Source: an uncultured Bacteroidia bacterium (GTDB taxonomy: Bacteria > Bacteroidota > Bacteroidia > JANWVE01). Taken from it: DNA of 47,055 nt. The number at the start of each line of letters is the position of its first letter. The first letter of the stretch is position 1. The stretch spans positions 1-47,055 of the forward strand of contig CALIZB010000001.1 in assembly GCA_938028625.1 (NCBI GenBank). The letters are read 5' to 3'. A model generated the notes under the pieces. The model saw only the letters and a list, made by a program, of their open reading frames with translations, was not told where the DNA came from and did not search any database. Made by a program: the position numbers and the translations under genes. Positions 1 to 47,055 of the stretch are shown here, piece after piece.

Positions 1-1533
1 GCAGAAAAAGTAAAAAAAGCCAAATTGATACTTGTATCTGCTATTTCACCTACACCTGCGGGTGAAGGAAAAACCACTACGTCTATTGGGTTAAGTGAAG
101 CCTTAAATCGTATTGGTAAAAAAACCATAGTAGCTTTGAGAGAACCTTCTCTCGGTCCTGTTTTTGGAATAAAAGGCGGTGCCACAGGTGGAGGTTATGC
201 GCAAGTAATACCTATGGAAGATATTAACCTGCACTTTACGGGAGACATCTCCGCAGTAGAAAAAGCCCATAACTTACTCTCCGCTTTGATAGATAATAAC
301 CTTCAAAATAAAGTATATTCTCTCAACCTTGACCCAAGAACTGTTCTCTGGAAAAGAGTAATGGATATGAATGACCGTTCTTTGCGAAAAATAATCATTG
401 GATTAGGTGGGACAACTAACGGTATTCCAAGAGAAACAGGCTTTGACATTACGGTGGCTTCTGAAATAATGGCTATTTTGTGTTTATCTCAAAGTATTAG
501 CGAACTGAAAGATCGCATTTCTAACATTCTGGTTGGATTTACGCAGGATAAAAAACCTGTTTTTGCCAAAGACCTCAAAGCGGCAGGGGCTATGGCAATT
601 TTACTCAAAGATGCTATAAGACCTAATTTAGTGCAAACCTTAGAACATAACCCTGCTATCATTCACGGAGGACCTTTTGCGAATATCGCGCAGGGGACAA
701 ATAGCATAATAGCTACCAAGATGGCAATGTCTTTTGGGGAGTACGTTGTAACCGAAGCAGGTTTTGGCTTTGACTTAGGTGCAGAGAAATTTTTGAACAT
801 CAAATGCCCGTCTGCAAAGATTTCTCCTGATGCTATTGTGATAGTAGCTACGGTTAGAGCCTTAAAATATCACGGTGGAATAGCCTTACAAGACATTAAA
901 ATTCCTAATCCAGAAGCTGTAAAAAAAGGATGTGCTAATCTCAAAAAACATTTAGAAAATGCAAAAAAATATGGTGTCCCTGTTGTGGTTGCCATAAATG
1001 CTTTTCCTTCGGATACGCAAGAAGAGTATGCTATTATTCAGCAAGTTTGTGCGGAGATGGGTATAAAAGCAGTGCTTTCAGAAGTGTTTGCTAAAGGCGG
1101 AGAGGGTGGAGAGAACTTAGCGCATGAAGTAGTAAGACTTGTAACAGAAGAAAAATCTCACTACCGACCTTTATACAATTGGAATGATAATATAGAAAAC
1201 AAGATAAACACTATTTGTACAGAGATATACGGTGCAAATGGTGTAAACTATACCTCACAAGCAGAAAAAGATTTACAACAGATTAAAGAATTAGGTTATA
1301 CTCACTTTCCGATTTGTATGGCAAAAACACAATATTCTTTTTCTGATGACCCCAAAAAACTTGGCAGACCCCAGAACTTTGAAATTACTATTCGCGAAAT
1401 CGCTATCGCCGCAGGGGCGCAGTTTATTATTCCTATTACAGGAGAAATTATGCGTATGCCTGGGCTATCCAGTATTCCAGCCGCAGAAAACATGGATATT
1501 GATGACAATGGAAAAATAACAGGATTGTTTTAA
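1..1533 (+). CDS. fhs: Formate-tetrahydrofolate ligase, 5' truncated
   Basis: ATP-dependent ligation of formate to tetrahydrofolate, giving 10-formyl-THF for cytoplasmic one-carbon metabolism. The frame is open from base 1, so the gene enters from the left edge; 510 residues are visible against about 555 in the family, so roughly 45 N-terminal residues are missing. The nucleotide-binding loop TPTPAGEGKTTT lies at visible residues 16-27, followed by family blocks such as EPSLGPVFGIKGGATGGG and HGGPFANIAQGTNS. The C-terminus is complete (TAA at 1531-1533). A TTG at 25-27 could be mistaken for a start, but the coding frame and the family sequence continue upstream of it. The next gene is convergent, 32 bp away. 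Identity is very secure. Confidence 0.97.
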   Translation, partial: AEKVKKAKLILVSAISPTPAGEGKTTTSIGLSEALNRIGKKTIVALREPSLGPVFGIKGGATGGGYAQVIPMEDINLHFTGDISAVEKAHNLLSALIDNNLQNKVYSLNLDPRTVLWKRVMDMNDRSLRKIIIGLGGTTNGIPRETGFDITVASEIMAILCLSQSISELKDRISNILVGFTQDKKPVFAKDLKAAGAMAILLKDAIRPNLVQTLEHNPAIIHGGPFANIAQGTNSIIATKMAMSFGEYVVTEAGFGFDLGAEKFLNIKCPSAKISPDAIVIVATVRALKYHGGIALQDIKIPNPEAVKKGCANLKKHLENAKKYGVPVVVAINAFPSDTQEEYAIIQQVCAEMGIKAVLSEVFAKGGEGGENLAHEVVRLVTEEKSHYRPLYNWNDNIENKINTICTEIYGANGVNYTSQAEKDLQQIKELGYTHFPICMAKTQYSFSDDPKKLGRPQNFEITIREIAIAAGAQFIIPITGEIMRMPGLSSIPAAENMDIDDNGKITGLF

Positions 1534-1565
1534 CTTAAATTAGGCAAAAAGCTAACTCTATTATT

Positions 1566-2987
1566 TCATTTTTGCTTCAAAAACTCTACTAACAACCGCA
1601 CACCTACACCTGTACCACCTCTACCTTTGTAAGATTGTGGAGCTTGTAAAAATGCAGGTCCTGCGATATCTAAATGTATCCAAGAATAGTTTGTAAAATG
1701 CTGTAAAAACTTGGCTGCGGTAATAGCTCCTGCGGTTCTACCCCCTATATTTTTCATATCTGCAATAGTGGATTTTAAGAGTTCGCCATACTCTTCCCAT
1801 AAAGGAAATTCTACTACACGTTCATATACTTTTTCTGCTGCTTGTTTGAAGGTATTTTTTACGTTCTCCTCTGCGGTACTCATCATGGCAATACCAATAT
1901 CGCCCACGGCTATCACAGCTGCGCCTGTTAAAGTAGCTAAATCAATCACTAATTCAGGATTGTATTGTTTAGCAAAATGAAGCGCATCGGCAAGAATTAA
2001 CCTTCCTTCTGCATCAGTATTAAGTACTTCTACAAAAGTACCATCGTACATCTGAATAACATCACCGGGGGTATAAGCATTTTTGCCTGGTCTATTATCT
2101 GTTGCGGGAATTAAACCAATCACATGAACAGGAAGTTTTAACTGTGATATCGCGCAAAACGTACCTATAACTGCCGCCGCACCTGCCATGTCGCATTTCA
2201 TGGTGTCCATGCCGCCTTCGGTAGGTTTTAGACTTAATCCGCCTGTATCATAAACCACACCTTTGCCTACAAGAACAATTGGAGTTTTGTTTTTGGCTTT
2301 TGCAGGTTTATATTCTAAAATAGAAAAAGTTGGGGGAAGTTCACTACCATAATTTACAGCAAGCAGACCGCCCATTTTAAGAGACTCTATTTTCTTTTTA
2401 TCTAAAACTTCTACCTTAAAACCGTATTCTTTGCCATATTCTTGGGCTTTTTTAGCTAACTCAACTGCATTTAACGTAATTACAGGTTCATTTACAAGGT
2501 CGCGAGCAATACAAGTACTTTCACCAACAATCTGTCCATCTCTTATAGCTTTTTTCAAAGCATTAGTTTCTTTTTCTACGCATATATTTACCTTGTTTAA
2601 GGTGTTATTTTTAGGCTTTGAAAAGTATTTATTAAACTGATAATTTGAAAGTACGGCTACTTCTGCAATAGTAAAAGCCATGTCTTCTGTGGATATTCCT
2701 GCAAATGTATCATGTATATGAATGCTGATTTCTGCAAGGTTAAGTTGATTAGCAAGAGAAACTATTTCATGCACACCTTTGCGTATTTTTTCCAAAGTAA
2801 CTTGTTCATGTTCTCCGAGATGATGTACAATAGTGGTAGTATCTGCAATAATATAGCGCGTACCTGCGGTAAAATTATCTGATGCAAGTGCTTTATTTTT
2901 TTTAACAACAGGTATAGAATGTTCTTTATCTATAAAATATGCCTGATGTCCTTTTACTTTTGAATCGGTAGTTAGGGTAATTTCCAT
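1566..2987 (-). CDS. pepA: Leucyl aminopeptidase, M17 family
   Basis: Cytosolic di-metal exopeptidase that removes N-terminal residues from peptides. The 473 residues show the usual variable N-terminal domain and the conserved C-terminal catalytic domain. Visible catalytic and metal-binding positions are K242 and D247 in VGKGVVYDTGG, K254 in SLKPTEGG, D266 in KCDMAGAA, and D325, E327 and R329 in NTDAEGRLILADAL. The start is ATG at 2987; a possible -7 box (TATTTTTG on the minus strand) lies about 37 bases upstream. It is transcribed on the same strand as ahcY upstream, but a strong hairpin separates them, so it is probably its own unit. Family assignment is secure; substrate preference is not predicted. 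Confidence 0.95.
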   Translation of the reverse strand: MEITLTTDSKVKGHQAYFIDKEHSIPVVKKNKALASDNFTAGTRYIIADTTTIVHHLGEHEQVTLEKIRKGVHEIVSLANQLNLAEISIHIHDTFAGISTEDMAFTIAEVAVLSNYQFNKYFSKPKNNTLNKVNICVEKETNALKKAIRDGQIVGESTCIARDLVNEPVITLNAVELAKKAQEYGKEYGFKVEVLDKKKIESLKMGGLLAVNYGSELPPTFSILEYKPAKAKNKTPIVLVGKGVVYDTGGLSLKPTEGGMDTMKCDMAGAAAVIGTFCAISQLKLPVHVIGLIPATDNRPGKNAYTPGDVIQMYDGTFVEVLNTDAEGRLILADALHFAKQYNPELVIDLATLTGAAVIAVGDIGIAMMSTAEENVKNTFKQAAEKVYERVVEFPLWEEYGELLKSTIADMKNIGGRTAGAITAAKFLQHFTNYSWIHLDIAGPAFLQAPQSYKGRGGTGVGVRLLVEFLKQK

Positions 2988-3031
2988 GTAGGCAAACTTC
3001 CAAAATTATTTTTACTTGTCCAAAAATATAC

Positions 3032-3078
3032 ATAAAAAATATCCTGACAAAACATACACTTACTTTATCAGGATATTT
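3032..3078 (-). terminator. Hairpin terminator after ahcY
   Basis: An 11-bp perfect inverted repeat (AAATATCCTGA at 3037-3047, TCAGGATATTT at 3068-3078) with a 20-nt loop, followed on the minus strand by a T-rich run. It sits 22 bp past the ahcY stop and separates ahcY from pepA. Confidence 0.75.
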
Positions 3079-3100
3079 GATTTTTGGAATAAAACAGCTT

Positions 3101-4417
3101 TTAATAGCGATAGTAATCAGGTTTGTAAGGGCCTTCTACTTTTACGCCTATATACTCTGCTTGTTCAGGTGTAAGTTCGTCTAATTCTACACCAATTTTT
3201 TTGAGATGCAGACGAGCAACTTTTTCGTCAAGGTGTTTAGGAAGTGTGTATACTTTGTTTTCGTACTTATCACTGTTATTCCAAAGTTCAATTTGGGCAA
3301 GAGTTTGATTAGTGAAAGAATTAGACATTACAAAGGAAGGGTGTCCTGTGGCACAACCTAAATTTACTAATCTACCTTCGGCAAGAAGAATGATGTCTTT
3401 ACCATCAATAGTGTATTTGTCTACCTGGGGTTTAATGGTATCTCGGGTATGACCATAGTTTTTGTTCAGCCAAGCTACATCAATTTCAGTATCAAAGTGT
3501 CCGATATTGGCAACAATAGCTTTGTCTTTCATTAAGCGGAAGTGTTTTTCTGTGATGATATTGACATTGCCTGTGGCTGTTACAATAATATCTGCTTCTT
3601 TTACAGCATCAATCATTTTTTTAACTTCATAACCTTCCATAGCGGCTTGTAAAGCACAGATAGGGTCAATCTCAGTAACAATTACTCTTGCACCTGCGGC
3701 ACGCAAAGAATCAGCAGAACCTTTACCTACATCGCCATAACCTGCTACTACGGCTACTTTGCCCGCAATCATAATGTCGGTAGCTCTACGAATGGCATCT
3801 ACACAAGACTCACGACAGCCGTATTTGTTATCAAATTTAGATTTAGTTACGGAGTCATTTACATTGATGGCAGGAATAGGTAAAGTGCCGTTTTTCATGC
3901 GTTCATACAAACGGTGTACGCCTGTGGTTGTTTCTTCACTAATACCTTTAATATTTTTAACTAAATGAGGGAATTTGTCCAAAACCATGTTAGTTAAATC
4001 GCCACCGTCATCAAGAATCATGTTAAGGGGTTGACCATCTTTGAACGCAAATAAAGTCTGTTCTATACACCATTCTGCTTCCTCTGTGGTTTGGCCTTTC
4101 CATGCGAATACAGGGATACCTGCGGCGGCAATAGCGGCGGCGGCATGGTCTTGTGTAGAGAATATATTACAAGATGACCAAGATACTTCTGCGCCTAGCT
4201 CAACCAAAGTTTCTATGAGTACCGCAGTTTGAATAGTCATGTGCAGACAGCCTGCTATTCTTGCACCTTTAAGCGGTTTTAAGTGGGCGTATTCTTCACG
4301 GATTGCCATCAGTCCGGGCATTTCTGCTTCTGCGAGCTTTATTTCTTTTCTACCCCATTCGGCAAGACTAATGTCTTTTACTTTATATTTGAGGGTTGTT
4401 TTTTCTAATACTGACAT
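3101..4417 (-). CDS. ahcY: Adenosylhomocysteinase (S-adenosylhomocysteine hydrolase)
   Basis: NAD-dependent hydrolysis of S-adenosylhomocysteine to adenosine and homocysteine, which relieves product inhibition of SAM-dependent methyltransferases. The protein is 438 residues, full length for the shorter bacterial form. Visible blocks are the N-terminal substrate region with [17 protein letters not shown] (about 55-71), the Rossmann motif GYGDVGKG at 226-233, the following acid in TEIDP that contacts the NAD ribose, [10 protein letters not shown], and the typical C-terminus ending KPDYYRY. The start is ATG at 4417. A divergent WbqC-like gene begins 55 bp away, so both promoters share that gap. 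No SAH or SAM riboswitch was recognised in the leader. Confidence 0.97.
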
Positions 4418-4472
4418 AAACTGATACTAATACAATTATTTATCTTGCAAAGTTCGCAATTTTCAGAAAATT

Positions 4473-5051
4473 ATGAAAGAAAAAAATGAAATAATTTTGC
4501 CTTTATACTATTTTCCTAACTTGTGGTGGTGGCATCAGTATTTACAGGCAGATGCAATATATTTTACCCATGATGAAAAATACCTTAAACAGACGTTCCG
4601 CAACCGCACCTGTATCAAAAATCCGCAGGGAATATTGAATTTAAGTATTCCCGTAGCACATTATCCACAAAATGAAATATATTCCCGTATATGTACATCT
4701 GACAATAAGTGGAAAGCACATCATTACAAAAGTATCTATCATAGCTATCGTAAATCGGCTTTTTTTGAATATTACGAACAAGATTTGAAAACATTTTTTG
4801 ATACTCTTGATACTTATTTTATATGGGAAATTGCTTTTTTGAGTATAGAATGGTTATTAGATAAACTAAAAATTATCCCAAAACATAATTGGATACAAGA
4901 AAATGAAAAAGTTGATGTACCTTTTGTAGAACAAATGCCAAGTTGTCAAAATACTTTTGAAGTAAAGCCTTATTACCAACTTTTTGGAAATTTTATCCAT
5001 AATTTAAGCGGATTAGATGCGTTATTTTGTGCAGGGAAGGGCTATTTTTAG
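4473..5051 (+). CDS. WbqC-like family protein
   Basis: A 192-residue protein resembling the WbqC family, whose members are often linked to sugar or antigen biosynthesis without a settled activity. The supporting sequence is the N-terminal pattern PLYYFPNLWWWHQYLQAD followed by an acidic/aromatic stretch and NRTCIKNPQGILNLSIPV, where this family has a conserved NR..I...G...L..P pattern. No signal peptide or membrane segment is seen, so it is probably cytosolic. The start is ATG at 4473 with no clear Shine-Dalgarno sequence. It is divergent from ahcY and a 98-bp gap follows, so it looks monocistronic. The family call is good; the function is unknown. Confidence 0.75.
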   Translation: MKEKNEIILPLYYFPNLWWWHQYLQADAIYFTHDEKYLKQTFRNRTCIKNPQGILNLSIPVAHYPQNEIYSRICTSDNKWKAHHYKSIYHSYRKSAFFEYYEQDLKTFFDTLDTYFIWEIAFLSIEWLLDKLKIIPKHNWIQENEKVDVPFVEQMPSCQNTFEVKPYYQLFGNFIHNLSGLDALFCAGKGYF

Positions 5052-5090
5052 GTTTGTTGGGTTTTTATCTACTTTTTTTATGTCTTGTTC

Positions 5091-5145
5091 TTGTACACTT
5101 TAATGTATAATAAATTTGCAGAATACTTATATTTGAGTATATTTG
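5091..5145 (+). promoter_or_regulatory. Candidate Bacteroidota promoter region with three -7-like boxes
   Basis: Three sequences matching TAnnTTTG lie just before the start at 5150: TAAATTTG (5111-5118), TATATTTG (5128-5135) and TATATTTG (5138-5145). The first has a TTG at 5091-5093 with a 17-nt gap. Which one is used cannot be told from sequence. Confidence 0.4.
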
Positions 5146-5149
5146 TTGT

Positions 5150-6196
5150 ATGAATAAACCAAACTTTATTTACCTTGTTTTGTTAGTTTTGTTAAGCGGG
5201 TACGGCTGTGGTTTTAGACCCAATAAAGTAGAAACCCCCCGCTGGACAACGGAAATCCTTGCTCCATTAGTTAAAGCACCACTCTCTCCCGAAGAAATAG
5301 TACAACTTGATGAAGTTACTTTTTCAAAAGAGATTAAAATGAGTGATTTAGGAACGCCCAATGGTACTTATCCGTTGATACCCCCTATTCCGCCTACTTC
5401 GCTACCGCCTTATACTATACCCATAAGTGCAGATATAGCTTCCGTTACTTTTGCATCAGGTAAAATGGCTATGACTATTCAAAATAATTTGCCCATTAAC
5501 CTTAAAGCAGGTGCAACGGTAACTGTTGAAGTAGGTACAAATGTTTTTTTTACGCATAATTTGCCTAATGATATTAACCCAGGTGCAACCTACACCATGA
5601 CCCCTGAATATGACGTTACAGGCAAAACCTTATCTGAAAATATTACTCTTAAATTAACCAATTTTGCTTCTGACGGCAGTAGTAGTCCTGTTACTATCAA
5701 TGGTTCAGAAAAACTGACTATCAGTTTCAGTATTAAAGGCTTAAAAATTCAGAATATTGGGTTGGCTTCTAATAACAATTTTGAACTTTCGGATACTACG
5801 GATTTTTCTATTTCTGGTTCAAATGTTAATATGGGTGAAATTTCAGGTAAATTTGTTCTTTTTTCAGATAACCAAATGCCTATTCAAATGCGTGTGCAAG
5901 GTTACTTTTTAGATAGCACTAAAAAAGTAATGGACTCTTTACTTACAGGTACTCAACTCATCAATGCGGCTACGGTAGACGGTTCAGGGTTTTCTAATAG
6001 TACGGTAACCTCTTCGGTAGATATACCTGTTAGTACTGCTAAATTTGAAAAAATAAAGCCTGCTAAATACTTCAAAAGTTATGTAAAAGTATCTACGGGA
6101 AGCGGGGCGCCATTAGTATTTATTCGCAATACAGATAAACTCACCTTACAACTTGTAGCAGATATCAAAGTAAAAATTGAAAATAAACAAAACTAA
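5150..6196 (+). CDS. Secreted or lipid-anchored protein of unknown function
   Basis: A 348-residue exported protein I do not recognise by name. Residues 1-20 form a hydrophobic signal segment (IYLVLLVLLSGYGC), and Cys20 could be lipid-modified under the relaxed Bacteroidota lipobox, although the -3 residue is Gly rather than Leu or Val. The mature part is rich in Thr, Ser, Asn and short beta-prone stretches with no catalytic motif, and contains a Pro-rich segment (YPLIPPIPPTSLPPY), which suggests a beta-sandwich surface protein. The downstream gene for an outer-membrane protein starts 20 bp later, so the two very likely form one operon and may form one envelope assembly. The start is ATG at 5150, 4 bases after a TATATTTG box. 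Confidence 0.65.
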   Translation: MNKPNFIYLVLLVLLSGYGCGFRPNKVETPRWTTEILAPLVKAPLSPEEIVQLDEVTFSKEIKMSDLGTPNGTYPLIPPIPPTSLPPYTIPISADIASVTFASGKMAMTIQNNLPINLKAGATVTVEVGTNVFFTHNLPNDINPGATYTMTPEYDVTGKTLSENITLKLTNFASDGSSSPVTINGSEKLTISFSIKGLKIQNIGLASNNNFELSDTTDFSISGSNVNMGEISGKFVLFSDNQMPIQMRVQGYFLDSTKKVMDSLLTGTQLINAATVDGSGFSNSTVTSSVDIPVSTAKFEKIKPAKYFKSYVKVSTGSGAPLVFIRNTDKLTLQLVADIKVKIENKQN

Positions 6197-6216
6197 CCTT
6201 CTAACCTTGAAAAATC

Positions 6217-7542
6217 ATGAAAAAAACATATTTTTTTTTAATGGCTTTTATTGCCACCTATGTAAATGCACAGTACAATCTTTCTACTACGTACTGCGAA
6301 CATAATGACCTTAATGCGTCTCGTTATGAACCTTCTGAATTACATCTTGGTAAAAAACACGTTCAGATTGGTTCTAATTTTTATTTTTGGATAGCAAATA
6401 ATGCTTTGGATTATGGTACTATTCAAAAATTCCGTAAAGGTGATGCTGTTACAGACCAAGAGATAGATAATTTTGTCAATAATTTAGAAGCTAAAAACCA
6501 AATTGGTGCAGGGCAAGACTTTCAAATTGCAGGGCTTGCTTTACGACTTGGCAAAATGGATTTTTCTTTTAGTGCTGTGGATAAATTTGCTATGGAAATG
6601 AATTATTCCCAAAATTTAATGAAACTCGCATGGAAAGGAAATAAACAATTTGCAGGACAGCGTACTCAATTAGGACCTCTTTCGTTTAACGCACAATATA
6701 CACGCGAGTATGCACTTGGTACTGCTTTTAATGTAGCAGGAGATTTAGAGAAAGGACTTCGTGTAGGTGCAAGAGCAAAGTATATTCAAGGAATAGGTTC
6801 TATTTATATGCCGAAAAGCGATTTATACCTTACTACTGCATCTGACGGACGTTCTATTGAAGCAGAATTTGACTATAAATTGCAAAGTTCAGGTATCAAA
6901 AACTTCAATGGTATGAACTTTAACGGTATGGGCTACGGTATAGATGCAGGAATTAGTGCGCATCTTTCTAAACATTTTGAAATCAACGCAAGCGTATTAG
7001 ACTTTGGGGCAGTTACTTACAATCAAGATGTTAAAACGTATGAGAAAAAAGGTAAGTATATTTACGAAGGTGCTGTAATTAGTAATTTCTTTGGTGACCC
7101 CCGCTACAATGCGGATTCTATTGCCAGTCTGTTCAAACCCACAGAAACCTCAAACGGCAGTTATACTATGAGTTTAGGTACAAAAGTGCTATTACAAGGT
7201 GAATTAAAATGGGGCGGAAATATGGACGAAGAATTAGAAGATGAGGAGTATCAAGGACATTCTTTGTTTTTAACCTACATTCAAGGACTAAATAATATGC
7301 CTGGTGCTACCACTAAACCCTATTTATCCGTAGCTTACAACTATGACTTAAAGCGCATGTTTGATTTCGGAGTGTCTGCATCTATGGGAGGATATAACAA
7401 ATATGCCGTGGGGGCATTTTTTGCCTTTAACTTTGCGCATATTATTAAATTTGGTATTGGTTCAGATAATCTTATGCCATTAGTACAACCTAAACTCGGT
7501 ACAGGTGCAGATGTGTCTGTTAACCTATCGCTTGCGTTCTAA
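6217..7542 (+). CDS. Outer-membrane beta-barrel protein, DUF5723-like
   Basis: A 441-residue protein with a signal peptide (MKKTYFFLMAFIATYVNAQ, cleavage near residue 19) and alternating polar/hydrophobic beta strands throughout. It ends in the hydrophobic-aromatic pattern SVNLSLAF typical of outer-membrane barrels. The N-terminal region and the order of features resemble the DUF5723 group of Bacteroidota proteins; this is a recollection of family appearance and has not been searched. It follows a secreted or lipoprotein gene with a 20-bp gap, so the two are probably co-transcribed. Its 3' end overlaps the 3' end of the convergent glycosyltransferase gene by 18 bp. Localisation is inferred with good confidence; function is unknown. 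Confidence 0.7.
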   Translation: MKKTYFFLMAFIATYVNAQYNLSTTYCEHNDLNASRYEPSELHLGKKHVQIGSNFYFWIANNALDYGTIQKFRKGDAVTDQEIDNFVNNLEAKNQIGAGQDFQIAGLALRLGKMDFSFSAVDKFAMEMNYSQNLMKLAWKGNKQFAGQRTQLGPLSFNAQYTREYALGTAFNVAGDLEKGLRVGARAKYIQGIGSIYMPKSDLYLTTASDGRSIEAEFDYKLQSSGIKNFNGMNFNGMGYGIDAGISAHLSKHFEINASVLDFGAVTYNQDVKTYEKKGKYIYEGAVISNFFGDPRYNADSIASLFKPTETSNGSYTMSLGTKVLLQGELKWGGNMDEELEDEEYQGHSLFLTYIQGLNNMPGATTKPYLSVAYNYDLKRMFDFGVSASMGGYNKYAVGAFFAFNFAHIIKFGIGSDNLMPLVQPKLGTGADVSVNLSLAF

Positions 7543-8892
7543 ATCATAAAAAGTGAGTGTTAGCATCATAGCTATGATAGGAATACGATAGCGGTTTTCC
7601 ATGACAATAGCTACTAAAATCATCATATACACGATTAAAGACAATAAAAAATAAACGCTTATGTTCCTACGGAATGCATACAAGTTTCGTAGGAACAGCG
7701 TATATACAAATACCAAAAAAATAAAGTACAGCACACGAAACATAGTTTGTGGAACACTCTGCCGTATGAATTGGTGCTTTATTTTTTGCCAAAAACCTTG
7801 TTCATCAAAAACTTGTTTTAATCCTCTTTTTTGCAAAGAACCGAGATAGCTTTCCCAAGTCCAATTGCCAACACCGAATAGCATGTACGCACTTCCCTTG
7901 AAAAAAGAACGCACAAAGTCCATTTTGTGAGATAAAAAATATTTCTTGGCTTCTTTTTGAAAATATACATCATCTTCAAAAGTAATTGCGTTTGTAAGTG
8001 TGAGCAAATTAGTTGTATCGGTAACAGTTATATTCTGTTTTTTAATGTACTGAGTAGGATAACGGTTAAAAAATTGTATTTGGGTTTCTTCAAATCCTTG
8101 TCCCGTGATATGCTGTTCTACGGAAGCACAATAAAAAAATAACGCTTGCCAACCTTTTTGAGCTGTAAATACAAAATGCTGTGTATGTACATAATTTCGT
8201 AAAGCCCATATACTTGGTAACATTAGAATAACTATTGCATATACAAGGATATGTTTAACCTTGAAAATATGCTTGTAAATGCCATAAGCTACAAAAAATA
8301 AGGTTAAATACAAACTATATTGCGCTATGGGTCTAACGTATAAAGAAAGTACAAATAAAAATCCACTGATGTATAAAAAAAGAGATTTTTTTTCTTGCCA
8401 TGCTTTAAAAAAGTAGTATACAGCTGTTATCCATACAAATACAAACAAAGTTTCTGAACTGATATAGGTACAATAAGCAATATTATTCGGTTCAATAGCA
8501 TACAATAGCCCAGGTAAGAGATAATTTTTTGCTTTGAATGTGTATTTCGCAATGTAAGCAATACATAAAACTGTACTTGCAGAAAGTAAAATTTGCAGGT
8601 ATATGAGAACTTGTAAAGTTTTATCTATTAGTAGAGTACAAGCTATAAAAATAGGATAAGCAGGCGGTCTAAAAAAATCTTTGACTTCACCATTTGGGTA
8701 CTGTATCGCATAAGATTGGTGCGTAATGAGGCTTTGTGCTAATTTTAAGTAGTGTATTCCATCATTAACTTCATTACCTAATCCTTGTGGTTGACTTTTA
8801 GTTACTACAACAAAAAAAATAACTCTTATAAAAATTGCCCCTAAAAAAAGATAAAAAAAACTTTTATCATTTAGTAAAAAAGTCTTGCGCAT
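7525..8892 (-). CDS. GT-C type polytopic membrane glycosyltransferase (ArnT/PMT-like)
   Basis: A 455-residue integral membrane protein with about ten hydrophobic segments. Near the N-terminus, after the first membrane helix (FFYLFLGAIFIRVIFFVVV), a periplasmic-loop candidate contains acidic residues (NEVNDGIHYLKLAQSL) and then FFRPPAYPIF. This is the usual layout of GT-C/PMT-family enzymes, which use lipid-linked sugars and have their acidic catalytic site in the first periplasmic loop. The likely donor is polyprenyl-phosphate sugar, but the acceptor is unknown. The start is ATG at 8892. It follows the coiled-coil membrane protein gene by 14 bp on the same strand, and its 3' end overlaps the opposing gene by 18 bp. 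The fold call is good; the substrate is unknown. Confidence 0.7.
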   Translation of the reverse strand: MRKTFLLNDKSFFYLFLGAIFIRVIFFVVVTKSQPQGLGNEVNDGIHYLKLAQSLITHQSYAIQYPNGEVKDFFRPPAYPIFIACTLLIDKTLQVLIYLQILLSASTVLCIAYIAKYTFKAKNYLLPGLLYAIEPNNIAYCTYISSETLFVFVWITAVYYFFKAWQEKKSLFLYISGFLFVLSLYVRPIAQYSLYLTLFFVAYGIYKHIFKVKHILVYAIVILMLPSIWALRNYVHTQHFVFTAQKGWQALFFYCASVEQHITGQGFEETQIQFFNRYPTQYIKKQNITVTDTTNLLTLTNAITFEDDVYFQKEAKKYFLSHKMDFVRSFFKGSAYMLFGVGNWTWESYLGSLQKRGLKQVFDEQGFWQKIKHQFIRQSVPQTMFRVLYFIFLVFVYTLFLRNLYAFRRNISVYFLLSLIVYMMILVAIVMENRYRIPIIAMMLTLTFYDLERKR

Positions 8893-8906
8893 GCAAAAAA
8901 TGCAAG

Positions 8907-9785
8907 TTAGTATTTAAGTTTATCTTTATTGGCAGATTTATCTTCTATATCAAGATTATAGCCCATAGAATAGTCATCTATGCTAATAACGTTTTCTATT
9001 TCATTGAGTATAGATTGGCTATCTTCGGTTTCGGTAATGATTTCATTAACTTGATTAGCAATGCTGGTAGGGTCTTTCATAGTTAGAGATTGTTCTAATA
9101 AAAATTTTACATTATCTTCTACGGTATCAATTTGTACTTTCATCACTTCTGTACTTTCCATTACTTTTTGTATTTTATTCAAGCGTTTCTTCAATATATC
9201 TAAACGTTTCATTTTAGCTTTTTTAACAGCTTCGGTGTCATTCGGGATTTCTAATTCTAATTTAAGAATCTCGGTTTGTAGTTCAGCTTTTTTATTATCT
9301 GTAATGAATTGTTTGCATTTTTGCCAGTTGTAAAGGAGTTGTAAGTAGAGTTGCTCTAATTCATGTAATTTTTGGTAATAGGTGTCTAGTAGAACTTCGG
9401 AAGAACTTACATTTTTGTCATAGTTTATGCGAATCTGTTCTATATTTTTTCTTAAACTCATATAGCGGAGTTGAAGCGTTTTGTCTAGAGATTTAATCAT
9501 GTACATAGGACTGCGAAGTTCTTTTTTGTTGGCTTCTTCAATAGCGGCGAGTTTTTTGAGTTTAATAGCTTTGCGGAATCGCTTGTTGGTAGCTAGTGCA
9601 TTGACCAAAAAGACTTCCAGTGCTAATAGAACTGCGGCTAGACCGAGCGGATTGGCAAAGAAGTTCAGAATAAAACCAATTGCTACAAAAATAAGCACCG
9701 AAATCACCAGGAAAGCAATATTAAACGGATTGATAAAGGCTTCCTGATGATAGTTTATGTCTATATTGGTATTCTGTTTTTCCAT
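8907..9785 (-). CDS. Coiled-coil membrane protein of unknown function
   Basis: A 292-residue protein with a short polar N-terminus, a hydrophobic hairpin at about residues 20-65 (two membrane segments joined near NFFANPLG) and then a long, highly charged helical region with coiled-coil periodicity to about residue 225. The tail is acidic. No enzyme motif was seen. The start chosen is ATG at 9785; the frame also has an upstream TTG at 9794, but that TTG is the end of a TACTTTTG -7 box, so it is unlikely to be translated. The next gene, a GT-C glycosyltransferase, begins 14 bp downstream, which suggests co-transcription. It may be a scaffold of the inner membrane; this is inference only. Confidence 0.6.
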   Translation of the reverse strand: MEKQNTNIDINYHQEAFINPFNIAFLVISVLIFVAIGFILNFFANPLGLAAVLLALEVFLVNALATNKRFRKAIKLKKLAAIEEANKKELRSPMYMIKSLDKTLQLRYMSLRKNIEQIRINYDKNVSSSEVLLDTYYQKLHELEQLYLQLLYNWQKCKQFITDNKKAELQTEILKLELEIPNDTEAVKKAKMKRLDILKKRLNKIQKVMESTEVMKVQIDTVEDNVKFLLEQSLTMKDPTSIANQVNEIITETEDSQSILNEIENVISIDDYSMGYNLDIEDKSANKDKLKY

Positions 9786-9796
9786 GAGTAGCAAAA

Positions 9797-9815
9797 GTAC
9801 GCATAAAAAGCGTAC
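9797..9815. promoter_or_regulatory. Inverted repeat in the promoter of the coiled-coil gene
   Basis: GTACGC (9797-9802), a 7-nt spacer, then GCGTAC (9810-9815). It overlaps the minus-strand -7 box (TACTTTTG, 9799-9792) and extends upstream of it, a position suitable for an operator. The regulator is unknown. Confidence 0.4.
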
Positions 9816-9862
9816 AAGGTTAAGTTTTTTATGACAAAAAACGTTAAAAGTTTATCTTTTGT

Positions 9863-10972
9863 TTAGAGAGTTTTTCGTTTATCGTCTATGTATTTTTTTT
9901 GTTCGGGGGTGAGTTTGCATTTTTCGGCTTTACTGTATGCTTCCAGCGCACTGCTTTTATCAAATTGTGCGGCGCGTAAATCACCGAGTTTTATCCATGC
10001 TTCTGCATTTTGGGGGTCTATATCAATAGTTTTCTCTATTATTTTACCTAATTCACTGATATTTTTACCTGATTTTAAGGAATAATTGACAAAATACATA
10101 AGGTTTTCTGCTCTTTGTTTGGCAACTCCTGCAAGGATTTTTTGTTGCAGATACCCACTTTTTTCGTATTCTTTACAAGTTTCCTCGTACATATTAAGGG
10201 CAATGAGTGCTTTTTTAGGTTCATTGTTTTTAATAAAACCCTGTGCGTCTTTGTTATATTTTTCAAGGCGTTGTTTTTTCTCTTTTACGGACTGGTCGCT
10301 TTCTACTTCATTAGTTTCTACGACAAAATTATTTATGCTACCTGATAATTTACGCTCTGCTAAATCTTTCTCTGCTTCGGATATTTTAGGTATTTCTATA
10401 AATTTCTTGTAATTTTTTTGTGCTTCGGTTTTATCCCCGAGTTGAGAGTAAATATCACCCAAAAGCATGTAAGCCGTTGGATATTCAGGGGCTACTTTGG
10501 TAGATTTTTCAAGATATTTTATTGCTTTCTCTAAATTTTGATTCGTTTTAATAGCCGCCGCACCATAGTTACAGAGTATTTTGGCACGTGTACTTTTTTC
10601 ATTTTCTAATTCTCTGACAGCTTTCTCATCTTTTTCCAGTGCCTCACATTTGTTTTCAAACTCTTCCCATTTTGCCATAGCTGCGGCGTATTGTCCTTTA
10701 TTGGCTAAATCTATGCCTTCGTTACCTAATTTGAAAGCATCGGCAAGGTCTTTGTTACCTATATGGTGTGTCTGATGCTGAGATGTATCCACAGGTGTAT
10801 GGACTGCGGTATTTTTAGAAGCGGTGTCCTTTTTAGTGTTTTCTTTGTTGTCTTTTTTAGTAACTGTATCTTGTTTATTATCTTTTTTCTCTCCTCCGCA
10901 ACCAAACCAAAGTACAAAAAAAGTAAGCGCAAGAAGCGTTGCAGATACATAGTTAAAAGTTAAATAACGCAT
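9863..10972 (-). CDS. TPR-repeat lipoprotein
   Basis: A 369-residue protein with an N-terminal hydrophobic segment ending LWFGC, so Cys25 is the probable lipidated residue. A long, low-complexity Lys/Asp/Thr linker follows (about 27-70). The rest is helical, with tetratricopeptide-like repeats; the clearest lie at about 134-210, including KAIKYLEKSTKVAPEYPTAY and LLGDIYSQLGDKTEAQKNY, and at about 280-360. This points to a membrane-anchored protein-protein interaction scaffold facing the periplasm or the surface. The start is ATG at 10972. The coiled-coil membrane protein gene lies 77 bp downstream with its own promoter-like sequence, so co-transcription is uncertain. No partner can be named. 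Confidence 0.75.
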   Translation of the reverse strand: MRYLTFNYVSATLLALTFFVLWFGCGGEKKDNKQDTVTKKDNKENTKKDTASKNTAVHTPVDTSQHQTHHIGNKDLADAFKLGNEGIDLANKGQYAAAMAKWEEFENKCEALEKDEKAVRELENEKSTRAKILCNYGAAAIKTNQNLEKAIKYLEKSTKVAPEYPTAYMLLGDIYSQLGDKTEAQKNYKKFIEIPKISEAEKDLAERKLSGSINNFVVETNEVESDQSVKEKKQRLEKYNKDAQGFIKNNEPKKALIALNMYEETCKEYEKSGYLQQKILAGVAKQRAENLMYFVNYSLKSGKNISELGKIIEKTIDIDPQNAEAWIKLGDLRAAQFDKSSALEAYSKAEKCKLTPEQKKYIDDKRKTL

Positions 10973-11085
10973 AACTGATTTCCGAATAAATGTAATCTAC
11001 TACAAAACTAAAAAGTGTCTCTTAAATAGCAAATTTTCTTGTATGATTTTTTGACAGACAACTTTAGAGAAAGAGTAAAATAAAG

Positions 11086-12138
11086 CTAATTTTGTATAAT
11101 CATAGATGGGTTTAATCCTGAAACAAAACTGTGTTCTAAATTTCCTGTTTTGCTCAATATGAGTACTCTGCCATCATAGATAAACTGCCTGCTGGTGGTA
11201 ATGAACCATTTTTGCAGGGTTTCATCAAAATAAAAATTGTAAAACACTTCTCCAAATTCAGTAAAAAATTCTTTTTTTATCCATAGTTCAGGGGTAGTTA
11301 TTCCTTCATAATAGCGCATGATGCCGTTGTCATTCATTGCGTACACGGTATCCTGCACCGTGCGTATATGCGTGGGACTGTCTGAAACAGGGATGTTTTT
11401 CTCTATGCTGTCTGTATTTGTATTGATTTTACATACTGCCGAGATGGGGTTAATATAATCTCCGGTGCAGGAAACCCATAGATTTTGAGTATTGTCTAAG
11501 GCAAGATGTGTAGCATTTTCCACAGGTAAGACAATTTCTTTGATTTTGGTATCACTAAGTATGTCCCATACCACAAGATTTTTGTTTTTGAAATTTGGCG
11601 GATAATTGGATTGTGTAATATAAAGTTTGTTTTGTACAAGTTTCATCTCTTCGGGAAAACTAATAGCAAATGAACTTAAAACCTGCATTTCTGAGGGGTT
11701 AATTATCCATACTTTTTGTCCTGTCAAAGCACTAATATAAGCTTTTTTTGGGCTAACATAAACCATTTTTCGTAAATCACCGCCGTCAGGTATAATAAGC
11801 GTTTGTAGTATTTTAAGCGTTTTTGCATCAAGTTTGTAGATAGTATTGCTTGTAGAAACTACAATAAAAAGTGTATCCGCAATTTTTAGTATATCGTTTG
11901 CGGTATCACCGAGAATTTGGTTATTTACCATGTAAAATACATTTTTTTTAACTTCACGGCTAATAGGATTGTAGAACGTCAAAGTAGAGTTATTTTGTTG
12001 CCAAAGACCTTCGTTAAGAATAAGAATACCATGATATTGATTTGTAGAAATTGTGTTTTCATCAGGAAATAAAGGTTTTTTTACACAGGAACTGTATAAA
12101 AATAAGGTTAAGACCATAAATATTGCCCATCGAAGCAT
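11086..12138 (-). CDS. Beta-propeller lipoprotein, DUF5074/YncE-like
   Basis: A 350-residue exported protein. The signal segment ends LFLYSSC, so Cys is the probable lipid anchor. The mature part is a run of about seven four-strand repeats of the YncE/DUF5074 kind, with units such as ILILNEGLW, TIYKLDAKTLKILQTL, KVWIINPSEMQVLSSF and NLVVWDIL, which suggests a seven-bladed propeller. Related Bacteroidota proteins often lie beside TonB receptors for cobalamin or metals; a TonB receptor is on the same strand about 1.8 kb away, but hsp20 and sdaAA intervene. The start is ATG at 12138; an upstream TTG at 12150 belongs to a TATTTTTG -7 box. The ligand is unknown. Confidence 0.65.
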   Translation of the reverse strand: MLRWAIFMVLTLFLYSSCVKKPLFPDENTISTNQYHGILILNEGLWQQNNSTLTFYNPISREVKKNVFYMVNNQILGDTANDILKIADTLFIVVSTSNTIYKLDAKTLKILQTLIIPDGGDLRKMVYVSPKKAYISALTGQKVWIINPSEMQVLSSFAISFPEEMKLVQNKLYITQSNYPPNFKNKNLVVWDILSDTKIKEIVLPVENATHLALDNTQNLWVSCTGDYINPISAVCKINTNTDSIEKNIPVSDSPTHIRTVQDTVYAMNDNGIMRYYEGITTPELWIKKEFFTEFGEVFYNFYFDETLQKWFITTSRQFIYDGRVLILSKTGNLEHSFVSGLNPSMIIQN

Positions 12139-12157
12139 ATAGAAATGCAAAAATACA

Positions 12158-12191
12158 GAAAAAATAAACCTGTGGATAAAGTTCCACAGGT
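12158..12191 (-). terminator. Rho-independent terminator after hsp20
   Basis: An 8-bp perfect stem (ACCTGTGG at 12168-12175, CCACAGGT at 12184-12191) with an 8-nt loop. On the minus strand it is followed by TTTATTTTTT. It lies 27 bp past the hsp20 stop. Confidence 0.85.
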
Positions 12192-12218
12192 CAGATAAAC
12201 TTGCTTGTTTATTTAACT

Positions 12219-12638
12219 TTAATCTATCTGAATAAGTTGTTTTACGGGTTCTTGTACAGGTGTTTTAGGTAGAGTAATGGTAAGGATACCATTGTCAAAT
12301 TTAGCACTGATGTTATCCTTTTGTACGTTTTTAGGGACACGGAAAGAACGTTTGAATTTACCATATTTAATTTCTTTAAGGTGATAAGTAGTGTTTTCTT
12401 CGCGAGTTTCTTTGTGTTCTGCGGTTACGATAAGATAGTCGTCTTTGTGTTCTATGCTAACGTCTTCCTTTTTTACTCCTGCAATAGCGATTTCAATTTT
12501 GTAGTTGTCCGCAGTTTCTTTGATGTCTGTGCGGGGCATAAAGTCAAATTCAGGTTCTGTTTTGAAAAAGTTGCTGAACATTTCGTCAAAAACAGAAGGC
12601 TTTAAGAATGGACTTGCTAAGGTGATTTTTGTACTCAT
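12219..12638 (-). CDS. Small heat shock protein, Hsp20/alpha-crystallin family
   Basis: An ATP-independent holdase that binds unfolding proteins in the cytoplasm. The 139 residues comprise a short N-terminal arm, an alpha-crystallin domain from about residue 36 (PRTDIKETADNYKIEIAIAG) through FRVPKNVQ and GILTITLPK, and a short tail with an IQI element that could serve as the IxI assembly motif. The start is ATG at 12638: it has a strong Shine-Dalgarno sequence (AAAGGAG, 9-nt spacing), and an upstream TTG in the same frame at 12692 would add an unrelated 18-residue extension. The upstream region holds a 17-bp direct repeat containing promoter-like boxes. It ends in a strong terminator, so it is monocistronic. 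Confidence 0.93.
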   Translation of the reverse strand: MSTKITLASPFLKPSVFDEMFSNFFKTEPEFDFMPRTDIKETADNYKIEIAIAGVKKEDVSIEHKDDYLIVTAEHKETREENTTYHLKEIKYGKFKRSFRVPKNVQKDNISAKFDNGILTITLPKTPVQEPVKQLIQID

Positions 12639-12728
12639 ATTGAAGTTCTCCTTTCTGAATACGTTACTTTCAAGTCTTGTGCCATAAAACAAAAAAGACT
12701 GAATATCAATAATTTACAAGAATAATGT

Positions 12729-12777
12729 ATGACAAAATTACAGGTATCTTTTTTGTAAAGATGACAAAATTACAGGT
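12729..12777. repeat. 17-bp direct repeat upstream of hsp20
   Basis: ATGACAAAATTACAGGT occurs exactly at 12729-12745 and again at 12761-12777 (period 32). Read on the minus strand, each copy contains TAATTTTG, a match to the TAnnTTTG -7 box, so the duplication would give hsp20 two tandem promoter cores or two regulator sites. Leader length from these boxes to the ATG would be about 90-130 nt. Confidence 0.6.
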
Positions 12778-12864
12778 TTTTTAGGCTTGTCTCTGAAAAT
12801 GAATGTCTTAAAAAATGACACTTTTTCAGTGCATTTTTTGGAGAATTTATGTTATCTTTGAAGT

Positions 12865-13770
12865 ATGGATATTTTATTTGATAGCTTTGAAGAGTGGGCA
12901 AAATACTGTGAAGTTCAAAAAGTACTGCCGCATATAGCCGTATTAGAGTATGAGATGAAGCAAAAAAATCGTACAAAGGAGGAGATATGGGCAGGATTGG
13001 CAAGAGCTTTTGAGGTTATGCGGGAAGCCGTAAAAACAGGGTTAAGTGATGACATGCGTTCGCGTTCAGGAATGATAGACAACGGTGCAAAGCGGGTAAA
13101 AAATGCGTCTGTTTCTGTATTAGGTGAGAATTTTCAGCAATTGGTCTATAATGCATTAGCAGCAAAAGAAGTAAATTCTTGTATGGGCAGAATTGTGGCG
13201 GCACCTACGGCAGGCGCATCAGGGATTATGCCAGGGGTACTTACCACCCTGCAAAATTTACACAAAATTCCGAATGAAAAAATTTATGAAGCTATGCTTA
13301 TCAGCGCGGGCATAGGTTTGATTATAGAACGGAAGGCAAGCATAGCAGGGGCAGTAGGTGGCTGTCAGGCAGAAACAGGTACAGCTGCGGCTATGGCTTC
13401 GGGGGCAGTAGTGTATTGTTTGGGCGGAGATTTATCTCAGATTTTTGATGCGGTAGCTATCACTATACAATGTATGCTCGGCTTAATCTGCGACCCTGTG
13501 GCAGGATTGGTAGAAGTTCCCTGTGTAGTACGTAATGCATCCGCTGCGGCTATTGCATTCAGCTCTGCCCAGATGGCATTAGCAGGATTAAAAACCGTTA
13601 TTCCCGTAGATGAGGTCATAGATGCTATGGGGGAGGTAGGCGCAAGTATGGAAAGTAAATATAAAGAAACCGCACTCGGCGGACTTGCGGCTACTAAAAC
13701 CGCTAAAATGATAGAAAAGAGAGTATTAGTGTCTGATATTGAAATTTTACCTGACGATACACAACTGTAA
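12865..13770 (+). CDS. sdaAA: L-serine dehydratase (ammonia-lyase), iron-sulfur, alpha chain
   Basis: Converts L-serine to pyruvate and ammonia with a [4Fe-4S] cluster as Lewis acid. The 301 residues match the alpha (cluster-binding) chain of the two-subunit form. Conserved motifs are SRSGMIDNGAKRV, APTAGASGIMPGVL and three cysteines in the expected contexts: C167 (GGCQAE), C209 (CDPVAG) and C220 (VPCVVRN). The beta chain is not in this window, and no fused beta domain is present, so it must be encoded elsewhere or be missing. The start is ATG at 12865, only 4 bases after a TATCTTTG box (12853-12860), with no Shine-Dalgarno sequence; this suggests a leaderless or very short leader. A GC-rich element fills the downstream convergent gap. 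Confidence 0.93.
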   Translation: MDILFDSFEEWAKYCEVQKVLPHIAVLEYEMKQKNRTKEEIWAGLARAFEVMREAVKTGLSDDMRSRSGMIDNGAKRVKNASVSVLGENFQQLVYNALAAKEVNSCMGRIVAAPTAGASGIMPGVLTTLQNLHKIPNEKIYEAMLISAGIGLIIERKASIAGAVGGCQAETGTAAAMASGAVVYCLGGDLSQIFDAVAITIQCMLGLICDPVAGLVEVPCVVRNASAAAIAFSSAQMALAGLKTVIPVDEVIDAMGEVGASMESKYKETALGGLAATKTAKMIEKRVLVSDIEILPDDTQL

Positions 13771-13780
13771 AATGTCCATT

Positions 13781-13884
13781 TGCGTGAGGCATGCGAAGGG
13801 CTGGCCGTAAGGCTTGGCACGAAGCACAAGCCTGTAGTACGCCGACCTGAACCCTGAGCCTGCCAAAGGGTGAAGGACGCACCC
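13781..13884. repeat. GC-rich multi-stem intergenic element
   Basis: A GC-rich island in an AT-rich genome, filling the gap between the convergent sdaAA and TonB-receptor genes. Pairings visible by eye are a closing stem TGCGT (13781-13785)/ACGCA (13877-13881); a hairpin GGCTTGGC (13811-13818) with GC-A-CAAGCC (13824-13832) and loop ACGAA; an alternative GGCC-GTAA-GGCT hairpin capped by a GNRA-type loop; and a two-part helix CCT/AGG and ACCCT/AGGGT separated by a symmetrical GA/GA internal loop (13846-13876). This looks like a dispersed repeat or structured RNA. It may also act as a two-way terminator. Copy number cannot be seen from one window. Confidence 0.5.
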
Positions 13885-13905
13885 AAGATGATGTAAAAAC
13901 AGAAA

Positions 13906-15888
13906 TTATATTCCAAAACGATAACCTAACCGTATAAGAAACTCTCGGTTTAGGGAGGGCAGAGCATTTACTCCACCCTTGTATGGCTGAATAAAAACAA
14001 AACTTTCATTGAATATGTTGTAAACTCCCAATCCTATCTCTAATCCTTTGAGGTTGAATATATTGGTATAAGTTAGGTACAAATTTGTCATAAAAACAGG
14101 CTTGTATGTGGCAATACTGTCAATTCCTGCATATCCGTACCTTTTACTTAAAAAAGTCTGACAAATATTGATGTTAAATTGTTTGTGAGGTCTTATGTTT
14201 AATTCAGTACATACCTTATGTTGTGCGTTTCCTAAAAGAACATTTTTCTGTTTAGGCACTTCATACAACTGAATCTTATTGATAACATTGTAATAATAAG
14301 AATAACTGAATACAATACTGCCCCAACTGCGTTTGAATATGCTTTCTAACTCTGCACCTATATTGCCAGATGAGTCAAAATTATAGTAATATTCAGCAAT
14401 GGTATCTGCAGTATAGATAATAGGGTCATTCAGATGGACATCAAACAAATTAAAACTCACATAGAAGTTCTTGTCAAACTTATAGGTAGTACCAATTTCA
14501 AAAGTATAAATGCGTTCAGGGTTAATGGTGTTTTTGTTCAGTTCTGCAAGACGTATATTTTCCATAACGGGTGCGCGGAATGCTCCACTGGTCATGAGTT
14601 TGAGAGTGAGTTTTTCAGCAAAAGTACGGTTAACTACAAATCTCGGGCTGAATGCCCCTGCAAAAACATTGTGCTTGTCATAACGCAAACCAAGTGTAAA
14701 ATTGGCTATTTTAGTGTGCAGGGTGGCTTGTGTAAAAGCGGCAATATTGTAATAGAACGCTTTATAGGAGCTATCTTTAAAGAGTTCGTCAGGGGTAGAA
14801 TTTTTGTCAGCAATACATTGGTCTTGATAAGACTCTACTCCCCATTGTATATCAACATTTTCTTTAGGTTTATAGATGAAGAGAATATTCTCCTTATAAC
14901 GGTATGCGGTTTTATTGTAATGATAGGGAGTAACTGCAGGTAATGCGGGTTTTTGCCAGGGAGTGTTTCTTTTTATAGTAACCGTAGGCAAGCATTCTAA
15001 TTTTTCACCCATTTTTACTTTGTAACCAGCGTACAGGTTAAAAGATTTGAAATAAATATCTGATGTTTTTTCTGTATTATTTCCGAACAAAATTCGGTCC
15101 TTAAGGAGATAGTTATCAAATAAACCGGATAAAGTAAAATTTTTATATTCCATTTTAGCAGATACGCTCATAGGGCGGACAAGACTGTTGTTATTTTCTC
15201 CCATGTTAAAACTACTTCCATAGAAGTCTGTGAAGTTTTCATTGCTGCGAATACTTTGTCCGTACAAGGTATGCACACCTATATTTAAGCCATTTTCCCA
15301 TTTTTTTGTGATATTAAGATGGGCATTAGTGCGGCATAGTCTATCATAAAATGCACCTGCTGTGGTATTCAGTCGGATATTATTGCCATCACTACCATCT
15401 TTGGTAATAATGTTAATCACACACAAACCTGCGTATCCTCCGTAGAGAGCAGAACCTGGACCGCGGATAATTTCTATTCGCTTAATTGCTTGTATATCAT
15501 AATGATTACCAAACTGCGTAGTACCAAATAGGTTTTCATTAAGTTCAATACCATCTTGTAAAATAAGCACTTTACCTTCATGTCCCCATAAACCTCTCAT
15601 AGTTATTCCTACTATGGATTCTACATCATGTCCAAACTGGATACCGGGTATCATCATAAGAATATCCGTTAAATCTCTTGCGCCTGAATATTTTATTTCT
15701 TCTTGTGTGATAAAAGAAACAATAGCTGGGGACTCAAGAATTTTTGTTTTTTGTTTGTTGGTTACTTCAATGGTAGTATTGAGCATCTCTTCTACACTCA
15801 TGTCAAAAAAATCATTTTCTTGCTGAGCAAAAGAATACCATGAATAGCTCAATGTAAGTAGATACAGGTATAAAATTTTGGTTTTCAT
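13906..15888 (-). CDS. TonB-dependent outer-membrane receptor
   Basis: A 660-residue energised outer-membrane transporter. The signal peptide is MKTKILYLYLLTLSYSWYSFAQ. It is followed by a plug domain (about 40-160) with the typical patterns SPAIVSFITQEEI, DLTDILMMIPGIQ, MRGLWGHEGKVLILQDGI and RIEIIRGPGSALYGGYAG, and then a 22-strand-type barrel ending REFLIRLGYRFGI. No carboxypeptidase-like N-terminal domain and no SusC signature are present, so it is of the siderophore/cobalamin/metal receptor type. It starts 12 bp after the stop of a solute-binding protein gene on the same strand, which strongly suggests one operon. No cobalamin riboswitch was recognised upstream. Substrate is undetermined. 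Confidence 0.92.
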   Translation of the reverse strand: MKTKILYLYLLTLSYSWYSFAQQENDFFDMSVEEMLNTTIEVTNKQKTKILESPAIVSFITQEEIKYSGARDLTDILMMIPGIQFGHDVESIVGITMRGLWGHEGKVLILQDGIELNENLFGTTQFGNHYDIQAIKRIEIIRGPGSALYGGYAGLCVINIITKDGSDGNNIRLNTTAGAFYDRLCRTNAHLNITKKWENGLNIGVHTLYGQSIRSNENFTDFYGSSFNMGENNNSLVRPMSVSAKMEYKNFTLSGLFDNYLLKDRILFGNNTEKTSDIYFKSFNLYAGYKVKMGEKLECLPTVTIKRNTPWQKPALPAVTPYHYNKTAYRYKENILFIYKPKENVDIQWGVESYQDQCIADKNSTPDELFKDSSYKAFYYNIAAFTQATLHTKIANFTLGLRYDKHNVFAGAFSPRFVVNRTFAEKLTLKLMTSGAFRAPVMENIRLAELNKNTINPERIYTFEIGTTYKFDKNFYVSFNLFDVHLNDPIIYTADTIAEYYYNFDSSGNIGAELESIFKRSWGSIVFSYSYYYNVINKIQLYEVPKQKNVLLGNAQHKVCTELNIRPHKQFNINICQTFLSKRYGYAGIDSIATYKPVFMTNLYLTYTNIFNLKGLEIGLGVYNIFNESFVFIQPYKGGVNALPSLNREFLIRLGYRFGI

Positions 15889-15900
15889 AGGCTTGAGATT

Positions 15901-17625
15901 TTATTTATATCGTACAAACTCTGTAGGTGTATAGAAAGCGGCAGGATTAAATCCCGGAAAATATGCGGTTACAGGATAAGTAAATACATTCTGAAAACGG
16001 CTGTTAATAACAATTTTTGACTGTGGTGACCATAATAAAACAACAGGATAGTCTCCCATAATCATCTCCTGCAGGTTGTCATACAGTATTTTTTTGCGGT
16101 TGCTGTCTTTTTCTTTGAGAATCTGTTCAATCAAAGCATCTGAATTGGCATTTCCGAAACCTGTAAAATTTGCACTGCTTTTCGTATGCCATGAGCTATA
16201 GGGATTAACAATACCTATGCCCTCGGTTACTTTACCAAGATACAAGTCAAATTCTTTTTTACTAAGTTTTTGGGTATGTTCGCTGATAGTGCGTTCTGCG
16301 ATACTAAGTTTTACACCAATTTGCTTGAACGCTTCTGAAAGGTAATGTGCAATTTTACGATATTCATGGTTGCCCTCTATAAGGCTAAGTTCTAGTTCAA
16401 TGTATTTTTTGTCTTTGTTGTACCGAAAGCCTTCATCATCAGTTTGATTGTATCCGAGTTTTTCTATAATCTGAATGGCTTTTTCTGTATCCGGCTGAAT
16501 CATCGGAATTTTTTCATTATACCCGATTTTTTTTTCGGGAATACCCGGGCAGGTAAGTCTTCTTCCATATTCTTTGGCTACTTTGTTGAGAAAATAATCT
16601 ACATCAACCGCTAAGGTAAGTGCTTTTCTTAATTCAGTATTGGCAAGCAAGGTTTTTCTGGTATTTATCCCTATATAGAGATATTCCAAAGTATTAGAAG
16701 TTCTGAGCTTATAGTGATAATAATTGCTATCAGATTTGGATAGTTCCACAAATTCTTTGGCAGGCAAGTCATATACAACATCTAAATCCTGTAAGGTAAT
16801 CATGGTCATGGTGAGTTTGAGGTCTTTGACAACTTTGTAAATAATTTTTTTCTGATTGGCAACAAAGAGTTCGCCGGGTTCGCTGTAATAATTATCTCCC
16901 CACCAGATATCTTTTCGTTCAAGGACAAGTTCTTCGTTAGGTTTGCATGAAGCAAAATAGTAAGCCCCCGAAGCACAAGCTTTATTGAAAAGAATTTTGT
17001 TGTTAAAGTCTTCACTATTAAACTGTTCTGCAAATTTTATGATTTTGGTATTGTTTGCTAGTTCTACGGTATCTTGATTGAGTTCCTGTATAGAAAATTT
17101 TGACATCAGGTTTTCAGGGTCAAAGAGATGTCTGGGAAGTATTTTAAGCAAGGCAATGCTGTGACTGACCTGTTCATATTTTACTTCAAATTTTTTGTTG
17201 TTATTTTTGTCTATTTTTATATTTGATACACCGTGATAAAAATGCCGTATGCGTGAGGATTTTACTCTGGGATTTTTGATAACTTTAAGGGTAAATTCTA
17301 CATCCTCTGCGGTAATCGGGGTACCATCTCCCCAGACAGCATCGTTCTTTATTTCAAAAATATGGGATTTGCCGTCCTCACTGCGTACAGGCAGGGAAGC
17401 TAAAAACGGAATAATTTCCAGCGTTTGGGGATTTACTCCGTTCAAACTCTGAAACACAAAGTGATTGATGTTCTGTACTTTAGGACTAGTGTTAATGATA
17501 GGATTAAGAAAATCTATATCTGTAGAATGACGGATAACCACCCAGTCATTCGGTTTTTTATAGTTTTGTCCCAAAACAAGGGCTGTCAGAATTGTTAAGC
17601 AAAAATTTAAAGGGAAGTGCTTCAT
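15901..17625 (-). CDS. Extracellular solute-binding protein, family 5 (peptide/nickel type)
   Basis: A 574-residue periplasmic binding protein of the SBP_bac_5 family (DppA, OppA, NikA). It shows a signal peptide (MKHFPLNFCLTILTALVLG), the early motif FQSLNGVNPQTLEIIPFLAS, the family signature region WGDGTPITAEDVEFTLKVI, and the late segment KKEFDLYLGKV and FGNANSDALIEQILKE. The start is ATG at 17625; a TTG at 17652 in the same frame would put nine residues before the signal peptide. It is the first gene of a two-gene operon with the TonB receptor. No ABC permease or ATPase genes are nearby, so either they are encoded elsewhere or this protein works with the receptor alone. The ligand may be a peptide, metal chelate or other solute. 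Confidence 0.88.
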   Translation of the reverse strand: MKHFPLNFCLTILTALVLGQNYKKPNDWVVIRHSTDIDFLNPIINTSPKVQNINHFVFQSLNGVNPQTLEIIPFLASLPVRSEDGKSHIFEIKNDAVWGDGTPITAEDVEFTLKVIKNPRVKSSRIRHFYHGVSNIKIDKNNNKKFEVKYEQVSHSIALLKILPRHLFDPENLMSKFSIQELNQDTVELANNTKIIKFAEQFNSEDFNNKILFNKACASGAYYFASCKPNEELVLERKDIWWGDNYYSEPGELFVANQKKIIYKVVKDLKLTMTMITLQDLDVVYDLPAKEFVELSKSDSNYYHYKLRTSNTLEYLYIGINTRKTLLANTELRKALTLAVDVDYFLNKVAKEYGRRLTCPGIPEKKIGYNEKIPMIQPDTEKAIQIIEKLGYNQTDDEGFRYNKDKKYIELELSLIEGNHEYRKIAHYLSEAFKQIGVKLSIAERTISEHTQKLSKKEFDLYLGKVTEGIGIVNPYSSWHTKSSANFTGFGNANSDALIEQILKEKDSNRKKILYDNLQEMIMGDYPVVLLWSPQSKIVINSRFQNVFTYPVTAYFPGFNPAAFYTPTEFVRYK

Positions 17626-17718
17626 ACAATAAAGGAACTTAACATAGTGCAAGTATAGTGTTTTTTTTGCATCAGTCCAAAAATATAATTTCAGGTTTTA
17701 TTTTTGCCTTTTTCAGGT

Positions 17719-17742
17719 ACGCTGTTCAGCGTTTTTCTTTTT
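17719..17742 (+). other. Palindrome with T-run in the divergent gap
   Basis: ACGCTGTTCAGCGT (17719-17732) is a perfect 14-bp two-fold palindrome apart from its central TT, followed by a T-rich run to 17742. It has the form of a terminator on the plus strand, but no plus-strand gene lies directly upstream. It may therefore be an operator for the divergent solute-binding protein gene. Use is uncertain. Confidence 0.35.
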
Positions 17743-17855
17743 CTGAGAGTGCTGAAATTTATTTTGTGAGTTGAACACATTTGTTTTGAACATTCCGCAG
17801 CATATAGTTGTTACAAGTTTTAGTTAAACACAAGAGAAGTTTTATACAATAACTT

Positions 17856-17885
17856 TTGGCACATAAATTGAATTTTGTATCTTTG
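17856..17885 (+). promoter_or_regulatory. Promoter of the LolA-like gene
   Basis: TTG at 17856-17858 and TATCTTTG at 17878-17885 with a 19-nt gap, an exact fit to the Bacteroidota TTG-N19-TAnnTTTG consensus. Only 9 bases separate the -7 box from the ATG. Confidence 0.75.
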
Positions 17886-17894
17886 TAAAAATTT

Positions 17895-18557
17895 ATGCAG
17901 AGCTTTCATATTTCTTTTATTATATTATCTTTTGCTGTTGTTTCGCTATCTACAACAGCACAAATAGACCCAAAAAGTAAAACTATCATGGATAATTCAT
18001 GGAATAAGTTCAGGTCTATTAGTAAAATGACAGCGACTATTAAGGTTAAAACAGAGGGTCCTAATATCCAAAAACCAGAAAGTAAAATTGGGAAAGCTGT
18101 TGTGAGTGGTAATAAGTACAGAATTACCTTCTCCACAGAAGGCAGAGAAATTATCTGTGATGAGAAAGCTGTATATAGCTATGACAAAAAAGCTAATGAG
18201 GTTACTATCAGTGAGTATTCTGAAGAGAATTCAGAATTTTCCCTTAATGCTTTTTACGAACAGTACCGTAAAGAACCCAAAGGAAAATACGTGGCAGAAG
18301 AAAAATTAGCCAACGGTACACTGGTAGACCATATTGAACTGTATCCGCCTGCACGCAGAAAAACCAATATTGTACGCATACATTTATGGGTGAATAGAAA
18401 TACGCATCTTGTAGAACAAATGAAAGTGCAGGACAGAAGTCAGAATTTCGTTACTTACATTTTTACAGATGTTCAGATTAACGGAACTGTTTCTGCATCA
18501 GATTTTACTTTCGATGCGTCCAAGTATCCTAATGCCAATATCGTAGATTTGCGATAA
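17895..18557 (+). CDS. LolA-like outer-membrane lipoprotein carrier
   Basis: A 220-residue periplasmic protein of the LolA fold, which carries lipoproteins from the inner to the outer membrane. It has a signal peptide (IILSFAVVSLSTTAQ), then the characteristic opening IMDNSWNKFRSISKMTATIKV, the strand pair GKAVVSGNKYRITFSTEGREIICDEKAVYSYDKKANEV (in two parts), and the late segment RNTHLVEQMKVQDRSQN with TYIFTDVQINGTVSASDFTFD near the end (read as separate strands). The spacing and these motifs agree with the Bacteroidota LolA group. A consensus promoter lies just upstream. The gene is followed by a 301-bp gap with strong secondary structure. LolA itself or a paralogue cannot be distinguished. 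Confidence 0.82.
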   Translation: MQSFHISFIILSFAVVSLSTTAQIDPKSKTIMDNSWNKFRSISKMTATIKVKTEGPNIQKPESKIGKAVVSGNKYRITFSTEGREIICDEKAVYSYDKKANEVTISEYSEENSEFSLNAFYEQYRKEPKGKYVAEEKLANGTLVDHIELYPPARRKTNIVRIHLWVNRNTHLVEQMKVQDRSQNFVTYIFTDVQINGTVSASDFTFDASKYPNANIVDLR

Positions 18558-18858
18558 CCCCACGGACTATAACCGTTTTAGGGATTATATTCATGAGAAG
18601 CAGGCAAAAAGCCCGCTTTCGCTTTTTAGGTAGGGGTATATAAATATTCGTGGTATACTTTCAGGTTATTGAGTAGAACGCGTTCGTACCGAAACGACCT
18701 GAAAGTTCACGTTACCTGCAAAGAATAGTTTGCCAACAAAAAAAGCAGACATTACATGAAAACTGTATTTCTCTGATGTCGTTTATATGAACACTCGGAA
18801 GCGGGTGTATCCGATACGTTATACGTTAGAGTCGTGGCAAGTCAATACTTAATCTTGG
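18558..18858. other. Structured 301-bp intergenic region, possible ncRNA
   Basis: No coding frame is convincing here. Structures visible are AAAAAGC (18606-18612)/GCTTTTT (18621-18627), which may terminate the LolA-like gene; a 9-bp stem CTTTCAGGT (18658-18666)/ACCTGAAAG (18697-18705) enclosing the perfect palindrome GAACGCGTTC (18676-18685); a 7-bp hairpin ACACTCG (18791-18797)/CGGGTGT (18802-18808) with a GAAG loop; and a direct repeat ATACGTT-ATACGTT near 18815. It does not match tmRNA, RNase P RNA, SRP RNA or a riboswitch that I can recognise. It lies between two convergent genes. Confidence 0.4.
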
Positions 18859-20388
18859 TTAGCTTTTGCCTACTATCAGAACCTGTCCGGGGTGAAGTGC
18901 GTTACCATTAAGTTTATTCCACTGTTTAAGGTCACTGACGGTTACACCATGTTTATTGGCAATAAGCCATAACGAGTCTCCGCTTTGTACCGTATAATAG
19001 ATAACTCCTTTTTGGGCTTGCGTCTGTAATCCTTGGCGGGAGTAGTTGTTTGTTTTTGTATTTTTGGTATTAGCCAGTTTGGATTTGTCTACTATTTCAC
19101 CGCTTTCACTGGGCTTATAAATGAGTAGTTTTTTACCTGCCCATATTTTATCTGCAACGATGTTATTCCATGCGCATAGGTCCTGCTTGCTTACTCCGTA
19201 TTTCTGTACGATTTCAGTTACGGTTTCACCTTGCTGAACAATATGCACAATTTCTTTGTTTTTAGGTTCTTTGAATACAGAACCGTCTTTAATTTTTTGT
19301 TGTAGTTCCTCCTGAGGAGATACGGTTGCCAGAGTACCTTTGCCAAGATAAGCCATTCTGTTCTGATTTACTTTTTTGTTAATACCATACGGCACGCGCA
19401 AGATATAAGGTTCATTGGATTTATTCACTACACCGCGTTTCAGTTCAGGATTCATGGCTTTAATTTCTTCGGGGTCTGCACCTACATTTTTTGCAAATTG
19501 AGTTAAATCTAAATAGGAAGTAACATGTAAGGTATCTCCAAAGTAAGAAAAGTCTGTAAGTTTGGGATATAAATTGTGTTCTGCATAATAGTGCATAATA
19601 TACACTGCGGCAATAAAACCAGGCACATAATTTTTGGTTTCCCCGGGCAGATACTGACGGATAACCCAATAGTTGAGAGAACCATTTGCCATTTGGATAG
19701 CACGGTTAACGTTACCAGGTCCGCAGTTGTAAGCGGCTAAAACTAAATGCCAATCACCGTATATTTCGTAAAGCGTTTTTAAGAATACGCAAGCGGCTTC
19801 GGTTTCTTTAACAGGGTCTCTGCGTTCATCTATGTAGGAGTTTATTTTCATACCATACATCTTTCCTGTGCTGTGAATAAACTGCCATAGCCCCACAGCA
19901 CCTGCGCGGGACGTGGCTAAGGGATTAAAAGCACTTTCTATAATAGGCAGGTATTTAAGTTCCATAGGTAGCCCATGTCTGTCCAAGGCTTCTTCAAAAA
20001 TAGGAAAATAAACTGATTGCAAGCCGAGTAATCTACCTATCTGTTCTTTCCTTTTAGCATACATACGTATAAACTTGCCTACATCTTCATGATAAACCAA
20101 CGGGATAACAGCAGGAATTAAACTTAATCTACGTTCATACTCTTCATCAGTATAATCAGGGACTAATTCAGGGGTAAAATTATATTTGCTTATTCGGGAG
20201 GTGTCCACAGGATAGGTACGTGCATTTTTGTATACCATGTATACGATACTGTCTAATCGCTGTAAAATTTCACTGTTTATTGGGTCTTTCTGTGTGTTGC
20301 TTGCTCCTGAAAGCTGTTTGTTGGGCTGGGCATGAAGCAAAAATACACTCATACAAAGTCCTGCAACAAAAGAAATGGTTTTTTTCAT
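18859..20388 (-). CDS. mltD: Membrane-bound lytic transglycosylase D-like protein with two LysM domains
   Basis: Cleaves the glycan strand of peptidoglycan to form 1,6-anhydro-muramyl products in the periplasm. The 509 residues comprise a signal peptide (cleavage after LLHA, about residue 20), an SLT-type catalytic domain at about 125-260 with the catalytic Glu151 in PIIESAFNP, the family motifs RAGAVGLWQFI and LAAYNCGPGNVNRA, and two LysM domains at about 372-417 (HIVQQGETVTEIVQKYGVS) and 461-507 (YTVQSGDSLWLIANKHGVT). The typical MltD form has one or more C-terminal LysM domains, so the architecture is standard. The signal peptide ends in AQ rather than Cys, so it is probably periplasmic rather than lipid-anchored. 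Start ATG at 20388. Confidence 0.93.
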   Translation of the reverse strand: MKKTISFVAGLCMSVFLLHAQPNKQLSGASNTQKDPINSEILQRLDSIVYMVYKNARTYPVDTSRISKYNFTPELVPDYTDEEYERRLSLIPAVIPLVYHEDVGKFIRMYAKRKEQIGRLLGLQSVYFPIFEEALDRHGLPMELKYLPIIESAFNPLATSRAGAVGLWQFIHSTGKMYGMKINSYIDERRDPVKETEAACVFLKTLYEIYGDWHLVLAAYNCGPGNVNRAIQMANGSLNYWVIRQYLPGETKNYVPGFIAAVYIMHYYAEHNLYPKLTDFSYFGDTLHVTSYLDLTQFAKNVGADPEEIKAMNPELKRGVVNKSNEPYILRVPYGINKKVNQNRMAYLGKGTLATVSPQEELQQKIKDGSVFKEPKNKEIVHIVQQGETVTEIVQKYGVSKQDLCAWNNIVADKIWAGKKLLIYKPSESGEIVDKSKLANTKNTKTNNYSRQGLQTQAQKGVIYYTVQSGDSLWLIANKHGVTVSDLKQWNKLNGNALHPGQVLIVGKS

Positions 20389-20580
20389 AGTTTAACGGAT
20401 TACATGGTTAAAACTCCTTTAAGATGCAAAGATAAGGTTTGTCTTTCAAATGGCAAGAATATCATGTAAAAGTTAAGGGAATATTTTGGCTTTTTGCATA
20501 TAAATAAAGTTGCTGTGGAGTTAAAAATCCAAAATTAAATTATGAAATTCAAAGTTGTTTTGTAGTTTTGCGGTCAGATT

Positions 20581-20916
20581 ATGTTAGAGGTAATATTATT
20601 ATTCGGAGGCCCTGGTCAGGGTGGACAGCAGAGCGGAGCAGGTAACTTCAGTGGGCTTATCATGCTGTTGTTAGTTTTTGTAGTGATGTACTTTTTTATG
20701 ATACGCCCACAGTTGAAAAAACAAAAAGAAGCTCAGAAATTTCGTAATGAGTTAAAAAAAGGGGATAAAGTAGTTACTATTGGCGGCTTGCACGGTAAAA
20801 TTGTAGAAGTAACGGACACTACTGTAATTTTGGAAGCAGACAAAGACATTAATTTAACTTTTGAAAAATCTGCTATTGCCAGTTTAGCAAACACAAGTTC
20901 AGAGAAAAAATCATGA
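20581..20916 (+). CDS. yajC: Sec translocon accessory protein YajC
   Basis: A single-pass inner-membrane partner of SecDF in protein export. The 111 residues have one membrane segment (LIMLLLVFVVMYFFMI), then the signature RPQLKKQKEAQKFRNELKKG followed by DKVVTIGGLHGKIVEV. The N-terminal Gly/Gln-rich stretch is common in the family. The start is ATG at 20581, 10 bases after a TAGTTTTG box (20563-20570). The downstream gene overlaps by 4 bp (ATGA), so the two are co-translated. SecD/SecF are not adjacent. Confidence 0.95.
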   Translation: MLEVILLFGGPGQGGQQSGAGNFSGLIMLLLVFVVMYFFMIRPQLKKQKEAQKFRNELKKGDKVVTIGGLHGKIVEVTDTTVILEADKDINLTFEKSAIASLANTSSEKKS

Positions 20917-21455
20917 AGACAATCTATTGGTTTATTGCGCTATCAGGTGTAGCGGCTATCAGTTTTTGGTACGCTTTTACTCCTCCAAAAAGCGGATTAA
21001 CTTTAGAATCTGCTACTATGCAAGAATGGGCGGGGGGCGCCGCAGGTTCAGGCAGAGGTACAAATTACAGAATTATTGTGAGAAAAAAAGCTAAAAAAGC
21101 GGTTAAAATTTCTTCTGTATGGATAGGAGATGCTCAGAATGGCAGGACTGTAGACTTTACAGTAACCACAGTCCCCAAAGATAGCAAAGACGTAAACCTT
21201 TCTGACAAGGCAGAAGACATCACTAATGCAGACAAATTACAGATAGAAGCTACGTTAAGGATACCTGGTCAGAAAAGACGTCTGCCTGACGACCCTGAAA
21301 TCCCGGAAGAAGAAACTCCAAAACAGACAGAAAAACAGGTTTGTGCTATAGAAGGATTTAAAGGAGAAGGCTATGTAGCATACAGCATGGGTAAAAAAGT
21401 GCAACACCTTGTGATAGACAAGTTTGAGAAATTGGAAAAAGTTTTTTATCCATAA
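20913..21455 (+). CDS. Small membrane-anchored protein of unknown function, coupled to yajC
   Basis: A 180-residue protein I do not recognise. Residues 4-22 form a hydrophobic signal-anchor (YWFIALSGVAAISFWYAF), so most of the chain is probably periplasmic. The body has basic and beta-prone stretches, a Gly-rich patch (AGGAAGSGRG), and an acidic Pro/Glu/Thr linker (PDDPEIPEEETPKQTEKQ) before the C-terminal region. No enzyme motif is visible. It overlaps yajC by 4 bp, which argues for translational coupling and a role near the membrane or Sec export, but that is inference. A tRNA promoter starts about 65 bp downstream. Confidence 0.6.
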   Translation: MKTIYWFIALSGVAAISFWYAFTPPKSGLTLESATMQEWAGGAAGSGRGTNYRIIVRKKAKKAVKISSVWIGDAQNGRTVDFTVTTVPKDSKDVNLSDKAEDITNADKLQIEATLRIPGQKRRLPDDPEIPEEETPKQTEKQVCAIEGFKGEGYVAYSMGKKVQHLVIDKFEKLEKVFYP

Positions 21456-21521
21456 TACACAAAAAAGTACCTTGAAAAACAATAACTTACACAAAAATCA
21501 TTTAAAAAAACACAAAAAAAC

Positions 21522-21553
21522 TTGACAAAAGGACATAACATGTTGTATCTTTG
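21522..21553 (+). promoter_or_regulatory. Promoter of the tRNA-Lys/tRNA-Leu unit
   Basis: TTG at 21522-21524 and TATCTTTG at 21546-21553 with a 21-nt gap, followed by GCAGTCCC. Its two conserved blocks, CTTGACAAAAG and TTGTATCTTTGCAGTCC, recur with the same 11-nt separation before tRNA-Glu on the other strand. Confidence 0.8.
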
Positions 21554-21578
21554 CAGTCCCAAAATAAAACAAAAGTAT

Positions 21579-21651
21579 GTTCTTGTAGCTCAGTTGGTAG
21601 AGCATCTCACTTTTAATGAGGGGGTCCTGGGTTCGAGTCCCAGCAAGAACA
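21579..21651 (+). tRNA. tRNA-Lys (TTT)
   Basis: Acceptor GTTCTTG/CAAGAAC, D-arm with AGTTGGTAGAGC, anticodon loop CTTTTAA giving TTT, and T-arm CTGGG-TTCGAGT-CCCAG. The discriminator is A and CCA is not encoded. Confidence 0.97.
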
Positions 21652-21660
21652 CATAAAGAT

Positions 21661-21742
21661 GCCCAGGTGGTGAAACTGGTAGACACACTATCTTGAGGGG
21701 GTAGCGCCGCAAGGCATCCGAGTTCAAATCTCGGCCTGGGCA
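21661..21742 (+). tRNA. tRNA-Leu (GAG)
   Basis: Class II tRNA with a long variable arm. Acceptor GCCCAGG/CCTGGGC, anticodon stem CTATC/GGTAG with loop TTGAGGG giving GAG, and discriminator A. CCA is not encoded. It lies 9 bp after tRNA-Lys and is probably co-transcribed. Confidence 0.96.
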
Positions 21743-21751
21743 CGGGTACTT

Positions 21752-21782
21752 GCTGACGATAAGAAAACTTCGTCTGCATTTT
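21752..21782 (+). terminator. Possible terminator after tRNA-Leu
   Basis: GACGA (21755-21759)/TCGTC (21770-21774), extended by GC/GC across a T-T mismatch, followed by ATTTT. It separates the Lys-Leu unit from the second tRNA promoter. Confidence 0.5.
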
Positions 21783-21790
21783 CAAAAGAT

Positions 21791-21821
21791 TTGACTTGTA
21801 ATATATATCGTTATATATTTG
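21791..21821 (+). promoter_or_regulatory. Promoter of the tRNA-Thr-Tyr-Gly-Thr-tuf unit
   Basis: TTG at 21791-21793 and TATATTTG at 21814-21821 with a 20-nt gap, again followed directly by GCAGTCCC as at the tRNA-Lys promoter. Confidence 0.75.
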
Positions 21822-21843
21822 CAGTCCCTTAGGTAAAACATTA

Positions 21844-21916
21844 GCCTGAGTAGCTCAGCTGGTAGAGCAACTGACTTGTAATCAGTGGGTCGGGGGTTCG
21901 AAGCCCTTCTCAGGCT
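21844..21916 (+). tRNA. tRNA-Thr (TGT)
   Basis: Acceptor GCCTGAG/CTCAGGC, anticodon stem ACTGA/TCAGT with loop CTTGTAA giving TGT, and discriminator T. It is the first tRNA of the tuf-linked cluster. Confidence 0.97.
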
Positions 21917-21925
21917 CTTCGTATT

Positions 21926-22008
21926 GGGAAGATAGCCAAGTGGCCAACGGCAACAGACTGTAAATCTGTCCTCTTCGGAGTTCGTAGGTTCGAATCCTAC
22001 TCTTCCCA
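21926..22008 (+). tRNA. tRNA-Tyr (GTA)
   Basis: Class II tRNA. Acceptor GGGAAGA/TCTTCCC, anticodon stem CAGA/TCTG with loop CTGTAAA giving GTA, long variable arm, T-arm GTAGG-TTCGAAT-CCTAC, and discriminator A. Confidence 0.97.
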
Positions 22009-22021
22009 CACAATTAGATAA

Positions 22022-22093
22022 GCGGAAGTAGCTCAATGGTAGAGTACTAGCCTTCCAAGCTAGCTGTTGCGGGTTCGAGTCCCGTCTTCCGCT
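22022..22093 (+). tRNA. tRNA-Gly (TCC)
   Basis: Acceptor GCGGAAG/CTTCCGC, anticodon stem CTAGC/GCTAG with loop CTTCCAA giving TCC, and discriminator T. Confidence 0.97.
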
Positions 22094-22101
22094 CAAACGA
22101 A

Positions 22102-22177
22102 GCCAATATAGCTCAGTAGGTAGAGCGCATCCATGGTAAGGATGAGGTCACCAGTTCGATCCTGGTTATTGGCTCCA
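22102..22177 (+). tRNA. tRNA-Thr (GGT)
   Basis: Acceptor GCCAATA/TATTGGC, anticodon stem CATCC/GGATG with loop ATGGTAA giving GGT, discriminator T, then CCA at 22175-22177. It is the only tRNA in the window with a genomically encoded CCA. The tuf start codon lies 43 bp downstream. Confidence 0.97.
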
Positions 22178-22220
22178 GCAAAGGTTCTTTAACAAAACAA
22201 ACATAAAGTAAATAAAAATC

Positions 22221-23408
22221 ATGGCAAAAGAGAATTTTGACCGTTCTAAGCCCCACGTAAATATAGGTACAATTGGGCACGTAGACCACGGTAAAACAAC
22301 ATTAACCGCGGCAATCACTACGGTATTAGCTAAAAAAGGGTTAAGTGAAGTCCGTTCTTTTGACTCTATTGACAACGCACCCGAAGAAAAAGAGCGTGGT
22401 ATTACTATCAATACATCACACGTAGAGTACCAGACAGTTAACAGACACTATGCACACGTAGATTGTCCTGGTCACGCGGATTATGTTAAAAACATGGTTA
22501 CAGGCGCTGCCCAGATGGACGGTGCCATTCTTGTAGTAGCCGCTACGGACGGACCTATGCCCCAAACTCGTGAGCATATCCTTTTAGCCCGTCAGGTAGG
22601 TGTACCTTATATTGTGGTATTCATGAACAAGGTAGACATGGTTGATGACCCAGAATTGTTGGAACTTGTAGAAATGGACATTCGTGATTTGTTAAACAAA
22701 TATGAGTTTCCTGGTGATGACACCCCTGTTATTCGTGGTTCTGCTTTGGGCGGTCTTAATGGTGACCCAAAATGGGAAGCCACCATCATGGATTTAATGG
22801 ATGCTGTAGATACTTACATTCCTACTCCTACTCGTGTTTTGGACAAACCTTTCCTTATGCCCGTAGAAGACGTATTTTCTATCACAGGTCGTGGTACAGT
22901 GGCCACAGGTCGTATTGAGCGTGGTGTCGTGAAAGTTAATGAACCCGTAGATATTATTGGTTTAGGTGCAGAGGATTTGAAATCTACAGTTACAGGGGTA
23001 GAAATGTTCCGTAAATTGTTAGATGAAGGACAAGCAGGTGATAACGTAGGTTTGTTGTTGCGTGGTATAGACAAAGATAAAATTAAACGTGGTATGGTAA
23101 TCTGTAAGCCCGGTACTATTACTCCGCACACACATTTCAAAGCTGAGGTTTATGTTTTAAGCAAAGAAGAAGGCGGGCGTCATACACCCTTTTTCAATAA
23201 CTATCGCCCTCAATTCTATATGAGAACCACAGACGTGACAGGAAGCTGTAAACTGCCACAAGGTGTGGAAATGGTAATGCCTGGCGACAATGTTACTATT
23301 GAGGTTGAACTTATTCACCCTGTAGCTATGGAAAAAGGTCTTCGTTTTGCTATCCGTGAAGGTGGAAGAACCGTAGGTGCTGGTCAGGTAACTGAAATCA
23401 TAAAATAA
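22221..23408 (+). CDS. tuf: Translation elongation factor Tu
   Basis: GTPase that brings aminoacyl-tRNA to the ribosomal A site. The 395 residues are full length. G1 is GHVDHGKT (19-26), with the switch region [13 protein letters not shown]3 [10 protein letters not shown]4 NKVDM and G5 near GSALGG. Domains 2 and 3 follow, with [13 protein letters not shown] and [11 protein letters not shown] at the end. It is transcribed after four tRNA genes with no visible promoter in between, so mature tRNAs and tuf mRNA probably come from one transcript. A large hairpin follows it. The tRNA context corresponds to tufB of enterobacteria. Confidence 0.99.
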
Positions 23409-23428
23409 AACAAGAAATATGTAATAAA

Positions 23429-23471
23429 GTTACGGATAGCGGATGTCTTATCCGTTGTCCGTAACATTTTT
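23429..23471 (+). terminator. Strong hairpin with T-run between tuf and tRNA-Trp
   Basis: An outer 8-bp stem GTTACGGA (23429-23436)/TCCGTAAC (23458-23465) encloses an inner stem CGGAT (23440-23444)/ATCCG (23450-23454), followed by ATTTTT. An alternative pairing ACGGATA/TATCCGT is also possible. It ends only two bases before tRNA-Trp. Confidence 0.75.
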
Positions 23472-23473
23472 CT

Positions 23474-23544
23474 AGGGGTATAGTTCAATGGTAGAATAGC
23501 GGTCTCCAAAACCGTTGATGTGGGTTCAAATCCTGCTACCCCTG
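23474..23544 (+). tRNA. tRNA-Trp (CCA)
   Basis: Acceptor AGGGGTA/TACCCCT, anticodon stem GCGGT/ACCGT with loop CTCCAAA giving CCA, and discriminator G. It lies between tuf and secE, a placement seen in many bacteria, and secE starts 25 bp later. Confidence 0.97.
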
Positions 23545-23569
23545 CTACCCAACTCAATTTTAATCTACT

Positions 23570-23761
23570 ATGTTACAACGCTTAGGAAACTGGTATAAAG
23601 AAATATCTCATGAGTTATTAAGTAAAGTTTCGTGGCCTACCTGGGAAGAGCTTCAGGGAAGCACAACTGTGGTTTTAATAACTTCGCTGATTATTTCTAT
23701 AATAATTTTTGCCATAGACTCTCTGTTTAATTATGGCTTGCAATTCATTTATGGAGGTTAG
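23570..23761 (+). CDS. secE: Preprotein translocase subunit SecE
   Basis: Essential small subunit of the SecYEG channel, in the short single-helix form (63 residues). The conserved amphipathic segment includes ELLSKVSWPTWEELQGST, where the family motif KVxWPxxxE is clear, followed by one membrane helix at about 32-54 (VVLITSLIISIIIFAIDSLF). No Shine-Dalgarno sequence is obvious. nusG starts 5 bp after the stop, and its Shine-Dalgarno GGAGG lies inside the secE 3' end. Confidence 0.97.
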   Translation: MLQRLGNWYKEISHELLSKVSWPTWEELQGSTTVVLITSLIISIIIFAIDSLFNYGLQFIYGG

Positions 23762-23766
23762 GCAAT

Positions 23767-24375
23767 ATGGCAAAAAGTACCAAAAAGACACTAAAAAAAG
23801 AAGAGATAAAAGAGCAAAAAAAACCTGTTCAGGGCTGGTACGTTGTGCGCGTGGTAGCAGGTCAGGAGCAGACTATAAAAAAAGCTATTGAAAGTGAGGC
23901 AAAGGCAGAGAAATTAGAAGACAGAGTGTTTGAAGTGGTGATACCTGTAGAAAAGGTGTTTGAAATAAAAGACGGAAAAAAGAAACTTAAAGAAAAAATT
24001 CTTTATCCGGGTTATCTCTTCTGTCATTTGTTTCCGGACGGAGAAGTATTAAGCACTATCAACAATATCCCTAATGTAATAGGTTTTTTACACTCAAAAG
24101 CCCCCAAGCGCTCAGGACAAGAACTGCCTGAACCGTTAAGGAAAAGTGAAGTAGAGAAAATGTTGGGTAAGGTGAATGCTCAAAATCAGGAAGAAGAGTT
24201 GATAGAAATCCCGTTTATAGAAGGTGAGGAAATCAAGGTAATAGATGGCCCTTTTGACGGTTGTACAGGAATTATCAAGCGTATACATAAAGACAAGATA
24301 GAAGTTGAAGTAAAAATCTTTGAAAGAAGTACTCCTGTGGAGTTAAGTTATACCCAAATAGAAAAAGTATTTTAA
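23767..24375 (+). CDS. nusG: Transcription termination/antitermination factor NusG
   Basis: Binds RNA polymerase and links it to Rho or to the leading ribosome. The 202 residues begin with a Lys-rich extension (about 1-20), followed by the NGN domain (GWYVVRVVAGQEQTIKKAIE, about 23-42; ILYPGYLFCHL near 78-88) and a C-terminal KOW domain (EGEEIKVIDGPFDGCTGIIK, about 152-171). The start is ATG at 23767, with GGAGG nine bases upstream (23753-23757) inside secE, so translation of the two genes is probably coupled. rplK starts 7 bp after the stop. Confidence 0.97.
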   Translation: MAKSTKKTLKKEEIKEQKKPVQGWYVVRVVAGQEQTIKKAIESEAKAEKLEDRVFEVVIPVEKVFEIKDGKKKLKEKILYPGYLFCHLFPDGEVLSTINNIPNVIGFLHSKAPKRSGQELPEPLRKSEVEKMLGKVNAQNQEEELIEIPFIEGEEIKVIDGPFDGCTGIIKRIHKDKIEVEVKIFERSTPVELSYTQIEKVF

Positions 24376-24382
24376 TTGAATT

Positions 24383-24826
24383 ATGGCAAAAGAAATCGCT
24401 ACTTATATTAAGTTACAGGTAAAGGGAGGTGCGGCAAATCCTTCTCCCCCAATCGGTCCTGCGTTAGGTTCCAAAGGGGTGAATATCATGGAGTTTTGTA
24501 AGCGCTTTAATGCGGCTACCCAAGACAAACCCGGAGAAGTATTGCCTGTGATTATCACAGTATATACAGACAAGTCCTTTGACTTTGTTGTTAAAACTCC
24601 CCCTACCGCAGTATTGCTTATGAAAGCTGCAAAAATTGAAAAAGGTTCTGCTGAGTCCAACCGTAATAAGGTAGGCGAGGTGAACTGGGAACAAATTAAA
24701 ACCATCGCAGAAACAAAAATGCCTGACCTGAACGCTTTCACGGTAGAATCTGCAATGAAAATGATTGCAGGTACAGCCAGAAGTATGGGTTTAACCGTAA
24801 AAGGTACTCCTCCTTGGGAAAATTAA
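24383..24826 (+). CDS. rplK: 50S ribosomal protein L11
   Basis: Binds the GTPase-associated region of 23S rRNA and forms the base of the stalk. The 147 residues show the N-terminal motif [34 protein letters not shown], the central [12 protein letters not shown] and the C-terminal [12 protein letters not shown]. The start is ATG at 24383, with no strong Shine-Dalgarno sequence. It follows nusG by 7 bp in the secE-nusG-rplKAJL operon. Confidence 0.98.
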
Positions 24827-24875
24827 AACAAAAAAGTAAAACAAATATTCACATTATAAATTCAGAACTTGCGTT

Positions 24876-25580
24876 ATGACAAAGTTATCCAAAAAGTACA
24901 AAGCGGCACTCGCCAAGTATAATCCGGAACAAGAGTTTTCTTTGGAGCAAGCTTCTGCGTTACTCAAACAAATCGCGTTTGCTAAATTTGACGAAACCGT
25001 AGATTTAGCTATCCGTCTGGGGATAGACCCCAAACAATCTTCTCAGATGGTAAGAGGGGTTGCAACCCTTCCCCATGGTACGGGAAAAACGGTGCGTGTA
25101 TTGGTATTAACGACAGGAGATAAACAAGAAGCTGCCCGGAATGCTGGTGCCGACCATGTAGGATTAGAAGACTACATAGAAAAAATTGAAAAAGAAGGTT
25201 GGGCAGATGTAGATGTAATTATCGCTTCTCCTGACGTAATGGCAAAAGTAGGTCGTTTGGGTAAAGTATTAGGTCCTAGAGGGCTTATGCCCAATCCTAA
25301 AACAGGAACAGTTACTAATGATGTAGCCTCTGCGGTTAAAGAGGTAAAAGCAGGTAAAATTGACTTCCGTAACGACAAAACAGGAGGCATTGTACATGTA
25401 GCTATCGGTAAAGTTTCTTTTACTCCTCAGCAAATTGCAGAAAACGCATTAGAAGTTATACAAACTGTTGTAAAACTAAAACCTGCGTCTGCAAAAGGAA
25501 CTTATATCAAAAGCATTGTACTTTCCAGTACTATGAGTCCCAGTATTAAAATTGATAAAAAATCTATTCCCGGTATATAG
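24876..25580 (+). CDS. rplA: 50S ribosomal protein L1
   Basis: Forms the L1 stalk and assists release of deacylated tRNA. In many bacteria it represses its own operon. The 234 residues show [32 protein letters not shown] and the L1 signature around [19 protein letters not shown]. The gap to rplK is 49 bp. A regulatory L1-binding site was not clearly identified. rplJ starts 3 bp after the stop. Confidence 0.98.
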
Positions 25581-25583
25581 GCT

Positions 25584-26087
25584 ATGACAAAAGACGAAAA
25601 AATTGAAATTGTAAATTCGCTTACAGAAAAACTCAAAGGCTCTGCTAACTTTTATGTAATAGACGCTTCTGATTTTACTGTGGCAAAGAATTGGGCTTTG
25701 CGATCTGCTTGTTACAAAGCAGGTTTAGAGCTTCGTTTCTATAAAAATTCTCTCATCAAAAAAGCATTGGAGAACCTTGATGGCGACTTCTCCTCAGTCA
25801 TCAAATCTTTGAAAGGTTCAGCTTCCTCCATCATTTTTGGTGCTGTAGAACCCAAAACTCCCGCAAAAATCATGTTGGATTTCCGTAAGGACGAGTCAAA
25901 ACCTGCTCTTAAAGCCGCAAAAATCGGTGAGGAAATCTACGTTGGTGATGATAATCTCAAAACGCTCAGCAACATTAAAACTAAAAATGAGCTTATTGCA
26001 GATATTATCGCATTATTGCAATCTCCTGCAAGTAATCTTATCTCAGCATTGCAAAATAAAGACAACAAATCTGAAGAAAATCAATAA
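25584..26087 (+). CDS. rplJ: 50S ribosomal protein L10
   Basis: Anchors L7/L12 dimers to the ribosome. The 167 residues have the family opening (TKDEKIEIVNSLTEKLKGSA), the segment LRFYKNSLIKKALE, a phosphate-rich RNA-binding face and a C-terminal helix (ELIADIIALLQSPASNLISAL) that binds L12 dimers. It follows rplA with a 3-bp gap and no visible Shine-Dalgarno sequence, which suggests translational coupling. Confidence 0.97.
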   Translation: MTKDEKIEIVNSLTEKLKGSANFYVIDASDFTVAKNWALRSACYKAGLELRFYKNSLIKKALENLDGDFSSVIKSLKGSASSIIFGAVEPKTPAKIMLDFRKDESKPALKAAKIGEEIYVGDDNLKTLSNIKTKNELIADIIALLQSPASNLISALQNKDNKSEENQ

Positions 26088-26114
26088 TTCAAAACTATTT
26101 TATCTTGAAAAATT

Positions 26115-26483
26115 ATGGCAGACTTAAAACAAATCGCAGAAACATTAGTTAACTTAACTGTAAAAGAAGTATCCGAACTAGCTTCTATCTTAGAAAATGA
26201 GTATGGTATAAAACCCGCAGCCGCAGCAGTGGTAGTACAAAGTGGCGGCGGCGAACAGGCAGCAGCCGTTCAGACCGAATTTGATGTTATCCTTAAAAGT
26301 GGCGGCGCCCAAAAACTTAACGTGGTTAAGTTGTTAAAAGACCTTACAGGACTTGGCTTAAAAGAAGCAAAAGAACTTGTAGATAATGCTCCTAAAACTA
26401 TTAAGGAAAAAATCTCCAAAGAAGAGGCTGAAGCACTTAAAGCAAAACTTACCGAAGCGGGTGCAGAGGTTGAAATCAAGTAA
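26115..26483 (+). CDS. rplL: 50S ribosomal protein L7/L12
   Basis: Flexible stalk protein that recruits translational GTPases. The 122 residues show the N-terminal dimerisation region ([20 protein letters not shown]), an Ala/Gly-rich hinge with GGGEQAAA, and the C-terminal domain with [20 protein letters not shown] and [20 protein letters not shown]. It is the last gene of this operon: a strong terminator follows within 60 bp, and rpoB is not downstream. Confidence 0.98.
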
Positions 26484-26510
26484 TCTATTCAAATCTTATC
26501 CTTATCAGAA

Positions 26511-26537
26511 GGCTGTGTTTTCGCACAGTCTTTTTTT
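26511..26537 (+). terminator. Rho-independent terminator after rplL
   Basis: GGCTGTG (26511-26517)/CACAGTC (26524-26530), a 7-bp stem with one G-T pair, followed by seven T (26531-26537). It closes the secE-nusG-rplKAJL transcript. Confidence 0.9.
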
Positions 26538-26558
26538 ATATTACCACAAAATCCAAAA

Positions 26559-26604
26559 ATATCCAAATTTATTTTGGATATCTCATAAGAAGCGCATATC
26601 TTTG
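26559..26604 (+). promoter_or_regulatory. Promoter of rpmE2 with an overlapping palindromic operator candidate
   Basis: A perfect 9-bp inverted repeat, ATATCCAAA (26559-26567) and TTTGGATAT (26573-26581), separated by 5 nt. The TTG at 26574-26576 inside the right arm is the -33 element, with a 20-nt gap to TATCTTTG (26597-26604). A repressor bound here would block RNA polymerase. Zur is one candidate, because type B L31 is zinc-regulated in several bacteria, but the site itself has not been matched to Zur. Confidence 0.6.
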
Positions 26605-26624
26605 CGGTCCATTTTTGAAAAGTT

Positions 26625-26873
26625 ATGAAAAAAGATATTCATCCTGATTATCATTTTGTTGTATTTTGGGACATGTCCAGTGATTATAAGTTCCTTACTC
26701 GTTCTACAGCTACATCAAGAGAAACTATTACGTGGGAGGACGGAAATACCTACCCCGTAGTAAAAGTAGATATCTCTTCTAAATCTCATCCTTTTTACAC
26801 AGGCAAAAAAGTGCTTTTAGACAGCGCAGGTCGTGTAGATAAATTCAACAAACGCTACAACAAGAAAAAATAA
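26625..26873 (+). CDS. rpmE2: 50S ribosomal protein L31, type B
   Basis: An 82-residue L31 of the type B, zinc-independent group. The opening [19 protein letters not shown] and the C-terminal [15 protein letters not shown] and [10 protein letters not shown] are diagnostic. There is no cysteine at all, so the zinc site of classical L31 is absent. The promoter carries a palindrome over the -33 element. An imperfect 14-bp inverted repeat follows the gene. It occupies the place where rpoB is normally found. Confidence 0.95.
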
Positions 26874-26897
26874 ATCTTTCATTCACACCTATATCCC

Positions 26898-26934
26898 ATT
26901 AAGGAAGGAACTCTAAAATTGTTCTTTCCTTAAT
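26898..26934. terminator. Long hairpin after rpmE2
   Basis: ATTAAGGAAGGAAC (26898-26911) pairs with GTTCTTTCCTTAAT (26921-26934), 14 bp with one G-T pair and a 9-nt loop, followed by T-rich sequence. It lies 19 bp before the thiL start. Confidence 0.75.
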
Positions 26935-26952
26935 TTCGTTTATTCAAAACTT

Positions 26953-27996
26953 ATGTTAACAGACAAAAATATTTCTTTCACTTCCCTAGACACATTAGGC
27001 GAATTTGGCTTAATTGACCGAATAGAAAAATCTTTCACCCCCAAATATGCCAATACCATTAAAGGTATAGGTGACGACGCCGCAGTATTACAAGGTGATG
27101 ACCATTTTTATACGCTTGTCAGTTGCGATATGCTCGTAGAAGGTGTCCATTTTGACCTTTCTTATACGCCATTAAAGCATCTTGGCTGGAAAGCTGTGGT
27201 GGTCAATTTATCGGATATTTACGCCATGAATGGTATCCCTAACGCAATAACCATTTGCTTAGGTATTAACAACCGTTTTAGTGTAGAAGCTATAGACGAA
27301 TTCTACATAGGAGTGGAAATTGCTTGTCGTACTTTTGCTGTAGATTTAGTAGGGGGTGATACATCTACTACGCGCGGAGGCATGTATATAGGTGTAACCG
27401 CACTTGGTAAAGTAGAAAAAAATCAAGTAGTGTACAGAAATGGTGCTAAAAAAAATGATTTAATCTGCGTTACAGGAGATTTAGGTGCGGCGTATGCAGG
27501 ATTTAGAATTTTGGAACGTGAAAAACAAGTCTTTTTAGAAAACCCTAATCTACAACCAGATTTAGCAGAATATGATTATGTAGTAGGCAGGCAACTCAAA
27601 CCACATCCACAAATTGAACTGATTTCATGGTTCAAACAAAATAATTTTATTCCTAACGCTATGATAGATATCAGTGATGGATTAGCGTCAGAGATATTGC
27701 ATATTTGCAAACAAAGCAACGTAGGTGCAAGAATTATGGAAGACAAAATACCATTAGATATCCAAACACAAAAAGTAGCTATGGAATGTAAAATGGATAC
27801 TAATACATTTGCTTTTAATGGAGGAGAGGACTACGAAATGCTTTTTACTGTGCCTATTACTGCTCATGATACTGTCAAAAAAATACCGAATGTATCTATT
27901 ATTGGATACATTACAGATAAAGAAGAAGGTGTGAATTTAGTCAGTAAGCAAGGTTCATTAGTGCCTATTCAAGCACAAGGCTGGAAACATTTCTGA
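26953..27996 (+). CDS. thiL: Thiamine-monophosphate kinase
   Basis: ATP-dependent phosphorylation of thiamine monophosphate to thiamine diphosphate, the last step of vitamin B1 biosynthesis. The 347 residues belong to the PurM/ThiL fold. The metal- and phosphate-binding motif GIGDDAAVL is at 38-46 (D41, D42), followed by DMLVEGVHFDLSY, the glycine/aspartate segment VDLVGGDTSTTRGG, and later MIDISDGLASEI and FNGGEDYEML. No other thiamine gene is nearby, and no TPP riboswitch was recognised upstream. A 505-bp non-coding stretch follows. Confidence 0.95.
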   Translation: MLTDKNISFTSLDTLGEFGLIDRIEKSFTPKYANTIKGIGDDAAVLQGDDHFYTLVSCDMLVEGVHFDLSYTPLKHLGWKAVVVNLSDIYAMNGIPNAITICLGINNRFSVEAIDEFYIGVEIACRTFAVDLVGGDTSTTRGGMYIGVTALGKVEKNQVVYRNGAKKNDLICVTGDLGAAYAGFRILEREKQVFLENPNLQPDLAEYDYVVGRQLKPHPQIELISWFKQNNFIPNAMIDISDGLASEILHICKQSNVGARIMEDKIPLDIQTQKVAMECKMDTNTFAFNGGEDYEMLFTVPITAHDTVKKIPNVSIIGYITDKEEGVNLVSKQGSLVPIQAQGWKHF

Positions 27997-28501
27997 AAAA
28001 ATCCTTAATTCAAAATATGTGATAAGTTTATATCAATACATCACTTTACTCTTATTGCTTTCATTATTTCATTTTGTTTCATTTTTAGGTTGTGGTTTAG
28101 AGTGCACATACGCATAATTACGTTGTTGAAACATTATCTTGATGGTTGGTGAGCTCGGTTGGTGAGCTTGCCGAACCATGCCGAACTACAGAGGCTTCAT
28201 GGTACTTGTCTTTTTTAGAAAAACAAGTAGTACTTCGTACCAGATGTCTATTTTTTGCTCTTAAAGCATCATTGTCGCCTTCAATCTACGACAAGATTTA
28301 CACAAAAAATTTTATGTTCCATTTTTTTTCTACCATTTTTGACTACCTTTACACTATAGCGATGAGGGCAGTTTACTTTTAACACCTCACACATACTACA
28401 AAAGTATGCTCTCTTTGTCCTTTATCAAAATATCATACAATTTTTACCACAACCCGCTTATATATCACAAAATCACTTGAATATTTGTGATACCTATTTT
28501 T
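27997..28501. other. 505-bp intergenic region with repeat-like hairpins
   Basis: It holds a 12-nt tandem duplication GGTTGGTGAGCT (28144-28155 and 28157-28168). The second copy runs into TGAGCTTGCCGAA (28163-28175), flanked by pairing arms. Next is a hairpin with arms ACTTG/CAAGT and TTTTT/AAAAA around 28204-28230. Near the right end, ATCACAAA (28464-28471) pairs with TTTGTGAT (28484-28491). A 78-codon frame at 28146-28382 overlaps the repeat and looks non-coding in composition. No other feature is evident between 28000 and 28140. Confidence 0.4.
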
Positions 28502-29554
28502 CTACTCCGTTTCAGATTTAAGTTTATGAATTTTTAGGGGATTAGCATGGTTTTGTGCATACTCATTACGGTTTTTAAGAATATCTAATGCAGTAAAGAT
28601 GGCTTCTCTGAAAGAACCTTCATTTGCTTTGTTTTTACCTGTTATATCGTGTGCTGTGCCGTGGTCTGGGGAAGTGCGCACTATGGGTAGTCCTGCGGTA
28701 AAGTTTACTCCACCCCCAAAGGCTAATACCTTAAATGGAATAAGTCCTTGGTCATGATACATAGCTAATATACCATCAAAATTTTTGTAATTTCCAGAAC
28801 CAAAAAAAGCATCAGCAGGGAAGGGACCCATGCACAAGATATTTTCTTTTTTAGCTGTTTCAATAGCAGGTATAATTATCTCTTGCTCTTCTGTACCCAA
28901 AGTTCCATTTTCGCCTGCATGAGGGTTCAATCCTAATACTGCAATACGAGGCTTGGGAATATTAAAATCTACCTTTAAACTTTGGTACATCAAACGAATT
29001 TTATTCAGTATTTTATCCGCATTAAGTGAAGACGCAATATTATGAACAGGAATATGTCCTGTTACTAAACCTACACGCACTTGTTCATGAACCATAAACA
29101 GCATAGTATTTTCTACTTCAAAAGCATGCGTAAAAAACTCTGTATGCCCAGGAAACGCAAATCCTCCGAGTTTCATCGCTTCTTTGTGAATAGGTGCGGT
29201 AACAATAGCTTCAATAAGTCCGTTTTTTATGTCCTGAACAGCTATTTCTAATGCCATAGCCGCAACTTTTCCTGCATTTTCAGTTACTTTACCTACTTCT
29301 ACACGGTCAAGATTTTCTGCTACATCTACTACATATATTTTTTTAAGAGCAAGATTGGGTTGTACTTGACGTATAGGTTGAAACAAAAACTTTTCTATTT
29401 TAAGAAATTGTCTATAATAGTTAAGCACTTTTACTGAACCATAAATAACAGGGGTGCAGTATTCCAATATAGCTGGGTCTAAAAAAGTTTTAATAATAAT
29501 CTCCGCAGAAATACCGTTAATGTCGCCTAATGTAATTCCTATTTTTCTACTCAT
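28502..29554 (-). CDS. pdxA: 4-hydroxythreonine-4-phosphate dehydrogenase
   Basis: NAD-dependent oxidation of 4-phosphohydroxy-L-threonine in the deoxyxylulose-5-phosphate-dependent pyridoxal phosphate pathway. The 350 residues show the start IGITLGDINGI, the metal-binding histidines in GHTEFF, LNPHAGENGTLG and AMYHDQGLIPFK, and TSPDHGTAHDITGK near the end. It is a cytosolic homodimer in characterised relatives. pdxJ is not visible nearby. The start is ATG at 29554. It is followed, on the same strand, by a hairpin in the long intergenic region. Confidence 0.96.
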   Translation of the reverse strand: MSRKIGITLGDINGISAEIIIKTFLDPAILEYCTPVIYGSVKVLNYYRQFLKIEKFLFQPIRQVQPNLALKKIYVVDVAENLDRVEVGKVTENAGKVAAMALEIAVQDIKNGLIEAIVTAPIHKEAMKLGGFAFPGHTEFFTHAFEVENTMLFMVHEQVRVGLVTGHIPVHNIASSLNADKILNKIRLMYQSLKVDFNIPKPRIAVLGLNPHAGENGTLGTEEQEIIIPAIETAKKENILCMGPFPADAFFGSGNYKNFDGILAMYHDQGLIPFKVLAFGGGVNFTAGLPIVRTSPDHGTAHDITGKNKANEGSFREAIFTALDILKNRNEYAQNHANPLKIHKLKSETE

Positions 29555-29602
29555 AGTGCAAAAATACTATAATTCATGAACTTTCATTCTTTCTATTCAA
29601 AG

Positions 29603-29632
29603 AAAAACACCACACAGGCATACTGCATGGTG
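29603..29632 (-). terminator. Terminator after sucD
   Basis: A 10-bp stem with two G-T pairs between CACCACACAG (29608-29617) and CTGCATGGTG (29623-29632), loop GCATA, followed on the minus strand by five T. It lies 34 bp past the sucD stop. Confidence 0.85.
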
Positions 29633-29665
29633 CTGAAAAATACAAGAGTATATCAAACAAAACGC

Positions 29666-30550
29666 TTATCTCATTCCAGATTTACGAAGAGCCTCCATCA
29701 TAGTTTGTCCTATAAATGCTGGACTTTCTACTACATGAATGCCACATTCTTTCATGATGCGCATTTTAGCGGCTGCGGTATCGTCGCCACCTGCAATAAT
29801 AGCGCCTGCGTGTCCCATACGTCTGCCCGGAGGAGCGGTTTGTCCTGCGATAAAGCCCACAACAGGTTTTTTAACATTGTCTTTTATCCAACGGGCGGCA
29901 TCTACTTCGGAAGAACCACCAATCTCACCTATGAGAATGATACCTTCTGTATTAGGGTCTTCATTAAGAAGTTTGATAATATCTGTGTGTGTAGAACCTA
30001 CAATAGGGTCCCCACCGATACCTACGCATGTACTTTGACCTAATCCTTGTTGGGTAACTTGATAGACCGCTTCATACGTGAGTGTACCTGAGCGAGATAT
30101 AATGCCAATGGTCCCAGGTTTATGAATAAATCCAGGCATAATCCCAACTTTAGCTTCCCCTGGAGTGATAATACCTGGACAATTAGGTCCAATCATTATA
30201 GCACCGCGTGCTTTAAGAAATGGTTTGATAACTAACATATCCCGTGTAGGAATGCCTTCGGTGATGGTAACTATTACTTTGATACCTGCGTCTGCAGCTT
30301 CAAGAATAGCATCGGCGGCAAATGCGGGAGGTACAAAAATAATGGATACATCTGCTCCTGTGGCTTTTACAGCGCTATCCACAGTGTTGAATACAGGTCT
30401 ATCAAGATGTTTTGTGCCACCTTTACCTGGGGTAACTCCCCCTACTACGTTTGTGCCATATTCTATCATTTGAGTAGCATGAAACGTGCCTTCACTACCT
30501 GTAAAACCTTGCACAATAACTTTAGAGTGCTTATTAACTAAAATGCTCAT
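29666..30550 (-). CDS. sucD: Succinate-CoA ligase, alpha subunit
   Basis: TCA-cycle enzyme that interconverts succinyl-CoA and succinate with substrate-level phosphorylation. The 294 residues show the CoA-binding opening [44 protein letters not shown] and the active-site histidine H247 in [12 protein letters not shown]. sucC (beta) is not adjacent, which differs from the sucCD operon of enterobacteria. The start is ATG at 30550. A strong terminator follows. The aminotransferase upstream on the same strand is 80 bp away. Confidence 0.97.
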
Positions 30551-30630
30551 ACTTTTTTATTTAGTTTGCAATTTACAATTTGTTTTATAACTCACAAAAA
30601 AAAGTATAAAATTCTCGGATAAAGATACAT

Positions 30631-31818
30631 TCATAAGCCGCTTATCACGTTTTTTAGAATTTTGATGATTTTTTCTAATTCTTCCCAACTAACCGTAAGC
30701 GGTGGTGCAAAACGAAGTTTATGCTCTGCATACAAAAACCAGTCTATTAACAAACCATCTTGCATAGCTGTATTGATAGCTTTTTGCACTTGTTCAAAGT
30801 CTTTAAGTTCAATAGCCCAAAATAATCCTAAACCTGTAAAACCTTGAATGTTATTAAATGTTTTAAGTTCTTGAGCTACAAATTTACCTTTCTCTTGTAC
30901 ATCAGCTAAAAAATCAGGTTCAGTAATAATTTTCAAAGTAGCTAAACTTGCCGCACAACACACAGGATGTCCTCCAAAAGTAGTAATATGCCCTAAAATA
31001 GGTTCATAAGAAAATGTTTGCATAATTTCTTTGTCTGCTATAAAAGCACCTATCGGCATACCTCCGCCCATACCTTTTGCCATAACTAATACATCAGGAA
31101 TAACACCTATCTGCTCAAGATAAAATAAACTACCTGTGCGTCCAAAACCTGTTTGAATTTCATCAAATATAAGTAGAGTGCCTGTTTCTGTGCATTTTTT
31201 ACGGAGTTTTTTTAAATATTGAGTTTCTGCTATTTTTACTCCTGCTTCACCTTGTATAGGTTCTATTAACACTGCCGCCGTATGCTCATCAATAGAATTC
31301 AAACAGCATTCGCTATTGAATAGCGCAAATTCTATGTATGGCAAAAGCGGTTCATACCTGTATTTGAAACTATAACTGCCATTTACACTCATAGCACCTA
31401 ACGTACTACCATGATAACTTTGATGAAAAGCTATAATTTTTTTTCGCCCTGTATAACGTTTAGCTAATTTGATAGCACCTTCTATGGCTTCGCTACCTGA
31501 ATTGACAAAATATACACTATTTAATGAATTAGGTAAATTTTTGCACAGCGTTGTGGCTAGTTCTACTTGTGGTGTTTGAATATGTTCACCATAAACCATT
31601 GTGTGTAAATACTTTTTACATTGTTTTTCAATAGCGTCTATAACCTTTGGATTACAATGTCCTACATTACTAACCGCAATACCACTAATACAATCTATGT
31701 ATTTTTTACCTTGTGTATCGTAGATATAAATTCCTTCGGCTTTTTCTACTTCAAGAGCTAGCGGTGTAGGGCTGGTTTGTGCAATGTGATAATAAAATAA
31801 CTCCCGTATGTTTGGCAT
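30631..31818 (-). CDS. Class-III PLP aminotransferase (ArgD/ornithine aminotransferase-like)
   Basis: A 395-residue pyridoxal-phosphate enzyme of the acetylornithine/ornithine/4-aminobutyrate aminotransferase group. Visible are DCISGIAVSNVGHCNP, FVNSGSEAIEGAIKLAK, the PLP ring contact region FHQSYHGSTLGAMS, FDEIQTGFGRTG with the aspartate that binds the PLP nitrogen, and the Schiff-base Lys248 in VMAKGMGGGMPIGAF. The arginine or acyl-ornithine specificity cannot be read from the sequence, and no arg genes are nearby. The start is ATG at 31818. The divergent atpF begins 149 bp away. Confidence 0.9.
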   Translation of the reverse strand: MPNIRELFYYHIAQTSPTPLALEVEKAEGIYIYDTQGKKYIDCISGIAVSNVGHCNPKVIDAIEKQCKKYLHTMVYGEHIQTPQVELATTLCKNLPNSLNSVYFVNSGSEAIEGAIKLAKRYTGRKKIIAFHQSYHGSTLGAMSVNGSYSFKYRYEPLLPYIEFALFNSECCLNSIDEHTAAVLIEPIQGEAGVKIAETQYLKKLRKKCTETGTLLIFDEIQTGFGRTGSLFYLEQIGVIPDVLVMAKGMGGGMPIGAFIADKEIMQTFSYEPILGHITTFGGHPVCCAASLATLKIITEPDFLADVQEKGKFVAQELKTFNNIQGFTGLGLFWAIELKDFEQVQKAINTAMQDGLLIDWFLYAEHKLRFAPPLTVSWEELEKIIKILKNVISGL

Positions 31819-31912
31819 GTGCCAATATTAGTAAGTTTTGTACCTTATTCTGCAAATTTTATTCATCTATAAAATTCAAAAGTCTGAATATAAGATACTT
31901 AAAAGATACATT

Positions 31913-31943
31913 TTGACAAATTGAGAAAAAAAAACTTACTTTG
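31913..31943 (+). promoter_or_regulatory. Candidate promoter of atpF-atpH
   Basis: TTG at 31913-31915 and TTACTTTG at 31936-31943, with a 20-nt gap. The -7 box departs from TAnnTTTG at its second base. It supports independent transcription of this pair. Confidence 0.5.
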
Positions 31944-31967
31944 CCCGTCTAAAATAAAAATTAAGAT

Positions 31968-32477
31968 ATGTTGTTAGAAATGAATCCGCTTATCACTCCC
32001 GAACCTGGTTTGTTTATATGGAGTGTAGTTATTTTCCTGATATTCTTTCTTTTATTAAGAAAGTTAGCGTGGAAACCTATTACCGAAGCACTTGCCAAAC
32101 GTGAAGAAAGTATTACGCAAGCCTTACAGGAAGCGGAGAAAGCCCGTCAGGAAATGGCTAACTTAAAATCCGACAATGAAAAATTACTCAATGAAGCTAA
32201 ATTAGAAAGAGAAAAAATTCTTAGAGAAGCTCGTGAAATGAAAGAAAGCATTATCGCTGAGGCTCGCGAAAATGCTAAATTAGAAGGTGATAGAATGATT
32301 CAAAAAGCCAAAGAAGCTATTGAAGTAGAAAAAAATATGGCTTTACAACAGGTAAAACAACAGGTAGCGGTGCTTTCTGTGGAAGTTGCTGAGAAAATTA
32401 TCCGCAAAAAATTTGAAAACCCTGCTGAACAGCAAGCCATAGTATCTGAATATCTTAAAGACATTAACCTAAACTAA
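31968..32477 (+). CDS. atpF: F0F1 ATP synthase subunit b
   Basis: Peripheral stalk subunit joining F0 to F1. The 169 residues have one N-terminal membrane helix (GLFIWSVVIFLIFFLLLRKL) and then a long charged helix (REESITQALQEAEKARQEMA onward) as expected for b. The start is ATG at 31968; a second in-frame ATG at 31980 is possible. It is followed by atpH with an 18-bp gap. atpB and atpE, which normally precede atpF, are absent: the upstream gene is an unrelated divergent aminotransferase. Confidence 0.95.
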   Translation: MLLEMNPLITPEPGLFIWSVVIFLIFFLLLRKLAWKPITEALAKREESITQALQEAEKARQEMANLKSDNEKLLNEAKLEREKILREAREMKESIIAEARENAKLEGDRMIQKAKEAIEVEKNMALQQVKQQVAVLSVEVAEKIIRKKFENPAEQQAIVSEYLKDINLN

Positions 32478-32495
32478 TAAAGGAGGAATTGTATT

Positions 32496-33032
32496 ATGTC
32501 AATAACTCGTGTAGCCCAAAGATATGTAAAACCTTTATTAGAAATCGCAGTAGAACAAGGTTTAGAAAAGCGTATTTTAGACGATTTTGCTTTTGTGGAC
32601 AGTGTTATTAAAGCTAACAAAAACCTTGCTGTTATGCTTTCTAATCCTATCATTTATAGTGATAAAAAACAACGTATTTTGGAGGAGATTTTCAAAGGTA
32701 AAGTACATGATTTAGTCATAAAGTTTTTTAGCGTACTCTCTAAAAATAACCGTAACGAAGTATTACCTTATGTTTATGCAGAATATAAAACCGAATATAA
32801 TCTCATCAAAAATATACATGAAGTAAGTGTTGTTTCTGCATCAGACCTTAATGCACAAAATATGAAAGAGATTGAAGCCCTTTGTCAAAAAATATACAAA
32901 ACAGGTACTATCTCTATTCAGCATACTATTGACCCAAGTCTCATTGCTGGCTTGATTGTTAAAACAGAACACAAACAGTTTGACCTTTCCGTAGCTTCTC
33001 GCCTACGCAAAGTAAAAAGCGAATTACTATAA
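32496..33032 (+). CDS. atpH: F0F1 ATP synthase subunit delta
   Basis: Connects the F1 head to the b-subunit stalk. The 178 residues show the family opening VAQRYVKPLLEIAVEQG, NPIIYSDKKQRILEEIF and, near the C-terminus, DPSLIAGLIVKTEHKQFD. The start is ATG at 32496, with an unusually strong Shine-Dalgarno sequence (AAAGGAGG, 9-nt spacing). A 9-bp hairpin follows, and the next gene, recO, is on the opposite strand, so atpA and atpG do not follow. Confidence 0.95.
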   Translation: MSITRVAQRYVKPLLEIAVEQGLEKRILDDFAFVDSVIKANKNLAVMLSNPIIYSDKKQRILEEIFKGKVHDLVIKFFSVLSKNNRNEVLPYVYAEYKTEYNLIKNIHEVSVVSASDLNAQNMKEIEALCQKIYKTGTISIQHTIDPSLIAGLIVKTEHKQFDLSVASRLRKVKSELL

Positions 33033-33070
33033 GCATAACATCTTCATAACTATTTAAGTAACTAAAAACT

Positions 33071-33100
33071 ACCTGTCAGTACATATAAAGTCTGACAGGT
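33071..33100. terminator. Two-way terminator between atpH and recO
   Basis: ACCTGTCAG (33071-33079)/CTGACAGGT (33092-33100), a 9-bp perfect stem with a 12-nt loop. T-rich sequence follows on the minus strand and a weaker one on the plus strand, so it probably serves both convergent genes. Confidence 0.75.
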
Positions 33101-33102
33101 TC

Positions 33103-33780
33103 TTAATATATTAAGCTCCATATAGCTACGCTTTGAAGGGGTTTAAATCCGTGAATATGAACTTGCATAAATTTTTCTGTTGCGTTCAAAGCGGTTTTTT
33201 TTTCTTTTTCTGAAAGTACATAATCATAATCAGGATTGAAATAAATTTCATTGAGAAAACTTATAACAGAAGTACTTTCTGCATCTAAAAGAGATTGCCA
33301 AGTAGCAATATCAGGACGATAACCTAAATGTCCGCATACATTGAGTATGATGTGAAAATACAGATTAATCAATCTTTCAGATTGCAAATCTAACTGTATA
33401 ATTTTCTGTTTGAGAAAATCAAATAAGGCTTCTGGTTGTACTTCTTGGTGTAAAACGCGAAGCAAAAATTCTGACAAAAAAGATGTATAAGCCATTTTTT
33501 TTATGTCTGTATGCAAACTCTGATGATAGCGAATACTATGAATTTCAGAAAGCAAATGCAGCTCTTTTTCTGTGTCATAGTAAATAGTAGTTTCAGACAG
33601 GTTCAAAGGCAAAAATGCGCTTATTTTGCTTGTGCCTTTCTTGGGTTTATTTTTTACGCCTTTCGCAATACAGGAGAGTAAGCCATGTGATTTTGTGTAC
33701 AAACGTACAATAATGCTGTTATCTGAATAATCAATATGATGTAAAACAATAGCTTCGGTATCAATACTCTCTTTGGGCAT
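33103..33780 (-). CDS. recO: DNA repair protein RecO
   Basis: Mediator of RecA loading in the RecFOR recombination pathway. The 225 residues begin with an OB-fold (TEAIVLHHIDYSDNSIIVRL and SCIAKGVKNKPKKG), followed by a helical domain (MAYTSFLSEFLLRVLHQE). The usual four-cysteine zinc site is not evident; only NVCGHLGYRPD retains the C-G-H-x-G-x-x-P layout. It starts 3 bp after the dusB stop on the same strand, so the two form an operon. Confidence 0.9.
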   Translation of the reverse strand: MPKESIDTEAIVLHHIDYSDNSIIVRLYTKSHGLLSCIAKGVKNKPKKGTSKISAFLPLNLSETTIYYDTEKELHLLSEIHSIRYHQSLHTDIKKMAYTSFLSEFLLRVLHQEVQPEALFDFLKQKIIQLDLQSERLINLYFHIILNVCGHLGYRPDIATWQSLLDAESTSVISFLNEIYFNPDYDYVLSEKEKKTALNATEKFMQVHIHGFKPLQSVAIWSLIY

Positions 33781-33783
33781 AAG

Positions 33784-34785
33784 TCATTCTGTAATGCTTA
33801 AAAAAGTTTCTTTTTTTTCTGTAATTTCGTCTAATATAGCAAATAAAGTAGGAATATGGTTTTCTGTTACTAATTTAGTACGGTAAGATTTAATATTTGG
33901 GACATTTTTGAAATAATTAGCATAATGCCTGCGCATTTCCAATACACCGAGTTTTTCACCCTTCCATTGAATAGAAAATTCAAGGTGTTGTTTACAAGTT
34001 TCTACACGTTTTTCAATACTTGGTGGGGGTAATAATGTGCCTGTTTTAAGATAATGTTTGATTTCATTAAATATCCATGGATAACCAATACTTGCTCTAC
34101 CTATCATGATACCGTCAGGAAGGTATTTTTCCTTATATTCTAATGCTTTTTGGGGGCTATCTATATCACCATTACCGAATATAGGAATTTTTACTTGGGG
34201 ATTTTCTTTTACCTGCCGAATATACGTCCAATCTGCTTGACCTTTGTACATCTGTGCGCGTGTACGTGCATGTATTGTAATAGCTTGTACACCTATATCT
34301 TGCAAACGTAAAACGGCTTCCATGATATTGATATGGTTAGCGTCCCAGCCCAAGCGAGTTTTTACAGTTACAGGTAAAGGGGCTACGGCTTTGACTATTT
34401 CCTCGGTAATTTTTTGCATTTTAGGTAAATCTTGTAATAAGCCTGCTCCTGCGCCTTTGCATGCTACATTTTTTACAGGACAACCATAGTTAATGTCTAG
34501 AACGTCAGGATTACTACTTGCGGCAATCTCTGCACCTTTTCGCATTACCTCTACTTTATCTCCATAAATTTGTATGCCAATAGGGCGTTCGTAGTCATAA
34601 ATATCTAATTTTTTGAAACTCTTATCTGCATCTCGGATTAAGCCTTCTGTGCTAATAAATTCTGTGTACATCATGTCTGCACCATTTTGCTTGCATACCT
34701 TGCGGAAGGGCGGGTCGCTGACATCTTCCATAGGGGCTAATAATAGCGGAAAATTCTCAAAAACAGCATTTCCTATACGTATCAT
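33784..34785 (-). CDS. dusB: tRNA-dihydrouridine synthase, DusB-like
   Basis: FMN-dependent reduction of uridines in tRNA. The 333 residues show LLLAPMEDVSDPPFRKVCK, the active-site region IQIYGDKVEVM and DINYGCPVKNVACKGAGAGL with its catalytic cysteine (in NYGCP or VACKGAG), VKTRLGWD, ITIHARTRAQMYKGQADW, and the FMN phosphate segment GNGDIDSPQKALEY and MIGRASIGYPWIF. The start chosen is ATG at 34785, five bases after a TATTTTTG box; a TTG at 34803 lies upstream of that box and is unlikely to be used. It is followed by recO with a 3-bp gap. Which uridine it modifies is not determined. Confidence 0.93.
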   Translation of the reverse strand: MIRIGNAVFENFPLLLAPMEDVSDPPFRKVCKQNGADMMYTEFISTEGLIRDADKSFKKLDIYDYERPIGIQIYGDKVEVMRKGAEIAASSNPDVLDINYGCPVKNVACKGAGAGLLQDLPKMQKITEEIVKAVAPLPVTVKTRLGWDANHINIMEAVLRLQDIGVQAITIHARTRAQMYKGQADWTYIRQVKENPQVKIPIFGNGDIDSPQKALEYKEKYLPDGIMIGRASIGYPWIFNEIKHYLKTGTLLPPPSIEKRVETCKQHLEFSIQWKGEKLGVLEMRRHYANYFKNVPNIKSYRTKLVTENHIPTLFAILDEITEKKETFLSITE

Positions 34786-34877
34786 ACCTGCAAAAATACT
34801 CAAAAAAACAAAATAAAAATCACTTTACCTGAACTAGGTAAAGTGAAATAGATTGTACTCTTGATACAATAACGTTG

Positions 34878-34949
34878 TGATCCCTACGGGACTCGAACCC
34901 GTGTTACCGCCGTGAAAGGGCGATGTCCTAACCGCTAGACGAAGGGACC
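34878..34949 (-). tRNA. tRNA-Glu (TTC)
   Basis: On the minus strand: acceptor GGTCCCT/AGGGATC (one G-T pair), anticodon stem TCGCC/GGCGG with loop CTTTCAC giving TTC, and discriminator A. CCA is not encoded. It has its own promoter on the same strand. Confidence 0.97.
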
Positions 34950-34971
34950 AGTTTCTTTTAGAAATGGACTG

Positions 34972-35003
34972 CAAAGATACAATGTATATTGTGCTTTTGT
35001 CAA
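34972..35003 (-). promoter_or_regulatory. Promoter of tRNA-Glu
   Basis: On the minus strand, TTG (35003-35001) and TATCTTTG (34979-34972) with a 21-nt gap, then GCAGTCC. The blocks CTTGACAAAAG and TTGTATCTTTGCAGTCC are identical to those of the tRNA-Lys promoter and have the same 11-nt separation. Confidence 0.8.
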
Positions 35004-35113
35004 GAAAAAAATATTTTTTTTATCTATCTTACTGTAAATCAGTATATTTTTTTTATATTTTGAAATACCGCAACAAATATGTTAATTTGCCACAAATTTA
35101 ACTATTGTACTAT

Positions 35114-35869
35114 ATGAAAATTATTGTTTGTGTAAGTTGTGTACCTGATACTACAACCAAACCTACCTTTATAGAAAATAACAGTAAACTCAATGAACAA
35201 GGCGTTCAGTTTATTGTTAATCCGTATGATGAGTATTCTTTGGCAAGAGCTGTGGCGCTTCGTGATGCCAATCCAGGTTCAAAAATTACCGTGATTACTG
35301 TCGGAGAAGCAAGCACAGAACAAAATATCCGTAAAGCACTTGCGGCAGGAGCAGATGAAGCCATTCGTATCAATGCAAAACCTATTAACGCTCAGTATGT
35401 AGCTAAACAAATAGCACATGTCCTTAAAGAGATAGGTTTTGATATTATTTTTACAGGAAAAGAGTCTATTGATTACAACGGCGGCATAACAGGAAACTTG
35501 ATAGCCACAGAATTAGATATTCCTTATACACATAGCGTTACTTCACTTGAAGTTTCAGGTAATGAAGCTAAAATGGAACGTGAAATAGAAGGAGGTAAAG
35601 AAGTAGTAAAATCCAGCTTACCTATGGTGCTGGGTTCTCAAAAAGGTATAGGCGAACCTATTATCCCGAATATGATGGGTATAGCCAAAGCAAGAACAAA
35701 ACCTTTAACAGTAAAAGAACCTATTGCCGTAGAAATTCCTACTCTGTTAGTTACTCATGAACTACCTAAACCCAAAGGTGCAGGAAAATTCTTTAAGGCC
35801 GAAGGTAATGTGCAAGATGCTGTTAATCAGCTAATAGAGTCATTATCCAAAGAAGCAAAAACGATTTAA
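35114..35869 (+). CDS. etfB: Electron transfer flavoprotein, beta subunit
   Basis: Binds AMP and, with EtfA, carries electrons from acyl-CoA and other dehydrogenases. The 251 residues show KIIVCVSCVPDTT, NPYDEYSLARAVALRD, the diagnostic GKESIDYNGG segment near the middle, PMVLGSQKGIGEPIIPN, and a C-terminal helix that contacts EtfA. The start is ATG at 35114; a TTG at 35105 in the same frame adds only three residues. etfA starts 38 bp after the stop. A matching ETF-quinone oxidoreductase is not in the window. Confidence 0.95.
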   Translation: MKIIVCVSCVPDTTTKPTFIENNSKLNEQGVQFIVNPYDEYSLARAVALRDANPGSKITVITVGEASTEQNIRKALAAGADEAIRINAKPINAQYVAKQIAHVLKEIGFDIIFTGKESIDYNGGITGNLIATELDIPYTHSVTSLEVSGNEAKMEREIEGGKEVVKSSLPMVLGSQKGIGEPIIPNMMGIAKARTKPLTVKEPIAVEIPTLLVTHELPKPKGAGKFFKAEGNVQDAVNQLIESLSKEAKTI

Positions 35870-35907
35870 TTGTTCATTTTTCATTAAATTTTTTATTTTA
35901 GCAAGTC

Positions 35908-36879
35908 ATGTCAGTATTAGTATATTTAGATAGCGCAAACGGCGCACTTAGAAAAACAGCTTATGAAGCAGTAGCTTATGCTACACATTTAGGACAGGAA
36001 GTTATAGCTTTAGCTATAGGTAATATAGAAAATACGCAAAGTTTAGCCGATATGGGTAAATATGGTGCAAGCAAAGTATATCATATCAACGACGAAAAAC
36101 TGAAAACCTTTGCTAATGCGGCGTATGCGTCTGTAATTGCACAAGCGGCAAAAGAACTTAATTGTAAAACTATTGTATTTAGTGCCTCTTCTATTGGAGG
36201 AGTAATTGCGCCGCGCGCAGCTGTAAAACTCAATGCAGGGTTGCTCTCTGATATTAACGTATTGCCCAAGGTTGAAAACGGTCAGTTAATAGTAGGAAAA
36301 ACCGTGTTTTCAGGTAAAGCTAATGCTACTTTCAGTCTGAGTGGTGAATACAATGTTATCTCTGTCCGTCCTAATACCGTAAAACCAAGTGAAACAGGCA
36401 GTCCTGTGAACGTAGAAACACTCAACATCAGTGCAGGGGAAACAGATTTTCGTGCGGTAGCCGAAGCTATTCTCAAAACCTCTGATAAAATTTCTCTTAC
36501 CGAAGCAGACATTATTGTTTCAGGAGGTAGAGGTATGAAAGGACCCGAGAATTTTTATCTCATTGAAAATTTAGCCGAAGTACTCGGTGCGGCAGTAGGT
36601 GCGTCTCGCGCAGCCGTAGACGCAGGTTGGAGACCCCATAGTCAACAAGTTGGACAAACAGGTAAAACCGTTTCTCCAACTATGTACATTGCTGTGGGAA
36701 TATCTGGTGCTATTCAGCACCTTGCAGGTATGGGAACGTCCAAAGTGATTGTAGCTATCAACAAAGACCCCGAAGCGCCTATTTTCAAAGTAGCAGATTA
36801 CGGAATTATTGGTGATGCTTTTGAGGTAGTTCCTGCACTTACCGAAGCACTCAAAGCCTATAAGCAAAAAATAAGTTAA
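35908..36879 (+). CDS. etfA: Electron transfer flavoprotein, alpha subunit
   Basis: FAD-binding partner of EtfB. The 323 residues comprise an N-terminal domain (SVLVYLDSANGALRKTAYEA) and a C-terminal FAD domain with VSGGRGMKGPENFYL, ASRAAVDAGWRPHSQQVGQT, GISGAIQHLAGM and NKDPEAPIF, all in family order and spacing. It is co-transcribed with etfB, and probably with the downstream BFN-domain gene, which starts 29 bp after the stop. Confidence 0.96.
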   Translation: MSVLVYLDSANGALRKTAYEAVAYATHLGQEVIALAIGNIENTQSLADMGKYGASKVYHINDEKLKTFANAAYASVIAQAAKELNCKTIVFSASSIGGVIAPRAAVKLNAGLLSDINVLPKVENGQLIVGKTVFSGKANATFSLSGEYNVISVRPNTVKPSETGSPVNVETLNISAGETDFRAVAEAILKTSDKISLTEADIIVSGGRGMKGPENFYLIENLAEVLGAAVGASRAAVDAGWRPHSQQVGQTGKTVSPTMYIAVGISGAIQHLAGMGTSKVIVAINKDPEAPIFKVADYGIIGDAFEVVPALTEALKAYKQKIS

Positions 36880-36908
36880 ATATTTCGGATAAGGAGGAGA
36901 GTACTGTC

Positions 36909-37499
36909 TTGGAAGATTCACGCATACCATTGGAAATATTAGGTTTATCCAGTAGCCATTCCAGTACCCATTCTTACGCACTTATTCTTGGAGAAAAGAA
37001 TGGTAAAAGAAAACTGCCCATTATTATAGGCGCTTTTGAAGCACAGGCAATTGCTATTGAAGTGGAAGGCATTAAACCCAACCGACCTATGACACATGAC
37101 CTGTTCAGGAGTTTTGCAATAGAATTCAATATAAAAGTAACAGAGGTTGTAATCACAGATTTGAAAGAAGGAATATTCTATGCACATATCATTTGTCAGG
37201 GTAACGATATTGTCAGAAAGATAGATGCCCGACCTAGCGACGCTATTGCGATTGCAGTGCGGTTCAATGCACCCATATATACTAATGAAAGCGTATTACA
37301 AGAAGGCGGCGTGGTGCTTAAAGATAACCTCTACTCCTCTACGGAAGAAAACTCTGATACTCGAGAAAATCAACAAAAAGATCTGTCTGTTGCTGAAAAA
37401 TTACAAAAACTTAAACAGGAAATGAATGAAGCGCTTCAAAATGAAGATTATGAACTAGCCGCACGCCTTCGTGATGAAATCAAGCGATTAGAGTCATAA
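36909..37499 (+). CDS. Bifunctional nuclease (BFN/DUF151) domain protein with C-terminal UVR motif
   Basis: A 196-residue protein. Residues 1-135 form the BFN domain, with EILGLSSSHSSTHSYALILG, KLPIIIGAFEAQAIAIEVEG and KIDARPSDAIAIAVRFNAPI. The C-terminal 35 residues match a UVR motif, as in UvrB/UvrC (KLQKLKQEMNEALQNEDYEL followed by AARLRDEIKRLE). This combination is common in Bacteroidota and is presumed to act on nucleic acids, with no settled role. The start chosen is TTG at 36909, with the strong Shine-Dalgarno sequence AAGGAGG 11 bases upstream; no ATG is available before the conserved domain. It follows etfA, and a terminator closes the operon. Confidence 0.85.
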   Translation: MEDSRIPLEILGLSSSHSSTHSYALILGEKNGKRKLPIIIGAFEAQAIAIEVEGIKPNRPMTHDLFRSFAIEFNIKVTEVVITDLKEGIFYAHIICQGNDIVRKIDARPSDAIAIAVRFNAPIYTNESVLQEGGVVLKDNLYSSTEENSDTRENQQKDLSVAEKLQKLKQEMNEALQNEDYELAARLRDEIKRLES

Positions 37500-37530
37500 A
37501 TACACAAACGACAATTTTTTGTAAAACTTC

Positions 37531-37564
37531 TCAGCGTGAGTATATCTGCTCATGCTGATTTTTT
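37531..37564 (+). terminator. Terminator of the etfB-etfA-BFN operon
   Basis: TCAGCGTGAG (37531-37540)/CTCATGCTGA (37549-37558), a 10-bp stem with one G-T pair and an 8-nt loop, followed by six T (37559-37564). Confidence 0.9.
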
Positions 37565-37660
37565 ATGTATCAAACAAGAACATTAACTTATCTTGCTTAT
37601 GAACTTTAATACGCTTTAATTATTCAAGCATAAAAATTTGTATATTTGTTCTTCGTATTC

Positions 37661-38620
37661 ATGTTAGCAGACATACAAATCCCTTTTAGTGATTTTTTAA
37701 CCAAGAGCGAACAATCTAAAATTATAGCTTCTATTATTATCATAGCTGTTTTATGGCTATTGAGGAAGATATTGTATCGTGTATTAGTCAGAAACATAAA
37801 GGAGAAAAAAAGAAAATACCAAATAGGTAAAACTATCAACTATACTATTTCTTTTTTGGGAGTATTAGTAATAGCACGTATATGGTTTGATGGTTTTCAG
37901 TCTATTGCTACATTTTTAGGATTGCTCTCCGCAGGCTTAGCCATTGCGCTTAAAGATCCTGTTTCTAATTTAGCAGGATGGATATATATTATCTGGCGCA
38001 AACCTTTTGATTTGGGACATAGAGTTCAGATAGGTTCTTTTGCGGGAGATGTGATAGATATAAGTATGTTTCAACTTTCAATTATGGAAATTGGCAACTG
38101 GGTAGATGCAGACCAGCATACAGGGCGAGTTATTCATATCCCTAACGGTAAAGTGTTTACAGAACCCTTAGCTAATTATAGTCAGGGTATGCAGTATATA
38201 TGGCATGAAGTTCCTGTACATATTACGTATGAAAGCAATTGGGAAAAAGCAAGAGATATTCTTAAAAATATTGTTATCAAACATGCGGCACACCATACCA
38301 AAGAAGCAGAAAAACAAGCCGCGGAATCCAGTAAGGAATATCTGCTTATAGCTTTAACCTTAAATCCAAATGTATATGTAAGTGTAGAAGATTATGCTAT
38401 CCGCTTAACGATGCGATACTTGTGTAATCCTCGTAAAAGACGCTCCACAGAACAAACTATGTGGGAAGAAGTATTAAAGGCTTTTGCACAGTGTCCTGAT
38501 ATTAGTTTAGCTTACCCTACCACGCGTTTTTATAACAACACTCAAGAAGGTAAACCTCAGTTAGGATATAAACAGCATGTATTTCGTAGAGCTACCAAAG
38601 ATGGCTTTGAAAATTTGTAA
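37661..38620 (+). CDS. MscS-family mechanosensitive channel
   Basis: Small-conductance mechanosensitive channel that releases solutes on hypo-osmotic shock. The 319 residues contain three membrane segments at about 21-37, 58-76 and 81-110, the pore-lining helix with GLLSAGLAIALKDPVSNLAG, the beta domain FDLGHRVQIGSFAGDVIDIS and VIHIPNGKVFTEPLANYS, and a cytoplasmic C-terminal domain. The start is ATG at 37661; a TTG at 37646 is part of the TATATTTG -7 box (37641-37648) and so is probably not coding. The downstream ion channel gene begins 41 bp after the stop. Confidence 0.9.
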   Translation: MLADIQIPFSDFLTKSEQSKIIASIIIIAVLWLLRKILYRVLVRNIKEKKRKYQIGKTINYTISFLGVLVIARIWFDGFQSIATFLGLLSAGLAIALKDPVSNLAGWIYIIWRKPFDLGHRVQIGSFAGDVIDISMFQLSIMEIGNWVDADQHTGRVIHIPNGKVFTEPLANYSQGMQYIWHEVPVHITYESNWEKARDILKNIVIKHAAHHTKEAEKQAAESSKEYLLIALTLNPNVYVSVEDYAIRLTMRYLCNPRKRRSTEQTMWEEVLKAFAQCPDISLAYPTTRFYNNTQEGKPQLGYKQHVFRRATKDGFENL

Positions 38621-38661
38621 GAATCTTTATCAAGTTAAAAATTTTACTTTATTTTGTAAAC

Positions 38662-39438
38662 ATGCTTCGCAGGATATTTCTCAATGAACGGCTGATACTC
38701 AGTGTTATTTTGTGTAATGCTGTGGTTATGTTTCTTTTAGCTTTTGACCAACTCTCCAATAACATTTTTTTAGATACCTTAGACCATGTGTTTACAGTAT
38801 TTTTTGCTTTTGAAGTAGCCGTAAAAATAGGGTTGTTGTCCTGGCGGGTGTATATTTCAGACAGATGGAATATGTTTGATTTTGTTATTACTTTTGTCAG
38901 CCTTCCCAGCCTCCTACTGATTATATTCAAAGATATACCTGACCTTTCCGCACTTTTGGTATTCAGAGTGGTTAGGGTAGCCAAATTTTTTCGTTTTTTA
39001 CGGTTTATACCTGATATTCAAAATTTAATACAGGGCGTAAAAAGAGCAGTGCGAGCTTCTATTTTTGTTTTTATAGTGCTGTTTATTTATATTTTTATCT
39101 TGTCTTTATTCAGTTGTTTTCTGTTTAAGGACTTATGCCCTGAACACTTTAAAAACCCCATAGATGCTTTTTATTCCATTTTTAAGATATTCACGGTGGA
39201 GGGCTGGTATGAAATTCCTGATTTAATCAGTACAAGGTCTAATTTTTTTACAGGTGCATTAGTTAAATTATACTTTGTTTTGGTTGTTCTTACAGGAGGT
39301 ATATTCGGCTTTTCTATTGTTAATGCTATTTTTGTAGATGAAATGGTTAAAGACAACAATGATAATTTGGAAGTACAGGTAAAAGAACTTCATAAAAAAA
39401 TAGATTTACTGTTGGCAGAGAAAAACATCAGAGAATAA
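38662..39438 (+). CDS. Single-domain voltage-gated cation channel (NaChBac-type, Cav-like filter)
   Basis: A 258-residue tetrameric-type channel subunit. S1-S3 lie within residues 11-90. S4 carries positive charges at every third residue (R102, R105, K108, R111, R114), which is the classic voltage sensor. The pore loop is at about 165-190 with filter T178-V179-E180-G181-W182-Y183-E184, and S6 is near 200-225. The C-terminus (LEVQVKELHKKIDLLLAEK) is a short coiled coil, as in other bacterial Nav channels. NaChBac has TLESW at the filter; here TVEGW is closer to repeats I and III of eukaryotic Cav channels, so ion choice should not be assumed to be sodium. It is 41 bp downstream of the mscS-like gene, possibly co-transcribed. 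Confidence 0.88.
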   Translation: MLRRIFLNERLILSVILCNAVVMFLLAFDQLSNNIFLDTLDHVFTVFFAFEVAVKIGLLSWRVYISDRWNMFDFVITFVSLPSLLLIIFKDIPDLSALLVFRVVRVAKFFRFLRFIPDIQNLIQGVKRAVRASIFVFIVLFIYIFILSLFSCFLFKDLCPEHFKNPIDAFYSIFKIFTVEGWYEIPDLISTRSNFFTGALVKLYFVLVVLTGGIFGFSIVNAIFVDEMVKDNNDNLEVQVKELHKKIDLLLAEKNIRE

Positions 39439-39439
39439 C

Positions 39440-39464
39440 AAAAAAACCTGCTTTTTTATAGCAG
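39440..39464 (-). terminator. Possible terminator after the SPFH gene
   Basis: CTGCT (39448-39452)/AGCAG (39460-39464) with a 7-nt loop, followed on the minus strand by a run of T across 39440-39446. It lies 28 bp past the SPFH stop. Confidence 0.6.
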
Positions 39465-39491
39465 ACCTTCTGAATTTATTTCAGAAATTGG

Positions 39492-40303
39492 CTAATGATT
39501 TCCACCCATAATGACAGGAGTTTTGCCGTCTGTGATAATTACTTTGTTTTGAGTGGTTTTAATAGCATCTATCCACTTTTCCATGAGCACTGCTTGGGTT
39601 AAGCCTTGTGCGCGTACTTTATTGGCCTCGGCTTCAATTTTAGCTTTTTCAAGTTCCATTTTTGCTACGGCAAGTTCATTTTTTACCTGTTCTGCCTGCT
39701 GAATGGCATTATTTCTACGTTCAATAGCGGCTATCATAGATGCAGGGGGCTTTAAGCCTGATGAGAGTGAAGTTATAGAGAAAAATTTACGTTCAAATTC
39801 TTGTTTCAGACGGTTTTCTACATGCTGTTCAAAAATATTCATGTGTGTTAGAAGACTATCTGTGCTGTAATTTCTTGCTTCCTCCCTGTACGCGTTGATA
39901 ACCAAAGGGTCAAGGATTTGTACACCAATGTTATCCATCATTTTGTTGGGGTCTGCTAGTCCTACGTGCTTGTAATTAAAAACAATTTCTACCCCTTTAC
40001 CTCGCATAGGCTGAAAAGTAAATACAGGGTCTACGGTAAAAGCACCACCATCGCGAGTAATAATGGTTACTGCGGGAGGGTCCGCACGCTGCTCCCACAT
40101 AGGAACGTTATACAATTCGCTTCCGGGTAGCAAAATACCCCTTGTGAACCTTGTACAAGTTTGAAGTCATCTTTGCCATTTCGGCCGTAATGCTGCATGA
40201 GTACGCCTTCGCAGTTAGGTTTTACGCGGTTACAGCCTACACAGGAAGTAAGCACGAATGCCATTACAGATAAAGTAAAAATAAGCCATGTTTTTGTTTT
40301 CAT
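39492..40303 (-). pseudogene. SPFH/prohibitin-domain lipoprotein, split by a -1 frameshift
   Basis: Two overlapping frames together make one SPFH-family protein. The upstream frame (from ATG at 40303) supplies a signal segment ending LTSC (Cys21 as lipid anchor) and QGVF at residues 54-57. The downstream frame continues LLPGSELYNVPMWEQ, then the SPFH core, and a coiled coil (QAEQVKNELAVAKMELEKAK) to the stop at 39492. Inserting one T in the TTTT run (minus strand, 40135-40132) restores a continuous 270-residue protein. No canonical X XXY YYZ slippery heptamer lies in the right frame, so a real mutation or a sequencing error is more likely than programmed shifting. Confidence 0.8.
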
Positions 40304-40309
40304 ATATAT

Positions 40310-40486
40310 TTAGGATTTGGATTTGAATACTTTTTTGTAAGGAAATAAAACGAGTATAATTAAATGAATAATCATTGTTCTAAATGCCCAATAAGGATGT
40401 GTTCCTTGAAATATAGTAATGTGAAGCACAGCTGATACCGCATTTACAACTACAAAGCAGATAATAAAAATCAAGATTTTTTGCAT
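40310..40486 (-). CDS. Small two-helix membrane protein
   Basis: A 58-residue protein of two hydrophobic segments (ILIFIICFVVVNAVSAVLHI and RTMIIHLIILVLFPY) with a basic tail (KKVFKSKS). It is unrecognised. It starts with ATG at 40486; a TTG seven codons earlier (40507) is the end of a TTACTTTG box and is probably not translated. It ends 6 bp before the SPFH gene start and is probably in the same transcript. Size and composition fit a small inner-membrane protein, but no function is predicted. Confidence 0.5.
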   Translation of the reverse strand: MQKILIFIICFVVVNAVSAVLHITIFQGTHPYWAFRTMIIHLIILVLFPYKKVFKSKS

Positions 40487-40549
40487 AATTTTCAGGTGAT
40501 TAAACAAAGTAAAGATCGGTGAAGTTACTTAAAATCCTATAAAACAAGG

Positions 40550-43072
40550 TTAAAAGTGTATCAGTTTTATGTCTTCACAGTCAGGTTTAAGGATAATTTG
40601 CCCCGTACGTTTGTTAAGTATGCCGTACAATCGTATGCGGTTTGTGCTTTCAGGGGGAACACGTATGAGTTCTATCAAGTCTCCCCAGTAAGGACGTACA
40701 AGGTCAAACTGTGGTGGATAAACAAGGCGTTTTTGGGTATCTATAAATGCCCATTTAGCACCTATTTTGACAGGTTCTACGGGAGGTATGATATTATTAT
40801 TAACCAAAAAACTATTTTGTTTTTGTACTTCTCCTTTTTTATTGATTTCTACCCAGTTGTTATCCACATTTACAAAAGCTACACCTTCAAAGAAAGACTC
40901 TGCATCGTCAAATTTGAAGTCTATTACAGTCTGATTTTTAGCGTTAATATATCCATATTTGCGAAAATCTTTTTGTACAGGCGCTAGACTATCCTTAAAA
41001 GGTTTTGCATTAGTATAAGAAAAGGGAACGATAACATTTCCCAGTGTATCGATATATCCCCAGAGTCCTTGTTTAAGTACCGCGGCTTTACCTTCTGAGA
41101 ATGCCGTAACACGGTCATATTCGGGCTTAATAACAATTTTACCATCTAAATTCAGAAAACCAATTTTATCATTTTTCTTAAATTCTATACGCCTTTCGCT
41201 GGGTGTTCCAAGATATTCATGTGCACACAAGATAATTTCTCTGCCTTTTTTGTTAATCATTCCCCATGCGTTACCAATTCTGACAGTCGCAAAACCATCT
41301 TTGAAAGCTGTGATTTCATCATATTTAGGTTCTACAATCAAATTACCTGCACTATCTATACAGCCAAGTTTGTTTTTTACCTTAATAATACCTATACCTT
41401 CTTGATAAGTTATCATATTGTATGCTTTTACCGTATTTGAACTTTGCTTTCTCTCAATAGAGTCTAACCATAGTTTTGCTTGTGAATACGTATCAAAAAG
41501 AACTTCTTCACCATGATTTTTGATTGCCCATTTTAAGCCATTTTCAATGCGTATAATATCGTATTTGAAATTAAAATACAGTGTGCTATCTTTTTTAGAG
41601 AATTGGATTTGTCGTATTTGTTCGCCGTTTTGCCATTTGTACCAGTATCCTTCTTTTTTTAGGTATATCTCATTTTTTTGAAAAGATACATCTGAATACC
41701 TAAAAGGTAAAATTATTCTACCCAGAGTATCTATCAGTGTAAAAGCAGGAAGGTTTTCTTCTTTGGTGTCTAAAAGTATGTATTGAATATCTTCATAAAA
41801 ACTGCTTACTTGTTTAGTGTCTCTGAAAGGAATAATTATTTGATTATTAACATTGATACAGCCCCATTTTGCATTTTGTTTAACGCAAGCTAATCCATTA
41901 CTAAAATAATGCACTGTATCGTATTGCGCGGGAATAATTACTTCTCCTCTTTTGTTTAGAAATCCCCATTTATTGTAGATTTTGTAAGGCAAATAACCGT
42001 TTTTACAGGATAGCACTTTTTGTATCTCAGGCGATAATCGCCATAAACTTAAATCTTCTCTTTGTATCAATACATAGCCATCTTTTTTAGCTATGGCAAT
42101 TCCTTCGGAAAAAGGTTCTATATCTTCAAAATTAGCTTGCAGAACCCATCTACCTTTAAGGTCTATCAAGCCCCATTTATTCATTAAACGTGCAGGTGCT
42201 AGATTTTGGCTTACATTTTTGATGTCCTCAAAATAGTGTTTAAAGGTTCTTTTATACGATGTATCTATCAAAAACCAAACGTCTTTACGTTTTACAGGGC
42301 AATGTCCTTCATAAAAATTCTTTACGGCTTCATACTTTTTTTTACCAAGTTGTCTGCCACGAGTATCAATAAAAGTCCAATATAATCCATTAAAAACTCC
42401 CGCTTTACCTTCTGAAAAATCTGTAACCTCTTCATAATTAGGAGGAATAACAATTTTGCCATTAGTATTGATAAAACCCCACAAATTTAACTTTGCCGCC
42501 GCTCTATCTTGACAAAAAGGTCGTATTTGAAAAAATTTTGCAGGAGTTATTATGTTACCTGCTGTATCTAACAAACCATATTTTCGCCCTTGTGCATACC
42601 AAAGTAAATTTTGATAAAACGCTGTACCAATAGAGTCTATGTTTTTAATGTTGATTTGTTTTATTTTTTGTGTATGTTTATTATAGCATAGTAAAGTATT
42701 TAAATACCCTTTTTGTGCGGAAGCTATTCCTTGATAAAAATCACTTATCTGGTCATATTGTATAGGAATAATTACCTCACCTTTTACATTGATATAGCCA
42801 TATTTACCATTTTGTGATACTTTGAATAAGCCATGTACATTCATATCGCTGACATAATCATATCTTGGTGAACTAAGAACATCATTCCCATTAGCAAACC
42901 CCCATTTTCCGTTTTGTTTATATAGAATAAGTGTTTTTTCTGTAAGTTTCTTTTGTATAGAGTCTTGGTTTATCTCTTTTATCTTTTTGCGGATAACAAT
43001 TACCGACTGCGCATGCAGGCAGGGCAGAAATGAAAATAGGCAAATAACCCACAAAACAGTTAATTTATACAC
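40550..43072 (-). CDS. Secreted WG-repeat protein
   Basis: An 840-residue exported protein built almost wholly from WG repeats (PF14903 type), beta-rich units of about 35-45 residues. At least 18 units are visible, for example YGYINVKGEVIIPIQYDQI, WGFINTNGKIVIPPNYEEV, WGLIDLKGRWVLQANFEDI and WGYIDTLGNVIVPFSYTNA. Several are degenerate (WFLIDTSYKRTFKHYFEDI). The start chosen is GTG at 43072, which gives a clean signal peptide (YKLTVLWVICLFSFLPCLHA); an earlier in-frame TTG at 43096 falls in a promoter-like TATTTTTG box. WG proteins are thought to be binding surfaces, but no ligand is known here. It is divergent from a sensor kinase gene, 140 bp away. Confidence 0.8.
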   Translation of the reverse strand: MYKLTVLWVICLFSFLPCLHAQSVIVIRKKIKEINQDSIQKKLTEKTLILYKQNGKWGFANGNDVLSSPRYDYVSDMNVHGLFKVSQNGKYGYINVKGEVIIPIQYDQISDFYQGIASAQKGYLNTLLCYNKHTQKIKQINIKNIDSIGTAFYQNLLWYAQGRKYGLLDTAGNIITPAKFFQIRPFCQDRAAAKLNLWGFINTNGKIVIPPNYEEVTDFSEGKAGVFNGLYWTFIDTRGRQLGKKKYEAVKNFYEGHCPVKRKDVWFLIDTSYKRTFKHYFEDIKNVSQNLAPARLMNKWGLIDLKGRWVLQANFEDIEPFSEGIAIAKKDGYVLIQREDLSLWRLSPEIQKVLSCKNGYLPYKIYNKWGFLNKRGEVIIPAQYDTVHYFSNGLACVKQNAKWGCINVNNQIIIPFRDTKQVSSFYEDIQYILLDTKEENLPAFTLIDTLGRIILPFRYSDVSFQKNEIYLKKEGYWYKWQNGEQIRQIQFSKKDSTLYFNFKYDIIRIENGLKWAIKNHGEEVLFDTYSQAKLWLDSIERKQSSNTVKAYNMITYQEGIGIIKVKNKLGCIDSAGNLIVEPKYDEITAFKDGFATVRIGNAWGMINKKGREIILCAHEYLGTPSERRIEFKKNDKIGFLNLDGKIVIKPEYDRVTAFSEGKAAVLKQGLWGYIDTLGNVIVPFSYTNAKPFKDSLAPVQKDFRKYGYINAKNQTVIDFKFDDAESFFEGVAFVNVDNNWVEINKKGEVQKQNSFLVNNNIIPPVEPVKIGAKWAFIDTQKRLVYPPQFDLVRPYWGDLIELIRVPPESTNRIRLYGILNKRTGQIILKPDCEDIKLIHF

Positions 43073-43177
43073 AATACAAGGTTGGAGGTTATACAAAAAT
43101 AAACAGTTTTTGCAATATGTGAAGCACAGAAAAGTATTTTTTCGGTTAAATCCTGTTATAGATGTGATTTTTTTTCT

Positions 43178-43185
43178 TAACTTTG
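43178..43185 (+). promoter_or_regulatory. -7 box of the sensor kinase gene
   Basis: TAACTTTG matches TAnnTTTG and lies 27 bases before the ATG at 43213. It includes the TTG that would otherwise be taken as an earlier start. Confidence 0.5.
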
Positions 43186-43212
43186 TGTAACCTAATTTTT
43201 ATCTTATTCTGT

Positions 43213-45603
43213 ATGTTTGCTAATCTTTTTCAACCTAAAAACATAGAAAACTTTCCTATTTCAGAACAAAAGAAAATTATTCTTACCTCTAAAATAGCTA
43301 TCATAGGTGCGTCTGTACTTTTATTCTACATACCTTTAACGATAATCCTTAAAAGATATGAATTTTTATTTGCTGCGATTTTTACTTTTCTGAATTTTAT
43401 TTTGGTTATCGCTCTCAATAATAGAAATAAACACTTTTTCGCTAAGTTTTTATTGTGCTTTGAACCCATAATTCACATATTTTTTATAGAGCTTACACAA
43501 GGTAATAGCGTTCATTTGTATAACATGGTTATTATTTTTGTACCTTTTGTTGTGTTTGATTTCAAAAAAGAAAAGCAATATTCTATTACCTTTGCCCTTT
43601 TGAACTTTATTTCTATTGCTTTCTGTCAATTAGTTGTTTTTTATCCTGAACTTAATCCTTTTGTAAAACGTCCTCCTATATGGTGGTTTGAGTATTTAGA
43701 TTGGATTACCTCACCAATTGTTATTTTAGCTCTGATATTAGTAATCAGTAATACCAACAGTCAAAATGAAGAGAGATTAGCTAGTACACTTGAATATACT
43801 AAATTAGTATATAATGAGTTAGAAAGTACATTAAAGGAAAACCTTGAAGCTACTATACAGTTAGAAAAACTCAATCAAGAGCTTGCATCCCGAGAGGAAG
43901 AACTTAGACAGAATTTAGAAGAACTACAAGCTACACAGGAATCTCTAGTCAAAGAAAAACAGATAGTAGAAGACTTAAATAAAAGTCTTATGGTACGAGA
44001 GATTGAACTTAAACAGAATGTAGAAGAGCTTACTTATATGCAAGAGCAAATGCAAGCACAAAATAAACTATTGATAGAGGCTCGCAAAAAGATGGAAATG
44101 CAAAACCAAGAACTTGCTTCACGTGAAGAGGAACTTAAACAAAATTTAGAAGAACTCCATGCTACACAAGAACAGATGCGGCTTGCCCAGCAAGAAGCAG
44201 AACGTAACGCTATGAATGCCAATAAAATTTTTGAAGCCGCACCTGTGGGACTGTTTATTAGTAAGGTAAGCAATCAGACTATTATACAGGCAAATCAGGC
44301 TATGGTAAAACTGCTCAAAATCCCTATCTATGAGATTATAGGACGCAGTACTCTGAGCTTTTATGCTTCTGAAGAACAGGCAAAAACCGTTTTTGGCAAA
44401 CTTATTCAAAGCGGGCGATTTGATGATGAAGAAATAGACCTTAAATTAGATGATGGTTCAGTAATTACAGTACTCGTTTCTGCTCAGGTAATGACACTCA
44501 ACAATGAAAAAGTAATTGTTGCGGGATTAAATGATATTACAGCCCTTAAAAAAGCACAGGCAGAACTTTCAGATTTAGCACAAAACCTTAGTAAAAAAGT
44601 AGAAGAACAGACCGAAGAAATCAAGCGTTCTTTTGCGCAAATGGTACAAAATGAGAAAATGGCGGCACTCGGTCAGTTGGTAGCAGGGGTTGCCCATGAA
44701 ATCAATACGCCTATTGGGGCTATTAAAGCGTCAGCAGAGAATATGCAGGAGAACTTACCTACTCTCACTCACCAGTTTTTATATGGAGAAATTCCAATGT
44801 CCTTCACTACTGTATTGGAAAAAGCAGTTAATCATATACTTTATGAAAAAACCTCACTGAGCTCACGTGAAGAACGCGCGTATCGTAAGCAGATTACAGA
44901 AATACTAGAACAAAATAATATAGAAAACGCATCAGAAATTGCTTTTTCACTTGTACAGATTGGTTTAGTTAAAGACATTGAGTTTCTCGTTCCTGTTTTT
45001 CAGTCTGAAAATTACCAGAGTATGTTAGAATTACTTTCACGCATCGGAAAACTCAAACTTAACATAGATACCATTCTGGTAGCATCTAATAAAACCAAAA
45101 AAATTGTATCTGCACTGAAAGCCTATACACATAGACAAATAGAAACGCTTACACCTACAAATATTAATGAAAGTATAGAAACTGTGCTTATTTTGTATCA
45201 TAATCAAATCAAGCATGGTATAGAAGTAATTACAGATTTTGCAGAACTACCTATGATAGATTGTTATGCTGATGAACTCGGACAAGTATGGACAAATCTT
45301 ATTGTCAATGCACTTCAAGCTATGGAATATAAAGGAAAATTAACTATTACTACCAAAGTGCAAGATAAGAACATATTAGTAGCCATCAATGATAATGGAC
45401 CAGGTATTGCTCCAGAAATTCAAAGTAAAATATTCGAACCGTTCTTTACTACCAAAGTTCAAGGTGAGGGTACAGGTTTAGGATTAGACATTTGTAAAAA
45501 AATTATAGAAAAACATAACGGAAAGATGTTCTTCACCTCTGAACCCGGAAATACAACTTTTTATATCTCTTTGCCTATTCAGCAAACTGCTAACGCTCAG
45601 TAG
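43213..45603 (+). CDS. Membrane sensor histidine kinase with coiled-coil repeats and a PAS domain
   Basis: A 796-residue sensor kinase. In order: about six hydrophobic segments (about 25-180), a long coiled coil (about 190-330), a PAS domain (about 338-445, from FEAAPVGLFISKVS), a second short coiled coil, an H-box with H495 in AGVAHEINTPIGA, an unusually long stretch of some 140-150 residues before the linker to ATPase, and HATPase_c with the N-box NLIVNALQAM, G1 NDNGPGIA, F-box FEPFFTTK and G2 GEGTGLGLDI. The coiled coil has three copies of a unit with the core REEEL(R/K)QNLEELQATQE. No receiver domain or response regulator is adjacent. The start is ATG at 43213; a TTG at 43183 lies in a -7 box. 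The signal is unknown. Confidence 0.9.
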   Translation: MFANLFQPKNIENFPISEQKKIILTSKIAIIGASVLLFYIPLTIILKRYEFLFAAIFTFLNFILVIALNNRNKHFFAKFLLCFEPIIHIFFIELTQGNSVHLYNMVIIFVPFVVFDFKKEKQYSITFALLNFISIAFCQLVVFYPELNPFVKRPPIWWFEYLDWITSPIVILALILVISNTNSQNEERLASTLEYTKLVYNELESTLKENLEATIQLEKLNQELASREEELRQNLEELQATQESLVKEKQIVEDLNKSLMVREIELKQNVEELTYMQEQMQAQNKLLIEARKKMEMQNQELASREEELKQNLEELHATQEQMRLAQQEAERNAMNANKIFEAAPVGLFISKVSNQTIIQANQAMVKLLKIPIYEIIGRSTLSFYASEEQAKTVFGKLIQSGRFDDEEIDLKLDDGSVITVLVSAQVMTLNNEKVIVAGLNDITALKKAQAELSDLAQNLSKKVEEQTEEIKRSFAQMVQNEKMAALGQLVAGVAHEINTPIGAIKASAENMQENLPTLTHQFLYGEIPMSFTTVLEKAVNHILYEKTSLSSREERAYRKQITEILEQNNIENASEIAFSLVQIGLVKDIEFLVPVFQSENYQSMLELLSRIGKLKLNIDTILVASNKTKKIVSALKAYTHRQIETLTPTNINESIETVLILYHNQIKHGIEVITDFAELPMIDCYADELGQVWTNLIVNALQAMEYKGKLTITTKVQDKNILVAINDNGPGIAPEIQSKIFEPFFTTKVQGEGTGLGLDICKKIIEKHNGKMFFTSEPGNTTFYISLPIQQTANAQ

Positions 45604-45679
45604 AAATATTGCCTGTGTTATGTAAAAGACGTTAAAAAAAATGCTAAATTTGTTGCTATATTGGTATTAAATTTAATCC

Positions 45680-46693
45680 ATGAAAAACGAACTTTTAAAC
45701 CCACAACATACAGATAAAGAATTAGATACTTTTTTAAGACCACAGCGTTTTATAGATTTTACAGGACAGAATAAAACGATTGAAAACCTCTCTGTTTTTG
45801 TACAGGCGGCACTGCAGCGCAAAGAACCCTTGGACCATGTTCTGCTTCACGGACCTCCGGGCCTGGGTAAAACCACACTTTCCTATATCATAGCGCAGGA
45901 AATGGGCGCAAAAATGATAACTACCTCAGGACCTGTATTAGAAAAACCTGCGGATTTAGCAGGACTACTCACTAATTTAGACCCTTACAATGTTTTGTTC
46001 ATAGATGAAATACACCGTTTAAGTCCCGTGGTAGAAGAGTATTTGTACTCCGCAATGGAAGACTTCAAAATAGATATTATGTTAGACAGTGGTCCTAATG
46101 CCCGAAGTATTCAGATTGCTCTCAATCCTTTTACTCTGGTAGGAGCTACCACGCGTGCAGGCATGCTTACTGCACCTTTACGTGCAAGGTTCGGTATTAC
46201 GGCACGTCTGGAATATTATGACATAGAAACTCTTAAAAACATTATTATTCGTTCTGCAAAAATTATCAATGTTCCCATAGAAACGGAAGGTGCTCTGGAA
46301 ATAGCCAAAAGAAGCAGGGGAACACCTCGTATTGCTAACCGCTTATTGAAAAGAGTACGAGATTTTGCCCAAATCAAAGGAAATGGTAATATAGATAATG
46401 AAATTGCCGCTCTTTCTTTGGACGCATTAGAAGTAGACAGCTACGGATTAGATGATATGGACCACAAAATACTCCTTACTATTATTGAAAAGTTCAAAGG
46501 CGGACCCGTAGGACTAAATACGATTGCTACTGCTGTAAATGAAACTCCTGATACTATAGAAGAGGTATACGAACCTTACCTTATTCAGCAAGGATTTTTA
46601 GTGCGTACTCCACGCGGAAGAGAAGTTACAGAATTAACATACAAACACCTTAAAAAAAATGGCAAAAATATTTACCTAGATAGTTTATTCTGA
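45680..46693 (+). CDS. ruvB: Holliday junction branch migration helicase RuvB
   Basis: Hexameric AAA+ motor that drives branch migration with RuvA. The 337 residues show Walker [10 protein letters not shown] (58-66), Walker B FIDEIHR (D109, E110), sensor [19 protein letters not shown], sensor II around [18 protein letters not shown], and the C-terminal winged-helix domain ([20 protein letters not shown]). The length is normal. ruvA is not adjacent. The start is ATG at 45680. The partial Rpn-like gene is convergent, 2 bp away. Confidence 0.98.
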
Positions 46694-46695
46694 TT

Positions 46696-47055
46696 TTATA
46701 GTTTTTCAATTTCCTCCTCGCTTAATCCTGTGGATAAAGCAATAGTTTTTATGTCTATTCCTAATGCTTTTAATTGTATAGCAGTTTGTATTTTACCTTC
46801 TTTAATGCCTTTTTCTAAACCTTCTTTAATACCTTGTTTTCTGCCTTTTTCTATTCCCTTTTGCTCTGCAAATTCTAATTTTATTTGTTCTGTTTCAGCA
46901 ATGCTTGCTCTGTAACGCAGTTCGTCTATGTGTTTTTCGTATTCTTTACGTTCTTTTTCAGGTAATTTCAAAACATCTAATTGTTTTTTCGCTTCTTTTA
47001 AGCCTTTGGCTTTGAAATTATTTAATACTTCATCTGTTTTTAAGAAATATATCCA
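46696..47055 (-). CDS. Rpn/PD-(D/E)XK nuclease family protein, C-terminal part only
   Basis: 119 residues open to the right edge, so the start and the nuclease core are outside the window. What is visible is the C-terminal portion of the PD-(D/E)XK 'recombination-promoting nuclease/putative transposase' family: WIYFLKTDEVLNNFKAKGLK, a charged helical stretch, then Gly-Lys/Glu-rich repeats (GIEKGRKQGIKEGLEKGIKE) and a small helix-turn-helix-like tail (LKALGIDIKTIALSTGLSEE). This tail arrangement is characteristic of the family. The gene is convergent with ruvB, 2 bp away. Such genes are often multicopy and accessory. Confidence 0.8.
   Translation of the reverse strand, partial: WIYFLKTDEVLNNFKAKGLKEAKKQLDVLKLPEKERKEYEKHIDELRYRASIAETEQIKLEFAEQKGIEKGRKQGIKEGLEKGIKEGKIQTAIQLKALGIDIKTIALSTGLSEEEIEKL

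Follow-up and report, generated by a model that had tools for sequence, protein, structure and literature searches.

A branched, dispersed repeat in the intergenic DNA of a Bacteroidia bacterium, probably a mobile DNA element related to Flavo-1

A GC-rich element between convergent genes

In an uncultured Bacteroidia bacterium a serine dehydratase alpha-chain gene and a TonB-receptor gene converge, their 3' ends 135 bp apart. What fills the gap? Within the stretch analysed (47,055 nucleotides, hereafter the window), positions 13781-13884 of this gap had a G+C content of 62%, and the receptor-side surroundings fell to 29-38%. A preliminary description, made from the letters alone, had marked these positions as a GC-rich multi-stem element that could be a dispersed repeat, a structured RNA or a two-way terminator. 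We found that they were exactly one copy of a dispersed element of ~115 bases, and that the limits first drawn were those of the family, TGCGTG...CGCACCC. The copy matched our covariance model (R1) over its full length at 78.8 bits (E 1.3e-16), and it is probably a copy of a non-coding, dispersed, non-autonomous mobile DNA element of the class Bacteroidia.

On the plus strand the unit ran P1 (GCGTG/CACGC), A, P2, GA, P3 hairpin, purine, P1, CCC and an A-rich tail. P2 contained GNA/GNA tandem G-A internal loops, in each of which two G-A pairs enclose a free middle pair, and ended in a four-way junction that carried three hairpins (H1, H2 and H3) and left no base unpaired in its consensus form. 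The parts of the window copy and the neighbouring genes are as follows.

12865-13770, plus: L-serine dehydratase alpha chain gene (Pfam PF03313, SDH_alpha), left convergent neighbour
13781-13884, plus: the complete element, a decayed copy matched by R1 and given in the plus sense of that model
13781-13785, plus: closing stem P1, 5' strand TGCGT, its register shifted by one base in this copy; the consensus of the family is GCGTG, one base further on
13788-13794, plus: P2 lower stem, 5' strand GGCATGC, with a conserved A mismatch
13795-13797, plus: GAA side of the P2 GNA/GNA (tandem G-A) internal loop
13798-13800, plus: P2 upper stem, 5' strand GGG; other copies have GCA/TGC in place of GGG/CCC
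13810-13833, plus: copy-specific hairpin AGGCTTG...CAAGCCT, standing in for the family's inner hairpins H1-H3; H3 is deleted here
13831-13843, plus: P2 3' strand, CCT, GTA (internal loop) and GTACGCC; the first three bases compete with the copy-specific hairpin
13844-13845, plus: GA linking P2 to P3, without variation in the genus and conserved class-wide as CCGACC
13846-13876, plus: P3 hairpin CCT-GAA-CCC...GGG-TGA-AGG, with a tandem G-A internal loop; elsewhere a hairpin of unrelated sequence
13877-13881, plus: closing stem P1, 3' strand ACGCA (CACGC in the consensus of the family); P1 covaries class-wide
13906-15888, minus: TonB-dependent receptor gene (Pfam PF07715, Plug), right neighbour, its 3' end facing the CCC end of the element 21 bases off

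The closing stem TGCGT/ACGCA and the helix with the GA/GA loop were thus present as originally drawn, and the tandem G-A motif singled out at the time proved to be a hallmark of the family. On the minus strand, a spurious 159-aa open reading frame (13437-13916) crosses the element antisense to the serine dehydratase, and gene callers may annotate it. Elsewhere in the window, a cluster of seven tRNA genes lies at 21579-23544, and one more tRNA gene at 34878-34949 on the minus strand.

The window copy was decayed, with H3 lost and H1 and H2 refolded into AGGCTTG/CAAGCCT, which accounts for its modest folding z-scores (-1.8 as plus-strand RNA, -2.4 as minus-strand RNA and -2.3 as DNA). The evidence for structure is carried by the family and not by this single copy. 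For 27 copies aligned with MAFFT without fitting to any structure (alignment A3), RNAalifold returned P1, P2, the three inner hairpins and P3 unaided. Across the 35 drawn pairs, 97.4% of alignment cells paired, compared to 92.9% in shuffled alignments and 23-45% when one strand was slid. Changes on both sides of a pair occurred at 12 pairs, a number reached by none of 500 shuffles. The same pairing and covariation were seen in copies from the window's own genome (G000, n=34) and from two sister species (G001, n=150; G002, n=71), in alignments fitted to the model and so leaning towards it. The fold, comprising P1, P2 with its four-way junction and P3, is therefore real, and the expectation of many copies with compensatory changes was strongly borne out. 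A chance GC-rich gap in which stems happen to be drawable, a reading for which the modest z-scores of the single copy might speak, is refuted by the covariation of a dispersed family and by the empty reversed-pattern controls given below. In some G001 copies (L115:10757-10932, L286:1388-1532), H2 contains a long GC-rich insertion, GCCCCTCGCCCA...GGGGTGGGCGGGTGGGGC, which is a second type of nested hairpin. The G000 copies have a P3 loop, GAACCCTGAGCTTGCCGAAGGG (window 13849-13873), that recurs as isolated pieces of 21-22 bp in genomes of other families, including G010 and G020, as though the element had taken up a common hairpin of separate origin.

Copies across the genus and their placement

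The genus was sampled by three genomes: the window's own (2.9 Mb in 170 contigs) and the two sister species. G001 is Bacteroidia bacterium isolate SKYG108 (JANWVE01), which, to judge by the isolate name, may be a hot-spring metagenome-assembled genome, and its serine dehydratase is 92% identical to that of the window. The suggestion of a dispersed repeat held in the own genome by three routes, with 35 places found by BLASTN of the gap, 57 by model R1 and 46 by an independent pattern. This strict pattern, covering the 3' half, occurred 46 times in G000, 1,490 times in G001 and 729 times in G002, and its reversed control not once in any of the three; a 5' motif was counted 46, 1,076 and 223 times, respectively. 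Since G001 contigs often end at copies, the G001 numbers are lower bounds. When the 35 BLASTN copies of G000 were extended to full length they could be aligned between TGCGTG and CGCCC. The sequence to either side was unique, and BLASTN at 1e-4 revealed no shared flanking repeats, so that the repeat unit of the window's genome is one element of ~115 bases. Another repeat, ATTTCGGTAYGCTATYGCTACTCAATGACCA, was found next to or within some G000 copies (L039, L041; flanks of L019, L030 and L037).

Most G001 copies formed inverted pairs, with their CCC ends outward, around an AT-rich spacer, most often of 339-341 bp (middle half of the distribution, 286-341), and the spacer of G002 composites measured 108-110 bp. 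Whole composites had lengths of ~570 bp and ~350 bp. The G001 spacers of 339-341 bp were 76% identical at the median and contained degenerate ACCTTGT...ACAAGGT modules. In composite spacers of ~339 bp (e.g., L110:7173-7510, L116:11162-11499), four to six degenerate modules of ~40 bp, AACCTTGTAAGTACTTGAAAATSAATATNAAACAAGGTAAA, follow one another in a fixed order. Within 489 kb of sampled G001 sequence, 132 of the 144 gaps of at least 250 bp held a copy, compared to 5 of the 150 shorter ones, with gaps taken from the ORF-based calls of our own simple gene caller and the element itself lengthening the gap it occupies. Tandem, convergent and divergent gaps were filled alike.

Orientation was uneven in the window's own genome. 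In 31 of 34 copies, the gene on the CCC side pointed towards the element (binomial ~4e-7 at even odds; 16 against 2 in tandem gaps), which usually lay 5-110 bp from the stop codon of that neighbour. No such bias was found among class-wide loci (19:16), and the composites of the sister genomes, as inverted dimers, place both orientations in one gap. The G000 bias would fit an insertion preference as well as selection at transcript ends and may reflect one or the other.

The filling of more than 90% of the larger G001 gaps, in every gap type, together with the G000 bias towards gene 3' ends, might suggest that the host maintains the element to organise its chromosome or transcription, as a two-way terminator, an insulator or a nucleoid-protein site. 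We regard this as very unlikely. The own genome holds only ~50 copies per 2.9 Mb, which argues against an essential general role, and copy number is low in most of the class. The terminator initially proposed did not survive inspection: an A-run follows the element on the plus strand and, read on the minus strand, a T-run precedes the fold, so that the hairpin lacks a U-run on its 3' side in either direction and an intrinsic two-way terminator was rejected.

Gene order in positions 1-20000 of the window, compared with G001 and G002, was broken into blocks of single transcription units with 70-83% DNA identity. At least 10 of these blocks lay on different contigs in both sister genomes, to which assembly fragmentation contributes, and block ends were also found inside sister-genome contigs.

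Evidence for a probable mobile element folding as DNA

Stems of RNA families normally use wobble pairs freely. In the family studied here, the stem cells comprised 7,537 Watson-Crick pairs, 24 G.U and 9 A.C, counted in the plus sense with isolated loop pairs left out. The third base of the GC-GNNA-GC loops was T or C in 367 of 477, the opposite of GNRA, and triloops were mostly GNA, the type that caps the very stable DNA mini-hairpins d(GCGNAGC), of which GCGAAGC is used in DNA. RNA-seq of Flavobacterium psychrophilum placed hits to Flavo-1, a related motif discussed below, indistinctly in sense and antisense of transcripts, and many outside them, with no consistent strand (PMC9723704). The near-pure Watson-Crick stems, the GNA and GNNA loops and the lack of a consistent strand in Flavo-1 together favour a DNA-level element, folding as a single-strand hairpin or a cruciform.

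The alternative is a structured RNA, either an sRNA or a 3'-UTR element, that was copied genome-wide and that in this genus acts at the 3' end of the CCC-side gene as an mRNA stabiliser or regulatory site. The listing of Flavo-1 as an sRNA in Rfam, the covariation of all stems, the orientation of 31 of 34 G000 copies towards gene 3' ends and the plus-sense excess of G.U over A.C would agree with it, and the last of these, slight as it is (24:9), leaves, together with the orientation bias, some probability to an RNA role, including one of a plus-strand RNA. However, the sense strand of the adjacent gene in that bias is the minus strand, on which plus-strand G.U pairs become A.C mismatches, so the G.U excess falls on the wrong strand. 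The scarcity of wobble pairs, the pyrimidines in the GNNA loops, the F. psychrophilum data, the unbiased class-wide orientation and the inverted dimers also speak against RNA, and we consider this reading unlikely. The structured half of the original proposal of a structured RNA is thus upheld and the RNA half is the less likely one.

Mobility is suggested by the fixed spacer lengths of the composites and by two comparisons between genomes. A tandem gene pair separated in G000 only by CC between stop and ATG has in G001 a full single element directly after the stop, followed by 19 bases to the ATG, and a composite present in G001 corresponds to a 33-bp gap in G002. These pairs show presence against absence, and a gain appears more likely than a precise loss. 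Of the features expected in a MITE of a DDE transposon, terminal inverted repeats occurred only in the composites of G001 and G002, the G000 copies being single, and inspection by eye of 34 flanks and of one empty/filled pair gave no sign of a target-site duplication. No larger element with the same ends was seen in the genome stretches examined, genome-wide searches covering the Y1 families only, and none of 44 class-wide loci pointed to a shared neighbour gene as an autonomous partner.

A special case of the mobile-DNA reading takes the element as the palindrome of a TnpA-REP transposase and its composites as REPIN dimers. Atypical structures have been reported on the flanks of TnpA-REP subclass 2.6 of Bacteroidetes (PMC6006769), and the fixed-spacing inverted dimers, the extragenic location and the hairpins of single-stranded-DNA type would fit. 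One single lead also points this way: at locus L386 a Flavo-1-type copy starts only a few bases past the stop codon of a TnpA-REP-like ORF of 187 aa, which has the HUH motif MPNHIH and YIANNP and no reported Pfam hit. Against this, Pfam Y1_Tnp (PF01797) had no hits in the three genus genomes, an absence weakened by the L386 protein itself, which falls below Pfam reporting and shows that one subtype could be missed. A subclass 2.6 profile that we built found nothing in the genus, and tblastn of the L386 protein, run on 0.92 Mb from G000, 0.59 Mb from G001 and 0.37 Mb from G002, gave no match. Approximately 30 Y1 loci in other genomes had neither the strict element nor RF01705 (Flavo-1) nearby, and the closing stem lacked a GT[AG]G foot at its base, the element starting with TGCGTG and containing GTAG only inside P2. 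RAYT/IS200 mobilisation was provisionally set aside, because the two profile searches of the three genus genomes and the tblastn search over the stretches just named found nothing and because Y1 genes elsewhere lack the element; a REP/REPIN origin seems unlikely to us.

For the mobile DNA element that we favour, we postulate that the fold works at the level of single-stranded or extruded DNA, not of RNA, and that the unit is spread by a trans-acting enzyme recognising the junction. Copies would persist chiefly between transcription units, since an insertion is least harmful in such gaps, and the near-perfect stems may be kept by enzyme recognition, by palindrome correction during replication or by both. 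Amplification in the window's genus has brought the element to between tens and ~1,500 copies.

Relationship to Flavo-1 and other known systems

The preliminary description had recognised no known family. This was right for the window copy, which matched no Rfam family (for Flavo-1, none at E up to 1), and missed the relatives across the class that share its junction and match RF01705. The covariance model found matches in 13 further genomes of other families. The strict 3'-half pattern, CCGACC N{4,34} GGRCACGCCC, occurred in 98 of 395 Bacteroidia genomes and 49 of 197 genera, mostly with 1-10 copies per genome (78 in G039 and 51 in G019). Its reversed control was far lower overall but did match in some genomes, and a few isolated hits (e.g., L323, L324) resemble coding DNA, so single class-wide hits should not be trusted. 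Class-wide loci with the full GCGTGAGG...CACGCCC layout were therefore read directly. Their P3 was a hairpin of unrelated sequence and length (2.5 pairs versus 0.30 when shuffled), and three of the loci matched RF01705 above its gathering threshold and four below it.

Flavo-1 is an RNA motif (Rfam RF01705; Weinberg et al. 2010, PMC2864571) that Rfam lists as a candidate sRNA and whose family has been listed among the most abundant bacterial sRNAs (PMC9029176). To avoid circularity, we took RF01705 matches in 295 genomes, 108 of which were positive, and read the flanks of the fetched loci. P1 was found in none of 10 canonical Flavo-1 loci, which have C as the junction base. At loci with A in the junction a 5-bp P1 was complementary in 9 of 9, with seven different 3' sequences (CACGC, CATGC, CGCGC, AACGC, TACGC, AACCC and TTTGC), compared to 2.0 on average and at most 5 of 19 after the flanks had been swapped between loci. 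P1 is therefore a real helix, and the RF01705 model covers only P2, without P1 and P3. The three-way junction layout (P1, A, P2, CCGACC, P3, GG[AG], P1, CCC, A-rich tail) was found in the window copy, in the genus, in the 13 other genomes and in the Flavo-1 loci sampled without bias. RF01705 (gathering threshold 42 bits) matched no other copy of the genus at E up to 5, and none in G000-G002, so the genus is placed by shared layout as a divergent branch and not as a scored member. By this comparison the window family would be a divergent, hugely amplified branch related to Flavo-1.

We suggest, tentatively and with less confidence than we place in the mobile element itself, that Flavo-1 and the genus element could form one superfamily of DNA-folding mobile elements that share a conserved three-way junction, occur across Bacteroidia and are moved by a non-Y1 enzyme; filling nearly every larger gap in one lineage of hot-spring type, they may drive the loss of gene order between sister species. 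A mobile DNA element, with a fold larger than that in Rfam, would then be the better reading of the Flavo-1 sRNA family. With >90% of its larger gaps holding an element, the lineage would be an unusual case of selfish palindromes saturating a genome, in which the limits to copy number (46 versus 1,490 in one genus) and the scrambling of gene order are open to study. Covariation almost without wobble pairs could also serve as a criterion for DNA- versus RNA-level structure in other orphan Rfam families.

A literature search by element sequence returned no relevant paper, and the nearest comparisons are with four known systems. Like the window family, Flavo-1 is dispersed, restricted to Bacteroidetes and built on a P2 with repeated GNA/GNA tandem G-A loops; the two symmetrical G-A internal loops that mark the Flavo-1 P2 hairpin have their loop type in the window family too, but in a different stem order. 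Its junction-A loci also share the P1-A-P2-GA-P3-R-P1 layout, the CCC-A tail and, in most, CCGACC. Unlike Flavo-1, the genus copies have a four-way junction inside P2, number 46 to 1,490, lie below RF01705 reporting and, in the sister species, form inverted dimers of fixed length. REP/REPIN sequences with their RAYT are likewise short, extragenic, high-copy palindromic repeats with inverted dimers at fixed spacing, but the fold of the window family is much larger and branched, has no GT[AG]G foot and has no RAYT found in the genus. CGTC-tagged palindromic repeats are extragenic, occur in Bacteroidetes among other phyla and were reported without a dedicated transposase (PMC3733652); compared by description, these are simple palindromes of 20-40 bp, whereas the window family combines a three-way with an internal four-way junction. 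Integron attC sites resemble it only in how they work, as a branched single-strand DNA fold whose structure is kept while its sequence varies, and unlike them the window family lies outside cassette arrays, with inverted dimers genome-wide.
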